Positions 1 through 64,000 of a stretch of 64,000 nt of DNA are shown here, one piece after another. Numbering within the stretch: position 1 is the stretch's first letter; every line of letters begins with the position of its first letter. The position numbers were made by a program, and so were the translations under genes. The notes under the pieces were generated by a model. It saw nothing but the letters and a program-made list of their open reading frames with translations. It ran no database searches and had not been told where the DNA came from. The stretch comes from Desulforamulus reducens MI-1 (GTDB taxonomy: Bacteria > Bacillota > Desulfotomaculia > Desulfotomaculales > Desulfotomaculaceae), in the NCBI RefSeq assembly GCF_000016165.1, contig NC_009253.1:496001-560000 (forward strand), in the 5' to 3' direction.

Positions 1-225
1 AAGGGAACTGTTGGTGAAAAGGAAATCAATCAGTTAAAAAACGGACAAGAGGTACAAGCAAAAGTACCAGCTATCCCGGGTAAGACCTTTACCGGTAAGA
101 TTAGCAACATTGCTCTGGCTGCTGACTCCCAAACAAAGGCTTATCCCATAAAAGTTCAACTGGACAACCCTGGTTATATTATGAAACCCGGTATGTTTGC
201 TGAGATTGTTATCAATAAAAAGTAG
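1..225 (+). CDS. HlyD-family membrane-fusion/adaptor protein (C-terminal part)
   Basis: An open frame runs from the window edge to TAG at 223-225 and gives about 74 residues. They end in a beta-rich segment with the pattern NPGYIMKPGMFAEIVI, typical of the last beta-barrel domain of RND/HlyD periplasmic adaptor proteins. The gene lies 32 bases before a second HlyD-family gene and probably belongs to the same exporter operon. The N-terminus is outside the window, so specificity cannot be judged. Confidence 0.75.
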   Translation, partial: KGTVGEKEINQLKNGQEVQAKVPAIPGKTFTGKISNIALAADSQTKAYPIKVQLDNPGYIMKPGMFAEIVINKK

Positions 226-257
226 TCCTTGATTCTCATTAAAAATCGGAGGTAACG

Positions 258-911
258 ATGAAAAAGAAAAAAATATACCTGGTCATGCTGGTGATGGTGA
301 TTGCCCTAGCCGCAGTTTCTTATTATTACTGGTACCAGAATACACACTACGTTGCCACAGAAGACGCCAGGGTGGATGGGAATATTATTAAAGTCAGCCC
401 TCAGTTAGCAGGGCAGATTATCGAATTACCCATTGAAGAGGATCAGTATCTAGAAAAGGGTGAGTTTGTGGGCCGTCTGTCCGATGTAACCTTACAACTA
501 GGTGCCAACCTCGATTTAACTGTAATCAAAGCACCCATAAGCGGCACTATCATTAAAAAGATTGCCCATGTGGGTGAGATGGCAGCCCCGGGTGTAGCAA
601 TGGCAGTCATGGCCGACTTAAAGGACCTCTACATTACTGCCAATATTGAGGAAAACAAATTGAACAAAGTAAAAGTGGGTCAGATAGTAGAGTACACCAT
701 TGATACTTTTCCCGGTGTTCAATTTAAAGGAAAGGTTTTGACCATTGGCAATGCGGCTAATTCTCTCTTTTCACTATTACCTCAGCAAAATTCCGGCAAT
801 ACCTTTACCAAGGTAACCCAACGAATCCCCGTGAAGATCAGCATCGAGGATTACCACAACAAGCGTCTACTGCCTGGAATGAACGCAGTGATAAAAATTC
901 ATATTCAATAG
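258..911 (+). CDS. HlyD/EmrA-family secretion protein
   Basis: This 217-residue protein should act as the membrane-fusion partner of the MFS pump encoded next. It has an N-terminal transmembrane anchor (about residues 5-24), then a barrel-sandwich (biotinyl-lipoyl-like) half motif around VDGNIIKVSPQLAGQI and a second half around IKAPISGTI, ending with the LLPGMNAVIKI barrel strand. It is short for the family (usually 330-400 residues): the coiled-coil hairpin between the two lipoyl halves is almost absent. A GGAGG lies about 6 bases before the ATG. Confidence 0.85.
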   Translation: MKKKKIYLVMLVMVIALAAVSYYYWYQNTHYVATEDARVDGNIIKVSPQLAGQIIELPIEEDQYLEKGEFVGRLSDVTLQLGANLDLTVIKAPISGTIIKKIAHVGEMAAPGVAMAVMADLKDLYITANIEENKLNKVKVGQIVEYTIDTFPGVQFKGKVLTIGNAANSLFSLLPQQNSGNTFTKVTQRIPVKISIEDYHNKRLLPGMNAVIKIHIQ

Positions 912-924
912 GGGGGTGTTTTAA

Positions 925-2556
925 CTGAGTAATAAACAACCCCCACAAAATCAGGGACAGGGTCCTGTCGGTGGGAATACGGAAAACCAGGCAATCCCCT
1001 GGGGGGCATTGATGATCCTGGTAATCGGGGCCTTTATGGCGATTTTAGACAGCAGTATTGTCAACGTTGCACTGCCTCGTTTTATGACCCTCTTCGGTTC
1101 CTCGGCGGATGAAATTCAATGGATTCTGACCGGCTACATGCTAACCTCCGGAGTGGTGGTGCCCATTACCGGTTATCTGGGGGACCGATTTGGCAACAAG
1201 CGTATGTATATCTGGTCGGTGGCAGCCTTTACCATAGGGTCTTTGCTTTGCGGTCTGGCCTGGAGCACCAATTCTCTGACCATATTCCGGGTCATTCAGG
1301 CCATTGGCGGTGGTATGATTATTCCCATCAGTATGGCCATGATCTATCGTATTATTCCTCGGCAGAAGATAGGTATGGCTCTGGGGATCTGGGGTATTGC
1401 TGCCATTATGGCACCGGCCATTGGTCCTACCCTAGGGGGCTATCTGGTGGATCATTTCAGTTGGCAGTGGATCTTTACCATTAACATCCCCATTGGCATA
1501 GCCGCCATTATGTTGTCCATTGCATACCTGGAAGAAACACCGATACAAAAAAATCTGAAACCGGATATTCCTGGAATTTTATTGAGTTCAGTGGGCTGCT
1601 TTGCACTGCTGTTGGCCCTTAGTGAGGGACAGGATAAGGGATGGACCTCCCAGTATATTGTTACTTTACTGGTTCTATCGGCCTTTACGCTAATTCTCTT
1701 TGTCATGTGGGAGTTGCAAGCACCAAACCCGCTTATCGATATCCGGTTGTTGAATAATCCAGTCTTATCTGCCAGTTTGCTGGCCACTTGCATTGCCACC
1801 ATTGGATTATTCTCGGCGGTTTTCTTAATCCCCATCTATGCTCAAAACCTGCTAGGTTATACTCCAATGGAAACAGGCTTAATGATGATGCCGATGGCCC
1901 TTGTAACCGGCTTCATGATGCCCATTAGCGGTAAGCTGTTTGATAAATTTGGTGCCTTTTGGCTTGGTATTGTCGGGATGTCCATTGTTGTGGGGGTAAC
2001 CTATTACCTGCATACCCTTGGTCTGGATACAAGTTACCACCATATCCAGATCATATTATCCATCAGGGCTGTGGGTTTAGGCTTGGCCACTATGCCCCTG
2101 ACCACAGCCGGCATGAATACAGTTCCTAGGTTTTTGGTGGGCAGGGCATCGGCCCTTAATAATACCGTAAGACAAATCTCTGGTTCAATGGGCATTGCCT
2201 ATTTAACTTATGTCATGCTGCAACGCCAGGCCTACCACACAGCCATTCTAACTGAAGGAGTCAGTATAAGTTCAATGGCAGCTGTACAGGCCCAGGGGCA
2301 AATGCAAAGTTACCTAGCTGCCAACGGAATGGCTGGTCAGGCAGCGGCTCAGGGGTCTTTAGGGATCATTTCCGGCTTAATAGCTCGTCAGTCCTTCATG
2401 ACTGCACTGGATGACACCTTTGTGGTTAGCGCCATTATTATTGCCTTTGTTTTACCTATGATGTTCCTGCTGAGCAAACACAGAGTGGAGAAAGAAAGAA
2501 AAAGACAGGAAGCAAGATATGCACATTTGTTTCAGGGAACCTCCGGCGTCATATAA
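925..2556 (+). CDS. EmrB/QacA-type MFS drug exporter (DHA2 family)
   Basis: This is a 14-helix drug:proton antiporter. The DHA2 signature FMAILDSSIVNVALP lies in helix 1, GYLGDRFGNKR in loop 2-3, and repeated hydrophobic spans continue to the C-terminus. It follows the HlyD gene by 13 bases, so the two form an EmrAB-like pump. The start is uncertain. TTG 1009 and ATG 1012 fall at the beginning of helix 1 and lack a properly spaced ribosome site. CTG at 925, 8 bases after an AGGGGGGTG run, adds a 28-residue hydrophilic Gln/Pro/Gly-rich tail, which is normal for this family. I use CTG 925; an annotation starting at 1009 would be the same gene. Confidence 0.85.
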   Translation: MSNKQPPQNQGQGPVGGNTENQAIPWGALMILVIGAFMAILDSSIVNVALPRFMTLFGSSADEIQWILTGYMLTSGVVVPITGYLGDRFGNKRMYIWSVAAFTIGSLLCGLAWSTNSLTIFRVIQAIGGGMIIPISMAMIYRIIPRQKIGMALGIWGIAAIMAPAIGPTLGGYLVDHFSWQWIFTINIPIGIAAIMLSIAYLEETPIQKNLKPDIPGILLSSVGCFALLLALSEGQDKGWTSQYIVTLLVLSAFTLILFVMWELQAPNPLIDIRLLNNPVLSASLLATCIATIGLFSAVFLIPIYAQNLLGYTPMETGLMMMPMALVTGFMMPISGKLFDKFGAFWLGIVGMSIVVGVTYYLHTLGLDTSYHHIQIILSIRAVGLGLATMPLTTAGMNTVPRFLVGRASALNNTVRQISGSMGIAYLTYVMLQRQAYHTAILTEGVSISSMAAVQAQGQMQSYLAANGMAGQAAAQGSLGIISGLIARQSFMTALDDTFVVSAIIIAFVLPMMFLLSKHRVEKERKRQEARYAHLFQGTSGVI

Positions 2557-2620
2557 CTTATCAAATTGGGAATCTTTTATTCATGCTTCTTTCCCCCTTT
2601 GACTTCATGCTCACATTCAG

Positions 2621-2658
2621 GCTGCAGATCCCACAGAGGTTCTGTAGCTTTTTAGTTT
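2621..2658 (+). terminator. Rho-independent terminator after the MFS exporter
   Basis: An 8-bp stem (GCTGCAGA with TCTGTAGC, one G-T pair) with a 12-base loop is followed by CTTTTTAGTTTT. It lies about 65 bases after the exporter stop codon. Confidence 0.6.
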
Positions 2659-2710
2659 TATAAATGTAATCCTTGGCATACCCATTAAAAAAAGAAGGGG
2701 AGCTTAGGAT

Positions 2711-2899
2711 ATGCTTAGTAACTTAAAGCTACTGATGGAATTGCAGATGTACAGGGAAGATGCTGAAAAGCTAGCAGAGATTTTTCATTTCCATCAAGAT
2801 AAATTACTTAAGTTAAAGGAAAAATACCCGCACTGGAAGTCTTATCTCAAGCCAGAAGTGCTGGCGAGTTTAAGGCAAAAGGGCTTACCTATAGATTAA
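2711..2899 (+). CDS. hypothetical protein, 62 aa
   Basis: I do not recognise this protein. It is a small charged helical protein ending KPEVLASLRQKGLPID, with no membrane segment and no cysteines. A good ribosome site (AAGGGGAG) lies about 7 bases before the ATG. It stands alone between the exporter terminator and the Cys-rich peptide gene. Confidence 0.6.
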   Translation: MLSNLKLLMELQMYREDAEKLAEIFHFHQDKLLKLKEKYPHWKSYLKPEVLASLRQKGLPID

Positions 2900-3021
2900 G
2901 GAAGATACAGGATATTAGAGGCTTCTTTGTGGCATGCTGGTATTGGAAAAAATGATACAGGAAAAATGATTTTTGTGGTGAAATAATAGATAAGTATAAT
3001 TTAGGTTAGGAGGGACTCAAC

Positions 3022-3135
3022 ATGAAGTGTATTTATGAAGACGTTCCATGCAAATGCAATACCTCCTGTCAGGAAGAATGCGAAGGCTGCTATTGTATGA
3101 AATGTCCATTAAAAGAAAAGCCGCCGCACTACTAG
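3022..3135 (+). CDS. Cys-rich 37-aa microprotein
   Basis: ATG 3022 follows a strong TTAGGAGGG ribosome site by 8 bases, and the frame closes with TAG at 3133. The 37-residue product has eight cysteines, at positions 3, 10, 12, 16, 20, 23, 25 and 28, including CKC, CYC and CMKC pairs. This density suggests metal binding or a disulfide-rich fold; function is unknown. A longer frame over the same bases (3048-3272) lacks a ribosome site and looks like a shadow. The next gene starts 151 bases downstream. Confidence 0.6.
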   Translation: MKCIYEDVPCKCNTSCQEECEGCYCMKCPLKEKPPHY

Positions 3136-3286
3136 GAGAAAGGGATTCCTTCCAGTACCATTGCTTTAACGATGTATTTCTCTGGATTACTGACCTACAA
3201 TTCAAAAATCAAGGTCCTGTATTGGGGTTTATGAAGCAACCCGTTGAGATTATAAACATAATCCTTAGTTAAAGGAGGTTGAATAG

Positions 3287-3652
3287 ATGGAAAGGGAAGC
3301 TCCCAAAGTAAAGCTGGACACCGTGATTAAACTTTGTACCGAGGGAATTGAGATGCTTTCCCAGGGAAAGGTCCAGGAGACTATGAATGGGCTTTTACAT
3401 ACGCTGGAAATGGCCCGGCAAATGTTGGCAGTGCATAATGGCGGCAGGGGAGAAGTATGGGTGAAGGCTAAGGTAAAACTGGGTGAAATCTCCCCGGGTA
3501 CCCGGGGAAAGCTCATCCGAAATGATGAAATAGGGATGTTGGTACAGTGGGATGTGCCCGACAGCCAGCGTCCGCTGGTGGATTTATTCATTAGAAACCA
3601 TTTTGAAGACTACATTGAATTAGAAGATCAGTGTAGTAACCACCATCATTAA
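3287..3652 (+). CDS. hypothetical protein, 121 aa
   Basis: I do not recognise this protein. The first half is a helical segment (residues 5-45). The second half contains VKLGEISPGTRGKLIRNDEIGMLVQWDVP, which resembles a small beta-barrel, and the tail is HHH. AAAGGAGG is 8 bases before the ATG. It has no close neighbour on its strand: the next gene runs the other way. Confidence 0.65.
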   Translation: MEREAPKVKLDTVIKLCTEGIEMLSQGKVQETMNGLLHTLEMARQMLAVHNGGRGEVWVKAKVKLGEISPGTRGKLIRNDEIGMLVQWDVPDSQRPLVDLFIRNHFEDYIELEDQCSNHHH

Positions 3653-3802
3653 TTTGAGTAAATTTCAAATTCCTGAGTCCAGTATTTTAGCGGTTTCTAG
3701 AAAGGAAAAAAGGACTTCACCACTGGCCTGGTAGTATAAATGTCCCCATGTTTCCGCATGGTGCTTAGAATTAAGATTTAACACGCTATAAAAGGCGTCT
3801 TG

Positions 3803-4798
3803 TTAAAAGAAAGAGCATGATTTTGAGGTCTGCAATTCATGGCTGTCGAAACGTTTCAATAAATAGGACACAAATGCAGCTAAGGGTTGCTGGAAGAGCA
3901 TAGCCAAGGTAATTGGCAAAGCAACGGAGACGGGAAAGTATGTTAATGCCAGAACCATTCCTAGACTATTGTTACGCATACCAACTCCGTAAATTATTGA
4001 CACCATTCTCTCGCGCTGGTGACCCTTTAAGACATAGGAACCTATATAACCCAGGGAATAGCCACTAATAGATAAAATAAAAATAACCAATAACAATTTA
4101 ATTACAGTATGGTTCCAGTGAATTTCTGGTGCTATGACGCTGGCATTAATGTATACAACCAGAAAAAGGGCTATTTTTGAAGTGAAGCCTCCAATGGATT
4201 TCGAATAATTACGTAAACTACCGTGGGTTAGATCATTAACTACCATTCCTAGCAGACTGGGGACAGTAATCATCCCCAAAAGACCTACCAGAAGGTGAAC
4301 AACATCAATATTTACTGTCCTTCCTGCAACCAGCGTAATAAAAAGTGGCAGTAAAACAGGACTAATTAGTGTATCTAGAGTTACTGCCACCATTGATAAA
4401 GCAACATCTCCACCCGCTAACGAAGTCCAAATAATAGAGGTGACGCCTATAGGGATAGTGGCACCGATCAAAAATCCTAACCGTATGAACGCATTGTCAG
4501 GGTAAAACAAAATCCCAATACAAAAAGCTAACAAGGGCATAATTCCGTGAATTAACAGCAACATCCATATATTTATCCATGGTTTGGCTAGAATATGGAT
4601 AAAATCCTTTAGACTAGAATCCAGGGCAGTAACAAATGTCATATAAGCAAATAAGAGTGTTGCCAGCCAATTCCCAAATTTTGATGTAGGTAAAGAAAAG
4701 GTAAAACCAAATAATAACGCAGACAATACTACGAAAAACATACGGCGACTGAGCCAAATGTTCCAGAGACTAAAGTAATTTAACATACTAAACCGCAT
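3803..4798 (-). CDS. bile acid:sodium symporter (BASS) family transporter
   Basis: This 331-residue integral membrane protein has about nine or ten hydrophobic spans and the BASS-family GVGMRNNSLGMVLA segment near residue 275. The family carries organic anions with sodium; the substrate here is unknown. ATG 4798 has AAGGG directly against it, whereas the in-frame ATG four codons later (4786) lies 11 bases after the same AAGGG, so the true start may be 4786. It is transcribed alone and divergently from spoIIR. Confidence 0.75.
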   Translation of the reverse strand: MRFSMLNYFSLWNIWLSRRMFFVVLSALLFGFTFSLPTSKFGNWLATLLFAYMTFVTALDSSLKDFIHILAKPWINIWMLLLIHGIMPLLAFCIGILFYPDNAFIRLGFLIGATIPIGVTSIIWTSLAGGDVALSMVAVTLDTLISPVLLPLFITLVAGRTVNIDVVHLLVGLLGMITVPSLLGMVVNDLTHGSLRNYSKSIGGFTSKIALFLVVYINASVIAPEIHWNHTVIKLLLVIFILSISGYSLGYIGSYVLKGHQRERMVSIIYGVGMRNNSLGMVLALTYFPVSVALPITLAMLFQQPLAAFVSYLLKRFDSHELQTSKSCSFF

Positions 4799-4953
4799 CC
4801 CTTATGAGAGATTTCTTAAGTGATAAATGCTATTAAAGATAAAAAGTAGGACTTTTTATAGGGTAACATAAAAAACATTAACTTACAAATAATTCATTTT
4901 TCTATTTTATTACTAACGTTTCTTTGGTATTTATGTATAAAAATGTCACTAAA

Positions 4954-4989
4954 CTCACATACTCTTAGTAACTGATTAGTGTATGTGAG
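4954..4989 (+). promoter_or_regulatory. inverted repeat over the spoIIR ribosome site
   Basis: CTCACATAC (4954-4962) and GTATGTGAG (4981-4989) are perfect 9-bp inverted copies with an 18-base loop. The right arm contains the GAG of the GAGG ribosome site of spoIIR, so a hairpin in the mRNA would hide it. It could equally be a protein operator. Confidence 0.4.
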
Positions 4990-5001
4990 GTGTTGGCATT
5001 A

Positions 5002-5586
5002 ATGAAGTGTTCTAGAAAATTTATTTATGCAATTTGTATTTTAATAGGGCTAATTGTTTCTTCCTTTTGGTCTTACCGTATTTATGTACAACATGAATTT
5101 GCCAGTGAATTAATTCGGTTTCATGTAATTGCCAATAGCGACAGTTTTCAAGATCAGAGCCTTAAGCTGCATGTAAGGGACGTTGTTGTGGAAGAAATGA
5201 AAAATAAATTTAGAAATACCAATAGCCGGGAAGAAGCTGAAAAAATTGTTCTGAACAGTATGGATGAAATCAAGGCACTTGCTCATAAACAGATTCAACG
5301 AGAGGGTAAGGACTACCCGGTAAAGGTTATGATGGGTGATTTTTATTTTCCCACCAAAAGTTATGGCAGTTTGACCTTACCGGCCGGTGACTACCATGCA
5401 GTTCGGGTTATTATCGGGGAAGGACAGGGTAAAAACTGGTGGTGCGTGCTTTTCCCCCCCTTGTGTTTTGTGGACAGTGTAGAGGACTTGGAGGAGAATG
5501 AAACTGCTAGGGGACTGAAAGTATTTGAAAAAGATAAAGTGGAGTTCCGACTTAAATGTGTAGATGTTTTAAAAATGTTTAGTTAG
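5002..5586 (+). CDS. spoIIR: stage II sporulation protein R (SpoIIR)
   Basis: SpoIIR is made in the forespore, exported across its membrane, and triggers the SpoIIGA protease that activates pro-sigma-E in the mother cell. The protein starts with a transmembrane signal (about residues 8-26) followed by the family hallmark RFHVIANSDSFQDQSLKLHVRD-like segment, then a helical region and WWCVLFPPLCFVD, all typical. I start at ATG 5002, about 10 bases after GAGG, rather than GTG 4990, which overlaps the ribosome site. It is a single-gene unit. Confidence 0.9.
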   Translation: MKCSRKFIYAICILIGLIVSSFWSYRIYVQHEFASELIRFHVIANSDSFQDQSLKLHVRDVVVEEMKNKFRNTNSREEAEKIVLNSMDEIKALAHKQIQREGKDYPVKVMMGDFYFPTKSYGSLTLPAGDYHAVRVIIGEGQGKNWWCVLFPPLCFVDSVEDLEENETARGLKVFEKDKVEFRLKCVDVLKMFS

Positions 5587-5686
5587 AATATCTGATTGAA
5601 TGATTGTAAAAATTAACTTTAATGGATGTATAAAGGGTACACGAAAGATTAGGTTTGTAGTAAAATAGTACCATAGGTGCATTCAG

Positions 5687-5782
5687 TTGGTTTCTTCATT
5701 GGCGGCCATTGCCTTATTAGGTGGAGGATTAATTGTTTTAAACAAATTTGTTACAAGATGGCTGTCCCAAAAGAAGGACTAA
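5687..5782 (+). CDS. possible 31-aa single-span membrane peptide
   Basis: A TTG codon 7 bases after AGGTG opens a 31-codon frame. It encodes a hydrophobic span (SSLAAIALLGGGLIVL) followed by a positive tail ending RWLSQKKD, which fits a small inner-membrane peptide with its C-terminus inside. It stops 30 bases before the next gene. Overlapping frames in this stretch lack both features. Confidence 0.4.
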   Translation: MVSSLAAIALLGGGLIVLNKFVTRWLSQKKD

Positions 5783-5812
5783 TATTTATAAAAGTAAATG
5801 GAGGTATATTTT

Positions 5813-6085
5813 ATGCAGCATCCTACCAACACCAGAATCATTTTTGCAGAAAACCCTGAAGAAGCAAAGCAAAAGTACCTGGCCCTGAATATCCAAACCA
5901 AAGATCCAAGTCCCGGGGTGGAAGTTCTAAAGCCTCAGGAAGATGAAGAGTTTGACATTAATTCAGATATTAACCTGATCGGTGAAGTATCAGTGGGCCC
6001 TTCCATCATGGAAGAAATCCGGAAGGATCCTGAAAAGGCCTATGTGGTGTATTTCTTGGAAGATCCTAATAACTTTTCTAAATAG
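5813..6085 (+). CDS. hypothetical acidic protein, 90 aa
   Basis: I do not recognise this soluble acidic protein (DEEFDINSDINLIGEV in the middle, MEEIRKDPEKAYVVYFLED near the end). ATG 5813 is 8 bases after TGGAGG; an upstream ATG at 5798 would lie inside that ribosome site. A terminator follows immediately. Confidence 0.7.
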   Translation: MQHPTNTRIIFAENPEEAKQKYLALNIQTKDPSPGVEVLKPQEDEEFDINSDINLIGEVSVGPSIMEEIRKDPEKAYVVYFLEDPNNFSK

Positions 6086-6095
6086 TTTGAGCTTT

Positions 6096-6133
6096 TGACC
6101 CTGTCTTTGGATAAAAAGGCAGGGTCATTCTTT
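6096..6133 (+). terminator. Rho-independent terminator
   Basis: TGACCCTG and CAGGGTCA form an 8-bp stem, followed by ATTCTTT. It lies 10 bases after the stop codon of the 90-aa gene. Confidence 0.75.
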
Positions 6134-6221
6134 AGTCTACCTATTAGAAAACAATTGTCGTTATATTAAAACCTTAGGGTTATATTTTTCGTCTGTTATA
6201 TAGTAACCTTTGTAGAAAGGA

Positions 6222-6704
6222 TTGAGAAAGATTAACAGTCGATCCATTGAAGGCAAAACAGTGAGCCAGATTGAGCGGGATCTGCGTGTTAAAAAAAGTC
6301 CCTCTATTGATTGGAAATTAGTTGTGGGTGGGGTTCTGTTTGTGGTTTACCTCTGCATGTGTTGGTTTCTTTTCAGGCAAACAGCCCTGGCGAATCGGCT
6401 TGAACAAGAAAATCTTGCACTCAAGAAGCAGATTCAAGAACAACAGCAGTTACTGGAGTCTAAAAAAACACCGATAGCGACACCGCCGGTCCCAGCCCCT
6501 TCACAAAAGCCACAGCCCCGGGGAAATGAACTACTGACTTATCAGATTCAAAAGGGGGACAATTTTGCTACCATTTCCGCAAAGTTCTACAAAACAGAGG
6601 CCTATGCGGATCAGTTGGCTAAATTAAACGATCTCTCTGGCACGTTACAAATTGGACAACCAGTGCTGGTACCCCGGCAACCTTTAGAAACCTGGAAGAA
6701 ATGA
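6222..6704 (+). CDS. membrane-anchored LysM-domain protein
   Basis: The 160-residue protein has a basic N-terminus, one transmembrane span (about residues 33-51), a coiled-coil stretch, a Pro-rich linker and a C-terminal LysM domain (about 105-152, YQIQKGDNFATISAKFY ... IGQPVLVP). LysM binds GlcNAc-containing glycans, so the protein probably tethers something to peptidoglycan. The start is TTG 6222 just after AGAAAGGA. A strong terminator follows. Confidence 0.8.
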   Translation: MRKINSRSIEGKTVSQIERDLRVKKSPSIDWKLVVGGVLFVVYLCMCWFLFRQTALANRLEQENLALKKQIQEQQQLLESKKTPIATPPVPAPSQKPQPRGNELLTYQIQKGDNFATISAKFYKTEAYADQLAKLNDLSGTLQIGQPVLVPRQPLETWKK

Positions 6705-6710
6705 TGATAC

Positions 6711-6742
6711 AAAAAAACTCTGCCAGTAGGCAGAGTTTTTTT
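6711..6742 (+). terminator. Rho-independent terminator, probably bidirectional
   Basis: ACTCTGCC/GGCAGAGT stem with an AGTA loop, flanked by A7 on the left and T7 on the right. It can end both the LysM gene and the oppositely oriented tRNA. Confidence 0.85.
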
Positions 6743-6747
6743 GTAAC

Positions 6748-6823
<76 letters not shown>

Positions 6824-6834
6824 ACAACTATATT

Positions 6835-6863
6835 AGTATAACACCGTAATACTAATATGTCAA
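6835..6863 (-). promoter_or_regulatory. sigma-A promoter of tRNA-fMet
   Basis: On the minus strand TTGACA (6858-6863) and TATACT (6835-6840) are 17 bases apart, 12 bases before the tRNA. Confidence 0.75.
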
Positions 6864-7127
6864 ATATTTTTTAAGAAGTCACCTAACACAAGTACAAAAA
6901 TTCTTTTTTTTGCTGTGATACAGATTACTGACAGAGAACCCAGTGCATTCTAAAATAAGTAAGAACCTCGGTGTTGTGTTCTAAAAAGAAACATTAGTGC
7001 TATTGTGGAACAAATAAGTTAGTAATATGCTATAAAACAAAACACACGATCTAGATTAGTCGAGATATGTAAAGGGTTTTCTGGTGTTGAGTGAGGGGGA
7101 AGTTTGGCATGTTTTTTGCTTTATAAC

Positions 7128-7162
7128 ATATAAAAAGAAAAAACCCGACTAGGTATCGGGTT
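7128..7162 (-). terminator. second (distal) terminator of the hydrogenase operon
   Basis: On the minus strand AACCCGA/TCGGGTT forms a 7-bp stem followed by TTTTTTCTTTTT. It lies 40 bases beyond another terminator, forming a tandem pair. The rest of 6864-7190 is AT-rich and shows nothing clear. Confidence 0.7.
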
Positions 7163-7193
7163 ACAAAAAAACAATACAGGCGCAATTTTTAAC

Positions 7194-7239
7194 TTATTAA
7201 AAAAGAAGGGCGGGGGTCTCGACGAGCCTCCGCCCTTCT
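7194..7239 (-). terminator. terminator of the hydrogenase operon
   Basis: AGAAGGGCGG / CCGCCCTTCT stem (7204-7239) followed on the minus strand by a T6 run. It lies 25 bases after the last gene of the operon. Confidence 0.85.
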
Positions 7240-7263
7240 ACCTAGCGGTAGTGTTATTTAATA

Positions 7264-8409
7264 TTAGGCAGCTTGACCGTGATGATCATCGTGTTCTAGA
7301 ATTTTGAAGTTTTCTACGATAAAGCAGTATGCCAGCACACCCATTGCAACCAAACCGGCACTAACAATGAACTCCCAGATAGAAGGAACATAGGATACAC
7401 CGGTTGAGCGAATCATACCAATCACAACAACGTTCATACGGTTTAGAACAACACCACAGCTTACCAGTAAACCGAAGGTAAATAGACCCTTACGGGTTGC
7501 GCTAAAGCCGCTGAAGCAAATAATGATGGGCACAATTATACCGAAAATCATTTCGATTAAGAACATGTTGGCTTCAAAGGTTCCGGAGAACATCAGTCCA
7601 AATACGCCACGACTTACTAAATCATAGATTTTTAATAACAGATAAAAAATCATAACAAAGCCAGAAATACGGATTAGCTTCTGTAAAACCGGAATAGGTA
7701 CCCAGTGATCATAAGCCTTTCCGGCCAGAGTAGTTTCCACACAGATCATTGCAGGTCCTACAAAGAAAGAGGACAGCAAGAAAAAGAAGAAGATAATAGG
7801 AGACCACCACAGGGGATATAGCTTATCAACCATCAGCAGGTACAGACCACCCAGAGAAGACTGGTGCAGGGTGGGGAAAATAATACCAATAATCATCAAT
7901 ACAGGCAGAGCCTTTTTGAAAATACTATGGAATTGAGTACCGATCCGTTCGGTGGCAATTTCACCAAATTCCAGAATTTGTACAGTGGTGTAACAGGAAA
8001 CACACCAGAAAACTTCAAACAGTACCGAGGAGTGACCCCAGGATACGAATGGACGCCAGAAGTTAAACCACTGGCCGATATCAAGGAACAGACCAGCCAT
8101 TACCAACAGGTAACCAATTAAGGATGTTAACATAGCACTACGGGCGATGGGGTGGAAATATTCCTTATGCAGAACGTGTACGATAAGTGCAGTACCATAA
8201 CCACCACCGGCCAATGCAACACCGCAAAGGACGTCGAAACCGATCCAAAGACCCCAGGGCCATTCATCGCTCAGATTTGTAACCATGCCAAGGCCGGTTA
8301 CCAGACGGAAGACGATTACGCCTACGGCGACAGCCGATAACAGCATTAATAATACGCGTGTGGGAGTCATTTTAAAACTCCACTTTTGGGCTTGGGCGTG
8401 AGACGCCAT
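7264..8409 (-). CDS. HybB/NrfD-type quinone-interacting membrane subunit
   Basis: The 381-residue protein has about ten transmembrane helices and the NrfD/HybB layout (GLWIGFDVLCGVALAGGG near residue 54, FEFVW-like turns). In hydrogenase 2 and related complexes this subunit passes electrons between an extracytoplasmic iron-sulfur subunit and menaquinone without needing heme. It is the third gene after the [FeFe] hydrogenase and the ferredoxin subunit on the same strand, so it should anchor that complex. The His-rich tail HDDHHGQAA is unusual. Confidence 0.88.
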   Translation of the reverse strand: MASHAQAQKWSFKMTPTRVLLMLLSAVAVGVIVFRLVTGLGMVTNLSDEWPWGLWIGFDVLCGVALAGGGYGTALIVHVLHKEYFHPIARSAMLTSLIGYLLVMAGLFLDIGQWFNFWRPFVSWGHSSVLFEVFWCVSCYTTVQILEFGEIATERIGTQFHSIFKKALPVLMIIGIIFPTLHQSSLGGLYLLMVDKLYPLWWSPIIFFFFLLSSFFVGPAMICVETTLAGKAYDHWVPIPVLQKLIRISGFVMIFYLLLKIYDLVSRGVFGLMFSGTFEANMFLIEMIFGIIVPIIICFSGFSATRKGLFTFGLLVSCGVVLNRMNVVVIGMIRSTGVSYVPSIWEFIVSAGLVAMGVLAYCFIVENFKILEHDDHHGQAA

Positions 8410-8446
8410 GTATATCCCCCCAGTTCTCAGAAATAGTTGAATTGTA

Positions 8447-9232
8447 TTAGGCCTTAATATTTTTGTTATTGTCTTTTGAAATTTGGTTGCGACGCTTTGT
8501 GTAATGGTATAAACCGGTTAGAATGACGCCCCAGGTAATACCAACAAAGGGAGTTGCATGCATGTAAGCTTCGGTATAGCTGGGTAGGGAACGTTTGGTA
8601 ACGTTGGTTTTAAACCCTAGCTGATCAAAGGGTACATCGGAAATGTAAAGCCACTCGGTACCACCCACTTCATTTTCACCGAAGATATGCTTAACATACT
8701 TTGAATCCTTGGCAATGATGGATTTTGCTTCTTTTAAAAGTTCTTCCCGATCCCCAAACTTGAAAACACCGGCAGGACAAACCGATACACAGGCAGGGGC
8801 TTCGCCCTTTTCAACCTTGGTATTGCACATCATGCATTTGGTAACCAGCGGGAAGGCTTTTTCCCATTGATATTTAGGAACATTGAAAGGACATGCCACC
8901 ATGCAGTAACGGCAACCAACACAAAGGTGGGGGTAATAGATTACCGGCCCTTCTTTGGTCTTCTGAAATGCCTTGGCAAAGCAAGCTGATGCACAGGCAG
9001 GTTCTTTACAGTGGAAACACTGTTGTTTAACAAAACGCCAGACAGGTTCACCCTTTTTGTCCTTGACTTCTTTAAATTGAACCACGGTCCAGTTTTTATC
9101 AGTTAGTTTAGCACTTGGTCCCATAGTGGGGTTTTTATCATCCCATTTGTTGTCGTTCCATAACTTACAGGCAACGGTACAACTACCGCAGCCTACACAT
9201 TTAGTCAGGTCAACCAGTACGCCTTTTGACAT
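8447..9232 (-). CDS. HybA-like four-cluster ferredoxin subunit with C-terminal anchor
   Basis: This 261-residue protein carries four CxxCxxCxxxC-type motifs: CVGCGSCTVAC, CFHCKEPACASAC, CVGCRYCMVAC and a split motif CMMC ... CVSVC. That is the DMSO-reductase/HybA electron-transfer arrangement. A single hydrophobic segment near residue 230 could be a C-terminal anchor. No signal peptide is visible, so it may be co-exported with the Tat-dependent hydrogenase, as known for HybO/HybA-type partners (inference). It lies 28 bases after the hydrogenase gene and 37 before the HybB-like gene. Confidence 0.88.
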   Translation of the reverse strand: MSKGVLVDLTKCVGCGSCTVACKLWNDNKWDDKNPTMGPSAKLTDKNWTVVQFKEVKDKKGEPVWRFVKQQCFHCKEPACASACFAKAFQKTKEGPVIYYPHLCVGCRYCMVACPFNVPKYQWEKAFPLVTKCMMCNTKVEKGEAPACVSVCPAGVFKFGDREELLKEAKSIIAKDSKYVKHIFGENEVGGTEWLYISDVPFDQLGFKTNVTKRSLPSYTEAYMHATPFVGITWGVILTGLYHYTKRRNQISKDNNKNIKA

Positions 9233-9260
9233 GGTTCTTCACCTCCCGGAATATGCAGAA

Positions 9261-10823
9261 TTACGCATTTTTCTTTTTCACAGTCAGTTGCTTGCTGCGG
9301 TCGGTATAGTGGGTGTGCAGCAGTTCGTGAGCTAGGTGACTGTTGGGGTTCTCCATGAATTTTTCATAGAGAGCCAGAACCTCTTGGTTTTCATAGCTCT
9401 TACGTTTTGAATAAATGTGCGCATCTGCGTTGTAAATACTGTTAATACGAGCTTGACGAACCTCGTCAGACGGCGGCAAAGAGGTTCGGGGCTGGCCACC
9501 GCCACTGATGCAACCGCCGGGACAACACATGAACTCAATAAAGTGCCAGGGCGCTTCCTTCTTGCGGACGGCTTCCAGAATGGGGCGGGCATTGCTAAGT
9601 CCATGTACAACCGCTACTTTTACAGTACCCACACCGGGAATATCCACAGAGGCTTCTTTACAGCCCTGCAGGCCACGAATGGGTGTCAGGTTCAGAAGAG
9701 CTTCCGGTGGATCCTGTTTAGTAATTAAGAAATAAGCAGAACGAATGGCTGCTTCCATAACACCGCCGGTGGCACCAAATATTAAACCGGCACCGGTACC
9801 TTCGCCCATTAGGGAATCATACTTTTTGTCTGGTAAGTTGTTTAAATCCATGCCTTTGGCCTTTATTAGACGGGCTAGTTCACGGGTTGTTAGTACTACG
9901 TCAACATCCTTTAATTGAGGCTTACCAGCATGTTTACCAGAACTATTCATTTCTGGGCGGGCTGCTTCAAATTTCTTAGCGGTACAGGGCATGATGGAAA
10001 CAGAGAAGATTTTTTCAGGCTTAATACCCTTTTCCTTGGCATAATAGGTTTTAATCAGTGCACCCAGCATTTGCTGAGGTGATTTGCAGGTAGACATATG
10101 GGGTAACAGATCTGGGTAGTAGTATTCACAGAATTTAACCCAGCCAGGGCTACAAGAGGTAAACTGAGGCAGGGGTTCGTGGAGGTCGCCTGAAATCCTC
10201 TTGATTAACTCGGTTCCTTCTTCAAAAATAGTTAGGTCTGCAGAAAAGTTGGTATCAAAGACTGCATCGAATCCCAGTTGCTTTAAGGCGGCTACCTGTT
10301 TACCTTCTACAAAGGTACCGGGTGCCATACCAAATTCTTCACCCAGACCAACCCGAGTTGCAGGTGCGGTTTGAACAACTACATGTAGGTCTTTGTTTTC
10401 CAACGCTTTAACAACCTTATCAATGTCGTCGCGCTCGGTGATAGCTGCAGTGGGACACCACAGGGTGCATTGACCGCAGTTAACACAGGTAATGTCATTC
10501 TTGATGGGAAGTTCATAATAACCGTAAACTGTTTGTACCCTCTGGCAGACTTCGATACACTGGCCGCACAAAATACACTTTTTGTCGTCCCGAGTAATGG
10601 AGGGGTTGTTGGGGTCGATTGGAATACGACCTTTTACCTGAATGGGATAGGAGCTGGCAACCTGGTACTGCTGTGGCATCCAACCCTTACCACCAGCGGG
10701 ATCAGTACTGCAACCGGCAATGGTAGCAGTAATACCGGTAAGACCGATACCTCCCATCATTTTGAGGAAGCCCCGCCTGGTAATTTGCTTTTGTTTGTCT
10801 TTACCCTCTTGTTGGTTCTGCAT
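9261..10823 (-). CDS. Tat-exported [FeFe] hydrogenase, probable lipoprotein
   Basis: The 520-residue enzyme oxidises or evolves H2. Residues 14-20 (TRRGFLK) form a Tat motif, followed by a hydrophobic span and a lipobox-like IAGC with Cys38. Then come two 4Fe-4S motifs (CILCGQCIEVC, CVNCGQCTLWC) and the H-cluster domain with all three signatures: TSCSPGW, MPCTAKK and EFMCCPGGC. It starts the operon with the HybA- and HybB-like subunits, suggesting an outward-facing, quinone-linked uptake hydrogenase. ATG is preceded by AAGGGGG. The maturases HydEFG are not in the window. Confidence 0.92.
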   Translation of the reverse strand: MQNQQEGKDKQKQITRRGFLKMMGGIGLTGITATIAGCSTDPAGGKGWMPQQYQVASSYPIQVKGRIPIDPNNPSITRDDKKCILCGQCIEVCQRVQTVYGYYELPIKNDITCVNCGQCTLWCPTAAITERDDIDKVVKALENKDLHVVVQTAPATRVGLGEEFGMAPGTFVEGKQVAALKQLGFDAVFDTNFSADLTIFEEGTELIKRISGDLHEPLPQFTSCSPGWVKFCEYYYPDLLPHMSTCKSPQQMLGALIKTYYAKEKGIKPEKIFSVSIMPCTAKKFEAARPEMNSSGKHAGKPQLKDVDVVLTTRELARLIKAKGMDLNNLPDKKYDSLMGEGTGAGLIFGATGGVMEAAIRSAYFLITKQDPPEALLNLTPIRGLQGCKEASVDIPGVGTVKVAVVHGLSNARPILEAVRKKEAPWHFIEFMCCPGGCISGGGQPRTSLPPSDEVRQARINSIYNADAHIYSKRKSYENQEVLALYEKFMENPNSHLAHELLHTHYTDRSKQLTVKKKNA

Positions 10824-11609
10824 AGGTTTTCCCCCTTTGCTAAAAAACTTTCTTTTTATTTAGCAAGCTAACAACTCTGCCAGTAATAATTTTACTTAAG
10901 AGTTAGCTAGCTAGTTGCCTAATTTCGACAAATAAACAGCTATATCCACTGTACTATTTGTCACAAAATTTTAAAAACCCTCTTTTTTTCGGAAAATTAA
11001 ATATATAAAAATAATCATGCGAAATAATAACACTTTTTTATAGAGTGAATAGTATAAATATTATAACATATAGAGAAATTAGCTTGTCATTATTAGTTAT
11101 AAATCATTTTACAGAAAAATGCATTAGTAAATTTAAATAAAATAAGCACAATGATTGTCGTTTTTTGCAGACATCTTAAAAGTACAGCTACATATAGTGA
11201 AAAAAGTCACAATTCGTTAGCAAGCTACCAGCGAAATATATATAAATTATTTAAAAAAACTTAACCTTAACTTATCTTGATTTTAAGTTTATTATCCGTA
11301 TTACTCTGGTTAATAGCAATTAGAGCTAAATATTTGTAATACAAACTTCATAAATAGTAAATAATACAAATCTTGGGGGAGTTTTTAACCGCCGAGTTTT
11401 TGGTGTTGTATGGAAGGAATTTTATCCCCTGGCAGTGAATTTTAAGTCTATAGGGTCAGTTAAGTTATCTAGCAGTCAAGGGGGGATTTGCTATTATCCC
11501 GGAGGAAATAAAAACGAAAAAGTACGGAGAGTATTACATATTCTATATAAAGAATGTTAAAGTCTTACGAATAAAATGTGAACTTGGACCCCCGGAGATT
11601 ATCGCGACA
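10824..11609. other. 785-bp AT-rich intergenic region between divergent units
   Basis: No convincing gene is present. It must hold the promoters for the hydrogenase operon (minus) and for the 158-aa gene (plus). The most notable sequence is a CRP/FNR-like palindrome at 11196-11211. A ribosome-site-like CCGGAGG near 11500 is not followed by a usable start codon. Confidence 0.6.
11196..11211. promoter_or_regulatory. candidate CRP/FNR-family operator
   Basis: AGTGA-N6-TCACA matches the TGTGA-N6-TCACA family consensus at nine of ten positions. It lies 372 bases upstream of the hydrogenase start and about 400 upstream of the plus-strand gene, which is far for direct control. Confidence 0.35.
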
Positions 11610-12086
11610 TTGAGCAATAATCAATCTGTGAGTTCCTTGGGTCAAAAAAGGATAAGGGAATTCTTTGAGGGAACAGGTTTTGAGAAGGGCAATGTTGCCA
11701 ATTGTCAGGTCTATTATTACAAGGAAGGTAAGGATATATTTAACGGTCTACCGGAAACCGAGCGCAAGCAATTTTTTGATTATTGTATGGAGACAGCCTT
11801 ACAGGGGGTATTGGGCGAACTGAATGAAATTGTTAGCTACTTCAGTGGCTTAGAAAAACAGTTTAATGACTCCATTGAAGAAGGTGCGGAGATTTTTACC
11901 TCCAAGGATTTTGAAGAGAAATATGATACACGGGAAATGATTACCGAAGTATCTAATGAATTGGCAAGGATTTATAAAAGCAAGCCGAACCCTAAGGTAG
12001 TTCAATGGGCAGAGATTTTAATACATAATTTACTAAGGGATATTTTTAGTTTAGGATATGCCATTGGCAAAGAAGACATTGAGTGA
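11610..12086 (+). CDS. hypothetical protein, 158 aa
   Basis: I do not recognise this soluble, largely helical protein. It is acidic, has two cysteines and no membrane segment. The start codon appears to be TTG 11610 with GGAG about 12 bases upstream; the frame is open further upstream but offers no better start. The next gene follows after 33 bases, so the two are probably cotranscribed. Confidence 0.65.
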   Translation: MSNNQSVSSLGQKRIREFFEGTGFEKGNVANCQVYYYKEGKDIFNGLPETERKQFFDYCMETALQGVLGELNEIVSYFSGLEKQFNDSIEEGAEIFTSKDFEEKYDTREMITEVSNELARIYKSKPNPKVVQWAEILIHNLLRDIFSLGYAIGKEDIE

Positions 12087-12119
12087 GAAAGAGACTGTCA
12101 ATAGGGAGAAGGGTGTTAG

Positions 12120-12341
12120 ATGCCGCAAAGGGAAAAAGTAAAGGGGAAAGTTATCCCATTCACACCTCGAACAAAACCAAAACTAAAAAAACTTCATTAT
12201 GAAGATCCTGCCCAGAAACAGTTGAGAAAAGAACGCATTAAGAAAAGGAAGGATGCCGCTACCCGTAGTACAGTGATACGTCATGTCAGTATTTTTATAG
12301 TCATTTGCATGATTATTTACTTTATAAAATTTTTTCTGTAA
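12120..12341 (+). CDS. hypothetical tail-anchored protein, 73 aa
   Basis: About 50 very basic residues (KERIKKRKDAATR) are followed by a C-terminal hydrophobic helix (VSIFIVICMIIYFIKFFL) that ends the protein, a tail-anchored layout with the basic part in the cytoplasm. GAGAAGGGTG precedes the ATG. It is second in a two-gene unit closed by a terminator. Confidence 0.65.
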   Translation: MPQREKVKGKVIPFTPRTKPKLKKLHYEDPAQKQLRKERIKKRKDAATRSTVIRHVSIFIVICMIIYFIKFFL

Positions 12342-12356
12342 AAATACTTAATGGGA

Positions 12357-12391
12357 AAAGGCACTCTGCATTATGGAGTGCCTTTGCTTTT
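12357..12391. terminator. bidirectional terminator between convergent genes
   Basis: GGCACTC and GAGTGCC (12360-12366, 12376-12382) form a stem with A-rich left and T-rich right flanks. It serves the 73-aa gene and overlaps the 3' end of the convergent YkvA-like gene. Confidence 0.75.
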
Positions 12392-12619
12392 AATAAACTG
12401 CTTATGAATTTTTATAATATCGTAAATTCGTTTAATGCCCCAAAACATGACCACCATATCATCGGCCTTTCCTGTAAGAGGTATAAAGTCCGGCACAAAG
12501 TCAATGGGGCTAAGGAAATAAAGAAAGCATATACCGGATTCATACTTGAAACGCTTAGGAACCGCAGGGTTTAAAAGCCCTTGAATAAAAAAATAGATTT
12601 TTTTAAGTATATCACCCAT
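12371..12619 (-). CDS. YkvA-like DUF1232 small membrane protein
   Basis: This 82-residue protein contains the DUF1232 signature CFLYFLSPIDFVPDFIPLTGKADDM, a hydrophobic hairpin of unknown function found in many Firmicutes. I start at ATG 12619, 8 bases after AAGGGG, rather than the in-frame GTG at 12628 that overlaps that ribosome site. Confidence 0.8.
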   Translation of the reverse strand: MGDILKKIYFFIQGLLNPAVPKRFKYESGICFLYFLSPIDFVPDFIPLTGKADDMVVMFWGIKRIYDIIKIHKQFIKSKGTP

Positions 12620-12667
12620 CAATATCACCCCTTAGGTTAAAGCTTATTATTTTTAAAACTTCAAAGT

Positions 12668-12708
12668 GAAAATGTAAAACAGGGGACGTCAAGATGACGT
12701 CCCCTGTT
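12668..12708 (-). terminator. terminator of the ferredoxin gene
   Basis: A perfect 13-bp stem (12678-12690 with 12696-12708, arms AACAGGGGACGTC and complement) and a 5-base loop, followed on the minus strand by TTTTACATTTT. Confidence 0.85.
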
Positions 12709-12721
12709 GCATTAGTTATTA

Positions 12722-12910
12722 TTACAGTTCCATAATGGAGAAGCATTCGTTGGGACAAATGCCAATACAGGTTTCACAGCCCAGACACTCAGCTGCATCA
12801 CCAGTAATTTCGCATTTGTCATTTTCCATACCTAAGATTTTCGCAGGGCAAGCGTCAACGCAAGCAGCACAACCAACGCAGTTGTCTTGATTAATAGATA
12901 CCATGTACAT
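12722..12910 (-). CDS. 2[4Fe-4S] ferredoxin
   Basis: This 62-residue protein has two cluster motifs, CVGCAACVDACP and CLGCETCIGICP, separated by about 30 residues. It is a small soluble electron carrier. AAGGAGG lies 8 bases before ATG 12910; the 31-codon upstream extension of the frame has no ribosome site. It is a single-gene unit. Confidence 0.9.
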   Translation of the reverse strand: MYMVSINQDNCVGCAACVDACPAKILGMENDKCEITGDAAECLGCETCIGICPNECFSIMEL

Positions 12911-13137
12911 TAGCAATTCCTCCTTGGTTAGAATATTGCTCATTTTATTGTTACATTGTTTCGGACACAAAAACATTATAAATGAATTAATCAACCAGTT
13001 CAATCATTGATTTATTGTAAAAAATGTTTTTTAAGTGAAGCAATGGCAAAAATTACAAACTACAAGATATAAAGAAATTTAACTATTTACTTCCACGCAG
13101 CATAAATTTTTGTATAACCGTTTTATCTTAAAGTTTT

Positions 13138-14694
13138 GTGATAAAGGAGGGATTTAAGCCTGGTTCTTGGTCAGCTGTAAGAAAAGAGGTGAAGAGTTAT
13201 TTGATAGCCAAAAGATATTTGGTTACCTTATTGGCCGTATTGCTTGTGTTGTGTACAACTACGAGTGTTAGCTTAGCAGAAAACACCTCGGATACGACCA
13301 GAATGGCAAAGAATGCGGAACCGGCTGTGGTTATGGTTCAGGCAACTTTTGAAGCCGATGTGGAGGTTGCCTATCCCTATTTAGATGAAAATAAACTAGA
13401 TTATACCCTGAATAATATTATCCAGCAGGTTATGCAAGGCTTGCTTCCTGCCAATGAGTCTGCTATGTGGCAAGCCTTGGCAGATGAAATGAGTGCAAAG
13501 CCCCTAGAATTTCTACAAAAAAGTGGTCAAAAAGAAGTCGTGCAGAATGGTTATCGAGCGGTGGGAAGTGGCTTTATCATCACCCCGGATGGCTACGTAA
13601 TCACCAATGCCCACGTTGTGGCACCGGATGATGAATTATTAAAGCAACAGCTCAGCGGCCCTATCTTGGAAAACTCCGTTAAAAACTTTATGGCTGAGAT
13701 TGGGGAGGGAGCCGCACATATTCCCGCAGATACCCGGGAATATGTTTTGAAATCCATCACCAACATGGTTATAGCCTACTACATGGAGAATATTAAGGTC
13801 TTACATTTAAACAAAACCTATAACATTGGCATGGGCGTACAGGTACCGGGAGCCCCCCTGTTCCAAAAGGGTCTAAAGGCAGAGGTTATTCAGGCAGGGG
13901 GGGCTGTTCCAAAGAAAGATGTTGCTCTGTTAAAAATGGAAGGTCAAAACAATCTACCCACTGTGCCTTTGGGAGATTCTAACCTATTAGCCACCGGGAA
14001 CAAAATTTTTGTCATGGGGTATCCCGGCGTTGCCACTTTTCACCCATTGCTATCGGAGTCCAGTCAGGCCCAGCCCAGTTTAACAGAGGGAATTATCAGT
14101 GCTCAAAAGACAATGGAGGGTGGCTGGTCAGTTTTCCAAACCAATGCTGACATGACCCATGGCAACTCAGGGGGACCGGTTTTTAATGAAAAGGGCGAGG
14201 TCATAGGCCTAGCTACCTTTGGTTCCGTGGATATGAATACCGGCCAAGAAATTGCTGGTATGAATTTTATAGTTCCCATATCAGTGGTTAAAGAATTTTT
14301 AGATCGTGGTAATGTCAAGGCAACTGAGAGTCTGGTAACCAAGACCTATCGAGAAGCTATGGATTTGTACTACAAAGAGTATTACAAAAAAGCCTTAAAG
14401 AAATTCCAAGAAGTTGCTGCCCTATGTCCCGGTCATGCCTATGTGCAAACCTTTATCGCGGATAGCACCAAGGCCATCAGTGAGGGAAGAGATAAGTCCA
14501 TTCCTGAATGGATTCTCTTTGGAGTGCCGGCAGTGTTAGTGATTGGTATTGTAATTGCCGTTGTAGTGGTTCGTAAGAAAAAGGCTTCTCAGGTTGCTGG
14601 GGCTAAGGATAATACTACTGCCGCTGAAGCTGAGGCTATTAGCAAAGAGTCGGAAAAAGAAGTTGAAAAACCATCATCCGATGTGAATAATTAA
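13138..14694 (+). CDS. membrane-anchored trypsin-like (S1C/HtrA-type) serine protease
   Basis: The protein (518 aa from GTG 13138) has an N-terminal signal-like helix (residues about 25-46), then a chymotrypsin-fold protease with His159 (TNAHVV), Asp261 (KKDVALLKM) and Ser344 (THGNSGGPVF). Unlike HtrA/DegP it has no PDZ domain. Instead a TPR-like helical stretch (about 400-445), a transmembrane helix (457-478) and a charged tail follow. About 100 residues lie between His and Asp, roughly 70 more than in DegP, predicted helical. The start is uncertain: an AAAGGAGG sits inside the first codons, and GTG 13189 or TTG 13201 would give a tidier signal peptide. Confidence 0.82.
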   Translation: MIKEGFKPGSWSAVRKEVKSYLIAKRYLVTLLAVLLVLCTTTSVSLAENTSDTTRMAKNAEPAVVMVQATFEADVEVAYPYLDENKLDYTLNNIIQQVMQGLLPANESAMWQALADEMSAKPLEFLQKSGQKEVVQNGYRAVGSGFIITPDGYVITNAHVVAPDDELLKQQLSGPILENSVKNFMAEIGEGAAHIPADTREYVLKSITNMVIAYYMENIKVLHLNKTYNIGMGVQVPGAPLFQKGLKAEVIQAGGAVPKKDVALLKMEGQNNLPTVPLGDSNLLATGNKIFVMGYPGVATFHPLLSESSQAQPSLTEGIISAQKTMEGGWSVFQTNADMTHGNSGGPVFNEKGEVIGLATFGSVDMNTGQEIAGMNFIVPISVVKEFLDRGNVKATESLVTKTYREAMDLYYKEYYKKALKKFQEVAALCPGHAYVQTFIADSTKAISEGRDKSIPEWILFGVPAVLVIGIVIAVVVVRKKKASQVAGAKDNTTAAEAEAISKESEKEVEKPSSDVNN

Positions 14695-14707
14695 AAGCTT
14701 GGCAAAT

Positions 14708-14750
14708 AAAAAGGTTATTGACAAGGAACGTCAACAACCTTTTTATTTTT
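14708..14750 (+). terminator. terminator of the protease gene
   Basis: AAAAAGGTT-TTGAC pairs with GTCAA-AACCTTTTT (one bulge on each side) around a short loop, then TTATTTTT. Confidence 0.85.
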
Positions 14751-14756
14751 GTTAGC

Positions 14757-14848
14757 ATATCAGAAAGTATAAAACTTTCCGATATGCATAAGGGCAACTA
14801 AGGCTTATGCCGTCGCCTAAAGGCTTGGCGCAAGCCAAGTTTTCTATA
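14757..14848. repeat. dispersed intergenic repeat, copy 1
   Basis: This stretch matches 37751-37861 closely. It contains a small hairpin (GAAAGT ... ACTTTC) and a larger one (GGCTTATGCC ... GGCGCAAGCC). It lies between the protease terminator and the SASP terminator, in a convergent gap. The remainder of 14849-14960 is AT-rich with nothing recognisable. Confidence 0.7.
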
Positions 14849-14962
14849 TCAGGTAAAAGTGCAGACAAGATCGGTTATGTGAAATATCGGTAAATAGATT
14901 AACATGAATATACAAAAAAGAACTGAATCTATAATAAATTTTATTATTTTATACATAATAAA

Positions 14963-14991
14963 CAACGGGAGAGCAGAAGACTCTCCCGTTG
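14963..14991 (-). terminator. terminator downstream of the SASP gene
   Basis: CAACGGGAGAG and CTCTCCCGTTG form a perfect 11-bp stem with a 7-base loop, followed on the minus strand by TTTATTATG. A second imperfect hairpin (GGGC-TCAACCGG with CCGGTTG-CCC) lies between it and the gene. Confidence 0.75.
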
Positions 14992-15056
14992 CGGCGAGGG
15001 CTCAACCGGAACCCTTCGTTATAATAAATGTACCGGTTGCCCTTCTGTAACGATGC

Positions 15057-15311
15057 TTACTTAATTTGCTCAGTGGGAGCGGATTGCAGAATTTGAGAAG
15101 TGTTGCCACTTTGCATAGCGGCTTCAGCAAAAGCAACCATTTTTTTGGTCATGTTACCACCAACATAACCGTTTACACGGCTGGGAAGGGCACCTTTATC
15201 CATTTGCTGATAGTTACCGATACCCAGTTCAGAAGCGATTTCATATTTCATTTGGTCAAGGGCACTGGAAGCACCAGGCATTACGGGTTCGTTAGTATTA
15301 CGAGTTGTCAT
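15057..15311 (-). CDS. alpha/beta-type small acid-soluble spore protein (SASP)
   Basis: SASPs coat and protect spore DNA and are cut by the GPR protease on germination. This 84-residue protein has the GPR site within KYEIASELGI and the conserved DNA-binding part NGYVGGNMTKKMV. ATG 15311 is preceded by AAGGAGGG at good spacing; the longer upstream frame has no ribosome site. Forespore (sigma-G) control is expected from the family, though I did not identify its promoter. Confidence 0.93.
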   Translation of the reverse strand: MTTRNTNEPVMPGASSALDQMKYEIASELGIGNYQQMDKGALPSRVNGYVGGNMTKKMVAFAEAAMQSGNTSQILQSAPTEQIK

Positions 15312-15503
15312 TTGGAAACCCTCCTTAAAAAGTTTTTTTGTTTGTGGGTCTATCTTTATTATGATCAAAGAGGGTTTTTAAATACGAGATAAATTTTGTC
15401 ATTAAATAAAGTATAAGGTAGTGTTTCCTTTAAAAGTGTAAATGTTAAAATAATTATATATTATGCTTATAAGTTGTAAAATTAAACATTAATTTGGGTA
15501 ATA

Positions 15504-15845
15504 TTAACGGTCATTAAAGATTAGATTTAGTATCCAACTTATAACGGCTGTGATAATAGCCCCCATAAAGGCTCCGCCAAAACTATCAATATGAAAACCA
15601 GGTACGAACCAGGAAACCAACCCAAAGGTAATGCCATTAATCACTAAAATGAAGAAACCCAAAGTAAAAAGGCTGATGGGAAAGGTTAGTGCCACCAGGA
15701 TCGGTCGGATAAAGGTATTGACAAAACCCAATAATATGGCTGCCAATAAGGCAGATGTAAATCCGTTAATTCTAATGCTGTGGATCAGGTAGTCGGCTAC
15801 CAGGAGGGCAACACTGTTTAATAATAAAGTGATTAGCCAGCTCAT
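15504..15845 (-). CDS. YvlD-like / phage holin 4 family membrane protein
   Basis: The 113-residue protein has four hydrophobic helices and the family pattern FVNTFIRPILVALTFPISLFTLG. Despite the holin name these chromosomal proteins are usually not lytic; their role is unclear. The ATG is preceded by GGAGGTG. Single-gene unit. Confidence 0.8.
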   Translation of the reverse strand: MSWLITLLLNSVALLVADYLIHSIRINGFTSALLAAILLGFVNTFIRPILVALTFPISLFTLGFFILVINGITFGLVSWFVPGFHIDSFGGAFMGAIITAVISWILNLIFNDR

Positions 15846-15977
15846 TTTTACACCTCCATTTCTATGATAGGCTTGGTTAAAGGTTGTGTCAACGTAGGAA
15901 TTTGCAGGATAATTGCAACTTAAATAGAAACAATAAACTTTAAGAGCTACATTGTACTGAAGGGGGGCTTAAAATCC

Positions 15978-16175
15978 TTGGCTTCTTTGCTGGAGCAATT
16001 AAAACAATGGGAGAAAAGCACCATTGTTTATCTTCACTATATTAACGGGATGTCGTCCAGTGAATATAACAATGGGTTTGCAGATGGCCTGGAAATGGCC
16101 ATAAAGTCTTTTCAGGAACATTTAAAGGATTGTCCGGAATACGAGATTACTGAGCAGGAGGTTAAAGGGGAATGA
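15978..16175 (+). CDS. hypothetical protein, 65 aa (first of a small operon)
   Basis: I do not recognise this small helical acidic protein (NGFADGLEMAIKSFQEHLK). It starts at TTG 15978 after AGGGGGG, about 10 bases away, and overlaps the next gene by four bases (ATGA), a sign of translational coupling. Confidence 0.6.
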   Translation: MASLLEQLKQWEKSTIVYLHYINGMSSSEYNNGFADGLEMAIKSFQEHLKDCPEYEITEQEVKGE

Positions 16176-16384
16176 ACCTAAATATTTATTCAGTGGTAAA
16201 GGTATTAAATGGTCAAGTGGATGAAATTTCTTGTTTCGACAACGAAGGGGCTGCCTTACAATATGCTGAGCAGATTGTTTCTAAGGAGCCCTATGATATT
16301 GTCTCAATCTTACGCACCATCTTAAATAACCCAAATGTACAATTAACCGTGAGAGAATTTAGAAAGGCCTGCGGAAGTTTTTAA
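16172..16384 (+). CDS. hypothetical protein, 70 aa
   Basis: I do not recognise this protein. It has a beta-like N-terminus and an amphipathic C-terminal helix. AAAGGGG precedes the ATG, which overlaps the stop codon of the preceding gene. Confidence 0.6.
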   Translation: MNLNIYSVVKVLNGQVDEISCFDNEGAALQYAEQIVSKEPYDIVSILRTILNNPNVQLTVREFRKACGSF

Positions 16385-16411
16385 GTTTTACGTAGGAAGG
16401 GGAGAAGCTTG

Positions 16412-16756
16412 GTGGATCTAACCAGTTTAATTACCGATGACATGGAAACCCTGGGTCATATGGAGTTTACTGTGACAAATAATGACCTTTTCAATAAAGA
16501 GATAAAGGAGTTTACCCTTTTCTATAAGATTGTGGGAGAATCCAGAATAAAATTATTCAGGAATCAGCGGATGGAATTGATTTTTGTTCGATTAAATGAT
16601 GACTGGATGCGTCAGGGGAAAATTGATATCAGCAATGCAACTTTACCCTTAGCTATTCAACTAAAATGGGATAATAAATCCGTGGATGAGCTTGCAGTTA
16701 AAACACCTGGGCAGCAGGAATATCAATCTGTTACCTGCCTGCAAATTGATAATTAA
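16412..16756 (+). CDS. hypothetical protein, 114 aa
   Basis: I do not recognise this protein. It appears beta-rich with no membrane segment. GTG 16412 is 7 bases from AGGGGAG; the TTG just before it (16409) is too close. It follows the previous gene by 27 bases. Confidence 0.6.
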   Translation: MDLTSLITDDMETLGHMEFTVTNNDLFNKEIKEFTLFYKIVGESRIKLFRNQRMELIFVRLNDDWMRQGKIDISNATLPLAIQLKWDNKSVDELAVKTPGQQEYQSVTCLQIDN

Positions 16757-16843
16757 TTTTTCCCAAATATAAGGATGGTTTGAAGGAATTTGGAACTTCA
16801 TGCCGAAAGATGTAGGGGATAATATTAGGGAGTGTGTGGTTTT

Positions 16844-17020
16844 ATGAAAAAGGTTATTATACCTCTACTAGGTACATTGTATTTGGGATTATCGGCCATT
16901 GGAAATAAGTTATACTGTTTACTTTATGAAGAAGATAAGAACTATGGTGTACCAATTGAAATGTGCCGTCCTTGGGAACGCAGGCAAAGAAATCTTCCCT
17001 ATCAAAACACATCCCGTTAG
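16844..17020 (+). CDS. hypothetical small protein with N-terminal membrane segment, 58 aa
   Basis: The N-terminus MKKVIIPLLGTLYLGLSAIG looks like an uncleaved signal or a membrane span; the rest is charged and ends RRQRNLPYQNTSR. ATG 16844 lies about 11 bases after AGGGAG; GTG 16832 is an alternative. Function unknown. Confidence 0.5.
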   Translation: MKKVIIPLLGTLYLGLSAIGNKLYCLLYEEDKNYGVPIEMCRPWERRQRNLPYQNTSR

Positions 17021-17106
17021 GAAACACCTAATTGTGCTTGGAAAAGCCTGCTAACTGATTATTTTATAGCATGAAATGTCTTATATTACTTGATAAGAAA
17101 TCAACA

Positions 17107-17135
17107 AAAGCAGCCCTTTGGCTGCTTCTCTTTTT
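17107..17135. terminator. terminator between convergent genes
   Basis: AAGCAGCC/GGCTGCTT stem with a CTTT loop, followed by CTCTTTTT on the plus strand; the A-rich left side lets it work on the minus strand too. Confidence 0.8.
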
Positions 17136-17150
17136 GCATACATAAGAAAT

Positions 17151-18128
17151 CTAACCCTTTTCCAGTTCTACCAGTTTATCAGAGGGGCCAAAAAGAATTA
17201 ACGTATCGCCAGGCAGCAGGATATCCCCTGGATCGGGGTTGGTGATGCTGTGATCACCTCGGTTAATGATAAGTAACTGACAATTGAATTTTTCCCGCAG
17301 GCCGGAATCCTTTAAGGGTTTATTTACTAGAATAGAGTTGTCAGTAAGGGTAAGTTCTTCTAACTGAAAGAGAATATTTTGGCGTTCAAAAAGGGTTTGT
17401 ACAAAGGCTACACTGGCAGGTTTTATAGCTGACATGGCCATCCGCTTGCCCCCGAGGATAGAAGGGGAAATTATACTGTCGGCACCTGCTCTTTTCAAAT
17501 GAGGAACCCCTTCGTTTCTTGTGGCTCTGGTAATGACTTTGATCTTTGGGTTTAAATCCTTTGAAGTCATAACGATAAACAGGTTTCCTGCATCGTCAGG
17601 CAAGGTTGTTATCAGTGTTCGCGCCCGGTGAATGCCGGCCTTTTCCAGCACATGCTCCTCGCTGGCATCTCCCACAACAATAGGAATACCCGAGCTGTGA
17701 TATAGCTCGGCCCGTTCAGGGTTTTGCTCAATCACCACAAAGGGTACTTTCTCTTGTTTAAGGGTATTAAAAACTTCTGTGCCAACCCGGCCAAGTCCGC
17801 AAACAATAATATGGTTATTTAATTTACTAATCATTTTTCGCCTCCGCTTATTCCCCAATAGGTCAAATAACTGGCCTTCCACAATGCTAACCATTAATGT
17901 GCTCAGTACATATGTATAGAGGCCCACACCGCTGATAATTAGCCCCATGGTTACAACTCGACCTGGTACTGTCTTGGGAACAATATCTCCATAGCCTACG
18001 GTGGTAATACTGATGGTGGCTAACCAAGCAGCATCCACAAGGGATAAACCTTCTATATGAATTAGTGTGATTACACCTATAGCCATCACCATATTTAAGA
18101 TAATAAAGGCATAGAAGAAATTTTTCAT
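17151..18128 (-). CDS. TrkA-N/RCK-domain potassium channel protein
   Basis: Two transmembrane helices flank a pore loop with the K+ selectivity filter TTVGYGD (about residue 42). They are followed by a Rossmann RCK domain (IIVCGLGRVGTEV, about residue 108) and a TrkA-C domain at the end. This is an MthK/Kch-like ligand-gated K+ channel with about 325 residues. I start at ATG 18128, 8 bases after GAGG; the GTG three codons earlier lies in the ribosome site. It is divergent from typA. Confidence 0.9.
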   Translation of the reverse strand: MKNFFYAFIILNMVMAIGVITLIHIEGLSLVDAAWLATISITTVGYGDIVPKTVPGRVVTMGLIISGVGLYTYVLSTLMVSIVEGQLFDLLGNKRRRKMISKLNNHIIVCGLGRVGTEVFNTLKQEKVPFVVIEQNPERAELYHSSGIPIVVGDASEEHVLEKAGIHRARTLITTLPDDAGNLFIVMTSKDLNPKIKVITRATRNEGVPHLKRAGADSIISPSILGGKRMAMSAIKPASVAFVQTLFERQNILFQLEELTLTDNSILVNKPLKDSGLREKFNCQLLIINRGDHSITNPDPGDILLPGDTLILFGPSDKLVELEKG

Positions 18129-18309
18129 TATTTGCACCTCGAAAATAGTATAACATTCTGTTGTTTTATCTTAAATATAATCCAATTGGCGAGAATAAAA
18201 TTTTTTGGCAATATTTATTCATATTATATTTGTATATTCAATTTAACAAAGGTGTTATATAATAAATCTTTGGGAAAAATTATTTATGTATGGCCCTTGA
18301 GGAGGAATT

Positions 18310-20136
18310 ATGATTATACAAGATATTAGGAACATTGCTATCATCGCCCACGTCGACCATGGCAAAACCACCCTGGTTGACGGGATGTTAAAACAAAGTG
18401 GAATCTTCCGGGCAAATCAAATTGTACAAGAACGGGTTATGGATTCCAATGACCTGGAAAAGGAGCGGGGAATTACAATCCTTGCCAAAAATACCTCGGT
18501 TCGCTATCAGGGCTACAAAATTAATATTGTGGATACCCCAGGCCACTCGGATTTTGGTGGAGAAGTGGAACGGGTATTAAAAATGGTGGATGGTGTATTA
18601 CTGCTGGTGGATGCATCCGAAGGCCCTCTGCCCCAGACCCGATTTGTTTTACGGAAAGCACTGGAACTTAATCTAGTGCCTGTGGTGGTGGTGAATAAAA
18701 TTGACCGCCCGGATGCCAGAATCAGTGAAGTGGTGGATGAAATTTATGAGTTGTTCTTTGAACTGGGAGCCAATGATGAGCAACTGGAGTTTCCGGTGGT
18801 TTATGCAGTTGCCAGGGATGGCATGGCTACAATGGATCCCGATGAACCGGGAACAGATTTAAAGCCCCTCTTTGAAACCATTGTTAATCATTTCCCGGCA
18901 CCCCAGGGGGACCCAGAGGCACCTCTGCAGCTATTGGTAAACAATACTGAATATGATACCTATGTGGGTCGTATTGCTATTGGTAGAATATCCCAGGGAA
19001 CCATTGCTGCGGGACAAACCGTTACGGTTATTGATCATGATGGCAATACCAGAAACTTTCGGACTGGCCGAGTATATGTCTACGAAGGCCTGGAACGGGT
19101 AGAGGTACCAAAGGCAACCTGTGGGGAAATTGTGGTTGTTTCCGGATTGGAAGATATTAAAATCGGTGAAACCATTGCAGACAAAGATAACCCGGTGGCC
19201 ATACCGCCCATCAAGGTGGACGAGCCCACCCTGGAAATGACCTTTATGGTTAACGACAGTCCCTTTGCGGGCCAAGAAGGGGAGCACATTACTTCCCGTA
19301 AGCTGAAGGCCAGACTGTACAAAGAGATGGAGAAAAATGTGAGCCTGCGGGTACAGGACACTGAATCGCCGGATGTTTGGAAAGTGGCGGGACGGGGTGA
19401 ATTACACCTATCCATTCTAATAGAAACCATGCGCCGGGAAGGTTTTGAACTGCAGGTTTCCAAACCAGAGGTTATCTATAAGCGTGGCGAAAATGGCGAA
19501 CTACTGGAACCAATGGAAATGTTACTGGTGGATATACCCGAAGACAAAATGGGACCAGTTATGGAGATGCTGGGTAACCGGAAGGGCGAAATGATTAACA
19601 TGGGTCCCAATGGTCCGGGACAGCTGCGTTTGGAATTTAAAGTTCCAGCCCGGGGCTTGATTGGTTTCCGTTCTCAACTTTTATCCGAGACCAGAGGTCT
19701 AGCCATTATGAACCACACCTATCATGGCTATGAACCCTTTAAAGGGGAAATCCGCCGTCGTTACCAGGGTGTACTGATTGCCTTTGAAACCGGCGACGCA
19801 ACTTTTTACGGGCTGAATGCAGCCCAAGACCGAGGTACTCTCTTTGTGGTACCAGGCACCAAGGTCTATGAAGGTATGGTGGTCGGGGAACACGTTCGGG
19901 AACAAGATATCGAAGTAAATATCTGTAAGAAAAAGCAGTTAACAAACCACCGCTCCAGTACAGCTGAGGCTACAGTGAAACTGGAGGAAGCCAGAATCAT
20001 GAGTTTGGAAGAGGCTTTGGAATATCTCAGTGATGATGAGCTGCTGGAAATTACCCCGAAGAGTCTGAGGATTCGTAAGAAGTTCTTGGAAAAGAATGAA
20101 AGAGCCCGGGCCAAGAAGGCGGCTCAACAGGCTTAA
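18310..20136 (+). CDS. typA: translational GTPase TypA/BipA
   Basis: This 608-residue ribosome-associated GTPase belongs to the elongation-factor family and is involved in ribosome assembly and stress response. It has G1 AHVDHGKT, G2 RGITI, G3 DTPGHSD and G4 NKIDRP, then domains II, III, V and the TypA-specific C-terminal part ([27 protein letters not shown]). Length is normal. GAGGAGG lies 6 bases before the ATG. A TATAAT at 18258-18263 may be its -10 box; no strong -35 is visible. Confidence 0.95.
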
Positions 20137-20174
20137 TAAAAGAACGCCGGCTATATCTGCCGGCGTTCTTTAAT
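20137..20174. terminator. bidirectional terminator after typA
   Basis: Perfect 13-bp stem (AAAGAACGCCGGC at 20139-20151 with its complement at 20159-20171) and a 7-base loop, between convergent genes. Confidence 0.9.
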
Positions 20175-20187
20175 AAGATTTAATATT

Positions 20188-21042
20188 TTATTCAAACCAT
20201 TGGTTGGTGAGATTACGGTTTTCTTTAATCCATTGCTTGGCGCCTTCTTCGGGACTATTTGTTTTATTGATGGTAGCCATCAACTGACCTAGGGATTGGT
20301 CGTCCATATGCCACTTATTCATCCACTTCAGTACCTCCGGGTAATCTTTACCGAATTCTTTCCGAGTCATAAAATAAATATTTTCCTGGTCACCAAAAAT
20401 TTTTTTCGGATCTTTCAGATACTTTAAATCAAATTCAGAAAAGGCCCAGTGGGGGCTCCAGAGAGTAACCACCACGGGTTTTTTCTCTTTATATGCTTTG
20501 GTTAACTCACTCATCATAGCGGGTTCAGAGCTTTCAATAAGCTCATAATTAAGTCCGTATTCCTTAATAAGCTTTTTGGTTAATTTCATCATGCTGGCAC
20601 CTGGGTCAATCCCTACAATGGTGTTTATACCAAGTTTGTCTAAGTCCTCAATGCTATTGATGTCCATATAGGCAGGGACCACTAGACCAAGGGCTGTTCC
20701 CTCATACCAGGCCTCGTGTAACTCTAGTTGATCCTTGTATTCATTATAAAGAGGCTCGTCGGTTTGGGGGAGCCACACTTCTGGAGCAATATCTAAATCA
20801 CCCTTGGCGATACCTGCCCATACCGGAGATTTCTCCATGGCAGAAAGTTCAACTTTATAGCCCTTTTCTTCCAATAATATTTTCCACATGTTTGATACAG
20901 CAATATTTTCTGGCCAGTTGTTTAGTCCGATTGTAATGGTACCCTTTGCATCTTTCTCGGCGGAGCTAGTGCCACATCCCCCTGCTATTAGTACAAAGAT
21001 TAATAGTAAAACAAGCCACATCACACGCTTCGACCGTTCCAT
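20188..21042 (-). CDS. glycine betaine/proline-type ABC substrate-binding lipoprotein (OpuAC-like)
   Basis: The 284-residue protein has a lipoprotein signal (lipobox IAGGC, Cys near residue 23) and the quaternary-ammonium binding fold with aromatic-box residues (GLNNWPENI, EVWLPQTDEP, WYEGTALGLVVPAY, VVTLWSPHWAF). It should capture compatible solutes for an OpuA/ProU ABC importer. No ATPase or permease gene is next to it, so it is an orphan here. It is probably osmotically regulated (family knowledge). Confidence 0.87.
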   Translation of the reverse strand: MERSKRVMWLVLLLIFVLIAGGCGTSSAEKDAKGTITIGLNNWPENIAVSNMWKILLEEKGYKVELSAMEKSPVWAGIAKGDLDIAPEVWLPQTDEPLYNEYKDQLELHEAWYEGTALGLVVPAYMDINSIEDLDKLGINTIVGIDPGASMMKLTKKLIKEYGLNYELIESSEPAMMSELTKAYKEKKPVVVTLWSPHWAFSEFDLKYLKDPKKIFGDQENIYFMTRKEFGKDYPEVLKWMNKWHMDDQSLGQLMATINKTNSPEEGAKQWIKENRNLTNQWFE

Positions 21043-21071
21043 TAAACCACCCTTCCTAGTATTTTTTTACA

Positions 21072-21101
21072 AACATATCAAAAAAAAATAAAAGTTGTCA
21101 A
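21072..21101 (-). promoter_or_regulatory. sigma-A promoter of the betaine-binding protein gene
   Basis: On the minus strand TTGACA (21096-21101) and TATGTT (21072-21077) are separated by 18 bases, about 30 bases upstream of the ATG. Confidence 0.6.
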
Positions 21102-21294
21102 TGTTTTCGAATGATTGCTTTCTTTTTCTACAATTTTTTTAACCTAATTAAAAAAGGTTGGGATTGATCTTAACCTGAGGGTGTTGATTAGAGAAAATTG
21201 TTAAATTAATAACATTTCGGGAGGGAATAAATAACAATAAGAGAATTAATAGTGGGTTAGACATCCTTAATAGAATACCTTAGGAGGCAGCGAA

Positions 21295-22353
21295 TTGCGC
21301 TTAAACCGAAAACTAGAACATATTCAATTTTCGCTTCAGCAAAAGAGTAGAGGAGGTGCTACGGGTTTTGATGATATAACTCTGTTACATAATTCTTTGC
21401 CCCAGTTAGATTGGGGAGATATAGATACGAGTTGTTATTTTCTTGGCAAAAAATTGCACGTTCCTTTGCTGATTAATGCCATGACCGGCGGGCACAGGGA
21501 GTTGGAGAGTATTAATGGTAACTTAGCAAAGGCTGCGGCTGCGGCAGGAGTAGCCCTGGCAGTGGGGTCCCAAAGGGCCGCGTTGGAAGATAACTCCACA
21601 CGATATAGTTTCTCTGTGGTGAGGGAAGTGAACCCCCAGGGGGTTGTATTAGCAAATTTAGGGGCGGATTGTTCTCTGCTAGAGGCCCGAACAGCCATTA
21701 AGATGATTAATGCCGATGGTATTCAATTGCACTTGAATGCACCCCAGGAATTGGCTATGGCGGAAGGAGACCGTAAATTTAAGGGTATCCTGGAAAATAT
21801 CCAGAGCCTTAGCCGTGACTTAGATGTGCCTGTGATTGTAAAAGAAGTGGGCTTTGGTATGAGTCGTGAAAGCATCCAGCGAATAGGCGCTGCCAGTGTA
21901 CCATACATTGATGTGGGTGGCGCCGGAGGTACCGATTTTGTGGCCATTGAGGAGGCTAGGGCAGGCAGAAAGACCTGGCTAAAATGGGGCATTCCTACGG
22001 CAGTTAGTTTGCTGGAAGGGCTTTCAATGAATCGGGCAAAGACCCAGCTTATTGCATCGGGCGGAATACGCAATGCCTTGGATATTGTTAAGTCCCTGTC
22101 CCTGGGCTGCAGCCTGGTGGGTATGGCCCGCCCCCTATTAAGGGTATTAGTGGAGGGGTCCAGCGAAGAATTAAACAGCTATTTGTCCAACATAATCGAA
22201 GATATTCATCGTATTATGCTGATGTTGGGGGCACGAACCCTAGAGGATTTACAAAGGGTTCCTCTAATTATCAGTGGTAATACCTATCATTGGTTGTGCT
22301 GCAGGGGGATTGATGTTGCTCCCTATGCCAGGAGAGCAGGCACTAGTTACTAA
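21295..22353 (+). CDS. fni: type 2 isopentenyl-diphosphate delta-isomerase
   Basis: This FMN- and NADPH-dependent enzyme interconverts IPP and DMAPP for isoprenoids such as menaquinone and polyprenols. The 352-residue protein shows the TIM-barrel FMN fold with INAMTGG, AVGSQRAALED, GIQLHLNAPQE, VPVIVKEVGFGMS, VGGAGGTDF and the phosphate-binding IASGGIRNALD. Start is TTG 21295, 7 bases after TAGGAGG. It probably forms a short unit with the next gene. Confidence 0.93.
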   Translation: MRLNRKLEHIQFSLQQKSRGGATGFDDITLLHNSLPQLDWGDIDTSCYFLGKKLHVPLLINAMTGGHRELESINGNLAKAAAAAGVALAVGSQRAALEDNSTRYSFSVVREVNPQGVVLANLGADCSLLEARTAIKMINADGIQLHLNAPQELAMAEGDRKFKGILENIQSLSRDLDVPVIVKEVGFGMSRESIQRIGAASVPYIDVGGAGGTDFVAIEEARAGRKTWLKWGIPTAVSLLEGLSMNRAKTQLIASGGIRNALDIVKSLSLGCSLVGMARPLLRVLVEGSSEELNSYLSNIIEDIHRIMLMLGARTLEDLQRVPLIISGNTYHWLCCRGIDVAPYARRAGTSY

Positions 22354-22441
22354 AAAAGGATAGTAAAAACTTATATATTTTCTGCATAAAAAGACTGTCC
22401 CACCATATTATTTGGTAGATGGAAGCATGGGGGACGGGCTG

Positions 22442-23389
22442 GTGAAAAATTCAGTTTTTATAATTTTTAAGCCACGACAATTGTTAAGACTATTACTTGT
22501 ACTGGCATGTCTGTTTACAATTGTTAATGTGATATGGGAAACATTAAGACCACCACAGGTGGTGCCGCTTCCCCACAGTGAACCACCGGAAATTGCCCGA
22601 GGGGAATTTCTATCTTGGGAAGAGGTGGATCACATCTTTTATCGTTATGCCAATGCCACGGTGATTGATATTGACACTGGTTTGAGTTTTCAGGTACAGC
22701 GGCGCGGGGGCACCTATCATGCGGATGTGCAGCCGTTGACGGCTAAGGATACGGCCATTATGAAGGTAATCTATAATGGAAAGTGGAGTTGGCAGCGAAA
22801 GGCCATTGTGGTGGAATTAGGGAATCGGCGTATTGCTGCATCTATGAATGGAATGCCCCATGGCTATGGTGCTATCCGGGGCAATAATTTTCCAGGCCAT
22901 TTTTGTATTCATTTCCGGGATAGTAAGGTTCATCAGTCTGGCAAAGAAAATCTGGCACATCAAATGATGGTCTGGAAAGCGGCTGGCAGGTTTAAACAAA
23001 TGATAACTGCAATGAGCTCTGAAGAAGTGATTGATGTATTGATCAATGCCATTGATCAACAGGATGTTAAGCTGGCATTGAAAACCCTCCACCTGCCCGG
23101 CGAAATGGATCAGGAGCAATTGGAGGCTGTCATTTTACAAATAGAACAGATCAAGGTACAGAGAATACGTTCGGAAGGGGGAAATCCAGAAAATTTCTGG
23201 GTATATCTGACCATTCGTTATCAGGAGAGCAATAATGACCTGGAGAAAAAGGTTGAGTTGCAGGTAGTGGATGAAGGGGAAAATGGATATAGGGTACTTA
23301 GTAAAGGCTTAGAACAATTGTTAAATCGCAGGACTTATGCTGAAATAACTGATACTCGAATTTTTGAGGATTATGATCGTTGTGACTAA
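22442..23389 (+). CDS. hypothetical membrane-anchored protein with HG-x10-GHFCIHF motif
   Basis: The protein has one N-terminal membrane span (about residues 10-30) and an extracytoplasmic part. A conserved-looking patch SMNGMPHGYGAIRGNNF then GHFCIHFRDSKVH clusters His and Cys residues in a way that recalls, but does not match, the HG...SHGCIR catalytic motif of L,D-transpeptidases. I do not recognise a named family. GTG 22442 is 7 bases from GGGGGA; ATG 22427 and TTG 22412 are alternatives. Confidence 0.6.
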   Translation: MKNSVFIIFKPRQLLRLLLVLACLFTIVNVIWETLRPPQVVPLPHSEPPEIARGEFLSWEEVDHIFYRYANATVIDIDTGLSFQVQRRGGTYHADVQPLTAKDTAIMKVIYNGKWSWQRKAIVVELGNRRIAASMNGMPHGYGAIRGNNFPGHFCIHFRDSKVHQSGKENLAHQMMVWKAAGRFKQMITAMSSEEVIDVLINAIDQQDVKLALKTLHLPGEMDQEQLEAVILQIEQIKVQRIRSEGGNPENFWVYLTIRYQESNNDLEKKVELQVVDEGENGYRVLSKGLEQLLNRRTYAEITDTRIFEDYDRCD

Positions 23390-23390
23390 G

Positions 23391-23428
23391 AACCGGGAAT
23401 TAGTTTCCTTCCCCGGTTTTTTATTTTT
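23391..23428 (+). terminator. terminator before the insertion sequence
   Basis: AACCGGG and CCCGGTT form a 7-bp stem with a 14-base loop, followed by TTTTATTTTT. Confidence 0.75.
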
Positions 23429-23582
23429 CAACATAACATTAGGATAGAGTTGATAGGAAATATAATCCTTTATTTTTTCCTACAACCATTAATTTTAGCT
23501 TAGATACGGAAAGTAAAGTTTAAAAACCCAATAACATCAAGGTCTAATAACCATTTTTTGTTGTAAAAAATTTGACAGAAAA

Positions 23583-23655
23583 AGAGGGTACACCGCCCCT
23601 TCTACGGAATTGTTTAGCGTCCAAACAAAACATTCCAAAAGGATGGTGACCCTCT
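23583..23655 (+). promoter_or_regulatory. inverted repeat before the transposase start
   Basis: AGAGGGTACACC (23583-23594) pairs with GGTGACCCTCT (23645-23655) with one bulged base. The right arm lies between the weak ribosome site and the start codon. Such stems block read-through translation in other IS elements; here this role is inferred. Confidence 0.45.
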
Positions 23656-23658
23656 GAA

Positions 23659-25113
23659 ATGATGGTATCACAATTTATTACCACAAATCAACTTGAAACT
23701 TTGACCCGTCAACAACGACGTGATTTGGAACGTAAATATCAGAAGAAATTACATTCTCTTCAACGCCTGACTAGCAAAAGTGATCTTCCGATTAGCTTTG
23801 ACAATACTTCTGTAACTGCTTATGGAAATTTTGGCATACTAGAGGCGTTTAAGCAAGCCATTGATTTCAAGGGTATGCTTAAAGGGGTTTCCCTTAAGCG
23901 ACATCATAACTGTAAATACTCTGATACAGGGTTGTTAGATACAATCATTGATGCCCTTTCCTTGGGATTATTACGGTTTTCTCATATGAATGCTCTGCAA
24001 ACTGACCCTGGATACCAGAAAATTAAAGAAGTAACACAAGTGCCTGACGAAAGCACTTTGCGGAACTTTCTATCTCTTATCTGTGAGCAGGAGGCATTAA
24101 ACCAATTGCCTCTGGTGAATCAGGAAATGCTGTCCTTAAAGGCCAAATCCGATCAGCCCCGTGAAGTCTGGCTAGATATTGATGACAGTGTCCTCACTGT
24201 TTTTGGGAAACAGGAAGGATCAAAAGTCGGTTACAATCCTCGGTACCACGGGAGGCCTTCCTACAAGGTAAAGGTAGCATTTATCTCTGGAACTTGCGAA
24301 CTAGTCAATGCCGGGTTATATAGTGGGAACGTCGCCAGCAATGGCCAATTTATGGAATTCCTTAAAGAGACATTAGAGATCTTAGCTGCCCAGAATATCC
24401 TCGTAAAAGGTATCCGCATAGATAAAGGTTTCTTTGATGAGGATAACTTTGCCTACCTGGAAGAACAGGGCATCGAGTATATTTGTAAGGCTAAACTCAC
24501 CAGTAATATGAGAAAGGTCATTAAATACCTTGATGACCAGAACCAGTGGCAGTCTTTGAGCAACCATTATGCTGCAGCAGAAATCACCATTCCATTACCT
24601 AAATGGTCCAAAGCCCGCAGGTTTGTATTTATCCGTGAAACTCAAGAACCTAAGGCATGCGGCGATCAACTTAACTTTGACCTGAAGACATTCGACTACC
24701 AGGTGATAATTACTTCTAGTGACGAGCACAACCCAGAGGAGGTATGGCACGAATACAATAAGCGTTGCAATATCGAAAACAAAATTGATGAACTCAAGGT
24801 TGGCTTAGGCTTTGAAAAAATGAGCCAAGCAGAGATGGATCGAAACAAAGCCTTTATGTGGCTCAAAGTATTATCGTATAACCTTCTCAACTGGTTTCGC
24901 TTGGCCTTATTGGATGGCAAAGACAGCCGTGCTGAAGTGCCCACTATCCGCCGTAAAATACTGAATGTACCTGGGAACATTGTAGGCAACAACCGTTACC
25001 GCCATATAAAGTTAGCCCCTAATCCCTGGCTGCAAAAGGCATTGAAGAATGCTAAGGAAAAATTACAAGAATTCCTTTGCATACAGGCATGGGTTGCCGT
25101 AAGTTCAGGTTAA
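23659..25113 (+). CDS. IS1380-family DDE transposase
   Basis: The 484-residue protein has the IS1380 landmark GYNPRYHGRPSYKVKVAF after the first Asp (WLDIDDS), a second acidic site around IRIDKGFF, and the C-terminal YNKRCNIENKIDELKVG with the catalytic Glu. The frame is intact and full length, so the element may be active. Confidence 0.88.
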   Translation: MMVSQFITTNQLETLTRQQRRDLERKYQKKLHSLQRLTSKSDLPISFDNTSVTAYGNFGILEAFKQAIDFKGMLKGVSLKRHHNCKYSDTGLLDTIIDALSLGLLRFSHMNALQTDPGYQKIKEVTQVPDESTLRNFLSLICEQEALNQLPLVNQEMLSLKAKSDQPREVWLDIDDSVLTVFGKQEGSKVGYNPRYHGRPSYKVKVAFISGTCELVNAGLYSGNVASNGQFMEFLKETLEILAAQNILVKGIRIDKGFFDEDNFAYLEEQGIEYICKAKLTSNMRKVIKYLDDQNQWQSLSNHYAAAEITIPLPKWSKARRFVFIRETQEPKACGDQLNFDLKTFDYQVIITSSDEHNPEEVWHEYNKRCNIENKIDELKVGLGFEKMSQAEMDRNKAFMWLKVLSYNLLNWFRLALLDGKDSRAEVPTIRRKILNVPGNIVGNNRYRHIKLAPNPWLQKALKNAKEKLQEFLCIQAWVAVSSG

Positions 25114-25527
25114 ACAAACTCGAGACTAATCGAATTAATCAAATATGATATCACTGATCCAAAAAAGATGGGTCTTATTAACTGCACCCTAAAATCTAGC
25201 TTTTTATTGGAGTATACAGCAGTGATAACGCTTTCCGAGTGATTAGGCATTCAGGCAACATAGCAGCTCAAGCGGTATAACCAAAAATTGGTTATTTTGG
25301 AGCTTTAACTTGGCTCGGAAAGTTACTTTCCGATTTGAAGTTTAGAGATAAATAATATATTTAGTAATATTTTGTTAATTTATGTTACTGGATATGGTTT
25401 TTCTGGAATGATCTGCTTTAAAATTAGTAGATGTTTTGGCCTATATGGAATCAAGATAACATTTCTACCACCATTTGCATAAAGGTCAAAAAACATCGTT
25501 GTTGAATACACATAAGGTAAGCCAGTC
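25114..25527. other. intergenic region right of the insertion sequence
   Basis: No gene is seen. Besides the right IS end, it holds a 19-nt palindrome, TCGGAAAGT-T-ACTTTCCGA at about 25314-25332, and AACC-AAAAA-TTGGTT nearby. These share the CTTTCCGA string with the dispersed repeat at 14757 and 37751 but not the rest of it. Confidence 0.4.
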
Positions 25528-25848
25528 ATGAAAGGAGACTATTCAAAAGTGCGATCTTATCTTTACCCTGCCTTTACCCTGGAATCTGAAGATTTTGAGA
25601 GGGTTTTGCCTTCTGCCATTAAATTTTCGCAAACCCATAACGTTCCCTGTCGAGTGCTCAGAGAAGCTAACCTGTTTATCATTAGTTTTGAAGATAAGGC
25701 GGTTTCCAGGGGCATTATTTATGGGCACCAGTTAGAAAAGGAAATGGACCATAAATTTAGTAAATATGCTATTTGTGATGTATTTTACCTATCTAAAGAG
25801 CAGTTTGAAAAGGGTAAAGGAATAAACAATGATAAGGTAGAAGAGTAA
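25528..25848 (+). CDS. hypothetical protein, 106 aa
   Basis: I do not recognise this soluble protein; it has no membrane segment or metal motif. Start choice is open: ATG 25528 follows AAGGTAA by 8 bases, while GTG 25549 follows AAAGGAG by 11. Single gene ended by a strong terminator. Confidence 0.55.
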   Translation: MKGDYSKVRSYLYPAFTLESEDFERVLPSAIKFSQTHNVPCRVLREANLFIISFEDKAVSRGIIYGHQLEKEMDHKFSKYAICDVFYLSKEQFEKGKGINNDKVEE

Positions 25849-25887
25849 ATGAGACTAGGCCCTTGGGCCTGGTCTCATTTACTTTTG
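25845..25887. terminator. bidirectional terminator between convergent genes
   Basis: An 18-bp stem with one mismatch and a TT loop (25845-25882; arms begin GTAAATGAGAC), followed by TTTTGG. Confidence 0.88.
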
Positions 25888-26391
25888 GCTGATGCTATGT
25901 TTTTCAGCCATATTGAAGTAGTGCTGGGCGGACTGGCTTAGCTTTTGCTTTTCTTCCTCGGTCAGCTTTCGAACAACTCTAGCAGGAGACCCCACCGCTA
26001 AAACGCCCGGGGGAATTTCTTGGCCTTCCTTCACCAAGGTCCCTGCCCCTATGAGTGACTCCGAACCAATGTAAGCTCCGTTTAAGATGATGGCACCCAT
26101 ACCAATTAAGCATCTGTCTCCAATGGTACAGCCATGTAAAATGGTGTGATGCCCTACCGTAACATTCTCACCAATTAACAAAGGAAAACCTGCATCTTGA
26201 TGCAGCATACAGCCATCCTGTATGTTTGTTTTTTTACCGATGGAAATCCTATCAACATCTCCCCGGATCACCGCATTATACCAGATACTTGCGTGCTCAT
26301 GAATTTCAACATGGCCTACAACCGTTGCGGTGGGTGCGATGTACACAGAGGGGTGTATATGGGGACTGTATTCAAGGTAGGGGAGTATCAA
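25879..26391 (-). CDS. gamma-carbonic-anhydrase-like hexapeptide-repeat protein (YrdA/PaaY type)
   Basis: The 170-residue left-handed beta-helix protein has the gamma-CA zinc histidines in MLHQD, GHHTILHG and the Arg/Asp/Gln core NAVIRGDVDRI and NIQDG. Many family members bind Zn or Fe; catalytic activity differs and is unproven here. Start is TTG 26391, 9 bases after AAGGAGG. Confidence 0.88.
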   Translation of the reverse strand: MILPYLEYSPHIHPSVYIAPTATVVGHVEIHEHASIWYNAVIRGDVDRISIGKKTNIQDGCMLHQDAGFPLLIGENVTVGHHTILHGCTIGDRCLIGMGAIILNGAYIGSESLIGAGTLVKEGQEIPPGVLAVGSPARVVRKLTEEEKQKLSQSAQHYFNMAEKHSISQK

Positions 26392-26427
26392 AGCTGACTA
26401 CCTCCTTTTAAAATATTTTATGTTATT

Positions 26428-26459
26428 TATAAAACGATCCCAACCATACCGGTTGGGAT
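26428..26459 (-). terminator. terminator of the 97-aa gene
   Basis: ATCCCAACC/GGTTGGGAT stem with a 5-base loop (26437-26459), followed on the minus strand by CGTTTTATAA. Confidence 0.75.
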
Positions 26460-26463
26460 TATT

Positions 26464-26757
26464 TTATAATTGGATATAAATACTGTTCTCTTCTTCATTA
26501 TAAGTGGCAGGAAATTTCCCTTTGCTTTCAATGCCAAAATATTGTAAAAATCCCTTGGCACCTATGCGTGTTTTATTTAATATAAGCCCACTGTCGGGAG
26601 AGGAACCAGTTATGCGAATAACATTTGTTTCTCGGTCAAAGGCCAATTCTACATGGTCGGTATTTAATTTTGTTACAAGATTTCGGTTTAAAGTAATATG
26701 GTTTTTGGATACTGAAACAAAGTTTTCAGAACGAGGGTAATATACTTCAAATGCCAT
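26464..26757 (-). CDS. hypothetical protein, 97 aa
   Basis: I do not recognise this protein. It appears beta-rich (FVSVSKNHITLNRNLV, VELAFDRETNVIRITG) and vaguely AbrB-like in pattern, without a firm match. ATG 26757 follows AGGAGG by about 10 bases; the upstream frame extension has no ribosome site. Confidence 0.6.
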   Translation of the reverse strand: MAFEVYYPRSENFVSVSKNHITLNRNLVTKLNTDHVELAFDRETNVIRITGSSPDSGLILNKTRIGAKGFLQYFGIESKGKFPATYNEEENSIYIQL

Positions 26758-26980
26758 TATGTTGATTCCTCCTGAATGTTTTTTGATGATTATACTGTTG
26801 ATAACAAAAAATGTCAATCGGAAGAATGTCATCTTTTGTAGAACAGGTATTAAATATTAGTTTAAATCTAAGGTGTTTTAAATTAAGTTGGGTTTATGGT
26901 GGATGCTAATAAAAAACGAGAAGGTTATCTTTGGTGGATGTGGAATTTTGCATTATATTAAGGTGGTGGAGTGGATTTAT

Positions 26981-28072
26981 ATGGAACCTTACAAGATGTT
27001 GATATATCTCTTAGTGGGCCTTATCTTAGAGAGTACATTAGGTTTAACCCCTGCCCAGGCTAATACTGGTGAGGTATTAAAGCAGCACCAACAATTAAAG
27101 CAGAGGGAGCAGCAGATTGTTGCAGAATTGCTTCAAATGGAATTGCATGTAGACAGGGTTAATCAAAATATGCAACTCGTACAATTACGTTTAGCCAAAA
27201 TTCAAAAAACCATTCCACATGCCCACAATCAACTTGTACAGTCAAAGAAAAAGTTAAAATACAGTCGGCAAAAATTGAATATATGGCTGAGACATTTATA
27301 CATGGAAGGGCGAACTAATTATTTAATTATTTTGTTTGGAGCGGAAAACCTGGGAGATTTTTTTAACAGATTAGCTATGGTCGGAATGCTGGTATCCCGT
27401 GGGATTGGGGACTACCAAAGGACCTACGAAGCCATGGGTGAGGTAAAAAAAAAGACAGAGGAGCTTACCAAGCTTGAACAACAATTGGTCAGCCAACAAA
27501 ATGAACTGACCAAGGACCAGAAAAAGATAATATCCCTCCAAATGGCAAAGAAGCAGTTCCTGGAAGTAACTCGGCAGGAAATGGGGCAACAACAGGATAA
27601 AATATTACAGGTAGTGGAGGGGGTACATAGATCATTAAAACCCTTAGAGACGATATTGGCTCGTTTTAAGGACGCTTCATGGGAGCAGTATAGGCCGGAT
27701 CATCTTGAGTGGCTTGGCACCCATGTGAAGGCTGAGTACAGCCAGAATACCTTCTCAAAAGTCCTTTTTAGTGGAGCGGGCCTAAAGATACCTGCAGCAG
27801 TTACCCTAAGGAACCAGAGTCTTATAATCAAAGGAGTGAATGAAGAGCATCTCCCCTTTACTATAGCTGGGGAACTGAGGGTGAACGGAAATAATGTATG
27901 TTATTGGTTATCTTCGATCCAAATTGGGGATGTGTTGTTAGATGAAGAATTGGTGAAAAAGATTGCTGGTGAAAACGGCTTGGTATACCCATTAGATATT
28001 TTGAGGGGTTGGCGGTTAAAGGACATACAAATTTTTGATGGAAAAGCTGTCTTTGAGCTTGTCCCTGCGTAG
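26981..28072 (+). CDS. secreted coiled-coil protein, CwlO/PcsB-like N-terminal region
   Basis: The 363-residue protein has a signal peptide (MEPYKMLIYLLVGLILESTL, AQA cleavage near residue 23), then a long Gln/Lys-rich coiled coil (about 30-210) with the segment LNIWLRHLYMEGRTNYLIILFGAENLGDFFNRL typical of the CwlO/PcsB/EnvC coiled-coil family. There is no peptidase domain at the end; the C-terminal half is unrecognised and beta-rich. A role at the cell wall is inferred. ATG 26981 is 9 bases after GGAG. Confidence 0.7.
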   Translation: MEPYKMLIYLLVGLILESTLGLTPAQANTGEVLKQHQQLKQREQQIVAELLQMELHVDRVNQNMQLVQLRLAKIQKTIPHAHNQLVQSKKKLKYSRQKLNIWLRHLYMEGRTNYLIILFGAENLGDFFNRLAMVGMLVSRGIGDYQRTYEAMGEVKKKTEELTKLEQQLVSQQNELTKDQKKIISLQMAKKQFLEVTRQEMGQQQDKILQVVEGVHRSLKPLETILARFKDASWEQYRPDHLEWLGTHVKAEYSQNTFSKVLFSGAGLKIPAAVTLRNQSLIIKGVNEEHLPFTIAGELRVNGNNVCYWLSSIQIGDVLLDEELVKKIAGENGLVYPLDILRGWRLKDIQIFDGKAVFELVPA

Positions 28073-28073
28073 G

Positions 28074-28102
28074 ACAGCCCTGCTTTTGCAGGGCTGGTTT
28101 TC
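28074..28102 (+). terminator. terminator of the coiled-coil protein gene
   Basis: CAGCCCTGC/GCAGGGCTG stem with a TTTT loop, then GTTTTC. Confidence 0.85.
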
Positions 28103-28106
28103 AATA

Positions 28107-28349
28107 TTATGATATTTTTTGAATTGGATCTACAGTTACTTTACGGCGGGAAGATTGTTCATCGGCATAATCACTGGCAATCAGGTATATATTTACCCAG
28201 AGATCGTGTTCATTTGATTTTCCATCTAATTCCTTTGCTACGTCTTTAAATTTTTTTTCCACTCTGTCTTTAAATCCAGAGAATTCTGCTAACATATCCA
28301 CTACATCCCGTTGATTATAGGCCGCCCCTTCTTTTAGAATCTTTGCCAA
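28107..28349 (-). CDS. hypothetical protein, 80 aa
   Basis: I do not recognise this small charged helical protein. TTG 28349 is 9 bases after AGGGGG and is preferred over the upstream ATG 28388, which has no ribosome site. Confidence 0.6.
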   Translation of the reverse strand: MAKILKEGAAYNQRDVVDMLAEFSGFKDRVEKKFKDVAKELDGKSNEHDLWVNIYLIASDYADEQSSRRKVTVDPIQKIS

Positions 28350-28459
28350 AATTAACACCCCCTGTAAAAATTTCCCTAATTTGTACAATTATTATACTTC
28401 TCACGGGTTCTTTCTGTTAAGGGGTATAAAATGTCTAATATTTCTATTATTTGTATAAG

Positions 28460-28489
28460 AATCAAATAGGGTCCTTTATTAGGACCCTA
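28460..28489 (-). terminator. terminator of the Gln-rich protein gene
   Basis: TAGGGTCCT/AGGACCCTA perfect 9-bp stem with a 5-base loop; the minus strand continues TTTGATTCTT. Confidence 0.75.
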
Positions 28490-28508
28490 CTAAGAGATGA
28501 TTAACTCA

Positions 28509-29204
28509 TTATTGATTGTATTGACTAAATTGTTGTCCGAACTGGGTTTTACCAGACATACCTATCTGTCCACTCAAATAGTTGGATTGGGCTGGACTTA
28601 ATCCATAGGATCCCAGGTTTTGCATACCTTGACTGGCTTGTTGGCTGCTTAAATTATATTGAGTGTAGGGTTGAATTTGTTGTGTGCTTTGTTTGTATTG
28701 TTGTCCATATTGTTGTTGGGGCTGATTGTATTGAGTGTAGGGTTGAATTTGTTGTGTGCTTTGGCTGTATTGCTGCCCATATTGTCGTTGGGGCTGATTA
28801 TATTGGGTATAAGATTGACCCTGTTGGTTTTGACCATACTGCTGATCAAAGCTGGTATATTGACCCAAATTGTTAACAGGGTTTAGGGTCTGAGGGTTGG
28901 CAGAGGCACTGATAAAGCTGGATTGTCCTTGATTGGTGTACTGGGACATGTTATTCTGTTGAGCCTGCTGAGAAAGCTGCTGAGATGCACTGCTAATTTG
29001 GGCCAGATCCTGGTTCATATGCTGCAGGGTTTGGCTAAGACGCTGCAACTGCTGGGTAGCACTGGATTCATGTTGAGATAGTTGTTGGAGTTTTTGGGAA
29101 TTCTGCTGTTCCGATTGCTGCATTTGATTGCACATTTGCTCAATTTGGCTTATGTCGTTGCGCAGATGGTTAATACGATCTTGAAGCTGCTGCATGTTTT
29201 GCAT
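28509..29204 (-). CDS. Gln-rich repeat protein, 231 aa
   Basis: The first 90 residues are a Gln-rich coiled coil (heptads such as LQQLSQHESSATQQLQRLSQ). The rest is a low-complexity Q/Y/N/S/G region with tandem copies of a unit of the type QYNQPQ-QYGQQY-QSTQQIQPYT. The composition is prion-like; a role as an assembly or spore-coat protein is only a guess. AGGAGG precedes the ATG, so the gene appears expressed. Confidence 0.7.
   Translation of the reverse strand: MQNMQQLQDRINHLRNDISQIEQMCNQMQQSEQQNSQKLQQLSQHESSATQQLQRLSQTLQHMNQDLAQISSASQQLSQQAQQNNMSQYTNQGQSSFISASANPQTLNPVNNLGQYTSFDQQYGQNQQGQSYTQYNQPQRQYGQQYSQSTQQIQPYTQYNQPQQQYGQQYKQSTQQIQPYTQYNLSSQQASQGMQNLGSYGLSPAQSNYLSGQIGMSGKTQFGQQFSQYNQ
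28649..28812 (-). repeat. tandem 63-nt-type repeat inside the Gln-rich gene
   Basis: Two near-identical units of about 63 nt and a diverged third encode the QYNQPQ...QPYT repeat. Repeat-number variation by slippage is likely. Confidence 0.65.
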
Positions 29205-29290
29205 GGAATTACCTCCTAAAATATATTAGGCTTAGCCTAATTATATTTTTTTCCATTTAATAAAACATATGCATATTTTTTGTAACTTCT

Positions 29291-29677
29291 TTATTTTTCT
29301 TCAAAAGTTTTACAATTTGTATCTTGACATTCATTGGCATTTTGGCCGCTTACCTGAATTGTCTCAGCTTCACAAAGATTTCCTTTAGCCCAATATTTAC
29401 AGCTTTCTACAATACAAACCACAGCAGGAGTAATTTGTTGACCCTCTCGGAAGGAACCACTGACAAGTCCACCCCAATTGACATTATCCATTGATCCTAG
29501 GTAGCTGGTAATTCCATTCTTTTTATAAAAGGTCTTGCATTCTGTATGGGCATCCTTCTGGGCCATTTTTCCTTCCTCTTCGTACAGGATATCAATATTT
29601 GCCGCAGTACAAAGATTTCCTAGTAGCCAATGTGTGCAGGTGTTTACTTCACAAAGAACCCGTGGACTTTTATGCAT
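29291..29677 (-). CDS. DUF1540 double-domain Cys-rich protein
   Basis: Two copies of the DUF1540 pattern (C-x4-C-x2-W-x2-G-x2-C ... C-x-TF): CEVNTCTHWLLGNLC ... ECKTF and CIVESCKYWAKGNLC ... NCKTF. DUF1540 proteins are small, probably metal-binding, common in spore formers and of unknown role. GAGGTG precedes the ATG. Confidence 0.85.
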   Translation of the reverse strand: MHKSPRVLCEVNTCTHWLLGNLCTAANIDILYEEEGKMAQKDAHTECKTFYKKNGITSYLGSMDNVNWGGLVSGSFREGQQITPAVVCIVESCKYWAKGNLCEAETIQVSGQNANECQDTNCKTFEEK

Positions 29678-29719
29678 GGAATTTCACCTCGTGTTTTTTA
29701 ATGTAGTCTGCCCAAATTA

Positions 29720-31291
29720 TTACTGAATATAAGCCTTGGCAAAGAGAGGAATACCAAAGGGGTTTAATTTCAAGTTTTGAATATTTTTGGTAAGAGCAAT
29801 TTTATCTTGACCATAGTTTAGAAAGACCATGGGAGTATCCTGAAGCATAATCTGCTGGGCATGATAATATAACCTTTTTCGTATTTTTTCATCTTGTTCT
29901 CTTTGTGCGGCACTGATTAAACGATCTACTTCACTGTTTTTATAATGGGTGAGGTTTGTTTTAGTAATTTCATCCGATGCCAGTAGTGTATAAAGAAAAT
30001 TATCCGGGTCTAAGTTATCGCTGACCCAGCCAAATAAAAAAGCATCTCCTTCCTGTTTGCGCAGGGCCGATTTAAATTCATGCCAGGGATAAACCTTTAC
30101 ATTGACCCGAATACCAGCTTTAGCCAACTGCTTTTTGATGGTCGTAGCTAATTCAGTTCCACCTAAAGGGTTGTAGGGACGGGGTGTGTTATAAGTGATT
30201 AATGTTATATCCAATCCCTCTGTATAACCATATTGACTTAACAGGGCTTTTGCTTTTTCCGGACCGCCAAAATAAGGCCGTAAATTTTTGTTATAACCAA
30301 GTATTTCTGGTGGCAGAATGCTATTGGCAGCCAGTGATTGATCGCCAAAGATGTTCTTTGTCAACTCCCGGGTATCTATGGCCATGCAAAGGGCCCTACG
30401 GACCTTATCGTTGTTAAAAGGGGGCCGATTGTTAAACATTCCCAAATAACTGAGAGATGCTGACGATTGGCTGGTTGTTATAACATTTTGTGCCTTTATG
30501 GTATCCCCGGGTAGACCGGAAACATCAGCCATTTCCACAGTTCCTTTATTAAGCGATGCTAGTCTCTGCTGGGGGGACTGGGGAAGAAAGGATAAGGATT
30601 TAATAAAGGGCTTTTTATCCCAATATTTTTCATTGGCTAAAAGTATAGGAGCACCGTTACGCCAATCTGCCAGATAAAAGGGGCCCGTACCTGCCAGGAG
30701 CATTTTGTCATTGCCCAGATTCTTAAGGGAAGAGGGGCTTATAATGGGTGCCGCCCAAGGCATGGCAAGATTTCTTAAAAAGGGTGAATAAGGTGTTGTC
30801 AACAAAAAATTTATGGTATAATTATCAATCACTTCAATTTTTTTCAACATACCAAAGGTAAAACTGCCATAGGACATGGTGTCTTTTTTTTGTGGAGGCA
30901 GTTGCCGCTCAATACTTATTTTCACAGCCTGTGCATTAAAAGGCGTACCGTCGTGGAAAGTAACATTTTTCCTTAAATGAAAAACCCAACTGCAGCCATC
31001 TTTAGAAAGTTCCCAATGGGTAGCCAGACAAGGTTCTATTTCAGAGGTTCCTGATTGATAACGGACAAGTCCTTCGAAGATATTTGACAAAACCTTAGCT
31101 TCAGACATATTATTTGCTTCAGCAGGATCTAGACTTTTTAATGGTTCTGCAAGGGCATAGGTTATATCAATTTGTTGAGGAATTTCTTTTTTAAAAAAGG
31201 TGGGACTAGCCCCTTTATCATAGTTTACAACAACTGAAAAAAAGCTTAAGAATAGAAACAGAAAGGCCAATTGGAATAATTTGTTTTTCAT
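29720..31291 (-). CDS. family 5 extracellular solute-binding protein (OppA/DppA type)
   Basis: The 523-residue protein has an N-terminal hydrophobic signal (no lipobox Cys) and the SBP-5 features LDPAEANNMSEAKVLSNIFEGLVRY, WVFHLRKNVTFHDGTPFNAQAV and the late KIALTKNIQNLKLNPFG. It would bind peptides or nickel-type ligands for an ABC importer, but no permease genes are adjacent. It shares an upstream sequence motif with the gene at 37866. Confidence 0.85.
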   Translation of the reverse strand: MKNKLFQLAFLFLFLSFFSVVVNYDKGASPTFFKKEIPQQIDITYALAEPLKSLDPAEANNMSEAKVLSNIFEGLVRYQSGTSEIEPCLATHWELSKDGCSWVFHLRKNVTFHDGTPFNAQAVKISIERQLPPQKKDTMSYGSFTFGMLKKIEVIDNYTINFLLTTPYSPFLRNLAMPWAAPIISPSSLKNLGNDKMLLAGTGPFYLADWRNGAPILLANEKYWDKKPFIKSLSFLPQSPQQRLASLNKGTVEMADVSGLPGDTIKAQNVITTSQSSASLSYLGMFNNRPPFNNDKVRRALCMAIDTRELTKNIFGDQSLAANSILPPEILGYNKNLRPYFGGPEKAKALLSQYGYTEGLDITLITYNTPRPYNPLGGTELATTIKKQLAKAGIRVNVKVYPWHEFKSALRKQEGDAFLFGWVSDNLDPDNFLYTLLASDEITKTNLTHYKNSEVDRLISAAQREQDEKIRKRLYYHAQQIMLQDTPMVFLNYGQDKIALTKNIQNLKLNPFGIPLFAKAYIQ

Positions 31292-31334
31292 TTTTCAACC
31301 CCCGTCAACAAGGTTTTACAGATGTATAATTCTT

Positions 31335-31362
31335 CCCTTAAATGTAAAATCCTTCCAGTTAG
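31335..31362 (-). promoter_or_regulatory. conserved leader motif, copy 1
   Basis: On the minus strand TAACTGGAAGGATTTTACAT, followed by TT, about 50 bases before the SBP start. Nearly the same 22 bases occur at about 38529-38550 upstream of the 208-aa gene. Confidence 0.4.
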
Positions 31363-31420
31363 GCAAGAAACTATGAGCTATAATCTTTAAAAAGATAAAT
31401 TTAAACAGAGGAGCAAAAAG

Positions 31421-32275
31421 ATGACTATTAAATTTGGTTCTGCAGGAGCACCGGATTCTTTTTATGCCCAGGGACATAAAAGTTCTCTGCAAATGCCAGA
31501 ATGGTTGGCCCAGAGGGGGCTGGACGCCTATGAGTACCAGTGCAGCCGCGGGGTCAAAATAAAAGAGCCCATGGCTAGAGAACTGGGGGAAAAAGCCAGG
31601 CAGTTTGGGGTTGCCCTTTCTATACATGCACCCTACTATATCAATCTGAGTACTGAAGAGTCGGATAAGAAAATAAAGACAAAGGGATACATACTGGATT
31701 CTCTGCGGGTGGCAAGGTGGATGGAGGCCAAAACTGTGGTTTTTCATCCCGGGGGTGGGCCAGGTACCAACCGGGGAGAAACCTTTAACCGTTCAAAGAT
31801 TTTGTTCCGAGAAATATTACAAGAGATTGCCGCTGAAGGGTTACAGGATATTTTATTGGCTCCAGAAACCATGGGAAAAATTAATCAAATGGGTTCCCTG
31901 GAGGAGGTTCTGGAATTATGCTCCCTGGGGGAACAGGTGGTACCTTGTATTGACTTCGGACATTTAAATGCGGTTTCCCAGGGTAGCCTAAAAACCAAAG
32001 ATGATTATGCCAAGATATTGGATATTATTGAAAATCAGTTGGGTAAAGAAGTGGTGAAACATCTGCATGTCCATTTTAGTATTATTGAGTTTACCAAAGC
32101 AGGGGAGAAGAAGCACTGGACCCTCCGGGAAAGCCACCTTTACGGTCCAGACTTTGCACCTCTGGCGGAATTGATTGTGGAACGTCAAATGGAGCCGGTG
32201 ATTATTTGTGAATCCGCCGGAACCCAAGCAGAGGATGCCTTGATCTTTAAGAGTATGGTGAAAAAATACAAATAA
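31421..32275 (+). CDS. endonuclease IV-type (AP endonuclease family 2) TIM-barrel protein
   Basis: The 284-residue protein has the three-zinc Nfo fold: SIHAPYYINL, VVFHPGGG, LLAPETMGK, CIDFGHLNA, HLHVHFS and VIICES. Endonuclease IV cuts abasic DNA. Compared with E. coli Nfo several loops differ, so it belongs to the broader xylose-isomerase-like/AP endonuclease group. AGGAG precedes the ATG. Confidence 0.82.
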   Translation: MTIKFGSAGAPDSFYAQGHKSSLQMPEWLAQRGLDAYEYQCSRGVKIKEPMARELGEKARQFGVALSIHAPYYINLSTEESDKKIKTKGYILDSLRVARWMEAKTVVFHPGGGPGTNRGETFNRSKILFREILQEIAAEGLQDILLAPETMGKINQMGSLEEVLELCSLGEQVVPCIDFGHLNAVSQGSLKTKDDYAKILDIIENQLGKEVVKHLHVHFSIIEFTKAGEKKHWTLRESHLYGPDFAPLAELIVERQMEPVIICESAGTQAEDALIFKSMVKKYK

Positions 32276-32286
32276 TATATTAATAA

Positions 32287-32316
32287 AGAAGGCTTGCCGT
32301 CAGGGCAAGCCTTTCA
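32287..32316. terminator. bidirectional terminator
   Basis: AGGCTTGCC/GGCAAGCCT stem with a short loop and CTTTC tail, between convergent genes. Confidence 0.75.
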
Positions 32317-32321
32317 AACCT

Positions 32322-32801
32322 TTAGTGGATTTCCACGTGATCTCCGCCGGATTCCTTTAAAGCCTGGGCGGCCCTTTCGGCCTTATCATCAGCGGATTTA
32401 ACAGTTACCAACATTTTACCCTCACGGATACGGTTCTCAAACTCCTCACCCTTTGCCGCCGGAATACCATAGTCGGCCAATCCGCCAGCAACGCCACCAG
32501 TGGCAGCGCCGGATAACATTGCAGCGATCGGTCCTGCGGCGATCAAAGGTCCAAATCCGGGAATGGCTAAGGCACCGGCACCCAAGGCTAGGCCTGCCAA
32601 ACCACCTATGGTGGCACCACTTACAGCACCGTCGGCTACACCGTCTCCACCGGTGAAGTTAGTAGTCATGGGGCCCTCTTGGCCCTTTTCTTCGCCCTTT
32701 GCTACCATGGAGATTTCTTTGTCAAAACCAATACGGCGTAATTCACTAATGGCTCGTTCTGCCTGTCCCTGGGAGGAGAAAAAACCTGTAATTGTCTTCA
32801 T
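32322..32801 (-). CDS. general stress protein 17M (YflT)-like protein
   Basis: This 159-residue protein has an N-terminal TGFFSSQGQAERAISELRRIGF domain, a central Gly/Ala-rich hydrophobic hairpin and a C-terminal beta-alpha unit (MLVTVKSADDKAERAAQAL). This is the layout of the YflT/GsP17M family seen in general stress regulons. The ATG follows GGGGGTAG. Confidence 0.78.
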   Translation of the reverse strand: MKTITGFFSSQGQAERAISELRRIGFDKEISMVAKGEEKGQEGPMTTNFTGGDGVADGAVSGATIGGLAGLALGAGALAIPGFGPLIAAGPIAAMLSGAATGGVAGGLADYGIPAAKGEEFENRIREGKMLVTVKSADDKAERAAQALKESGGDHVEIH

Positions 32802-33012
32802 GTAGCTACCCCCTTCAATTTTAAATGGTCGTTCAAAAATTAGGTTACCCTACTTTATAAGAGTCATTCATGACAAAAATAATTGTTGTTTCATTTAATT
32901 CTTTGCTTTGGAAAAAAGAAGTTTATTTTTAACTACTGTTTGGTATAATATGTTTTGTTGTTAGGGAGAATGATGGAAAAGCAAGATAAAAGAAAAGAAA
33001 GGAGAACTAAGA

Positions 33013-33474
33013 ATGCTACCGACTCCTAAGAAATATTTTGTTACCGCTGCTTCATCCGAAGGAAAAAGTAAACTTACGGCATTTGACAATGCACTACTAA
33101 AAGCACGCATCGGCAATGTAAATCTCTTACGAGTGTCCAGCATTCTGCCACCGGGCTGTCAAGAGGACCCCGGCATGGTATTGCCTCCTGGTTCTCTAGT
33201 TCCAACTGCCTACGGATACATTGTCAGTAATGTACCAGGTGAGATTATTTCTGCCTGTGTGGGAGTGGGTATTAATTCCAATGATTCCTTCGGAGTTATT
33301 ATGGAATTCTCGGGTAAATGCAGTAAGGAAGAGGCCGAACAAAACATCACCAATATGGTGAAGGAAGCATTTGAAACCCGAGGGATGGAACTAAAAGATA
33401 TTAAGATTGCTTCCGCAGAACATAAGGTTGAAAAAATTGGTTGTGCCCTGGCAGCAGTTCCCCTTTGGTATTAG
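33013..33474 (+). CDS. pdaD: pyruvoyl-dependent arginine decarboxylase
   Basis: It converts arginine to agmatine. The proenzyme cleaves itself at the Ser-Ser bond in [11 protein letters not shown] (about residues 42-46), which turns the second Ser into the pyruvoyl cofactor; the motif is intact. Length (153 aa) and the C-terminal [12 protein letters not shown] are normal. It is first in a polyamine operon with spermidine synthase (19-base gap) and agmatinase. GGAG precedes the ATG. Confidence 0.93.
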
Positions 33475-33493
33475 TATTAAGGAGGTCTGTGAA

Positions 33494-34327
33494 ATGGAAT
33501 TATGGTACTCAGAAAGAGGAATAGTCCCCGGATTAGCACTAAGTGTTGAAGTAAGCAAAGTGTTGCACGAAGAGCAAACAGATTTTCAGCATTTGGCAGT
33601 TGTGGATACACCCCTTTGTGGTCGTATGCTCTGGTTGGACAACATTATTATGACGAGTATTAAGGATGAATTTATTTATCATGAAATGATTAGCCACGTG
33701 GCTTTAAATACTCATGAAAACCCCAAGAAGGTATTAGTTATCGGTGGTGGCGACGGTGGCGCCATTCGTGAAATTATTAAGCACCCCAGTGTTGAGAAGG
33801 CTGTGTTGGTGGAGATCGACCGTAGAGTAGTGGAAGTCTCTAAAGAATATCTGCCGGAGATTGCCTGTGCACTGGATGATCCGAAAGTAGAAGTTCACTG
33901 CGTGGATGGTATCCAGTATGTAAGGGATCACAAAAATGAATTTGATGTTATTCTTGTGGACTCCACCGATCCTATCGGTCCTGCTGTTGGTTTATTTGAA
34001 GGCAGCTTCTATAAGAATTGTTATGACGCATTAAAGGAAGATGGTATCTTTGTTGCTCAAACCGAATCTCCCTATTATAATGAGGAATTGATTCCTAAGG
34101 TAAACAAAGATATTCGGTCCCTATATCCTATTACTAACATTTACCTAGCCTATGTGCCTACATATCCCAGTGGCTGCTGGACCTTTACCATGGGTTCCAA
34201 GAAATACGATCCCAAGGCGGTAGATTTTAGTACCAGACCCAGCTACAAAACCCGTTACTATAATCATGATGTGCATAAAGCAGCCTTTGCGCTCCCTAAT
34301 TTTGTACAAGAATTAATTAATAAATAA
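33494..34327 (+). CDS. speE: spermidine synthase
   Basis: It transfers aminopropyl from decarboxylated SAM to putrescine. The 277-residue protein has the [15 protein letters not shown] nucleotide-binding loop, the [16 protein letters not shown] acidic loop, [14 protein letters not shown] with the catalytic Asp, and [14 protein letters not shown] 33494 is 8 bases after AAGGAGG; the frame extends upstream into pdaD but without a start signal. A SAM decarboxylase is needed but not in the window. Confidence 0.95.
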
Positions 34328-34340
34328 TGGGGGTTTACCA

Positions 34341-35207
34341 ATGTTTGATCTATTAGATCGATGCAGCGGATTCATGGGTTCCTCCCAGGACTACAGTAAT
34401 TCCAGCGTAGTCCTGGTGGGAGCACCAATGGATTTTACTGTCAGTTTTCGACCAGGGACTCGTCAGGGGCCCCAATCAATTCGGCAGGTATCCATTGGGT
34501 TGGAGGAATACAGTGTGATGCTGGATCGCGATTTGGCTGATTATGCCTATTACGATGCTGGCGATGTTGCCATTCCCTTTGGTCATGTACTGGAAAGCTT
34601 AGAACGCATCAGTAAGGTGGTTGGCAATATTGTTCAGGACGATAAATTCCCCCTGGTGCTCGGGGGCGAACACTTAGTCAGCCTGCCAGTGATTGAGCAA
34701 GTGGTTAAGAAACACCCTGGACTTAAGGTACTTCACTTTGATGCCCATGCGGACTTACGCCAGGATTACATGGGTCAAACCCTTTCCCACGCTTCCGTCA
34801 TGCGAAGGGTGACAGATCTGGTGGGCAGCCAGAATATTTACCAGTTTGGCATTCGTTCCGGTACCCGGGAGGAGTTCGACTATGCCCGAGGAAATACCCG
34901 CATGTACCCCGGAAAGGTTCTAGAACCTTTAAAACAGGTGCTGATGGAGCTTAGCGGCCATCCGGTGTATATAACCCTGGACATCGATGTGGTGGACCCT
35001 GCCTATGCCCCGGGAACCGGTACCGCAGAACCAGGTGGTTGTTCGTCCGCAGAAATTCTGGAAGCTATTCATGTTTTGAAGGATTTAAATGTGGTTGGTA
35101 TGGACTTGGTGGAGATCAGCCCAGTTTATGACCATTCTGAAAGAACGGCCTTACTGGGGGCGAAGCTAGTCCGAGAAGCAATCTTAGCCTTTGGCAAACC
35201 TAAGTAA
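34341..35207 (+). CDS. speB: agmatinase
   Basis: It hydrolyses agmatine to putrescine and urea, linking pdaD to speE. The 288-residue ureohydrolase shows the dimanganese motifs GGEHLVSLP, FDAHADLR, and ITLDIDVVDPAYAPGTGTAEPGG. It is 13 bases after speE with AATGGGGGT ahead of the ATG, so the three genes form one operon. Confidence 0.95.
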   Translation: MFDLLDRCSGFMGSSQDYSNSSVVLVGAPMDFTVSFRPGTRQGPQSIRQVSIGLEEYSVMLDRDLADYAYYDAGDVAIPFGHVLESLERISKVVGNIVQDDKFPLVLGGEHLVSLPVIEQVVKKHPGLKVLHFDAHADLRQDYMGQTLSHASVMRRVTDLVGSQNIYQFGIRSGTREEFDYARGNTRMYPGKVLEPLKQVLMELSGHPVYITLDIDVVDPAYAPGTGTAEPGGCSSAEILEAIHVLKDLNVVGMDLVEISPVYDHSERTALLGAKLVREAILAFGKPK

Positions 35208-35250
35208 AAGGGCAGGTTAAAAATTTCTGGTATAAAAATTAAAATAATAT

Positions 35251-35279
35251 TTGACTTCTGAGATCACTTTTTGTATACT
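35251..35279 (+). promoter_or_regulatory. sigma-A promoter of tRNA cluster A
   Basis: TTGACT (35251-35256) and TATACT (35274-35279) with a 17-base spacer, 35 bases before tRNA-Asp. Confidence 0.85.
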
Positions 35280-35314
35280 AATCAATGTCAGTGGGCAAAA
35301 CGCTGGCTGCGATT

Positions 35315-35391
35315 GGAGCTGTGGTGTAGTGGCCTAACATGCCTGCCTGTCACGCAGGAGAACGCGGGTTCGACTCCCGTCAGCTCCGCCA
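35315..35391 (+). tRNA. tRNA-Asp (GTC), cluster A
   Basis: 77-nt cloverleaf with anticodon GTC and encoded CCA; identical to the copy at 38865. Confidence 0.95.
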
Positions 35392-35399
35392 CTTATAAT

Positions 35400-35475
<76 letters not shown>

Positions 35476-35491
35476 TATTAAATTTTGAAGT

Positions 35492-35566
35492 GCGGAAGTG
35501 GCTCAGTGGTAGAGCATCGCCTTGCCAAGGCGAGGGTCGCGGGTTCGAATCCCGTCTTCCGCTCCA
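35492..35566 (+). tRNA. tRNA-Gly (GCC), cluster A
   Basis: 75-nt cloverleaf with anticodon GCC and encoded CCA; identical copies lie at 37543 and 38781. Confidence 0.95.
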
Positions 35567-35578
35567 TTTTCTATATCT

Positions 35579-35652
35579 GGCGGCATGGCCAAGTGGTAAG
35601 GCAGAGGACTGCAAATCCTTTATCCCCAGTTCGAATCTGGGTGCCGCCTCCA
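35579..35652 (+). tRNA. tRNA-Cys (GCA), cluster A
   Basis: 74-nt cloverleaf with anticodon GCA and encoded CCA. The copy at 37630 differs by one substitution in the D arm and one extra T in the variable region. Confidence 0.94.
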
Positions 35653-35654
35653 GT

Positions 35655-35688
35655 AAACTCCTGGGTTTATTAAACTCGGGAGTTTTTT
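35655..35688 (+). terminator. terminator of tRNA cluster A
   Basis: AAACTCC...GGAGTTT stem with an inner GGGTTTA/TAAACT(C) pairing, followed by T6. Confidence 0.8.
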
Positions 35689-35743
35689 GCATTTATATTA
35701 GAAAAATATATCTCTTAGATGATATTGTAATATGCATAATAAA

Positions 35744-35778
35744 AATTAAAGCGTCTCTTTGCGAGGCGCTTTAATCAT
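35744..35778. terminator. hairpin, probable second terminator
   Basis: ATTAAAGCGTCTC pairs with GAGGCGCTTTAAT (one G-T pair) around a 5-base loop. Confidence 0.55.
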
Positions 35779-35862
35779 TTGTAGAATAGACAATTTTATT
35801 ATTACTAGCTTTTTGGGTAATTAGGGGATATATTTTGGTTCTTTCAGCGGGTAAGTAAATAT

Positions 35863-35893
35863 AAATGACACCTGACCAGAGGTGTCATTTTAG
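35863..35893 (-). terminator. terminator of the polyferredoxin gene
   Basis: AAATGACACCT/AGGTGTCATTT stem (35863-35873, 35880-35890); the minus strand continues into AT-rich sequence. Confidence 0.65.
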
Positions 35894-35932
35894 CATGTAG
35901 AAATTATAAAATTTCTTATGCTTTAGGATACC

Positions 35933-36610
35933 TTAAGCTGATTTTCTTAAATCGTTGGTAGGCACATCAAAGCTTAATACTTTGCGGTTGCAGGCTACTA
36001 CACAGCTGCCGCACTTAATGCAATCTGGATCTGTTAGTTGGCCGTTTTCATCCACGTTGGGAACAAGGCCCATTGGGCAGGCTTTGGTGCAAAGGCCACA
36101 GTTGGTGCATTTATCACTATTGATAAAGAGCGGCATTTTACCTTTACCGAACCAACTAGCCAATGTTCCCATAGGGCAAATATGGCACCAACTTCTGGGA
36201 TGAACTGTTAGGGCCAATAAAATACCCACAGCGGTGGTAATAGTCAGTAGACGTACAAAGGCCATACCCATACCGTACCAGTCGCCCCAAGCAAGGTAAA
36301 GCTGAGAGCCTAAAACGACGAATATTAAACCTAACATAAAGGAACGGAGCTTATTTGATCGCAACCAACTGGGAACTGGTTTTCCTTGATTAAACTTCTG
36401 GAAGAAAACATCATAGAAGGCACCTCGTGGACACATCCAGTCACACCAGGAGCGACCACTAAAGAAGGACATACCAACTGCCCCAATCATACATAATAAT
36501 AGAAGAAAACCCGCTGGTGGATAGACCCAACCGGCTCCAATTACTGCTGGTAACACGATCCAAGTTATAGCTTGCCTACGAACACGTTTTAATAGTGCTA
36601 TGTTTTTCAT
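35933..36610 (-). CDS. NapH/YccM-type membrane polyferredoxin
   Basis: The 225-residue protein has about four membrane spans, two CxxxCP motifs near the membrane (WCDWMCPRGAF, WCHICPMGTL) and two C-terminal 4Fe-4S motifs (CTNCGLCTKACPMG, CIKCGSCVVAC). This is the NapH/MauN/YccM/NosR-like layout of quinol-linked membrane electron carriers. ATG 36610 follows GAGGAGG by 7 bases. It stands alone, so the redox partner is unknown. Confidence 0.85.
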   Translation of the reverse strand: MKNIALLKRVRRQAITWIVLPAVIGAGWVYPPAGFLLLLCMIGAVGMSFFSGRSWCDWMCPRGAFYDVFFQKFNQGKPVPSWLRSNKLRSFMLGLIFVVLGSQLYLAWGDWYGMGMAFVRLLTITTAVGILLALTVHPRSWCHICPMGTLASWFGKGKMPLFINSDKCTNCGLCTKACPMGLVPNVDENGQLTDPDCIKCGSCVVACNRKVLSFDVPTNDLRKSA

Positions 36611-36708
36611 AGTACTACCTCCTCTTTGCAATTTGAATAATCATGATGATAATACTAATATAATTTATTTATATTACGCTGTCAATATTAAAATGCGTAA
36701 TAATATTA

Positions 36709-36724
36709 TGTCAAATATATGACA
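36709..36724. promoter_or_regulatory. candidate FNR/CRP-family palindrome
   Basis: TGTCA-N6-TGACA, a perfect inverted repeat about 99 bases upstream of the polyferredoxin start and 87 bases upstream of dut. A redox regulator would fit the polyferredoxin, but the match alone is weak. Confidence 0.4.
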
Positions 36725-36810
36725 ATTTTTTTTCCAAGTTAGAAGGGAAAAGTCCTATAGAATGTCGAAGTGATAAATATCACAAATCCTATTTTTTAGG
36801 GGTGTTATAG

Positions 36811-37380
36811 ATGCTGGAAACCTGTAAACGGTGCCGCTATGGGGTGGAGATTATCCGGGGAGACTACAAATGTGAGAAGCAGGAGATTAAAATTCCCAGA
36901 GATGAGGCGTTGTATCCTTTTAGGCGGTGTGAATTGTTTAGTTTTAAAAACTGCCTAGTTAAAATTAAAAAAATACATGAAAATGCAGAAATACCGAAAA
37001 AAGCCACTTCAGAGAGTGCTGGTTTTGATTTACATACAATAGAAAGCTTTACTATTTACCCCGGGGAGCATAAATCCGTGAGGACCGGCCTGGTTTTTGA
37101 GCTGCCACCTTCCTATGCTATGCTGGTATACCCCCGCAGTGGAAACGCTAAGAAACACGGAATTACATTAAGTAATGCAGTTGGTGTGGTGGACTCTGAC
37201 TATCGGGGCGAGGTTATGGTACTGCTGTACAATACAGGGGATCACGAGGTATCCTTTCAGGTAGGGGATAGAATTGCCCAGGCGATCATTCATGCATTGC
37301 CTGATATAGAATTAATTGAGTGTGAGGAACTCAGTGATACAAAAAGAGGTAAGGGTGGCTTTGGCAGTACTGGTCTATAA
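36811..37380 (+). CDS. dut: dUTP diphosphatase with N-terminal Cys-containing extension
   Basis: Residues about 50-189 form a complete trimeric dUTPase with motifs 1-5: SAGFDLH, PRSGNAKKHGI, GVVDSDYRGE, GDRIAQAII and RGKGGFGSTGL. It hydrolyses dUTP to dUMP. The first 47 residues are extra: CKRCRYG ... YKCEK ... RRCELFSF, with four or five cysteines like a small zinc ribbon. TAGGGGTG precedes the ATG at the start of the extension. Confidence 0.9.
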   Translation: MLETCKRCRYGVEIIRGDYKCEKQEIKIPRDEALYPFRRCELFSFKNCLVKIKKIHENAEIPKKATSESAGFDLHTIESFTIYPGEHKSVRTGLVFELPPSYAMLVYPRSGNAKKHGITLSNAVGVVDSDYRGEVMVLLYNTGDHEVSFQVGDRIAQAIIHALPDIELIECEELSDTKRGKGGFGSTGL

Positions 37381-37403
37381 TTTAATTATTTTTCAAAAAA
37401 CCC

Positions 37404-37432
37404 TTGCGAAAGCTGTCAAACTATGATATATT
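37404..37432 (+). promoter_or_regulatory. sigma-A promoter of tRNA cluster B
   Basis: TTGCGA (37404-37409) and TATATT (37427-37432), 17-base spacer, 17 bases before tRNA-Phe. Confidence 0.65.
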
Positions 37433-37449
37433 TTATAAGCGTTGACAGT

Positions 37450-37525
<76 letters not shown>

Positions 37526-37542
37526 TAATTAATTTTAAAAGT

Positions 37543-37617
37543 GCGGAAGTGGCTCAGTGGTAGAGCATCGCCTTGCCAAGGCGAGGGTCGCGGGTTCGAA
37601 TCCCGTCTTCCGCTCCA
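37543..37617 (+). tRNA. tRNA-Gly (GCC), cluster B
   Basis: Same sequence as the cluster A and C copies; CCA encoded. Confidence 0.95.
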
Positions 37618-37629
37618 TGTTCCATATTT

Positions 37630-37704
37630 GGCGGCATAGCCAAGTGGTAAGGCAGAGGACTGCAAATCCTTTATTCCCCAGTTCGAATCTGGGTGCCGCC
37701 TCCA
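37630..37704 (+). tRNA. tRNA-Cys (GCA), cluster B
   Basis: Anticodon GCA, CCA encoded; 75 nt, one longer than the cluster A copy because of an extra T in the variable region. Confidence 0.93.
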
Positions 37705-37715
37705 ATAAAAAATTT

Positions 37716-37748
37716 AAGCCATCTACTAATTAGTAGGTGGCTTTTTTA
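37716..37748 (+). terminator. terminator of tRNA cluster B
   Basis: AAGCCATCTACT pairs with AGTAGGTGGCTT (one G-T pair) around AATT, followed by T4-A. Confidence 0.85.
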
Positions 37749-37750
37749 CT

Positions 37751-37861
37751 ATATCAGAAAGTATAAAAACTTTCCGACTTGCATAAGGGTAACTAAGGCT
37801 TACGCCGTCGCCTAAAGGCTCTCGTGCCCTATAGGGTATGGCGTAAGCCAAGTTTTCTTTA
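37751..37861. repeat. dispersed intergenic repeat, copy 2
   Basis: Second copy of the element at 14757. The large stem is GGCTTACGCC (37797-37806) with GGCGTAAGCC (37840-37849). The loop is longer than in copy 1 and contains an extra mini-hairpin (TGCCCTATAGGGTA). Confidence 0.75.
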
Positions 37862-37865
37862 CATG

Positions 37866-38492
37866 CTAACGTTTTTTCCGTTTAGCTGGTCTACTCTTTT
37901 GGCTGGTAATTCGAGGTTGGTTGAACACTTCTGGAAGATAAGCAGTGGGTGCAGCGGCGGTAACTGATTCGTTGATTTCCTTTATAACCTTAGAAACAAT
38001 CTTTTGGTCTACGTTATTTTCTACCATGTCTATGGTGGAATCAAAAACTGGTAGTGTAGGCTTATGTTTGGGTCTTTCTGCTTTGATGATTTTAATGGGT
38101 GTCTTTACAGGTTCTTCGGTTTGTTGGTGCTTTTCAGGTTCTGATTTTTCAGGAGGAGAATAATTAGCAAGGGTAAGACCTGAAATTTGCATGTTTAGCG
38201 ATGTGGCTTGGGCCAGGGTTTCTTCCAGTGCTAAAACCTCTTCGGGAGTGCCCCCAATACCCAGGGCCTTGATGGCATCCTCTTTCATTAATCGAACCCA
38301 TTCGGCCACAACTTCCAGACCTTCCTGCAACTCCTTAAAACTTTTTTGAATTTGTTGTCCAATGTGTTTTTCAATTTCCTCCTGGCGGATGGAGAGGTTT
38401 AATACATCATTTCTTTCTGCTCTGGTTAATGAAGATAAGGGCTTGTCCAAACCCTTAATCCTATAAACAATTTGACGATACTCTTGGAACAC
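37866..38492 (-). CDS. hypothetical protein, 208 aa
   Basis: I do not recognise this protein. Residues 1-100 are helical and charged; the middle is Pro/Glu/Lys-rich and looks disordered; the tail is very basic (SRPAKRKKR). GTG 38492 is 9 bases after AGGGGG. Its upstream region shares a 22-base motif with the SBP gene at 29720. The gap 38551-38720 shows nothing else. Confidence 0.6.
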   Translation of the reverse strand: MFQEYRQIVYRIKGLDKPLSSLTRAERNDVLNLSIRQEEIEKHIGQQIQKSFKELQEGLEVVAEWVRLMKEDAIKALGIGGTPEEVLALEETLAQATSLNMQISGLTLANYSPPEKSEPEKHQQTEEPVKTPIKIIKAERPKHKPTLPVFDSTIDMVENNVDQKIVSKVIKEINESVTAAAPTAYLPEVFNQPRITSQKSRPAKRKKR

Positions 38493-38526
38493 TGAACAAT
38501 ACCCCCTATGCTGTTTTAATAAATTA

Positions 38527-38552
38527 TTTCTCTAATGAAATGTAAAATCCTT
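38527..38552 (-). promoter_or_regulatory. conserved leader motif, copy 2
   Basis: On the minus strand TAATTGGAAGGATTTTACAT followed by TT, about 40-60 bases before GTG 38492; differs from copy 1 (31335) at one of 22 positions. Confidence 0.4.
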
Positions 38553-38726
38553 CCAATTAAATAAAAAACAGTAAATAATTCCCATAAAAAACATAGGATT
38601 TAAGTTGTGTATAACGTAAGTGAAAAGGAATCCTTCTCGAAGAAATTTAGTGAGTAATGTAAAACTAATGGCAGTAGGTGCTATTGTTTTTCTCAAAAAA
38701 TTCATTGGTTAACCATAACTTGGTTG

Positions 38727-38756
38727 TTGACTTGTCTATACTCCATATGCTATATT
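38727..38756 (+). promoter_or_regulatory. sigma-A promoter of tRNA cluster C
   Basis: TTGACT (38727-38732) and TATATT (38751-38756), 18-base spacer, 25 bases before tRNA-Gly. Confidence 0.75.
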
Positions 38757-38780
38757 ATTAATCGTCGGTAGGACATCTGT

Positions 38781-38855
38781 GCGGAAGTGGCTCAGTGGTA
38801 GAGCATCGCCTTGCCAAGGCGAGGGTCGCGGGTTCGAATCCCGTCTTCCGCTCCA
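38781..38855 (+). tRNA. tRNA-Gly (GCC), cluster C
   Basis: Third identical tRNA-Gly(GCC) gene; CCA encoded. Confidence 0.95.
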
Positions 38856-38864
38856 TTAAATTTT

Positions 38865-38941
38865 GGAGCTGTGGTGTAGTGGCCTAACATGCCTGCCTGT
38901 CACGCAGGAGAACGCGGGTTCGACTCCCGTCAGCTCCGCCA
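38865..38941 (+). tRNA. tRNA-Asp (GTC), cluster C
   Basis: Second identical tRNA-Asp(GTC) gene; CCA encoded. Confidence 0.95.
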
Positions 38942-38963
38942 ATAAGATATCAAAACAGATGTA

Positions 38964-38992
38964 TTGACAAAAACCACCCTATTTGGTATATT
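38964..38992 (+). promoter_or_regulatory. sigma-A promoter of tRNA-Leu
   Basis: TTGACA (38964-38969) and TATATT (38987-38992), 17-base spacer, 20 bases before the tRNA. Confidence 0.82.
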
Positions 38993-39012
38993 AAATAAGC
39001 TGAATAATACAT

Positions 39013-39099
39013 GCCCGGGTGGCGGAATAGGCAGACGCACAGGACTTAAAATCCTGCGGTTTCACGACCGTGCCGGTTCGACCCCGGCTCCGGGCACCA
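39013..39099 (+). tRNA. tRNA-Leu (TAA), probable attachment site
   Basis: 87-nt cloverleaf with a long variable arm, anticodon TAA and encoded CCA. An integrase gene ends 38 bases downstream and points toward it, so the tRNA 3' end is the likely att site. I could not find a second copy of the tRNA 3' end in the window. Confidence 0.95.
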
Positions 39100-39124
39100 A
39101 GTAAATCAAGGTTTCACATGAATT

Positions 39125-39157
39125 AGGTCAGTGTATATCACTGGCCTTTTCTCTTTT
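39125..39157. terminator. terminator between tRNA-Leu and the integrase gene
   Basis: GGTCAGTG/CACTGGCC stem with a TATAT loop, then TTTTCTCTTTT on the plus strand. It overlaps the last codons of the integrase gene. Confidence 0.75.
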
Positions 39158-40289
39158 CGGTGCCGAATCGGTGCCCGTATATCTCTTCGAGCTTTTCGGC
39201 GATCTCATTTTGCATGCTGGGAATTAGGTGAGAGTAAACATCTAAAGTTAAACTTATGGTTTGGTGTCCCAGGCGTTCCTGTACTTTTTTAGGGTTAATA
39301 TTTTCAGCTAGAAGTAAGGTGGCGTGGAAGTGCCTTAAATCATGAAAGCGCAGGCCCGAAAGGCCAATTTTATCAACCAGAGCTTTAAAGCGATGGCTGA
39401 CGGTGCCGGGGTCGGCTGGTGTGCCATCGGGTCTTGGGAATACTAGGTCGTGGTCCTGATATAGGTGCCCAAGCTTAAACCGCTCCTCCAGCTGTTTTTT
39501 ACGATGGTCTTTTAGTAAGTTAGTTAAGAAATGAGGAATAATGATTTGTCGTCGGCTTTTCTTGGATTTTGGTTCGGTAAAAAATTTTCCCTTGTCGGGC
39601 AGCCTTTGCAAAGTATTTCGTACATAGAGAAGGTTTTTGTCAAAGTCGAGGTCTTGCCAACGTAAGCCAAGAAGTTCGCCTCTTCTCATACCGGTGAATA
39701 CTGCTGAGATGATGATTATGTGGTCGGGGTGGTCTTTGGATGCCTGGATCATCCGGTCGATATTTGATAGGTCTGGCAGCTCGATTTCTTTTTGTTTGTT
39801 CTTAGGCGCCTGTACCGCATCTGCTGGGTTCCGGTTGAGCAGTTGCCATTGGACTGCGTGGGAGAGTGCTTCTTTTAATACCCGGTGATGGTATTGAACG
39901 GTTCTATTCGATAAGGTTTGCAGTTTTTGGGAGTAGTACCGTTGCAGATGCATGGGCTGAAGCTTTTCGATAATAATGGACCCGATGGATGGTATGATGT
40001 GCTTTTCGACTATTTTGCTGTAAGAGTAGTAGGTGGTAGGTGCCAGATTTGGTTTGCCGTAGTCTTCTAGCCAGCGTAGCATATAATCACCCAAACAGGT
40101 TTTAGATGGTTCGATATACTGGCCTGTCTCATATTCGGCTATGAGGCGGGCCATTTCCTTTTCTGCTTCTTTCTTTGTACCCTTAAAACCTCTCACCATT
40201 CGCTTCCGTTTGTTGGTTATGGGGTCTTTCCCCAGGTCAATAATAATTGTCCAAGAACTCTTGTGCCGCTTTTCTAAATGGCCGGGCAT
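39138..40289 (-). CDS. tyrosine-recombinase integrase
   Basis: This 383-residue phage-type integrase has an N-terminal arm-binding AP2-like domain (SSWTIIIDLGKDP), a SAM-like core-binding domain and a catalytic domain with Arg202/203 (TGMRRGE), Lys around 241, His316/Arg319 (HDLRH), His342 (LGHQT) and Tyr352 (VYSH). All catalytic residues are present. It lies beside tRNA-Leu and defines the left end of the element. AGGAGG precedes the ATG. Confidence 0.93.
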   Translation of the reverse strand: MPGHLEKRHKSSWTIIIDLGKDPITNKRKRMVRGFKGTKKEAEKEMARLIAEYETGQYIEPSKTCLGDYMLRWLEDYGKPNLAPTTYYSYSKIVEKHIIPSIGSIIIEKLQPMHLQRYYSQKLQTLSNRTVQYHHRVLKEALSHAVQWQLLNRNPADAVQAPKNKQKEIELPDLSNIDRMIQASKDHPDHIIIISAVFTGMRRGELLGLRWQDLDFDKNLLYVRNTLQRLPDKGKFFTEPKSKKSRRQIIIPHFLTNLLKDHRKKQLEERFKLGHLYQDHDLVFPRPDGTPADPGTVSHRFKALVDKIGLSGLRFHDLRHFHATLLLAENINPKKVQERLGHQTISLTLDVYSHLIPSMQNEIAEKLEEIYGHRFGTEKRKGQ

Positions 40290-40290
40290 A

Positions 40291-40713
40291 TCATCCCTCC
40301 TGTTTTAAAAGTTTCAACCTAAACCGCAGCAGCTGCTTAGTGACATTAAAATGGTCTGCTAATTCTTCTTTTTGAATTCCTTTGTCAATCGCATGCCGTA
40401 GTGCTGTGGCTGGGATTAAGTAATTAGCGGCCCAACGCAAAGCCTGATCTTCTGACTTGCTTAGCAACAGGCGGTTAGCGTAATGAAAGTATGTTCTGGG
40501 TGTGGCATAACCGGCGGTGGTGAAGTGATGACCTAGTTCCTCTGCCAAAATGCACCGAAGGCTTCTCGGGTTTTGGGATAAGGAAACGTCCAGGCCGATG
40601 ACCGGCGGCATGCCCTCTAAACAGGTATAGACTGCCAATAGCGGAGGGGCAAACTCCCAATATTCAATTTTTATTCTTTCCTGAGCCGCAAGTTCAAATA
40701 GTCTGTCAGGCAT
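40291..40713 (-). CDS. ImmA/IrrE-type metallopeptidase
   Basis: This protein belongs to the family that cleaves phage/ICE repressors to induce excision. The zinc helix reads LAEELGHHFTT, so the first His of a classical HExxH is Glu (EELGHH), a variant I recall from phage members. It follows the repressor gene directly. ATG 40713 has GGAG 7 bases upstream; an upstream ATG at 40731 overlaps the repressor stop (TAATG) and is the alternative start. Confidence 0.78.
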   Translation of the reverse strand: MPDRLFELAAQERIKIEYWEFAPPLLAVYTCLEGMPPVIGLDVSLSQNPRSLRCILAEELGHHFTTAGYATPRTYFHYANRLLLSKSEDQALRWAANYLIPATALRHAIDKGIQKEELADHFNVTKQLLRFRLKLLKQEG

Positions 40714-40730
40714 AGATCCTCTCCGTTGCA

Positions 40731-41033
40731 TTAATGGTCTTTTTTGTATTTGCGCATTAGGTAATCGATGAAATCCTCTAGGCTGCGCTGGGCTTCTGGG
40801 GGTAACTCTTTCATAGGGTCAAACTTTTGTTGTCCAGCTAGGGCGCTGAGTTCGATGAGTTTGTCCACTGGTGTGGGATCGTCGGTGCGTCCTAGCATAT
40901 AATCTGTAGTCACCTTGAAAAAATCGGCAATTTTTTTTAGTGTTTCAAAATCCGGTTCCCTCGAACCTTGTTCATAGTTACTAACCTGGCCGCGAGTAAA
41001 ACCGAGCTGTTGGGCCAGCTGTTCTTGTGTCAA
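40731..41033 (-). CDS. XRE-family repressor, apparently shortened N-terminus
   Basis: The HTH (LTQEQLAQQLGFTRGQVSNYEQGSREPDFETLKKIADFF) is complete in helices 2-5, but the usual first helix has no start codon. The TTG used here sits just before the HTH, and the frame upstream reads LRSTLLAKHE after a TAG stop. Either translation starts at TTG 41033 or a CTG upstream, or the gene was trimmed by a deletion. The role is control of the element, divergent from the HTH gene at 41100. Confidence 0.7.
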   Translation of the reverse strand: MTQEQLAQQLGFTRGQVSNYEQGSREPDFETLKKIADFFKVTTDYMLGRTDDPTPVDKLIELSALAGQQKFDPMKELPPEAQRSLEDFIDYLMRKYKKDH

Positions 41034-41099
41034 TTCATGCTTTGCCAGCAGTGTGGAACGAAGCTAAGGTATCAGAAACCCATTCCCCTGGGGGAGCCA

Positions 41100-41288
41100 G
41101 TGATACCCATAAAGCAGTTTCCACCTGTTTTAACAGTGAAGGAAGTTGCCGAACTTTTAAGGGTTTCTCGTTCTACCGTTTATGAGCTAATTAAGCAGGG
41201 GGAGCTACCCTACTTTCAAATTGGGAATAAGAAGAGATTTCAAACTGAACAAATTCTACAGTGGGTTGCTAGAAGGGAAGAAAGATAA
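41100..41288 (+). CDS. excisionase-like helix-turn-helix protein
   Basis: The 62-residue protein is almost entirely one MerR/HTH_17-type domain (LTVKEVAELLRVSRSTVYELIKQGELPYFQIGNKKRFQTEQILQWV is its span), typical of Xis/AlpA-like regulators. GTG 41100 follows GGGGG by 5 bases. Only 66 bases separate it from the divergent repressor. Confidence 0.72.
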   Translation: MIPIKQFPPVLTVKEVAELLRVSRSTVYELIKQGELPYFQIGNKKRFQTEQILQWVARREER

Positions 41289-41300
41289 GGGGGTGGGGCT

Positions 41301-41468
41301 GTGAAAAGGGCTTTTTTTATAGGAAAAGCCGGGGAATTTGTGTTGTTTTTACGTAGTATGAACCAGTTCCTAAGAATTCGAACCAGGTGTACCCACTGGT
41401 GGGAATCGGGGCGGTCCTACGGTATGGCTCAGGTGGAACCTGATGATTTTAAAAGGGAGGCGGTTTAG
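41301..41468 (+). CDS. hypothetical phage-type protein, 55 aa
   Basis: GTG 41301 after GGGGTGGGG opens a 55-codon frame whose stop TAG directly abuts the next start (TAGGTG). It is basic, with RIRTRCTHWWESGRS in the centre. Unrecognised, but the tight packing supports it. Confidence 0.5.
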   Translation: MKRAFFIGKAGEFVLFLRSMNQFLRIRTRCTHWWESGRSYGMAQVEPDDFKREAV

Positions 41469-41741
41469 GTGTTAAAGGTAAACGTAGCGTTGGCAAATTT
41501 GCATGAGGCTTTGCAAGCGTGTGGGCTGGGTGAGGCGAAGGTGGTCATTAGCTGCCACAATCTTACACCGGGGGACAGCCAGATTAAGGCGAAGGAGCTG
41601 GCGGTCAGCGGTTTTGGGGAGCGGTTGGTGGAGGAGAACCAAGTTCACCGCTATAGTCATCGGCCCGGTGGTTTTTCCTGGCTGCAGTTGGAGGAGGAGC
41701 GGGCCAAGATCAACTTCTTTTATAACTTGAACAGTTTCTAG
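41469..41741 (+). CDS. hypothetical phage-type protein, 90 aa
   Basis: I do not recognise this protein. GTG 41469 immediately follows the previous stop, with GGGAGG 8 bases upstream. The next gene follows after 24 bases. Confidence 0.6.
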   Translation: MLKVNVALANLHEALQACGLGEAKVVISCHNLTPGDSQIKAKELAVSGFGERLVEENQVHRYSHRPGGFSWLQLEEERAKINFFYNLNSF

Positions 41742-41765
41742 TTAGTGAGTAAGGAGGTTTTTTCA

Positions 41766-42935
41766 ATGGCTGTGAAGTTTCATCGGGCACAGCGGAAGAA
41801 AGCAAAATTACGGTTGGGCATTGCGGGACCCGCTGGCAGCGGCAAGTCCTTCTCGGCTCTGCAGATGGCCTTTGGTCTGGGTGGGCCAGTGGCCATGATT
41901 GATACCGAGCGGGGGTCTGGGGAGTTGTACTGTCACCTGGGGGAATATGATGTTTGCACCCTGGAGGCACCCTTTACGCCGGAGAAGTATGTGGAGGCCA
42001 TCAAGTCAGCCGAGGCAGCGGGCTATGGGGTGATTATCATTGACAGTCTGACCCACGCCTGGGCTGGTACTGGTGGGGTGCTAGATATCCACGGCTATGC
42101 TGCGGACAAGTCCGGCAATTCTTGGACCGCCTGGCGGCAGGTGACGCCCCGGCACAATGACCTGGTGGATGCACTGCTGCAGAGCAAGTGCCATATTATT
42201 GCCACCCTGCGGTCTAAGATGGAGCATATCCAGACCACGGAAAACGGGAAAACGGTCATTAAGAAGGTGGGGCTGAACCCCATACAGCGGGACGGGATGG
42301 AGTATGAAATGACCGTCTTTTTGGAAATAGACCACTCCCACATGGCCAGTGCCAGCAAAGACCGCACCGGGTTGTTTGATGGGCAGGTGTTTAAGCCAAA
42401 CCGGGAAACGGGCCAAAAGTTATTGGCTTGGCTGGAGAGTGGTGTACCACAGGAGGCTGTTCAGGCAGGCAGTGGCTTAGGGGGTGCTGCATCGGTTGGA
42501 CATGTTTCTACTGGTGGACATGGGGAAGGTACTGCTAAGCTGGGCAGCCGGCAGGAAAGTCTGGGACTTACCACAGCCGGGGCCAATGGGGCAGCCACAA
42601 AGGGGCCAGAGCTTAACAGCACAGCAGGCAGAGAGGTTACCGGGAGCAAGACAGTGGGGCAGGGGGCTGAGGTGATTGATTTTCCACCTGCTGGACCCCT
42701 TGTGGCACAGGGGCCTGGTAGTGAGGCATGGGAAGCTCTGTATGGTGGCACTGGTAAAGAGGCAACCCAGTCCAGTCAAACTGCAGCAAGAGGCCAGGGC
42801 AAGGGCAAAGGCAAAGCCCAAGAACCGAAACCACCTGTCAGCAGCCATCAGGAAGAAGACCCCTTTTGGAGTTCCCTGGATACCCTAACACCTCCCCCGG
42901 CTAGGGCTGCTGGCGGTAAAAGGAGGCTCTTTTAG
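41766..42935 (+). CDS. Sak4-like phage AAA/RecA-type ATPase
   Basis: The 389-residue protein has a Walker A (GPAGSGKSFSALQ, about residue 20), MIDTERGSGELY, and a Walker B (YGVIIIDSLTHAW). These features define RadA/RecA-like single-strand annealing ATPases (Sak4 group) of phages, used in recombination-dependent replication. After residue 230 the tail is a Gly/Ala/Ser-rich linker ending in RAAGGKRRLF, which may bind a partner. GGAGG precedes ATG 41766. Confidence 0.75.
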   Translation: MAVKFHRAQRKKAKLRLGIAGPAGSGKSFSALQMAFGLGGPVAMIDTERGSGELYCHLGEYDVCTLEAPFTPEKYVEAIKSAEAAGYGVIIIDSLTHAWAGTGGVLDIHGYAADKSGNSWTAWRQVTPRHNDLVDALLQSKCHIIATLRSKMEHIQTTENGKTVIKKVGLNPIQRDGMEYEMTVFLEIDHSHMASASKDRTGLFDGQVFKPNRETGQKLLAWLESGVPQEAVQAGSGLGGAASVGHVSTGGHGEGTAKLGSRQESLGLTTAGANGAATKGPELNSTAGREVTGSKTVGQGAEVIDFPPAGPLVAQGPGSEAWEALYGGTGKEATQSSQTAARGQGKGKGKAQEPKPPVSSHQEEDPFWSSLDTLTPPPARAAGGKRRLF

Positions 42936-43153
42936 TGGGGTACACGGAACACAGCTTGTTTCCTAGAGAGAACCCAGAGTTGGCCGGAGTTTGTTTTCAA
43001 GGTGTTTTACAGGTGCTGGAAAAGGAACGACAACGGCGGGGTCAGGACTATCGAAATGAATTACCCACTGGCCAGAGAAAAGTGCAGGAGATTGAGGAGG
43101 CCATCGGACAGTTAAAGGTGCTGTACCGGTTGGCGGTGGAGCCTAGAAAATAA
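42935..43153 (+). CDS. hypothetical protein, 72 aa
   Basis: GTG 42935 overlaps the previous stop (TAGTG). Helical and charged, unrecognised. Probably translationally coupled to the ATPase gene. Confidence 0.6.
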   Translation: MGYTEHSLFPRENPELAGVCFQGVLQVLEKERQRRGQDYRNELPTGQRKVQEIEEAIGQLKVLYRLAVEPRK

Positions 43154-43230
43154 AGAAAGCCGCTTGGTCGGGAACTTCCCTGCCAGGCGGCACACAAAAT
43201 ATCTCAAATATTATTATGGAGGCTTGACCC

Positions 43231-43362
43231 ATGAAAATCAAGAAGCTAGGGGTACAAAATTTCCGTAATCATATAGATACTGATTTGTTGCTAGATAAGG
43301 TGAATTTTTTTATCGGCCATAACAATGCCGGGAAATCCACCATATTGGCTGCCCTGGTGTAG
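43231..43362 (+). pseudogene. 5' remnant of an SMC/RecF-like ATPase gene
   Basis: ATG 43231, 8 bases after TGGAGG, begins a 43-residue peptide with the classic N-terminus KIKKLGVQNFRNH and a Walker A (GHNNAGKST), then stops at TAG 43360. Nothing resembling the rest of the protein follows; the sequence passes straight into the end of a HEPN gene on the other strand. It is a truncated fragment. Confidence 0.75.
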
Positions 43363-43711
43363 AAATTCGCCGACAACTGAATAACCCCGCTCCCATCTGC
43401 CGGTCAGACTTCGGGTGCGGGGTGCTCAGTTTCACGTTAGAACGCAAATCAAAGACTTTGGTGATGGTTTTAGAAGCCTTTTTGCTAAGAAGGTTTGTCT
43501 TGATAAACTCCCGATTAAACAAAGAAATGACGCCGCTATGCTTGGGGGAATCTAGCTCTCTGGTGGCCAACAAGGCCCGGATGGCATAGAAGGCAGCGTA
43601 ATAATAACGGTTGATGGCACTGGCAAAGGAATCCCTTTCTAACAACAACTCTGCATCCTCAAAGGTCTTTTCGGCCTTCTCCAGCCGCCAGAGAACCAGG
43701 TCTTTAATCAT
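43310..43711 (-). pseudogene. HEPN-domain protein (toxin of MNT-HEPN pair), C-terminus replaced
   Basis: Residues 1-95 are a normal HEPN domain (AINRYYYAAFYAIRALLA ... SPKHSGVISLFNREF). The end of the domain, where family members carry the RNase-like RxxxxH motif, is missing. The frame instead continues into a foreign basic tail after LRSNVKLSTPHPK that overlaps the antisense of the ATPase remnant. Probably inactive. It overlaps the upstream antitoxin gene by four bases. Confidence 0.72.
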
Positions 43712-44040
43712 AAACGCACACCTTCTTCCTGCAGATTACGGAAGAAGAGACTCTGGCGAAAGATAGGGTAGGTAAATTCATTTTGGCTTTTTAGCACAAT
43801 GGAAATAAACACATTATATTTCAGATTGATCTCAACCTGTGTATCTAAAATAATTTCCTTTGCTAGTTCGTTCTTATTTTTAAGAACAATCAGTACATCA
43901 ATATCGGAATCCGGTGCAGCAAGGCCTTTGGCCACTGACCCAAAGAGACGCATTTCCACAATGTTATCTGGCAGCTTAAGGCGGAGTTCCTGACAAAAAG
44001 CTTCCAGGGCTTGTGTGATATTGACAGGTAATTGGTCCAT
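43708..44040 (-). CDS. MNT-family nucleotidyltransferase (antitoxin of MNT-HEPN)
   Basis: The 110-residue minimal nucleotidyltransferase has RLFGSVAKG (residues 34-39) and DSDIDVLIV with the metal aspartates 46 and 48. MntA-type proteins neutralise HEPN partners by adding AMP (family knowledge). ATG 44040 is 6 bases after GGGGGG; an upstream extension to 44097 has no ribosome site. Confidence 0.83.
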   Translation of the reverse strand: MDQLPVNITQALEAFCQELRLKLPDNIVEMRLFGSVAKGLAAPDSDIDVLIVLKNKNELAKEIILDTQVEINLKYNVFISIVLKSQNEFTYPIFRQSLFFRNLQEEGVRL

Positions 44041-44132
44041 TTGAATCCCCCCTGTGCTCCTTTCTATCATATTACCATCTTTTGTTTTTTTAGTCACTGC
44101 GGACAGAATTGCTTATAAAGAAGGGTGAAAAC

Positions 44133-44486
44133 ATGGTTTTTGATATAAAGCAACTAACCCCAAAGGAACAACTTATCCTCTCCCTCATCCCCACCGGCCA
44201 TCAGCAGGCAGCTAGCCGAGCAAGCCTTGCTAAACTAACCGGGCTGCCCGAGCGGGAAGTGAGGGAAATCATCAGCGGCCTGGTGGTGAAACATGGCCTG
44301 CCCATCGGCAGCTGCACAGAGCCCACGGTGGGCGGTTATTTCATCATCCAAGACGAAGCAGACCTGGAGGTGGCCACCCGTCACCTGCTGCCCAGAGCCA
44401 GGGCCATTATCCGCCGCACCCGGGCTTTGGAGAAGATTGCCCAGGAGAAATTCAGCCGCCAGCTTAAGCTGGTGCTGGAAGACTAA
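44133..44486 (+). CDS. winged-helix phage protein, 117 aa
   Basis: A winged-HTH-like N-terminus (LTGLPEREVREIISGLVVKHGLPIGSCTEP) is followed by a wing and a C-terminal helix rich in Arg. It starts the replication block and may be a small regulator or primosome helper; this is inference. AGAAGGGTG precedes ATG 44133. Confidence 0.65.
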   Translation: MVFDIKQLTPKEQLILSLIPTGHQQAASRASLAKLTGLPEREVREIISGLVVKHGLPIGSCTEPTVGGYFIIQDEADLEVATRHLLPRARAIIRRTRALEKIAQEKFSRQLKLVLED

Positions 44487-44499
44487 GGAGGCTCAAAGG

Positions 44500-45564
44500 G
44501 TGTCGGGTTGGATTAAGCTCTGGCGGAGAACCCTCGACCACGGGCATTTCCATATGCCCGACAGCTGCTTTAAGCTGTGGGTCTATTGCCTGCTAAAAGC
44601 AGCCCCCTTCGCCACCGGCGAGCTGGCCGCCGGGGAGCTTTATCTGAGCTATAAGGAAATTCAACAAAACCTGGGGCAGCAGGGCAAAACCATCAGTAAA
44701 AGCACCATCGCCGCTGCCCTGCGGTTTCTGCAAAATCAGGGCTACCTGGTGGTACAGGCGGCCCCACTGCAGGGTATGAAGGTGAAGGTTTGTAGTTGGC
44801 AGCGGTACCAGGCCAGGGAGGAAGGAAACTCCTCCGAGGGTGCAGGGGAGGGGGATAGCCAAAACCTTTCCACGGTACGAGCAGAATTGCTCCCTAGTAC
44901 TGCTACAGTACCAATGGAATCGCCCCCTGGTACTCCTACAGTACCAGAACCTTCCCTCACTGGTACGCTAGGAGTACCAGCAAAGGCCTCCACTGGTACT
45001 GCTACAGTACCAGCTTGGTACTCTGAGAGTACTAGCACTGGTACTCCCACAGTACCAGTAACAGCCCGCGAGGCCAGTCGGGAAGCGGCCTACGGGACGC
45101 CCAAGAATATAGGTAAGAATACTAAAGAATATGGGTATAAGAATACCCCCCAAACCACCCATAAAATAAATTTTGATAAAAGGACTACCCTCCGGGACAT
45201 TTTAGACCAGTTCCCCAGATACAGCAGCAGGCAGACGGATACCCTTCGGGACTACTGGCAGCTGGTTAGCCAGACCAGAAAGCACCGAAATATCTCACCC
45301 TCCATCGTCGCAAAACAGATGAACCAATGGGAACAGTATCCGGCGGAAATAGTCCTGGAAGCCATCACAATTCATCTAACCCGCCACCGGGATAAACGGG
45401 AGGAATACACCACCGGTATTATGAGACGGTTAGTCCAGGAACAAGAAAGGGGAGGGGGTAACCCCAAAGGAGGTAACACCAGTGGAAACCATCGAGAAAA
45501 TACTGAACAAATTATCCCCAGCCGACCCACCAGCCGCTATGCCCATCTGGTCCAGGATAGCTAG
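44500..45564 (+). CDS. phage-type replication initiator / replisome organizer
   Basis: The 354-residue protein has an N-terminal winged-helix segment (FKLWVYCLLKAAP ... TISKSTIAAALRFLQNQGYLVV) of the replisome-organizer type, then a low-complexity Thr/Pro/Val linker (repeats of GTxTVP) and a DnaD-like helical end (IVAKQMNQWEQYPAEIVLEAI). The linker DNA carries six palindromic iterons, so the gene probably contains its own origin. GTG 44500 follows AAGGAGG; the open frame before it is not translated signal. It is followed, with an 83-base overlap, by a DnaC-like loader, as in phage replication modules. Confidence 0.75.
   Translation: MSGWIKLWRRTLDHGHFHMPDSCFKLWVYCLLKAAPFATGELAAGELYLSYKEIQQNLGQQGKTISKSTIAAALRFLQNQGYLVVQAAPLQGMKVKVCSWQRYQAREEGNSSEGAGEGDSQNLSTVRAELLPSTATVPMESPPGTPTVPEPSLTGTLGVPAKASTGTATVPAWYSESTSTGTPTVPVTAREASREAAYGTPKNIGKNTKEYGYKNTPQTTHKINFDKRTTLRDILDQFPRYSSRQTDTLRDYWQLVSQTRKHRNISPSIVAKQMNQWEQYPAEIVLEAITIHLTRHRDKREEYTTGIMRRLVQEQERGGGNPKGGNTSGNHRENTEQIIPSRPTSRYAHLVQDS
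44895..45057. repeat. six 19-bp palindromic iterons (putative replication origin)
   Basis: The unit is TGGTACT-N5-AGTACCA. Copies begin at 44895, 44928, 44961, 44994, 45016 and 45039, so spacings are 33, 33, 33, 22 and 23 bases, close to whole helical turns. Four copies have the exact outer TGGTAC and GTACCA; copies 1 and 5 have one change each, on one arm. They lie within the initiator gene, as in lambda O and several Gram-positive phages. Confidence 0.75.
45101..45182. other. AT-rich tract next to the iterons (possible DNA-unwinding element)
   Basis: About 80 bases, largely A/T with repeated AAGAATA(T/C) strings, begin 43 bases after the last iteron, inside otherwise GC-rich sequence. This is the usual place for a DNA-unwinding element. 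Confidence 0.5.
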
Positions 45565-46381
45565 GGAAAGGCAGGCCGCTAAGAAACAGCAAAGTGAACA
45601 GGGAGCCACCCAGCCCCAGCCCTCTACCCTAGAGGAGCCGCAGTACCGCTGCAGCAAATGCCGGGACCTGGAATTTGTCCCTGTGGGTGACGGTGTATTT
45701 ACCTACTGCGAGTGCCGCAAGCAACGCATGCTTGAACGCCGCATCAAAAGCAGTCACATCGACCCGGCCTTTACCGGGGCCACCTTTGAAAATTACAAAC
45801 TATTACCCCACAACACCAAAATGCTGGCAATGGCCCGGAAATATGCCGCTGAGTTTGAAACCATTCGTAAAGAACGAAACAACAGCCTGGGTTTTCTGGC
45901 CCAAATGGGGGAAAGCAGCATCAAAGAAATCCGAGACCCGGTGCAGCGGGCTGCGGTGAAGGCCCAGCATAATTCCTACGGTCTGGGAAAAACCCACCTG
46001 CTCTCGGCAGTGGCCCTCACCCTACTACATAGTGGTGTCCAGGTGCTGCTGGTGAATGATGCGGATATTGTGGCGGAGCTGCGGCAGGGGCAGTTTGCCG
46101 AGGATAGCCAGCACTTTGAAAAACTCATCGGCAGCATTGAACGGGTGGAGCTTTTAATCTGGGACGATCTGGGCAAGGCCAAGACCACCGAATGGGTGCT
46201 AAACCAGTATTACCGCATCATCAACTACCGCTACCGTATGGGCCTGCCCACCTGCTTCACCAGCAACGAAGACATGGATACCCTGGCGGAAAAGATCGGT
46301 GATGCCACTGCCAGCAGGCTTTATGCCATGTGCAGGGGCAGGCTGCTGCTCTGCGAGGGGCCGGATTACCGGCTGGCTTGA
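45482..46381 (+). CDS. DnaC-like helicase loader ATPase
   Basis: The 299-residue protein has an N-terminal zinc-like motif (CSKCRDLEFV ... YCEC) and an AAA+ core with GLGKTHLL (Walker A), LLIWDDLGKAK (Walker B) and CFTSNEDM (sensor 1). The segment before the Walker A Lys is unusual: QMG is separated from GLGKTH by about 25 residues (ESSIKEIRDPVQ and on), as if a loop were inserted in the P-loop. GTG 45482 follows AAAGGAGG by 8 bases and overlaps the initiator gene. Confidence 0.82.
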   Translation: METIEKILNKLSPADPPAAMPIWSRIARERQAAKKQQSEQGATQPQPSTLEEPQYRCSKCRDLEFVPVGDGVFTYCECRKQRMLERRIKSSHIDPAFTGATFENYKLLPHNTKMLAMARKYAAEFETIRKERNNSLGFLAQMGESSIKEIRDPVQRAAVKAQHNSYGLGKTHLLSAVALTLLHSGVQVLLVNDADIVAELRQGQFAEDSQHFEKLIGSIERVELLIWDDLGKAKTTEWVLNQYYRIINYRYRMGLPTCFTSNEDMDTLAEKIGDATASRLYAMCRGRLLLCEGPDYRLA

Positions 46382-46384
46382 GAG

Positions 46385-46431
46385 GTGAGAAGTGAGAGGT
46401 TGGAGGTGAGAAGTGAAAGTGAGGGGGGGCG
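46385..46431. repeat. purine-rich direct repeat
   Basis: GAGGTGAGAAGTGA occurs twice in tandem with a shorter third copy, forming a polypurine stretch just after the loader gene. Function unknown. Confidence 0.45.
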
Positions 46432-46479
46432 GGAAGCTGGCGGATTAGGCTGGAAATGTTGTGGAGTTGGTGGTTATTC

Positions 46480-46510
46480 TGTGGATAACTTGTGGATGGA
46501 TGGTGGATAA
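46480..46510. other. three DnaA-box-like sites in 11-bp tandem
   Basis: TGTGGATAA (46480, complement of the perfect TTATCCACA box), TGTGGATGG (46491) and GGTGGATAA (46502) are spaced exactly 11 bases apart, so all face the same side of the helix. They lie in a 246-base gap with no gene, between the loader and RusA genes. Confidence 0.6.
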
Positions 46511-46627
46511 CCCTATGTAGCTTCTGATAATAGAGGCTGAGTCGCTTAACAGGTGAAAGGGGCTTCTAAAATAAAACGGGTAAAAGCGTGCTTGAATAAC
46601 ACAAAATAAGGAGAGGGGGGTCACAGT

Positions 46628-46972
46628 ATGCACTTTACCGTCCCTGGCAGACCGGTACCCAAGTATCGGCCCAGGGTGGGCAAGCATGGGAACATCTACA
46701 CACCGCAAAACTGCCGAGAGTATGAAAGGACCGTGGGGCTTTATGCCAGCAATGTTTTCCCCCAGCCCCTTACGGGACCGGTGACGTTGGGGGTTAAATT
46801 CTACTTTAGCCGACGTCCCGGTGATTTGGACAACTATGTGAAGGCCATCAGCGATGGGCTAAACGGCATTGCCTGGCAGGATGATCGACAAGTGGTGAAG
46901 CTCTTTGCCAGCCTGAAGCGGGGTAGCCCAGAGCGGGCGGAGGTGGTAGTGCAGCGGATTGGAAATGATTGA
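46628..46972 (+). CDS. RusA-family Holliday junction resolvase
   Basis: The 114-residue endonuclease cuts Holliday junctions. The RusA acid cluster GDLDNYVKAISDGLNGIAWQDDRQV is intact. Normal length. GAGAGGGGGG lies before the ATG. It supports the recombination-dependent replication suggested by the Sak4-like ATPase. Confidence 0.88.
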   Translation: MHFTVPGRPVPKYRPRVGKHGNIYTPQNCREYERTVGLYASNVFPQPLTGPVTLGVKFYFSRRPGDLDNYVKAISDGLNGIAWQDDRQVVKLFASLKRGSPERAEVVVQRIGND

Positions 46973-46997
46973 CAAAGCACAGAAGGGAGTATAAACT

Positions 46998-47330
46998 ATG
47001 CGACAAGCAGACTTTAAAGCACGGATCAAGAAAATTGAGATCGCCAATCGGACCCTGACCGATGGCTGGGCACAGGCCATCCGAGTACTGCTGGACGATA
47101 TCGAACTAACGGATGAGAATTTACTGGAGCTAAAGCAGTTTCGCCCCAACGAGCCGGTGATGGTGCAGATTAACCCAGTGCAGGTGAGCCTCTTGGATAA
47201 AGTCCCGGCTGCAGCAAAAACCGAGGATAGCCTGGATGAGCCGGAGGATGGTGGCCTCTTTCAGTTTATCGAAGGGGAACCGGAGGATTTACCGCCTGAG
47301 GCGGTGTCAAAGGAGTGGAATTTCGGTTGA
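46998..47330 (+). CDS. hypothetical phage-type protein, 110 aa
   Basis: Helical N-terminus, acidic Pro-rich C-terminus. Unrecognised. AGAAGGGAG precedes the ATG; 25 bases after rusA. Confidence 0.6.
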   Translation: MRQADFKARIKKIEIANRTLTDGWAQAIRVLLDDIELTDENLLELKQFRPNEPVMVQINPVQVSLLDKVPAAAKTEDSLDEPEDGGLFQFIEGEPEDLPPEAVSKEWNFG

Positions 47331-47599
47331 TTAAGTTAGAAGGTGACGAGGTTTGTACCTTATTTACGGCCCTGACGGTGGCGAAGAACTTCTACCAGGA
47401 GCGGGGGATGCTGGAGGAAGCCCAGAAGCACGAGGCCCTGTTTGACCTGCTGTTTCACTCCGCCTCCATTCAGGTGGAATTCGGGCCGGGGTTGACTGAA
47501 GCGGGTATGGCCAGCCTGCAGGAGATTTTACAGAGGCGCAGGCAGGGGATGGAGCGGGAAAGTAAGTTGGTTGAGTTTCCGGGGAGTAAACAACTGTAG
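47327..47599 (+). CDS. hypothetical phage-type protein, 90 aa
   Basis: Helical, unrecognised. TTG 47327 overlaps the preceding stop (TTGA) and lies 11 bases after AAAGGAG; GTG 47315 is an alternative. It ends the replication transcription unit: a terminator follows. Confidence 0.6.
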   Translation: MIKLEGDEVCTLFTALTVAKNFYQERGMLEEAQKHEALFDLLFHSASIQVEFGPGLTEAGMASLQEILQRRRQGMERESKLVEFPGSKQL

Positions 47600-47613
47600 A
47601 GGGGTAGAAAATA

Positions 47614-47644
47614 AACAGCCGGCCCAACGGGGCCGGTTTTGTGT
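47614..47644 (+). terminator. terminator of the replication module
   Basis: CCGGCCC/GGGCCGG stem with an AACG loop, then TTTTGTG. Confidence 0.85.
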
Positions 47645-47948
47645 TGGTAGAAAGGTTTTTTAGAAGTATAACAGCTAGGGCAGCCGTTACATTGGTAACT
47701 GTTAGGGGGAGCTGTTTATTTAGGAATACCAAAGTTGTTTACAGCTTTGCCGAGAATTATGTACTCTCCAAAGGTGCGACCACTGATGTTTATCGCATAA
47801 ACCGACTTTTATTAATGTTTTAAGAGGAAAAATTTAAAGTTAGGCGAATGTTGTTAGAAAAATTGAATGAAGTTATGATAAAAGAGATTTGTTAGTTATG
47901 CTATTAGGTGAATTTGATTAAACGTAAAATGAGGCTAATAACTGGGAG
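47645..47948. other. intergenic transition from GC-rich to AT-rich DNA
   Basis: About 300 bases without a convincing gene; a 60-codon frame (47641-47823) has no ribosome site. Base composition becomes much more AT-rich toward the nuclease-like gene, which suggests a cargo boundary. Confidence 0.5.
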
Positions 47949-49628
47949 TTGGTGAAAAAAGTGTTGGCTATAGAAGAAAAGATAAATGAAGTTGAGGAAA
48001 AAATAGATAAATGGCTTATTGACCGGCTGGATTCATCTATTCCGAGAAACAAGTATATATATCATTGTAATTTAGCTTTTATTGATATAGTAATTGATCA
48101 AAAAATACTATTTACACCATTTGAAAAACATTACTTGTTTTCTCTAAGCTACAATACGCATATTGCACATCTTAAATTAAAAGAAGAATTAAATTTCGAT
48201 TATTCATTCGATCACGCTTTGTATGCTTTTGCATTTGACATGATTTTGCGGGGAATGCAATATTCAATGCTTTGTGATATTTTTCCATTACTACATTCAG
48301 GGAAAGCAACCATGAGAATTGAAGGGTCCAATATCTTTTTTGATGTTAGAAGCATTCCTAAAAAGAATTATAGGTATATCAGCGATTACAGCATTAGAAA
48401 GGCGTTAAGTTATACACTACAAACGGCAAATGGCAAATTTACCAATTGGGATGATGAAAAAATAGCAATGAAGCTTTCTGATTTATATATACACTTTTGG
48501 AACGAGAACATGATTTATAGCGATTATGAGCCATACTCACGTTTGGATTGGGGTGGTATTAGCTTTTTCTTCATTGTTGCATCTATGCGCAGGTTTAATA
48601 AATTGTATAAAAAAGATTTTGATATAGTATCTCTTGATTCTCAAAAAATGATGATATTATTGTCCCATAAAGGTGTAGAAGAACTTCGAGGATTTGTTCC
48701 AACAACGAATGATGAATTATATAAAATGGCCCTAGAGGATAACATTTATAAACCCATTGGAAAGGGTAGCTTTCCAAAGCTAAGCGTTTCCGAAGCCCCC
48801 TTAAATAGCACAAAAGATGGGTTTATCTTTGCGAACCCATTAGTAATATTATTCAATGATTCTTTAGAAACAAGATTTCTCAACTACTTGCGAAAAAGTG
48901 ACAATGAAAGATATTTGAGAATAAAAGATAAAATAAAGGAAAGAGTAATCCCACTAATAATTGAAATGATAAAATATAAATTTCCCGAAACAGTTTCTAT
49001 TCCTAATTTTCATGTTAAAATTCCGCTTAAAAAGAAGAACAAGAGGGAATGTGACCTTTTGATAGTAGATGAGTGTGGCTTTGCATTATATCTTGAAATA
49101 AAACATTTCTACTATCCTCAATCTTTTTGTGAAACAAAAAAAGTTGATGCAGAATTGACCAAAGCATTAGAAAAAATGCCTGATCAACTAAATGCAATTA
49201 GTGAGAATTGGGGAAATATTAAAAGTACATACCGTATTAATACCGAGCTAACAGAACTGCATGGCATAATAGTTTCCCATCGTTATTTGGGATATGATGT
49301 TGAAATAGATTTGCAAACTCCCATTGTAAGTGCTGCAAATTTGTATGAAAGCATAGCAGAAGCAAATAATTTACGAGAAGTTTTTTTAGGCTGTAAAGAA
49401 ATTGATGATATATACCCAACTGTACGGTTCATTAGAAAGGAACTTTCTTGTTATTTTGCTGGCTACAATTTTAATCTTGAAATAGAATGCTTAGATCCGC
49501 TATTTGAAATCTCTTTGATAAAATCGTACAGAGAACAAATTTATAGAAATGTGACATCTACAAAACCAAAATCATTTGATAATATATCAGATTTAGCACA
49601 TGCTTATTTAGAAGAATTCAAAAGTTAA
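47949..49628 (+). CDS. AT-rich cargo gene with PD-(D/E)XK nuclease-like signature, 559 aa
   Basis: I do not recognise the family. The only catalytic-looking motif is CDLLIVDECGFALYLEIKHF (Asp369, then Glu383-Ile-Lys385), which fits a PD-(D/E)XK nuclease core (D-x13-E-x-K), with beta-strands around it. The N-terminal 350 residues are helical and aromatic-rich without a known motif. It is clearly more AT-rich than the genes on both sides and stands alone, as phage-defence cargo often does. Start uncertain: TTG 47949, GTG 47952 or GTG 47961. Confidence 0.6.
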   Translation: MVKKVLAIEEKINEVEEKIDKWLIDRLDSSIPRNKYIYHCNLAFIDIVIDQKILFTPFEKHYLFSLSYNTHIAHLKLKEELNFDYSFDHALYAFAFDMILRGMQYSMLCDIFPLLHSGKATMRIEGSNIFFDVRSIPKKNYRYISDYSIRKALSYTLQTANGKFTNWDDEKIAMKLSDLYIHFWNENMIYSDYEPYSRLDWGGISFFFIVASMRRFNKLYKKDFDIVSLDSQKMMILLSHKGVEELRGFVPTTNDELYKMALEDNIYKPIGKGSFPKLSVSEAPLNSTKDGFIFANPLVILFNDSLETRFLNYLRKSDNERYLRIKDKIKERVIPLIIEMIKYKFPETVSIPNFHVKIPLKKKNKRECDLLIVDECGFALYLEIKHFYYPQSFCETKKVDAELTKALEKMPDQLNAISENWGNIKSTYRINTELTELHGIIVSHRYLGYDVEIDLQTPIVSAANLYESIAEANNLREVFLGCKEIDDIYPTVRFIRKELSCYFAGYNFNLEIECLDPLFEISLIKSYREQIYRNVTSTKPKSFDNISDLAHAYLEEFKS

Positions 49629-49705
49629 AATTAAATTGATAAATTTTTGACATTTATCCTCGATGGAGCAAAACCGGGCCACCGCCCGGCCCGCTTCCCA
49701 TAACT

Positions 49706-49736
49706 GCAACTGCAGCATGGGCAAAACTGCAGTTGC
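49706..49736. other. perfect 10-bp inverted repeat after the SWIM gene
   Basis: GCAACTGCAG (49706-49715) and CTGCAGTTGC (49727-49736). It lies 3' of the minus-strand SWIM gene but lacks a T-run, so it is not a standard terminator. Confidence 0.4.
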
Positions 49737-49768
49737 CGCCGAATCCCGGCCCCGCCGGACTGCCCCGG

Positions 49769-50089
49769 CTAGGTGCCGGGGCGTACTTCCTGGGGCTCCC
49801 GGTGGGCACTACGCTCTGCAGCGTAGTGGGCCAGCTCGGCCATTGCTACGAAGGCGATGTGCTTGCAGAGGGTGCCCCGGTAGACCACATCGGAGCAGCT
49901 ACACCAGGCCCCTTTGGGGGAGATGGCCACGGTGTACTGCTTGCGGCCATACTTCACAAAGCCCCGTACATCCACACCCCGCTGACCAAAGACCCGATAA
50001 CCCACTTCAAACTGCCAGCCAGCAGCAAGCCCCGCCAATGCCCGACTAAACCGACCTTCATCAACCTTACCCAGTAACTTTCTCAGCAT
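49769..50089 (-). CDS. SWIM zinc-finger protein, 106 aa
   Basis: The core YTVAISPKGAWCSCSDVVYRGTLCKHIAFVAMAELA is a SWIM finger (CxC-x10-CxH). SWIM domains bind DNA or proteins; short phage and plasmid versions are of unknown role. ATG 50089 is 9 bases after GGGAGG. The 3' end overlaps the hairpin CCCCGGC-TAGGT-GCCGGGG. Confidence 0.72.
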   Translation of the reverse strand: MLRKLLGKVDEGRFSRALAGLAAGWQFEVGYRVFGQRGVDVRGFVKYGRKQYTVAISPKGAWCSCSDVVYRGTLCKHIAFVAMAELAHYAAERSAHREPQEVRPGT

Positions 50090-50124
50090 ACCTAACAACC
50101 TCCCATTTTCTTCGAGCACCACGG

Positions 50125-50634
50125 AGCCGGTGCCGGGGCTGTCAAGGGTGGAGGCGGATGCCGGAAAGCGGAGAAAAATTTAATGCTCCTGCTCCAGGTT
50201 TCCCGCCCCAAAGAGGAGCATAAAATTTTTCGCAGCGGCCCTTGATGGCCCCGGCATTGCCGCTGCAGCTTGGACAACCGTAAAGCTGGATTTTTCGGCA
50301 CCATAAGAGTATGACCCGCAACAGGGGTGCCGGAAAATCCCGACGATGACAGGTGTCGTTGCACCAGCAGGAAGTCGTAGCAGCGGGGAGCAGCGGCAAA
50401 GGCGCAGTACAATGGAGAGACATGGGAGAGTCACCTTCAGTTGTGCACCAAAGGCGGAAGCCTCCCGGCCCCAAGCTTGGGGCGGGAGGTTTGGAGGGTT
50501 GGGGTTGACCGGCGGCAGCTGCCGCCAGGGTGGGCAGCCCGCTCCACGTGCAACCGTAAAGTCGCTGCAGCGGCAGCAGGACCCTAAAGCAATACGAGCA
50601 CTTTGCCGCAGATCGCTGACCCCAGAGGTTACCC
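50125..50634. other. GC-rich tract with long hairpins (possible structured RNA)
   Basis: Four strong inverted repeats occur in 500 bases: a 17-bp stem with one mismatch (50174-50190/50214-50230), a 15-bp stem with one G-T pair (50288-50302/50326-50340), a 14-bp stem with one bulge (50461-50475/50476-50489) and a 16-nt palindrome (50511-50526). The several overlapping open frames lack ribosome sites and look non-coding. It sits between the minus-strand SWIM gene and a plus-strand promoter. Confidence 0.5.
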
Positions 50635-50635
50635 C

Positions 50636-50665
50636 TTGACACCAAGCCCTATGCTACAGTAAAAT
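50636..50665 (+). promoter_or_regulatory. sigma-A promoter before the DUF1659 gene
   Basis: TTGACA (50636-50641) and TAAAAT (50660-50665) with an 18-base spacer. Confidence 0.7.
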
Positions 50666-50673
50666 AATACCAA

Positions 50674-50709
50674 GTCGACCGGACATTTGTTCCTGTCGGC
50701 TTTTTTATT
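50674..50709 (+). terminator. terminator-like hairpin just after the promoter
   Basis: CGACCGGA pairs with TCCTGTCG (one mismatch) and is followed by GCTTTTTTATTTTG. The transcript from the promoter at 50636 would meet it within about 40 bases, so it may act as an attenuator. Confidence 0.55.
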
Positions 50710-50758
50710 TTGTACGGAGCGGGCCTGCTACCGATAAAACCAAAAGGAGGAATGGACA

Positions 50759-50983
50759 ATGGCAGTGGTAAAACAACCCTATTCCTGCAGCATTAAGCTA
50801 AGATACCAAAAAGGCGTTAATGCCAGCGGAGATCCTATCTTTGTCAACACTACCTATTCCAAAGCGAAGGTAACAGCCACCGACCAAGACCTCTATGATG
50901 TGGCTACTGCTATCAACAGTTTGCAAAACAGCGCCCTGCTGGGTGTATATCGGGCAGATGACAGCGAGTTAATTAACCAATAA
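50759..50983 (+). CDS. DUF1659 protein
   Basis: The 74-residue protein has the DUF1659 pattern SIKLRYQKGVNASGDPIFVNTTYSKAK ... ATAINSLQNS. Function is unknown. In Firmicutes it is usually found just before a DUF2922 gene, as here (55-base gap). AAAGGAGG precedes the ATG. Confidence 0.85.
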   Translation: MAVVKQPYSCSIKLRYQKGVNASGDPIFVNTTYSKAKVTATDQDLYDVATAINSLQNSALLGVYRADDSELINQ

Positions 50984-51038
50984 GGGGTAAGCTACTGAGT
51001 TAATTTGGATGATTTAAGAAGAATAGGAGGTATGCACC

Positions 51039-51257
51039 ATGACCAAAACATTGGAGCTAATCTTCGTCAACGTGGCTGGTGATAAGGTAACCCTGCGTGT
51101 TAACGATCCCCGAGATGACTTGCAGGAAGCCGAGGTTAGAACTGTCATGGATACGGTGGTAGCCAAGAACGTTTTCACAAGTACCGGTGGTAGTCTAACC
51201 GGCGTTGCCGGTGCTAGACTGGTCACCCGAGATGTGGCAGAACTGAACATTCTTTAG
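51039..51257 (+). CDS. DUF2922 protein
   Basis: This 72-residue protein has the family pattern LELIFVNVAGDKVTLRVNDPRDDL ... VMDTVVAKNVF. Function unknown; partner of the DUF1659 gene. AGGAGG precedes the ATG. Confidence 0.85.
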   Translation: MTKTLELIFVNVAGDKVTLRVNDPRDDLQEAEVRTVMDTVVAKNVFTSTGGSLTGVAGARLVTRDVAELNIL

Positions 51258-51319
51258 TAGTAACCAGGGAGGGAGGCGGCTGCCTCCCTTTTTGGTCCTA
51301 TATCGAAGGAGGAAAAGCG

Positions 51320-51505
51320 ATGGAGGAACTTTTTAAACTAGCCTCGAACTACGGTTTCCCAATGGTGGTGGCGGGTTACCTGCTGCTCCGCCTGGAACCC
51401 ACTATTCGGGACTTGCAAAAAAGCATTAACCTCTTAAGCTTTATCATTGCTCGACAGAGCAATATGGACATGAAAGAGCTTAACGAACTAATCAACAACA
51501 GCTAG
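51320..51505 (+). CDS. YvrJ-family small protein
   Basis: 61 residues; NYGFPMVVAGYLLLRLEPTIRDLQKSIN is the YvrJ signature, a hydrophobic N-terminal helix then an amphipathic one, as in small holin-like or phage-regulatory peptides. It follows DUF2922, an arrangement often seen. AAGGAGG precedes the ATG. Confidence 0.8.
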   Translation: MEELFKLASNYGFPMVVAGYLLLRLEPTIRDLQKSINLLSFIIARQSNMDMKELNELINNS

Positions 51506-51517
51506 GGAGTGGGAACT

Positions 51518-51892
51518 GTGGAAGTTATTAAGAAAGCCAGAGAGGGGCAGTACCTCTCTGCTCACTTCGCAGAAACTGAATTGGCCTGCCGCTGCTGCGG
51601 TAAGTTAGTAATCCACCTTGAATTAGTCTATAAACTGGAAGACCTGCGCCGTCTGCTTGATAAGCCCGTACTGGTCAACAGCGGCTACCGCTGCCCGACC
51701 AACAACCGTGCCGTGGGTGGGGTTGTTAATTCCTTTCACTCAAAAGGAATGGCAGCAGATATTCGAGTGCCCAGAATGGCAGTAAAGGAAATTGCTCACT
51801 TAGCAGAAAAAGTGGGGTTTGGTGGAATAGGGATTTATGCTAGCCAGGTACATGTAGATGTCAGGGACTATCGGACTAGGTGGGAAGGATAG
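51518..51892 (+). CDS. peptidase M15-type D-Ala-D-Ala carboxypeptidase / endolysin
   Basis: The 124-residue enzyme has the Zn site HSKGMAADI ... VHVDVR and the PVLVNSGYRCPTNN strand of the M15A group that cuts peptidoglycan peptides. An extra CRCCGK pair lies at the N-terminus. With the YvrJ protein upstream it may form a lysis-like unit. GTG 51518 is 8 bases after AGGGAG; GTG 51509 lies in that ribosome site. Confidence 0.85.
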   Translation: MEVIKKAREGQYLSAHFAETELACRCCGKLVIHLELVYKLEDLRRLLDKPVLVNSGYRCPTNNRAVGGVVNSFHSKGMAADIRVPRMAVKEIAHLAEKVGFGGIGIYASQVHVDVRDYRTRWEG

Positions 51893-51910
51893 CTATACAA
51901 GGTATCAAAT

Positions 51911-51945
51911 GGCATCTGCCTCATGGGGCAGGTGCTTTGTTTTTC
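51911..51945 (+). terminator. terminator of the DUF1659-M15 unit
   Basis: GCATCTGCC/GGCAGGTGC stem (one G-T pair), then TTTGTTTTT. The following 225 bases are AT-rich and should hold the promoter of the restriction operon, but I see no clear -35/-10 pair. Confidence 0.8.
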
Positions 51946-52171
51946 CCATTATCTCCAAATAGAATCTAAAAAGATTAAGTTAAAAAGGTAAAGATTATTA
52001 TTGCCTTCCTAAAGGGAATTACACAAGTTTGCTTGAATAAATATAGTGTTTATCTTGCGAAGTTTGCAAAATAAAGCTTATTTACTCAAATCAATTTTAC
52101 GTGCATAAACGGTCCATTTTTAAATACAGGGCTTATTGTAACAATAATTGGAGAAAGGGTGAAGAAGAGGC

Positions 52172-54142
52172 TTGAAAGCATCCGAAACCAAATTACAGGC
52201 AATTATTGAAGGCAACAAACAATACATAGTCCCTCTGTTCCAAAGAACCTATAGCTGGGAGAAAAAAGACTGGGAAATGCTCTGGAAGGATATTATGGAA
52301 CTGCTTGAGGAAGACAACCCCCGCAGTCACTTTATCGGTTCCATCGTAACCATGCCTGCGGCCTCCGTACCCGAAGGAGTACCCAAATACCTTTTAATCG
52401 ATGGTCAACAGCGTCTAACCACCATATTTATACTCTTGGCAGCACTGCGGGATAAAGCCACGCAATGTAAACAAACTCTATTAGGCGAAGAAATTAACAA
52501 CACCCTACTGGTAAATCCCTATAAAAGTGGGCTGGATCACTACAAATTACAACCGACCCAGGTAGACCGAGCATCTTTTCATAACATCATAGACGACAAT
52601 TCCATAAGCTCCGTGGATAAAATTACAGGGGCTTATCAATTTTTTGAGAGAAAGCTAAAACCTGAACACATTGATGCAGAGAAAATAAAAGATATCATTA
52701 CCGGGAAGCTATCCATTGTTAGCATCGTACTAGACCCGGATGATAACCCTTATCTGGTATTTGAAAGTCTAAACGCCAAAGGGCGCCCCCTTACACAATC
52801 GGATTTAATTCGTAACTATTTCTTCATGCGAATCCATGTCAGTGAACAAGAAAAAATATACCACCAATATTGGAAACCGATGGAGGAAGCATTGGGTGAA
52901 ACCCTTACCGAATTCATCCGGCATTATCTCATGAGAAATGGTGCCAATGTGAAACAAAGTGATGTCTATTTCTCCCTCAAAGAGATAATCAATCGGGAAG
53001 ATGCCCTCACTTACCTAAAAGTATTGTCTCGCTATGCCGGCTACTATGAAAAATTGTTAAACCCCATGAAAGAAGAAAAGCTAAACCTCCGCAAGGCCCT
53101 GCAGCGTATCAATTGCATCGAAGTCAATACCGCCTACCCGTTCCTATTAAACTGCTATGAGGACTATTTCAATCAAGTAATCAGTGCAGATGAATTTTAC
53201 GAGGTGCTGAAGACCATCGAAAATTTTGCCATCAGAAGGTTTGTCTGTAACGTACCAACAAACACATTAAATAAAATATTTCCTGCCCTTTACAATCAGG
53301 TACTAGCTAAGAAAGCCGAATCCTTTGCCAGTGGAGTAAAAGACATTTTGCAAACAAAGGGTTATCCTAAGGATGTGGAATTTACAGCTCGCCTGCAAGA
53401 TGTTAAGCTCTACGGCAGCGGTGATCGTGCCGTGAAAGCTAAATTAATTTTAGAGACCTTCGAAGAATCTTATCAGCATAAAGAACAAGTACCGCTAGAT
53501 GATTGTAGCATTGAGCATATCATGCCCCAAACCCTTACAGAGGGCTGGCAAAGCTACCTGGGTGAAGACTGGGAACTCACTCACGAGTTACTCCTGCATA
53601 CCATTGGTAACCTGACCCTAACCAAATATAATTCCGAGTTGTCTAATCTGGACTATAACAGCAAGAAGCAGCTTCTCCAGGAAAGTCACTTAGAAATCAA
53701 TAAATTCTTCCAAGATGTAGACACCTGGAAGAAAGAAGACATCAAAAAACGCTCCGAGCACCTGGCAGAGTTAGCACTGCAAATCTGGCCCTACTTTGGT
53801 GAAGCCGGAAGTGAGCCAACCAATCAAACTGGCATTACCGGTACAACCCCCACCGGGCTATGGATACTGGGGCAATACTTTACAGTGTCTTCCTGGCGGG
53901 ACGTTTTAGAGCAGACCCTAAATACCATTGCCGAGCTAGAACCGGAAAAAATGGACTTAATCATGCAACAATTCCCACGGTTTGTAGGACCCGATAAAAA
54001 CAAGTTCCGTGCCATACGTACCCTGAAAAACGGGACCTTTATAGAAGTGAATTTGTCGGCTAAAAGTATCGAGAGATTCTGTTTTCAAGCACTGCAAGCT
54101 GTGGAGTTATCGAATGACGATTGGAAAGTGGAGATAGCTTAA
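52172..54142 (+). CDS. fused GmrSD-like nuclease (DUF262 + DUF1524)
   Basis: The 656-residue protein starts with a DUF262 (GmrS/ParB-like) domain: IVPLFQRTYSW, LIDGQQRLTT (DGQQR at 77-81), VFESLNAKGRPLTQSDLIRN. A DUF1524 (GmrD) His-Me finger follows: SIEHIMPQTL (His449), HTIGNLTLTKYNSELSN. GmrSD enzymes are NTP-dependent type IV restriction nucleases against modified phage DNA. About 110 extra residues follow (LDLIMQQFPRFVG). TTG 52172 with GAAAGGGTG 10 bases upstream. It ends one base before the helicase gene. Confidence 0.85.
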   Translation: MKASETKLQAIIEGNKQYIVPLFQRTYSWEKKDWEMLWKDIMELLEEDNPRSHFIGSIVTMPAASVPEGVPKYLLIDGQQRLTTIFILLAALRDKATQCKQTLLGEEINNTLLVNPYKSGLDHYKLQPTQVDRASFHNIIDDNSISSVDKITGAYQFFERKLKPEHIDAEKIKDIITGKLSIVSIVLDPDDNPYLVFESLNAKGRPLTQSDLIRNYFFMRIHVSEQEKIYHQYWKPMEEALGETLTEFIRHYLMRNGANVKQSDVYFSLKEIINREDALTYLKVLSRYAGYYEKLLNPMKEEKLNLRKALQRINCIEVNTAYPFLLNCYEDYFNQVISADEFYEVLKTIENFAIRRFVCNVPTNTLNKIFPALYNQVLAKKAESFASGVKDILQTKGYPKDVEFTARLQDVKLYGSGDRAVKAKLILETFEESYQHKEQVPLDDCSIEHIMPQTLTEGWQSYLGEDWELTHELLLHTIGNLTLTKYNSELSNLDYNSKKQLLQESHLEINKFFQDVDTWKKEDIKKRSEHLAELALQIWPYFGEAGSEPTNQTGITGTTPTGLWILGQYFTVSSWRDVLEQTLNTIAELEPEKMDLIMQQFPRFVGPDKNKFRAIRTLKNGTFIEVNLSAKSIERFCFQALQAVELSNDDWKVEIA

Positions 54143-54143
54143 T

Positions 54144-56972
54144 ATGACGACCTATTACCATGCCAAATACTTAGCCCACTCATTAAGCCTGCAATCCACC
54201 ACAGATTCACTGGGAAAACTAACCCACTCAATGGCCAATGCCCGGGTGGATTTAAACCCCCACCAGGTGGATGCCGCTTTATTTGCTCTGCGCTCCCCGC
54301 TCTCCAAAGGGGTGATCATGGCCGATGAAGTTGGCCTGGGCAAAACCATAGAAGCAGGTCTGGTTCTATCTCAGCGGTGGGCAGAAAGAAAACGTAAAAT
54401 ACTGCTCATCTTACCGGCTACCCTCAGAAAACAATGGCAGATGGAGCTGGAAGAAAAATTCTTTCTGCCCACGTTAATCCTGGAATCTGCTTCCTATAAT
54501 TGCTTACGCAAAGAGGGTATTACAAAACCCTTTGAGCGGCAGGATGCCATCATCATTTGTTCTTTCCACTTTGCTGCAGCCCGGGCCGAAGAACTTCGCC
54601 AAGTGTCCTGGGATCTGGTAATCATCGATGAAGCCCACCGGCTGCGTAATGTCTATAAAACATCAAACAAAATGGCCCAGTCCATTAAGACAGCGGTCTC
54701 CCACGCACCGAAACTATTGCTAACGGCTACACCGCTGCAAAACTCCCTGCTGGAGCTCTATGGGCTGGTTAGCGTCATAGATGATCATGTTTTTGGGGAC
54801 GTCAAAACCTATCGGGACCAATTTATACACGAATCGGACGAAGAGCAGCGCAACCACAAATTAAGGGAAAGGCTCAAAGCCCTTTGCACCCGAACCCTAC
54901 GCAAACAAGTACTGGAATATGTTCGCTATACCAAAAGAATTCCCATTACTCAGGAGTTTTTGCCCAGCGATGCTGAACAACGACTCTACGAAGAAGTCTC
55001 GGACTACCTACAGCGGCAGATTTTATTGGCACTGCCAGCGGGACAAAGAAGCCTGATGACCTTAGTGCTGCGCAAACTGCTGGCTTCCTCCACCTTTGCC
55101 ATTGCCGGTGCTCTGCGGAAGCTAATTAACCGACTAGAAGATATGGAAGCGGATGCCGTGATGCCCGACATGTCCGAGGACTTTGAAGGGCTGGATGAAT
55201 TGGCAGATGAATGGAATGGCGACGCGGAACCCCAAGAACGTATGGATCCCAGTCAAATTCGCCAGGAGCTGGCGATTCTGCGTAGCTATGCGAAATTGGC
55301 CGAAAGCATCCAACATAACGCCAAAGGAGAGGCTCTACTGGTAGCTTTGGAACAGGCCCTAGACCAAGCCACCACACTGGGTGCTGCCAACAAAGCCGTC
55401 ATTTTTACGGAATCCCGCCGTACCCAACAATATTTGCTGGAAATACTATCTGCCAATGGCTACGATGGACAGATTGTACTTTTTAACGGTTCAAACAGCG
55501 ATCCCCATTCCAAGCGTATCTTTAAGGAATGGCTGCAGCGGCACCAGGGACAGGACATTATTACCGGCTCCCCCACAGCAGATATGCGAGCCGCCCTCAT
55601 CGAAGAATTTCGGGAGCGGGGTACCATTTTGATTGCCACAGAATCCGCCGCCGAAGGTGTTAACTTGCAATTCTGTTCCCTGGTGGTGAATTATGACCTG
55701 CCCTGGAATCCCCAACGCATCGAGCAAAGAATTGGCCGCTGTCACCGTTATGGACAAAAATACGATGTTGTGGTGGTCAATTTTCTCAACAAACGCAACG
55801 CAGCGGACCAGCGGGTGTATCAACTGCTGGCAGAAAAATTTAGACTATTCGATGGAGTTTTTGGAGCCAGTGATGAGGTATTGGGAGCCTTAGAATCCGG
55901 TGTGGACTTAGAAAAGCGCATTGCCCAGGTTTACCAGGAGTGCCGCACCCAGGAGGAAATAACCCTGGCCTTCGATGCATTGCAAGCAGAATTGGAAGGC
56001 AACATCTCCCACCGCTTGGTGGAAACCCGCCAGGCCTTACTGGACAACTTTGATGAGGATGTCCATATGCGCCTGAAAATGCACCAGGATAACACCACCC
56101 TGAAACTCTCTGAACACGAAGAAAAATTACTGGCACTGGCTAGGCTGGAGCTGGTGGGACAAGCAGATTTTCTACCCGAAGCACCCCGGTTCTATTATTA
56201 TGGACCAGACGCACCGAAGGGCCTGTACCACCTGAACTGGAAAGAAGCGGAGAAGTATGGAGATACCTTCTTCCGCCCGGAACACCCTCTGGCTCGAAAA
56301 ATCATAGAAGGTGCCGCCCAAAGGGAACTTTCCCTGGCCCACCTGGAGCTAAATTACTCGGACTATGGTGCTATCATCAGTTCGGTCCAGTCTCTAAGGG
56401 GACAATCCGGTTGGCTGCAGGTAACCAAATTGACGGTGGAAACACTGGAAAAGGAAGAATTTTTAATCTTATCTGGTTGTAACGAGCAAGGTGATGCCAT
56501 CGATGAAGAAACCTGCCAAAAGCTTCTCAAACTATCGGCCAGTGTAAGAAAGAAAGAGGTTCAGCAAACTTCACCCAATCAACTAGAGTCCCTCAAACAA
56601 AAGCTCATTAAAGAACGTCTAAACCTTGTGGAAGCCCGCAACGCCCAATTCTTTGACGAAGAGGTGGCCAAGCTGGACCGCTGGTCCGATGACTTAAAGT
56701 ATGGACTGGAGCGGGAAATCAAAGAATTGGACAAAGAGTTAAAGGAACTCCGCCGTAAAGCCACCGTGGCCGTTTCCCTGGCAGAAAAGCTGGCTGCACA
56801 AAAGGAATTAAAAATACAAGAGAAAAAACGCACCCAAAAACGCCGGCAGCTTTACGATGCCCAGGATGAAATAGACGAGAGAAGAGACGAACTCATTGCC
56901 GGTATTGAGCGGCTCATGCTACAAAAACAAAAGGTAGAAGTGCTATTTACCATTAGCTGGACCATTCTATAG
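54144..56972 (+). CDS. SNF2-family helicase/translocase
   Basis: The 942-residue protein has a SNF2-type ATPase: MADEVGLGKTIEAG (60-72, motif I), IIDEAHRLRN (DEAH 162-165), LLTATPLQN (motif III), then ILIATESAAEGVNLQFCSLVVNYDLPWNPQRIEQRIGRCHRYGQ (motifs V-VI). The C-terminal 250 residues are coiled coil. RapA-like translocases of this kind are found in DISARM (DrmD) and other defence loci. The start is one base after the GmrSD-like gene, so translation is probably coupled. Confidence 0.87.
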   Translation: MTTYYHAKYLAHSLSLQSTTDSLGKLTHSMANARVDLNPHQVDAALFALRSPLSKGVIMADEVGLGKTIEAGLVLSQRWAERKRKILLILPATLRKQWQMELEEKFFLPTLILESASYNCLRKEGITKPFERQDAIIICSFHFAAARAEELRQVSWDLVIIDEAHRLRNVYKTSNKMAQSIKTAVSHAPKLLLTATPLQNSLLELYGLVSVIDDHVFGDVKTYRDQFIHESDEEQRNHKLRERLKALCTRTLRKQVLEYVRYTKRIPITQEFLPSDAEQRLYEEVSDYLQRQILLALPAGQRSLMTLVLRKLLASSTFAIAGALRKLINRLEDMEADAVMPDMSEDFEGLDELADEWNGDAEPQERMDPSQIRQELAILRSYAKLAESIQHNAKGEALLVALEQALDQATTLGAANKAVIFTESRRTQQYLLEILSANGYDGQIVLFNGSNSDPHSKRIFKEWLQRHQGQDIITGSPTADMRAALIEEFRERGTILIATESAAEGVNLQFCSLVVNYDLPWNPQRIEQRIGRCHRYGQKYDVVVVNFLNKRNAADQRVYQLLAEKFRLFDGVFGASDEVLGALESGVDLEKRIAQVYQECRTQEEITLAFDALQAELEGNISHRLVETRQALLDNFDEDVHMRLKMHQDNTTLKLSEHEEKLLALARLELVGQADFLPEAPRFYYYGPDAPKGLYHLNWKEAEKYGDTFFRPEHPLARKIIEGAAQRELSLAHLELNYSDYGAIISSVQSLRGQSGWLQVTKLTVETLEKEEFLILSGCNEQGDAIDEETCQKLLKLSASVRKKEVQQTSPNQLESLKQKLIKERLNLVEARNAQFFDEEVAKLDRWSDDLKYGLEREIKELDKELKELRRKATVAVSLAEKLAAQKELKIQEKKRTQKRRQLYDAQDEIDERRDELIAGIERLMLQKQKVEVLFTISWTIL

Positions 56973-57006
56973 AAGCATCAAAGAGAAAGTAGGAAGGAAG
57001 AAAGCC

Positions 57007-59001
57007 ATGACCGATTCAGTAAAAATGGATTTGCGATCCCAGGATTTATTGGGTGAGCGAATTCAGCAACTAAAGAAGCTATTTCCCGAAGTATTTGCAG
57101 AGGGAAAAATAGATTTTACCCGTTTAAAACAAGCCTTAGGGGAAAACCTGGATACGGAAAGGGAACGCTACGGTTTATCCTGGGCGGGTAAAAGTGAAGC
57201 CATTAAAAATATCCAAACCCAAAGCCACGGTACACTGCTGCCTGTGCCGGAGGAATCAGTAAACTTTGATACCACAGAAAACCTCATTATCGAAGGAGAT
57301 AATCTGGAGGTCCTGAAACTCCTGCAAAAGAGTTACCACGGTAAGGTGAAGATGATTTACATTGATCCCCCGTACAATACGGGTAACGAGTTTATTTATC
57401 CTGATAATTTTAAGGAAGGTTTGGAAGATTATCTGCGCTATTCCGGGCAGGTAGATGGGGATGGCATTAAACTAAGTACCAATACCGAGACGGAAGGGAG
57501 ATTTCATTCTAAGTGGTTAAATATGATGTATCCTCGGCTTTTCTTGGCAAGGAATTTGCTGAGGGAGGATGGGGTTATTTTTGTTTCTATTGATGATAAT
57601 GAAGTTAAAAACTTAAGAAGTATTATGGATGAAATATTTGGTGAAGAAAACTTTGTTAGCCAATTTATCTGGAATACTGAGGGTCATACAGACAACCAAT
57701 TTCAAGTTAAGGTAAATCATGAATACATTGTTCTCTACGCTAAGAATCAATTGATTGTTTCACTAGGTTATATAATAGATCCGAATACGAGAGGACAAAG
57801 TAACTTGTGGAAAGGATATGCGGAAAACTCTATTACTAAAAACGGAGAAGCCAATCCTCCAAGCGAAGTTCTATTACCTTCTGGGTTCCCCTGTGTTGCT
57901 GAAAAAATTGATCTTGATGCAACTGATGTAAGTTCAGAATTTTATAAGGAAGTAAGTGAACTGGGTTATATTTCAAGACAGATAACCCAAAAGTATAACA
58001 TATCCTATCCAATAAGAAAAAAGCGTATGATTGTGGAGGAAGGTAAACTTGTAGAAGATTGCTTAGTATTCAGTGGATGGGCAAATGTTAATAAATTAAA
58101 AGAGTTTATTAAGAATGATTTTAAGCCGTTAGATGATGAAGATGGAAATTTGTTAGAGTTCTACCTTTCAGAGCGAGGTGTAATCTACTATAAAAAGAGT
58201 AGGGAAAAGGCCCGTAATATACTTTCTGTTCTAAGGAACATGGGTACGACTGAACAAATGAGGTCAGAATTAGAAAGATTAGGCATTCTTTTTCAATACC
58301 CAAAACCAAAAGAACTTTTACAATATCTAATAAAAATAGGGTCAGCAGAGGGAGAAATAGTACTGGACTTTTTTGCCGGCTCTGGAACTACTGCCCATGC
58401 AGTACTAGATCTAAATGCTCAAGATAACGGAAATCGCAAATTTATTCTAGTCCAGCTCCCGGAACCAACCAATAAACCAGACTACCCAACCATTGCCGAC
58501 ATCACCAAAGAACGTGTCCTCCGTGTTATATCCAAACTAAACGAAGAAGACCAAAATAAACTAGACTTCGATGGTAAAAAGCAGGACCGTGGCTTTCGAG
58601 TCTTTAAACTAACCTCCAGCAACTTTAAAATATGGGACGGTAACGAAGCATCCATCGATCCTGCCCAATTGGAGCAGCAGCTCAATATGTTTACTGACAA
58701 CCTGGTTTCTGGCCGCACACAATTAGATATTCTCTACGAAATTCTACTGAAAGCAGGCTACCCTTTAACCTCCAAAGTAAATAAAGTAACCGCCGGGGCT
58801 CAGGAATTTTATTCAGTTGATGAGGGCTTACTTTTAATCTGCCTGGAGAAAGAAATTCAAAAAGAAACCCTGCAAGCCATGATGGAACTGGAGCCGGTTC
58901 AGGTGGTCTGTTTGGATGTGGCTTTCCAGGGCAACGACCAACTGAAAACCAATACCGTACTGGAAATGAAATCCCACAAGATCATCTTCCATACGGTATA
59001 A
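57007..59001 (+). CDS. type III-like DNA adenine methyltransferase (Mod)
   Basis: This 664-residue beta-class N6-adenine methyltransferase has DPPYNTG (120-126) before the SAM motif DFFAGSGTTAHAV (about 454-466), with a target-recognition region between. It modifies and recognises DNA together with the next gene. In the middle third (57650-58330) the DNA is more AT-rich than the flanks, as expected for an exchanged recognition domain. AGGAAGG precedes the ATG; the Res gene follows after a few bases. Confidence 0.9.
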   Translation: MTDSVKMDLRSQDLLGERIQQLKKLFPEVFAEGKIDFTRLKQALGENLDTERERYGLSWAGKSEAIKNIQTQSHGTLLPVPEESVNFDTTENLIIEGDNLEVLKLLQKSYHGKVKMIYIDPPYNTGNEFIYPDNFKEGLEDYLRYSGQVDGDGIKLSTNTETEGRFHSKWLNMMYPRLFLARNLLREDGVIFVSIDDNEVKNLRSIMDEIFGEENFVSQFIWNTEGHTDNQFQVKVNHEYIVLYAKNQLIVSLGYIIDPNTRGQSNLWKGYAENSITKNGEANPPSEVLLPSGFPCVAEKIDLDATDVSSEFYKEVSELGYISRQITQKYNISYPIRKKRMIVEEGKLVEDCLVFSGWANVNKLKEFIKNDFKPLDDEDGNLLEFYLSERGVIYYKKSREKARNILSVLRNMGTTEQMRSELERLGILFQYPKPKELLQYLIKIGSAEGEIVLDFFAGSGTTAHAVLDLNAQDNGNRKFILVQLPEPTNKPDYPTIADITKERVLRVISKLNEEDQNKLDFDGKKQDRGFRVFKLTSSNFKIWDGNEASIDPAQLEQQLNMFTDNLVSGRTQLDILYEILLKAGYPLTSKVNKVTAGAQEFYSVDEGLLLICLEKEIQKETLQAMMELEPVQVVCLDVAFQGNDQLKTNTVLEMKSHKIIFHTV

Positions 59002-59013
59002 GGGGTGGAGACC

Positions 59014-61647
59014 ATGAAGATAAAATTTGACAGCAACCAGCAGTACCAACTGGATGCCATCCAAGCCATCGTAGATGTGTTCAAGGGACAACCCCGCTCC
59101 CAGGGCAAATTTGAAGTGGACCTAATGGGTCTCTCCAGCGGTATGTTTAACGAACTGGGTGTGGGGAATCACCTGACCCCGGATGAAGATACCATCCTGG
59201 CGAACCTAAAAGAAATCCAGGAGCAAAACGGCATCCCCCAGGCTGAAGCATTGGACGGCATGAACTTCTCGGTGGAGATGGAGACCGGCACAGGGAAAAC
59301 CTATGTTTACCTCCGTACCATTCATGAACTTTACGCCCAGTATGGTTTTACCAAGTTTATTATCGTAGTGCCCAGTGTGGCCATTCGGGAAGGGGTACTC
59401 AAGAACCTGTCCATTACCAAAGAGCATTTTCAGGGCATTTATGGCAATCAACCCTTTGACTACTGGGTGTATGATTCCAAAAGGGTATCGTCCTTGCGTC
59501 AGTTTGCCAGTTCAAATCAACTACAAATATTGGTTATCAATATCGATGCCTTCAATAAAAAAGAAAATAACGTCATCCATAAAGAAAACGACCGACTGTC
59601 TGGCCGCAAACCCATTGAATTCATCCAGGCCACCCAGCCCATTGTCATCGTGGATGAACCACAAAACATGGAAAGCACCCAGGCCAAAGAGGCCATCCAA
59701 AGCCTCAACCCCCTTTGTACCCTGCGCTACTCGGCCACCCATCGGCATATATACAACTTGCTTTACCGTCTGGACCCAGTGAAGGCCTACGATATGAAGC
59801 TGGTGAAACGCATTGAGGTGGATTCGGTACTGGAGGAAGATAACTTCAACCAGCCCTACATCCGGGTGGAATCCATCAAGGCCACCAAAACCAAGATCAC
59901 TGCCAAACTAACCATCGACTGCAAGCAGGCCGATGGCGTTAAGCGGACCAGTGTCTCCATCAGCAAGAATGGCACAGATCTGTACGAACTCTCAGGTAAC
60001 CGGGAACTTTACCAGGGCTACATTGTAGACCATATCGATGCAGGTAGTCAGTATATCGCCTTTACCAACGGAGTGGTTTTAAATACCGGCCAACAAATGG
60101 GCGGTTATAACGACGATATTATGAAGGTGCAAATTCGGGAAACGGTCAAGGAACACCTGGAGAAAGAACTCCACATTTACAGGAATCTGCCCGAGGGAAA
60201 ACGCTTAAAGGTGCTATCCCTGTTTTTCATTGACAAAGTGGCCAATTATGACGATGCCGAAGGCAAAATCCGCCTGTGGTTTGAGGAAGTGTATCAGGAA
60301 TTAGCCTTTAAACCCCGCTATCGAGAACTAAACTTACCACCTGTGGAGGCAGTCCATAGTGGTTACTTCGCCCAAAGTAAGGGCAAGGCCAAAGATACCA
60401 GCGGGAAAACCAAAGCAGATGACGAAGCCTACCAGTTGATCATGAAGGATAAGGAAAGGTTACTCTCCCTGGAGGAACCGGTCCGGTTTATCTTCAGCCA
60501 CTCGGCCCTACGGGAAGGTTGGGACAACCCCAACGTATTCCAAATCTGTACCTTAAACGAAACCAAATCCGAGATGAAGAAGCGACAAGAAATCGGCCGG
60601 GGCTTGCGATTACCTGTAGATCAAACCGGTCACCGGGTCTTTGATACCACCATGAACCGTCTCACCGTCGTCGCCAACGAAAGCTACGAAGACTTTGCCC
60701 GTTCCCTGCAGACTGAAATCGAAGAGGAATGTGGTGTGCAGTTTGAAGGTCGCATTGATAATAAAAGACAACGCCGTACAGCTAACCTGAAAAAGGGCTG
60801 GCGCATGGACGAAAACTTCCTGGCTCTCTGGGATCGCATTAAGTATAAAACCAGGTATTCGGTAAAGTACCAAACAGGTCATCTGATAGCCCAGGCTGCC
60901 CAGGCCATTAAGAAAATGCCCGCTATCGAAAGCCCCAAAATCATGGCCCAAAAACGGGGGCTAGAGATTACCAGCAAAGGCTTGGAAACTCGTATGTTAT
61001 CGGTCCAAGAAACCAAAGTCGGCTACTCCGGCCTGCCGGTACCGGATTTACTTAGTTACATCCAGCGGGAAACCGAACTTACCCGCAGCACCATCGCTCA
61101 AATCCTAATCAATTCGGAAAGGCTGGCAGACGTAGCAGTAAACCCCCAACGCTTTCTGGAGGAAGCCACCAAAGCCATTAAGGAAACCCTGCACAGCATC
61201 ATGATCGACGGTATCCAATACGAACGCATTGACGGCGCAGAATATGAGATGCTTCTCTTTGCAGACCCCAAGCATGAAATTCGCGGCTATGTCAATCGGA
61301 TGCTGGAAGTAAAGGGTTCCATTTACGATGCCATCGAATTCGATTCCGAAGTGGAAAAGGAATTTGCCCAGAATTTAGACGCGCGACAGGATATCAAACT
61401 CTTCATTAAACTCCCACGCTGGTTTACAGTGGAAACGCCCCTGGGCACCTATAACCCAGACTGGGCCATCGTCAAGCAGGCCGTAGGAGAAGACGAGAAA
61501 CTTTACCTAGTTAGCGAAACCAAATCTACGAAGGACTTGTCTAAGCTACGAGACAGTGAACGGGATAAAATTGAGTGTGGTAAGAGGCACTTCAGTGCAC
61601 TGCCGGAGGTTCAGTTTAAGCATGTGAAAGATGCTTCGGAGGTGTAA
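59014..61647 (+). CDS. type III-like restriction helicase-nuclease (Res)
   Basis: The 877-residue protein has a DEAD-like motor with Walker A METGTGKTYVYLRT (89-96), Walker B IVDEPQNM (about 212), SATH, and RQEIGRGLRLPV (motif VI). The C-terminus has a PD-(D/E)XK endonuclease: YNPDWAIV (about 812) and LYLVSETKST (about 834). I start at ATG 59014, 8 bases after AAGGGG; GTG 59005 lies in the ribosome site. It ends the four-gene operon. Confidence 0.9.
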   Translation: MKIKFDSNQQYQLDAIQAIVDVFKGQPRSQGKFEVDLMGLSSGMFNELGVGNHLTPDEDTILANLKEIQEQNGIPQAEALDGMNFSVEMETGTGKTYVYLRTIHELYAQYGFTKFIIVVPSVAIREGVLKNLSITKEHFQGIYGNQPFDYWVYDSKRVSSLRQFASSNQLQILVINIDAFNKKENNVIHKENDRLSGRKPIEFIQATQPIVIVDEPQNMESTQAKEAIQSLNPLCTLRYSATHRHIYNLLYRLDPVKAYDMKLVKRIEVDSVLEEDNFNQPYIRVESIKATKTKITAKLTIDCKQADGVKRTSVSISKNGTDLYELSGNRELYQGYIVDHIDAGSQYIAFTNGVVLNTGQQMGGYNDDIMKVQIRETVKEHLEKELHIYRNLPEGKRLKVLSLFFIDKVANYDDAEGKIRLWFEEVYQELAFKPRYRELNLPPVEAVHSGYFAQSKGKAKDTSGKTKADDEAYQLIMKDKERLLSLEEPVRFIFSHSALREGWDNPNVFQICTLNETKSEMKKRQEIGRGLRLPVDQTGHRVFDTTMNRLTVVANESYEDFARSLQTEIEEECGVQFEGRIDNKRQRRTANLKKGWRMDENFLALWDRIKYKTRYSVKYQTGHLIAQAAQAIKKMPAIESPKIMAQKRGLEITSKGLETRMLSVQETKVGYSGLPVPDLLSYIQRETELTRSTIAQILINSERLADVAVNPQRFLEEATKAIKETLHSIMIDGIQYERIDGAEYEMLLFADPKHEIRGYVNRMLEVKGSIYDAIEFDSEVEKEFAQNLDARQDIKLFIKLPRWFTVETPLGTYNPDWAIVKQAVGEDEKLYLVSETKSTKDLSKLRDSERDKIECGKRHFSALPEVQFKHVKDASEV

Positions 61648-61668
61648 GGGAAAGTCAAAGCCAATTAT

Positions 61669-61699
61669 TGGCCGTCCATTAGGGACGGCTATTTTTTTA
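61669..61699 (+). terminator. terminator of the restriction operon
   Basis: GCCGTCC/GGACGGC stem with ATTAG loop, then TATTTTTTTAT. Confidence 0.88.
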
Positions 61700-61925
61700 T
61701 AATGTGATAAGAGGCAGTGATAGGAGATAATAGCTAATATTTCAAGAGGAATGTAGAGTTGTGATAAGAACTACTGCACCTTTGATAGTTCGAAGATGTC
61801 ATTATATATGCTAAAAATTTGCAAAATATTTAGTGATAGGCAGGAAAAATATTCCTAACATAGAATAATACCACGGAATGTAATAATCTAATACCATAAA
61901 TAAATTGCCTAAAGGGAGGGATAGG

Positions 61926-62957
61926 ATGAACGAGAGCAGCAAGCTAGAAAATTTATTTGTTGAAATCACAAATAAATGTGCACTCAAATGCAGACATTGT
62001 TCTTCTGAAGCCTCCCCGAGTGGTCAAGAACATATTTCAATAAACCAGTTAGTGGCCTTAATAGATCAAGCATATCAAATGGGTTTAAAAAGTTTTACCA
62101 TTTCTGGTGGAGAGCCATTTTTACACCCAGACATTAAAGAGTTACTCAAATATTTAAAGAAGAAAGACATATCAACTTGTATTTATACCAGCGGAGTTAT
62201 ACAAGAAGGAAATGATTTAATTCCATTTCCGGACAGATTAGTAGATTTTCTTAGAAATGGTCTAGTCCATAATCTAATTTTTAGTATTCAAGGAGCAGAT
62301 TCGCTTACTCACGATAATATAACCGGTATCAGTGGTAGTCAAATAATAACACTGGAATCAATAGCTAAAGTTAAGAAAAATCTACTACCATTTGAAATTC
62401 ACTTTGTACCAATGAAGTTAAACTATTTGGAGATACCACAGGTTATTAATTTGGCAGAGCAGCTAGGAGCTAACCAAGTAAGCTTGTTAAGGCTGGTTCC
62501 TCAAGGAAGATGCCTGGACTCCAAAGAATATTTGTTGTTAGACCGTAAAACTGCCGAAGAATTTGAATCTTATGTGAAAGAATTAACGGCTCAACCCCAG
62601 GGGATTAGTATTAGACTGGGGACACCATTCAATTGTGTCACAGAATCCGAAAAAGTCTGCAGTGCATCTTTAAACAAGCTTTTAATTTCCGCTAGTGGTG
62701 AAGTATTTCCATGTGAAGCATTCAAGTTCTTAAAGGGTTTAAGAAATAACATTCATAATACAGAGTTAAGAATGATCTGGAAAAATGATATTTTATTAAA
62801 TCACCTAAGAAATATATCATTAAAGGATATCAAGGTTTGTGGAGATTGTCCTTCTATTGAGAGCTGCAGAGGTGGGTGCCCTGGTCAGAGGATGCTATAT
62901 AATGGAGATATAGCAGAAGGGCCAGAACCGTATTGTAAATATATTTTAGCGACCTGA
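61926..62957 (+). CDS. radical SAM protein with SPASM-like C-terminus
   Basis: The 343-residue protein has the radical SAM cluster motif CALKCRHC (Cys18, 22, 25), SAM-binding GGEP (61-64), and an auxiliary-cluster region with CSASLNKLLISASGEVFPCEAF and CGDCPSIESCRGGCPG ... YC. SPASM enzymes usually modify peptides or act as dehydrogenases. No precursor peptide is recognisable next to it. ATG 61926 follows AAGGGAGG; the open frame from 61905 begins before that. It is followed after 53 bases by an HD-domain gene. Confidence 0.87.
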   Translation: MNESSKLENLFVEITNKCALKCRHCSSEASPSGQEHISINQLVALIDQAYQMGLKSFTISGGEPFLHPDIKELLKYLKKKDISTCIYTSGVIQEGNDLIPFPDRLVDFLRNGLVHNLIFSIQGADSLTHDNITGISGSQIITLESIAKVKKNLLPFEIHFVPMKLNYLEIPQVINLAEQLGANQVSLLRLVPQGRCLDSKEYLLLDRKTAEEFESYVKELTAQPQGISIRLGTPFNCVTESEKVCSASLNKLLISASGEVFPCEAFKFLKGLRNNIHNTELRMIWKNDILLNHLRNISLKDIKVCGDCPSIESCRGGCPGQRMLYNGDIAEGPEPYCKYILAT

Positions 62958-62989
62958 TGAGTGGTTTAAACAAACTACTCATTTTTTAT
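62957..62989 (+). terminator. terminator between the radical SAM and HD genes
   Basis: ATGAGTGGTTT pairs with AAACTACTCAT (one G-T pair) around a 4-base loop, then TTTTTATAAG. It overlaps the radical SAM stop codon, so the HD gene depends on read-through or its own promoter. Confidence 0.75.
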
Positions 62990-63010
62990 AAGCGGGAGGG
63001 AAATAAAAGG

Positions 63011-64000
63011 GTGTTAATACATGATAAAATTTTAATAGAAAACATAATTAACAATATCGATATATTAGAATTCCTCCATAATGACACTAAAGAACGGTTA
63101 GAAACAATAAATGAAAAGTTAGCAGAACAAATAAAATCTAATCAAAAAGCGCAAGAAGAGGCTAGTTTTACCGGAAAAAATGTGGTAGATATGATTGTGC
63201 CAGTATGGGGCTATATGCTTCAAGATTCGATAAACTTTTTGAAATATAGTGATTATAGGGAGTTTTCTCATTGGCGACCACGGAATAGGTCTAACGTTAG
63301 GGATATGATTAATGAAATTGCTTTTGGTATAGAAAAACTATGTAAGTATTTTATTCAATTCACAGAGTTTGAAGCAGTTTTATATGGCATAGATGCAAAT
63401 TATCGGGATCATGTAGTACATGTGTTTAGGGTTTGGCTACTTGGTATGTTATTTTTGCTGGAAAAGAAACCAACAGACTGTGGGGCTGATGGCATTACCT
63501 TTAATATAAGGCAACTGGAGATAGATAGTCCAGTTAAGGTTAAGGGTGTTAGTGCTTACAATGACAATGAGATATTATCCATGTGGGTTATTATTGCGTT
63601 ATGTCATGATCTGGGGTACCCACTTGAGAAAACAGAAAAGATTAATGAAGCAGTAGAAAAGATGTTTAATTTACTGGGTAAGCTGAGTGTTCAAAAATTT
63701 GCTGTATCGTTTCAACAAGAACATCAGCATATTAATAAGTTTTTATTAGAGTTTATAAGCTCAAAGATTGTCCTTAGAGGAAACGCCAGTGAAGATAAAA
63801 GATATAAACAATTACTAGAAATTTTATCGAATACTGAAAAGTTTACACAAATGACAGAAGATAAATTTAAAGAGGATGAGGGACTAAATCTAAAATGCTT
63901 TGGGACAAGTATTCAGTCCAAGTATTATCTTAAGTTTTCCAAATCATTAGAAAACTATAGCCACGGAATAATTAGTTGTTCCATTATACTTAAATCGTTA
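63011..64000 (+). CDS. HD-domain protein (3' end beyond the window)
   Basis: GTG 63011, 10 bases after GCGGGAGGG, opens a frame of 330 codons that reaches the window edge without a stop. After a coiled-coil-like N-terminus come histidines arranged as in an HD phosphohydrolase: YRDHVVHVFR (134, 137), ALCHDLGYPLEK (His199-Asp200), QEHQHIN (238, 240) and YSHGIISCSIIL (318). The fold and substrate need the complete sequence; HD proteins in defence loci often act on nucleotides. AT-rich like the radical SAM gene. Confidence 0.75.
   Translation, partial: MLIHDKILIENIINNIDILEFLHNDTKERLETINEKLAEQIKSNQKAQEEASFTGKNVVDMIVPVWGYMLQDSINFLKYSDYREFSHWRPRNRSNVRDMINEIAFGIEKLCKYFIQFTEFEAVLYGIDANYRDHVVHVFRVWLLGMLFLLEKKPTDCGADGITFNIRQLEIDSPVKVKGVSAYNDNEILSMWVIIALCHDLGYPLEKTEKINEAVEKMFNLLGKLSVQKFAVSFQQEHQHINKFLLEFISSKIVLRGNASEDKRYKQLLEILSNTEKFTQMTEDKFKEDEGLNLKCFGTSIQSKYYLKFSKSLENYSHGIISCSIILKSL

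Follow-up and report, generated by a model that had tools for sequence, protein, structure and literature searches.

A candidate replication origin of a small integrated element very probably lies inside the element's own initiator gene, at positions 44895-45186 of the window, by which we mean the whole 64,000-nucleotide stretch of Desulforamulus reducens MI-1 DNA that was analysed. Six copies of the palindrome TGGTACT-N5-AGTACCA are followed there by an A/T-rich tract, and the coding sequence does not account for the palindromes. The intragenic-origin layout itself is already known from phage lambda and some plasmids, and by analogy the candidate is best read as an origin of the lambda-, SPP1- or pSK41-type. 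The sequence data support this candidate well; the added value is the evidence of DNA selection over the coding frame, of varied palindromes in homologous genes, and of a two-step spacing in some members of two initiator families. No description of this origin or element was found among the literature matches listed, whose coverage lies mostly outside subscription papers. The complete array, with its six palindromes and its spacing intact, is also present in genome G005 and in a MAG contig (L020). The features of the module are as follows.

44500-45564, plus strand: initiator gene; GTG start, 354 amino acids, with winged helix, disordered linker and helical C-terminal domain
44500-44814, plus strand: winged-helix domain, presumed to bind the iterons; about residues 1-105, from pLDDT, structural neighbours and alignment A3
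44875-44878, no strand: lone GTAC half-site, 22 bp upstream of the GTAC of iteron 1
44895-44913, no strand: iteron 1, TAGTACTGCTACAGTACCA; one mismatch here, none in G005 or the MAG contig
44928-44946, no strand: iteron 2; exact
44961-44979, no strand: iteron 3; one mismatch, the identical variant in G005 and the MAG contig
44994-45012, no strand: iteron 4; exact
45016-45034, no strand: iteron 5; one mismatch, other reading frame
45039-45057, no strand: iteron 6; exact, nearest to the A/T-rich tract
45103-45186, no strand: A/T-rich tract; 30% GC, four AAGAAT repeats, presumed unwinding element
45181-45465 (approximate), plus strand: C-terminal helical domain, distantly DnaD-like by profile comparison
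45482-46381, plus strand: DnaC-like helicase loader (AAA+); phrog_50 (E 2.8e-52), IstB_IS21 and Bac_DnaA

A pattern scan recovered the six palindromes at the starts and spacings of the original prediction, with start-to-start steps of 33, 33, 33, 22 and 23 bp. The arms had been called exact; this is true of three sites, and the other three are each one mismatch off. With up to three mismatches allowed, 13 matches were found in the window (shuffle mean 2.1; 13 was reached in none of 100 shuffles), six of them packed into 163 bp. In the whole genome (3,608,104 bases), this array accounts for every one of the three exact matches and for three of the five with one mismatch. The repeats had also been said to encode GTxTVP: iterons 1-4 and 6 do give (S/G)TxxVP in one frame, but iteron 5, which is out of frame with them, encodes AWYSESTST. 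The steps fit a period of 11 bp (R = 0.98), as proposed; however, a 33-bp step also spans 11 codons, which leaves the 22- and 23-bp steps as the only ones independent of the reading frame. The idea that the copies occupy one face of the helix was not sustained, since the fit to 10.5-bp B-DNA fails (R = 0.30) and wider relatives show steps of 45, 57, 102 and 114 bp.

The A/T-rich tract with AAGAATA-type repeats behind the palindromes is real, with AAGAAT copies at 45103, 45115, 45125 and 45139 (spacings of 12, 10 and 14). The part holding these repeats (45085-45150) is identical between the window and G005, a conservation partly due to the peptide PKNIGKNT, and beyond about 45155-45160 the tract is poorly conserved, with many differences between the two.

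The array was set against synonymous shuffles, in which codons were permuted among synonymous positions, leaving protein and codon usage unchanged. The gene contains 10 gapped palindromes with arms of 6 and a gap of 5 or 7 (shuffle mean 0.95, maximum 6) and five by a 21-bp palindrome test (shuffle mean 0.39, maximum 2); neither count was reached in any of 1,000 shuffles. The homologue in G005, a genome of another species, encodes a protein 87% identical to the window initiator. Between the two genes, the palindrome arms differ at one of 84 positions (0 of 34 third positions), the 5-base spacers at four of 30, and the stretch 45088-45154 at one of 67 (0 of 22 third positions), compared with 31 of 315 in the N-terminal part (24 of 105 third positions) and 50 of 407 in the C-terminal part counted from 45155 (29 of 136 third positions). 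Against the pooled N- and C-terminal parts, where 53 of 241 third positions differ, one-sided Fisher tests on these non-independent sites gave p 0.0004 for the arms and p 0.006 for the tract. Among codons for the same amino acid in both genes, 3 of 50 had changed in the palindrome region and none of 22 in 45088-45154, versus 45 of 218 elsewhere.

Codon choice was further counted in nine genes that are related, three of them closely, with non-independent sites. In their 40 (G/S)TxxVP repeats, Val was encoded by GTA in 40 of 40 cases versus 43 of 143 elsewhere, and the Gly/Ser codon ended in GT in 39 of 40 versus 70 of 372 elsewhere. These counts left out L010 and L011 (near-identical to L009), L075 (from G200; the same 44,446-base contig as L020), L012, L073 and L076 (other motif), L013 (short and stop-broken) and the remote viral rows. 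The claim that the arms are not explained by the protein was thus borne out by the shuffles, by the out-of-frame copy 5 and by the unchanged third positions of the arms. Relatives that keep the peptide and lose the palindrome had been named as evidence to the contrary, and this check came out mostly in favour of the prediction. The right-hand GTAC is present in all 40 repeats of the nine genes and the left-hand one in 39, and L073 has neither the peptide nor the palindrome of the window gene but a different palindrome instead. L012 speaks for the contrary view, with some TPTVP-like peptides and a right-side GTAC but no GTAC-N7-GTAC unit.

Residues 1-117 of the initiator match PHROG families of DnaD-like helicase loaders (phrog_2514, phrog_186 and phrog_7498; E 4e-12, 6.5e-9 and 9.5e-7), the match ending at residue 117. 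Pfam returned two matches only, both far short of their cut-offs, and NCBIfam nothing at E <= 0.01, DnaD_dom / TIGR01446 included. An AlphaFold2 model built from 16 sequences (mean pLDDT 60.2, pTM 0.36) is confident for a winged helix at about residues 21-100 (pLDDT 85-94 by blocks) and less certain for a helical part at about residues 230-320. Residues 108-224, the stretch encoded by the palindromes and the A/T tract, have pLDDT below 50. A structural aligner placed the winged helix nearest to 4pql_B (Z 8.8, 95 aligned, rmsd 6.1) and 4pt7_B (Z 8.7, 87 aligned, rmsd 3.0), titled 'N-Terminal domain of DNA binding protein' and 'Structure of initiator', with 'Structure of Rep-DNA complex' at rank 20 (Z 7.8); we take these to be pSK41-type RepA. 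Because CAP and other ordinary regulators also score about Z 8, this indicates a common fold only. Foldseek found nothing at E <= 0.001, its first matches being CodY and other regulators at E 2e-3 or weaker, and a PDB sequence search with profile A3 gave weak matches, the best (E 0.0017) to a regulator.

The C-terminus of the window protein aligned with the DnaD-domain C-termini of relatives by hhalign (probability 89.6, E 1.9e-6, 42 columns). It is distinct from the TIGR01446 DnaD domain found in L005, L012 and L073, and it also occurs in the L003 and L014-L016 proteins, from genomes without an A3-type N-terminus; the initiators look mosaic. The DnaC-like gene overlaps the end of the initiator gene by 83 bases. 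The PHROG matches of the two products agree with the predicted order of a replisome-organizer-like gene and then a DnaC-like loader.

With the full protein, matches at E <= 0.001 were found in 15 of 113 genomes of the class, its own included, and in four of the 15 the match lies wholly or mainly outside the N-terminal domain. The N-terminal profile A3 matched 11 of the 113 class genomes, three of 398 genomes in a phylum sample (its own, G200 and G233) and, in the order of G233, that genome alone among 73. The genes L005-L009, L011 and L017, whose matched stretches are 44-56% identical to the window, each carry three to eight GTAC-N7-GTAC units (eight in L005, 33 bp apart), with outer bases that are often G...C in place of T...A. 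Several nearer relatives fall short of significance. In the 21-bp test, the observed number was reached by 346, 77 and 86 of 1,000 synonymous shuffles for L008, L017 and L012, respectively, and for L005 by 317 of 1,000 at 8/9 pairs and none at 7/9. With arms of 6, it was reached by 188, 164, 51 and 198 of 1,000 for L005, L017, L073 and L076, and no such palindrome was present in L009 or L011. By eye, the gene after the initiator is AAA+ loader-like in L073 and another gene in L005; in L006-L011 and L017 a RusA-type gene follows soon after, with no DnaC-like gene between.

Other palindromes occupy the equivalent place in two homologous genes. L073, from G233, has GACTCCT-N5-AGGAGTC in one exact and one imperfect copy, a pair reached by 7 of 1,000 synonymous shuffles, and the viral contig L076 has two copies of CCAGTTCCG-N3-CGGAACTTG with one mismatch each, reached by 16 of 1,000. 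L012 showed no clear replacement palindrome. The winged-helix motif reads SNST in L073, S(K/R)ST in the GTAC group and SNTK in L012; from these few rows, our guess would be that a winged-helix residue covaries with the site. Profile A3 additionally matched 21 remote viral loci (23-44% identity in the best segment). Leaving L076 aside, all 13 distinct genes there lack a 21-bp palindrome with at least 8/9 pairs, and the palindrome pattern is therefore a trait of the nearer family; this test omitted the viral duplicates L078, L084, L086-L089 and L093, and also L010, L011, L013, L020 and L075. No relative was found of the full initiator protein in IMG/VR (by peptide patterns) or phage records, of the L005 N-terminal domain in phages or plasmids, or of L073 in IMG/VR. 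As these searches were empty save for the remote loci, no close relative was found in sequenced phage. Paired GGTAC-N7-GTACC motifs occur in 52 stretches of viral contigs, where no ORF matches A3 at E <= 1e-3, and do not count in favour of this system. Such units overlap at 11-bp steps in L023, L053, L055, L066, L069 and L072, viral contigs without an A3-type initiator.

We propose that winged-helix dimers of the gene's own product would bind the six 19-bp palindromes, and that the resulting nucleoprotein array might strain and open the adjoining A/T-rich tract from 45103 onwards. The distantly DnaD-like C-terminal domain and the DnaC-like product of the next gene would then recruit the host replicative helicase. 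The protein stretch encoded by the origin would be a flexible linker of nearly irrelevant sequence and, since the sequence of such a linker hardly matters, selection on the DNA can dominate there. Indirect evidence for this dominance comes from codon usage, from the pattern of substitutions, from the broken frame and from the predicted disorder. An origin inside the gene of its binder would join specificity and site in one transferable cassette. Moreover, homologous genes carry TGGTACT, GACTCCT and possibly also CAAGTTCCG arms in the equivalent position, which may offer natural pairs for a winged-helix recognition code.

The palindromes could also be read as operators for transcription of the replication genes, bound by the winged-helix protein or another regulator, with the origin elsewhere. 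Palindromic dimer sites and a winged-helix fold suit a repressor too, as do the regulators that head the Foldseek matches, but six sites clustered in mid-gene, with an A/T-rich repeat tract and then the gene of a helicase loader behind them, do not, and no further site with 0-1 mismatch, such as an upstream operator, exists anywhere in the window outside the array. We regard this reading as unlikely, although autoregulation by the palindromes on top of origin function would be possible. A centromere-like partition site, with palindromes bound for segregation as by TubR or AspA proteins, is the least probable of the explanations considered: the adjoining gene is a helicase loader and no ParA/TubZ-like gene was recognised among the subset of element ORFs scanned, even though centromeres are often iteron arrays and TubR and AspA chains are among the weak Foldseek matches.

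It is very unlikely that the DNA simply follows a selected GTxTVP peptide, multiplied by 11-codon tandem duplication, with the palindromes as a by-product. Five of the six copies do share one frame, a 33-bp step corresponds to 11 codons, and relatives have the peptide too, L012 among them even though it lacks the palindrome. Synonymous shuffles nevertheless fail to give the array, the valine of the repeats is invariably GTA, the linker is predicted to be disordered, and L073 differs in both peptide and palindrome; furthermore, copy 5 runs in another frame, as do the 23-bp arrays that sister elements carry (described below). Counted against the origin reading itself are L012, with its TPTVP-like peptides and no GTAC-N7-GTAC unit, the irregular spacing in wider relatives, the nearer relatives whose palindromes fall short of significance, the 13 remote viral genes without such palindromes, and the poor conservation in G005 beyond about 45155.

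Several described systems resemble the candidate origin in part. According to PMC5703833, the N-terminal winged helix of pSK41 RepA (RepA_N) binds boxes in the centre of the gene that encodes it. The middle of the protein, encoded by the origin, is a linker that can be dispensed with; both domains are DnaD-like, and pPR9 is a hybrid initiator with a swapped N-terminus. By comparison with that account, the window module is alike in its mid-gene sites and predicted-disordered linker, here read from sequence and a model, and differs in having six palindromes instead of four Rep boxes, a separate DnaC-like loader gene and a chromosomally integrated element. Membership of RepA_N by sequence was rejected, with no PF06970 match at E <= 0.1. 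For SPP1, a Firmicute phage, PMC6316719 places oriL within the initiator gene gp38, with repeats, an unwinding element and the loader gp39; SPP1 differs in its second origin, its own DnaB-type helicase and repeats described as direct repeats.

In lambda, according to PMC7466680, iterons and an A/T-rich tract lie in the middle of the O gene, the initiator acts as dimers and the loader gene follows; iteron number tracks linker length, with 4 in lambda and 6 in Stx phages. Set beside this, the window module has the same mid-gene iterons, adjoining A/T-rich tract and loader gene next to them, and differs in its half-sites. The predicted lambda O/P-type module accordingly stands as a layout of palindromes, A/T tract and DnaC-like loader, but not as sequence homology: a lambda O homologue was rejected, with no PF04492 match at E <= 0.1 and a probability of 1.2 in profile comparison with PF04492-type sister-element initiators. 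To our knowledge, lambda P is not DnaC-like.

The element around the module contains the following further genes.

39138-40289, minus strand: tyrosine integrase of the element; PF00589, E 3.6e-27
40291-41033, minus strand: ImmA-like peptidase and CI-like repressor; PF06114 and PF01381
41745-42935, plus strand: Sak4-like/AAA_24 protein; PF13479, phrog_1366 and phrog_124
44133-44486, plus strand: small gene directly upstream of the initiator; PHROG match to phrog_2113
46628-46972, plus strand: RusA-like resolvase; PF05866, E 4e-22
46998-47330, plus strand: MR(K/Q)ADF-type protein, the element-family marker; alignment A7, 29 of 113 class genomes at E <= 1e-8

The integrase adjoins a tRNA-Leu gene, no copy of whose end (at least 14 bases) was found as an attachment site in the rest of the window. 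The homologous module of G005, in which three blocks are 86-88% identical in nucleotide sequence, is found at that same tRNA cluster and has an integrase 61% identical. G068 and G100 have a serine recombinase near a gene that by eye is SmpB-like. Also by eye, the modules of G233 and G096 adjoin genes resembling spoIVA/gpsA and cas genes, with no integrase recognised in the 19 kb read. The phrog_2113 gene is present in L108-L112, L115 and L116 and absent from L113 and L114. Neither terminase (PF03354 in 9 genomes, PF03237 in 12) nor portal (PF04860 in 9, PF05133 in 12) was found on the module's contig at a distance of up to 100 kb, in searches that covered these four families and included three contigs of just 8-22 kb; the nearest matches were about 141 kb off in G000 and 151 kb in G233. 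Holin-like and endolysin-like genes lie at 51320-51892, their relation to the module being variable elsewhere. On its gene content, the host element could be either the remnant of a prophage or an integrated replicon of a satellite-like kind. D. reducens MI-1 is named among polylysogens in PMC8146710.

PICIs, as described in PMC6092414, have an integrase, a divergent repressor region, no phage structural genes, pri-rep genes, an origin immediately 3' of the initiator gene, and helper-phage induction and packaging. Compared with that description, the element has the integrase and repressor and lacks the two terminase and two portal families nearby. Identification as a PICI was considered; the layout is similar, but the candidate origin differs in lying inside the initiator gene, and no primase was found among the element ORFs scanned.

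Sister elements were sought through the MR(K/Q)ADF marker protein, for which no relative was found in phages or IMG/VR. Nine further marker stretches (L137-L145) were collected, five of which had their initiator gene analysed. Three of the five have intragenic palindromes of their own, two with a similar 33-then-23-bp spacing.

L137, 10795-11970: sister initiator with intragenic palindromes (G003)
L141, 10324-11301: sister initiator with intragenic palindromes (G025)
L140, 13012-14640: sister initiator with intragenic palindromes (G044)

The initiators of G003 and of G033 (L138) match PF04492, that of G025 resembles L137 (85% in the N-terminus), and that of G044 has no Pfam match. G003 has eight GTTGGT-N5-ACCAAC sites at steps of 33, 33, 33, 30, 23, 23 and 23 bp, and G025 has six at 33, 33, 23, 23 and 23 bp (0-1 mismatch in both); in each, the 23-bp steps run through all three frames and an A-rich tract follows. 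G044 has ten TGGTGGAAATATTCCACCA-like sites (0-2 mismatches) at 42-bp steps in one frame, then an A/T-rich stretch. Exact palindromes with arms of 6 and a gap of 5 numbered 8 in G003 (mean 1.35, maximum 5 in 300 synonymous shuffles), 4 in G025 (mean 0.52, maximum 3) and 7 in G044 (mean 1.07, maximum 4). G033 showed none by the 21-bp test, which also missed G003, and G019 (L142) had fewer than two in each of four arm/gap tests.

The window steps share their form with those of G003 and G025, the N-termini of whose initiators are without profile similarity to that of the window. The 33-then-22/23 grammar was found in the window, G005, the MAG contig, G003, G025 and, in part, L006, and was absent from L005, L007-L009, L017 and G044. 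A tentative joint reading, which we hold to be possible and somewhat doubtful, is that these elements are integrated replicons without virions that make up an undescribed family in Peptococcaceae-type Clostridia, with interchangeable initiator-plus-origin cassettes and one spacing grammar. The initiators of the cassettes would be winged-helix/DnaD-like, of the Phage_rep_O type or of other types, and many would have palindromic iterons of their own within the gene. The grammar, with steps of 33 bp at a distance from the unwinding tract and of 22-23 bp beside it, would extend across two initiator families between which no sequence relation is detectable. If this is true, the geometry of the DNA takes precedence over the reading frame, and the specificity of an initiator is readable from the gene itself. 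The frame-breaking 22/23-bp steps by the unwinding tract would give a spacing rule testable via synonymous recoding, and the comparison points to little-noticed integrated elements without detected virion genes.

Across the element family (window 39138-47599; L108-L116, L137-L142), an integrase or serine recombinase in several members, repressor/ImmA genes, a Sak4-like/RecT-like/Rad52-like protein, an SMC-like AAA protein, phrog_2113, RusA, the MR(K/Q)ADF protein and an initiator often with intragenic palindromes were observed, with no terminase or portal gene of the four families nearby where searched. At 43216-44097 of the window, 47 residues are left of the SMC-like gene that G005 has; next to this remnant are a HEPN gene (PF05168) and a nucleotidyltransferase-looking gene, on the other strand. 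Three tRNA clusters lie near one another at 35315-39099; a 78-base tRNA-Gly stretch occurs in identical form at 37541 and at 38779, and a dUTPase gene (36811-37380) lies between clusters. Judged by eye, 52172-61647 is likely a defence island, with DUF262-like, SNF2-like helicase and type III-like restriction-modification genes. Additionally, L138 contains eight dispersed copies of AAGCCACACAT in inverted pairs (10437-16411), and L137 six dispersed copies of GGAATGTCCC (2109-16033), five of them about 40 bp from GTGTGTCCC.
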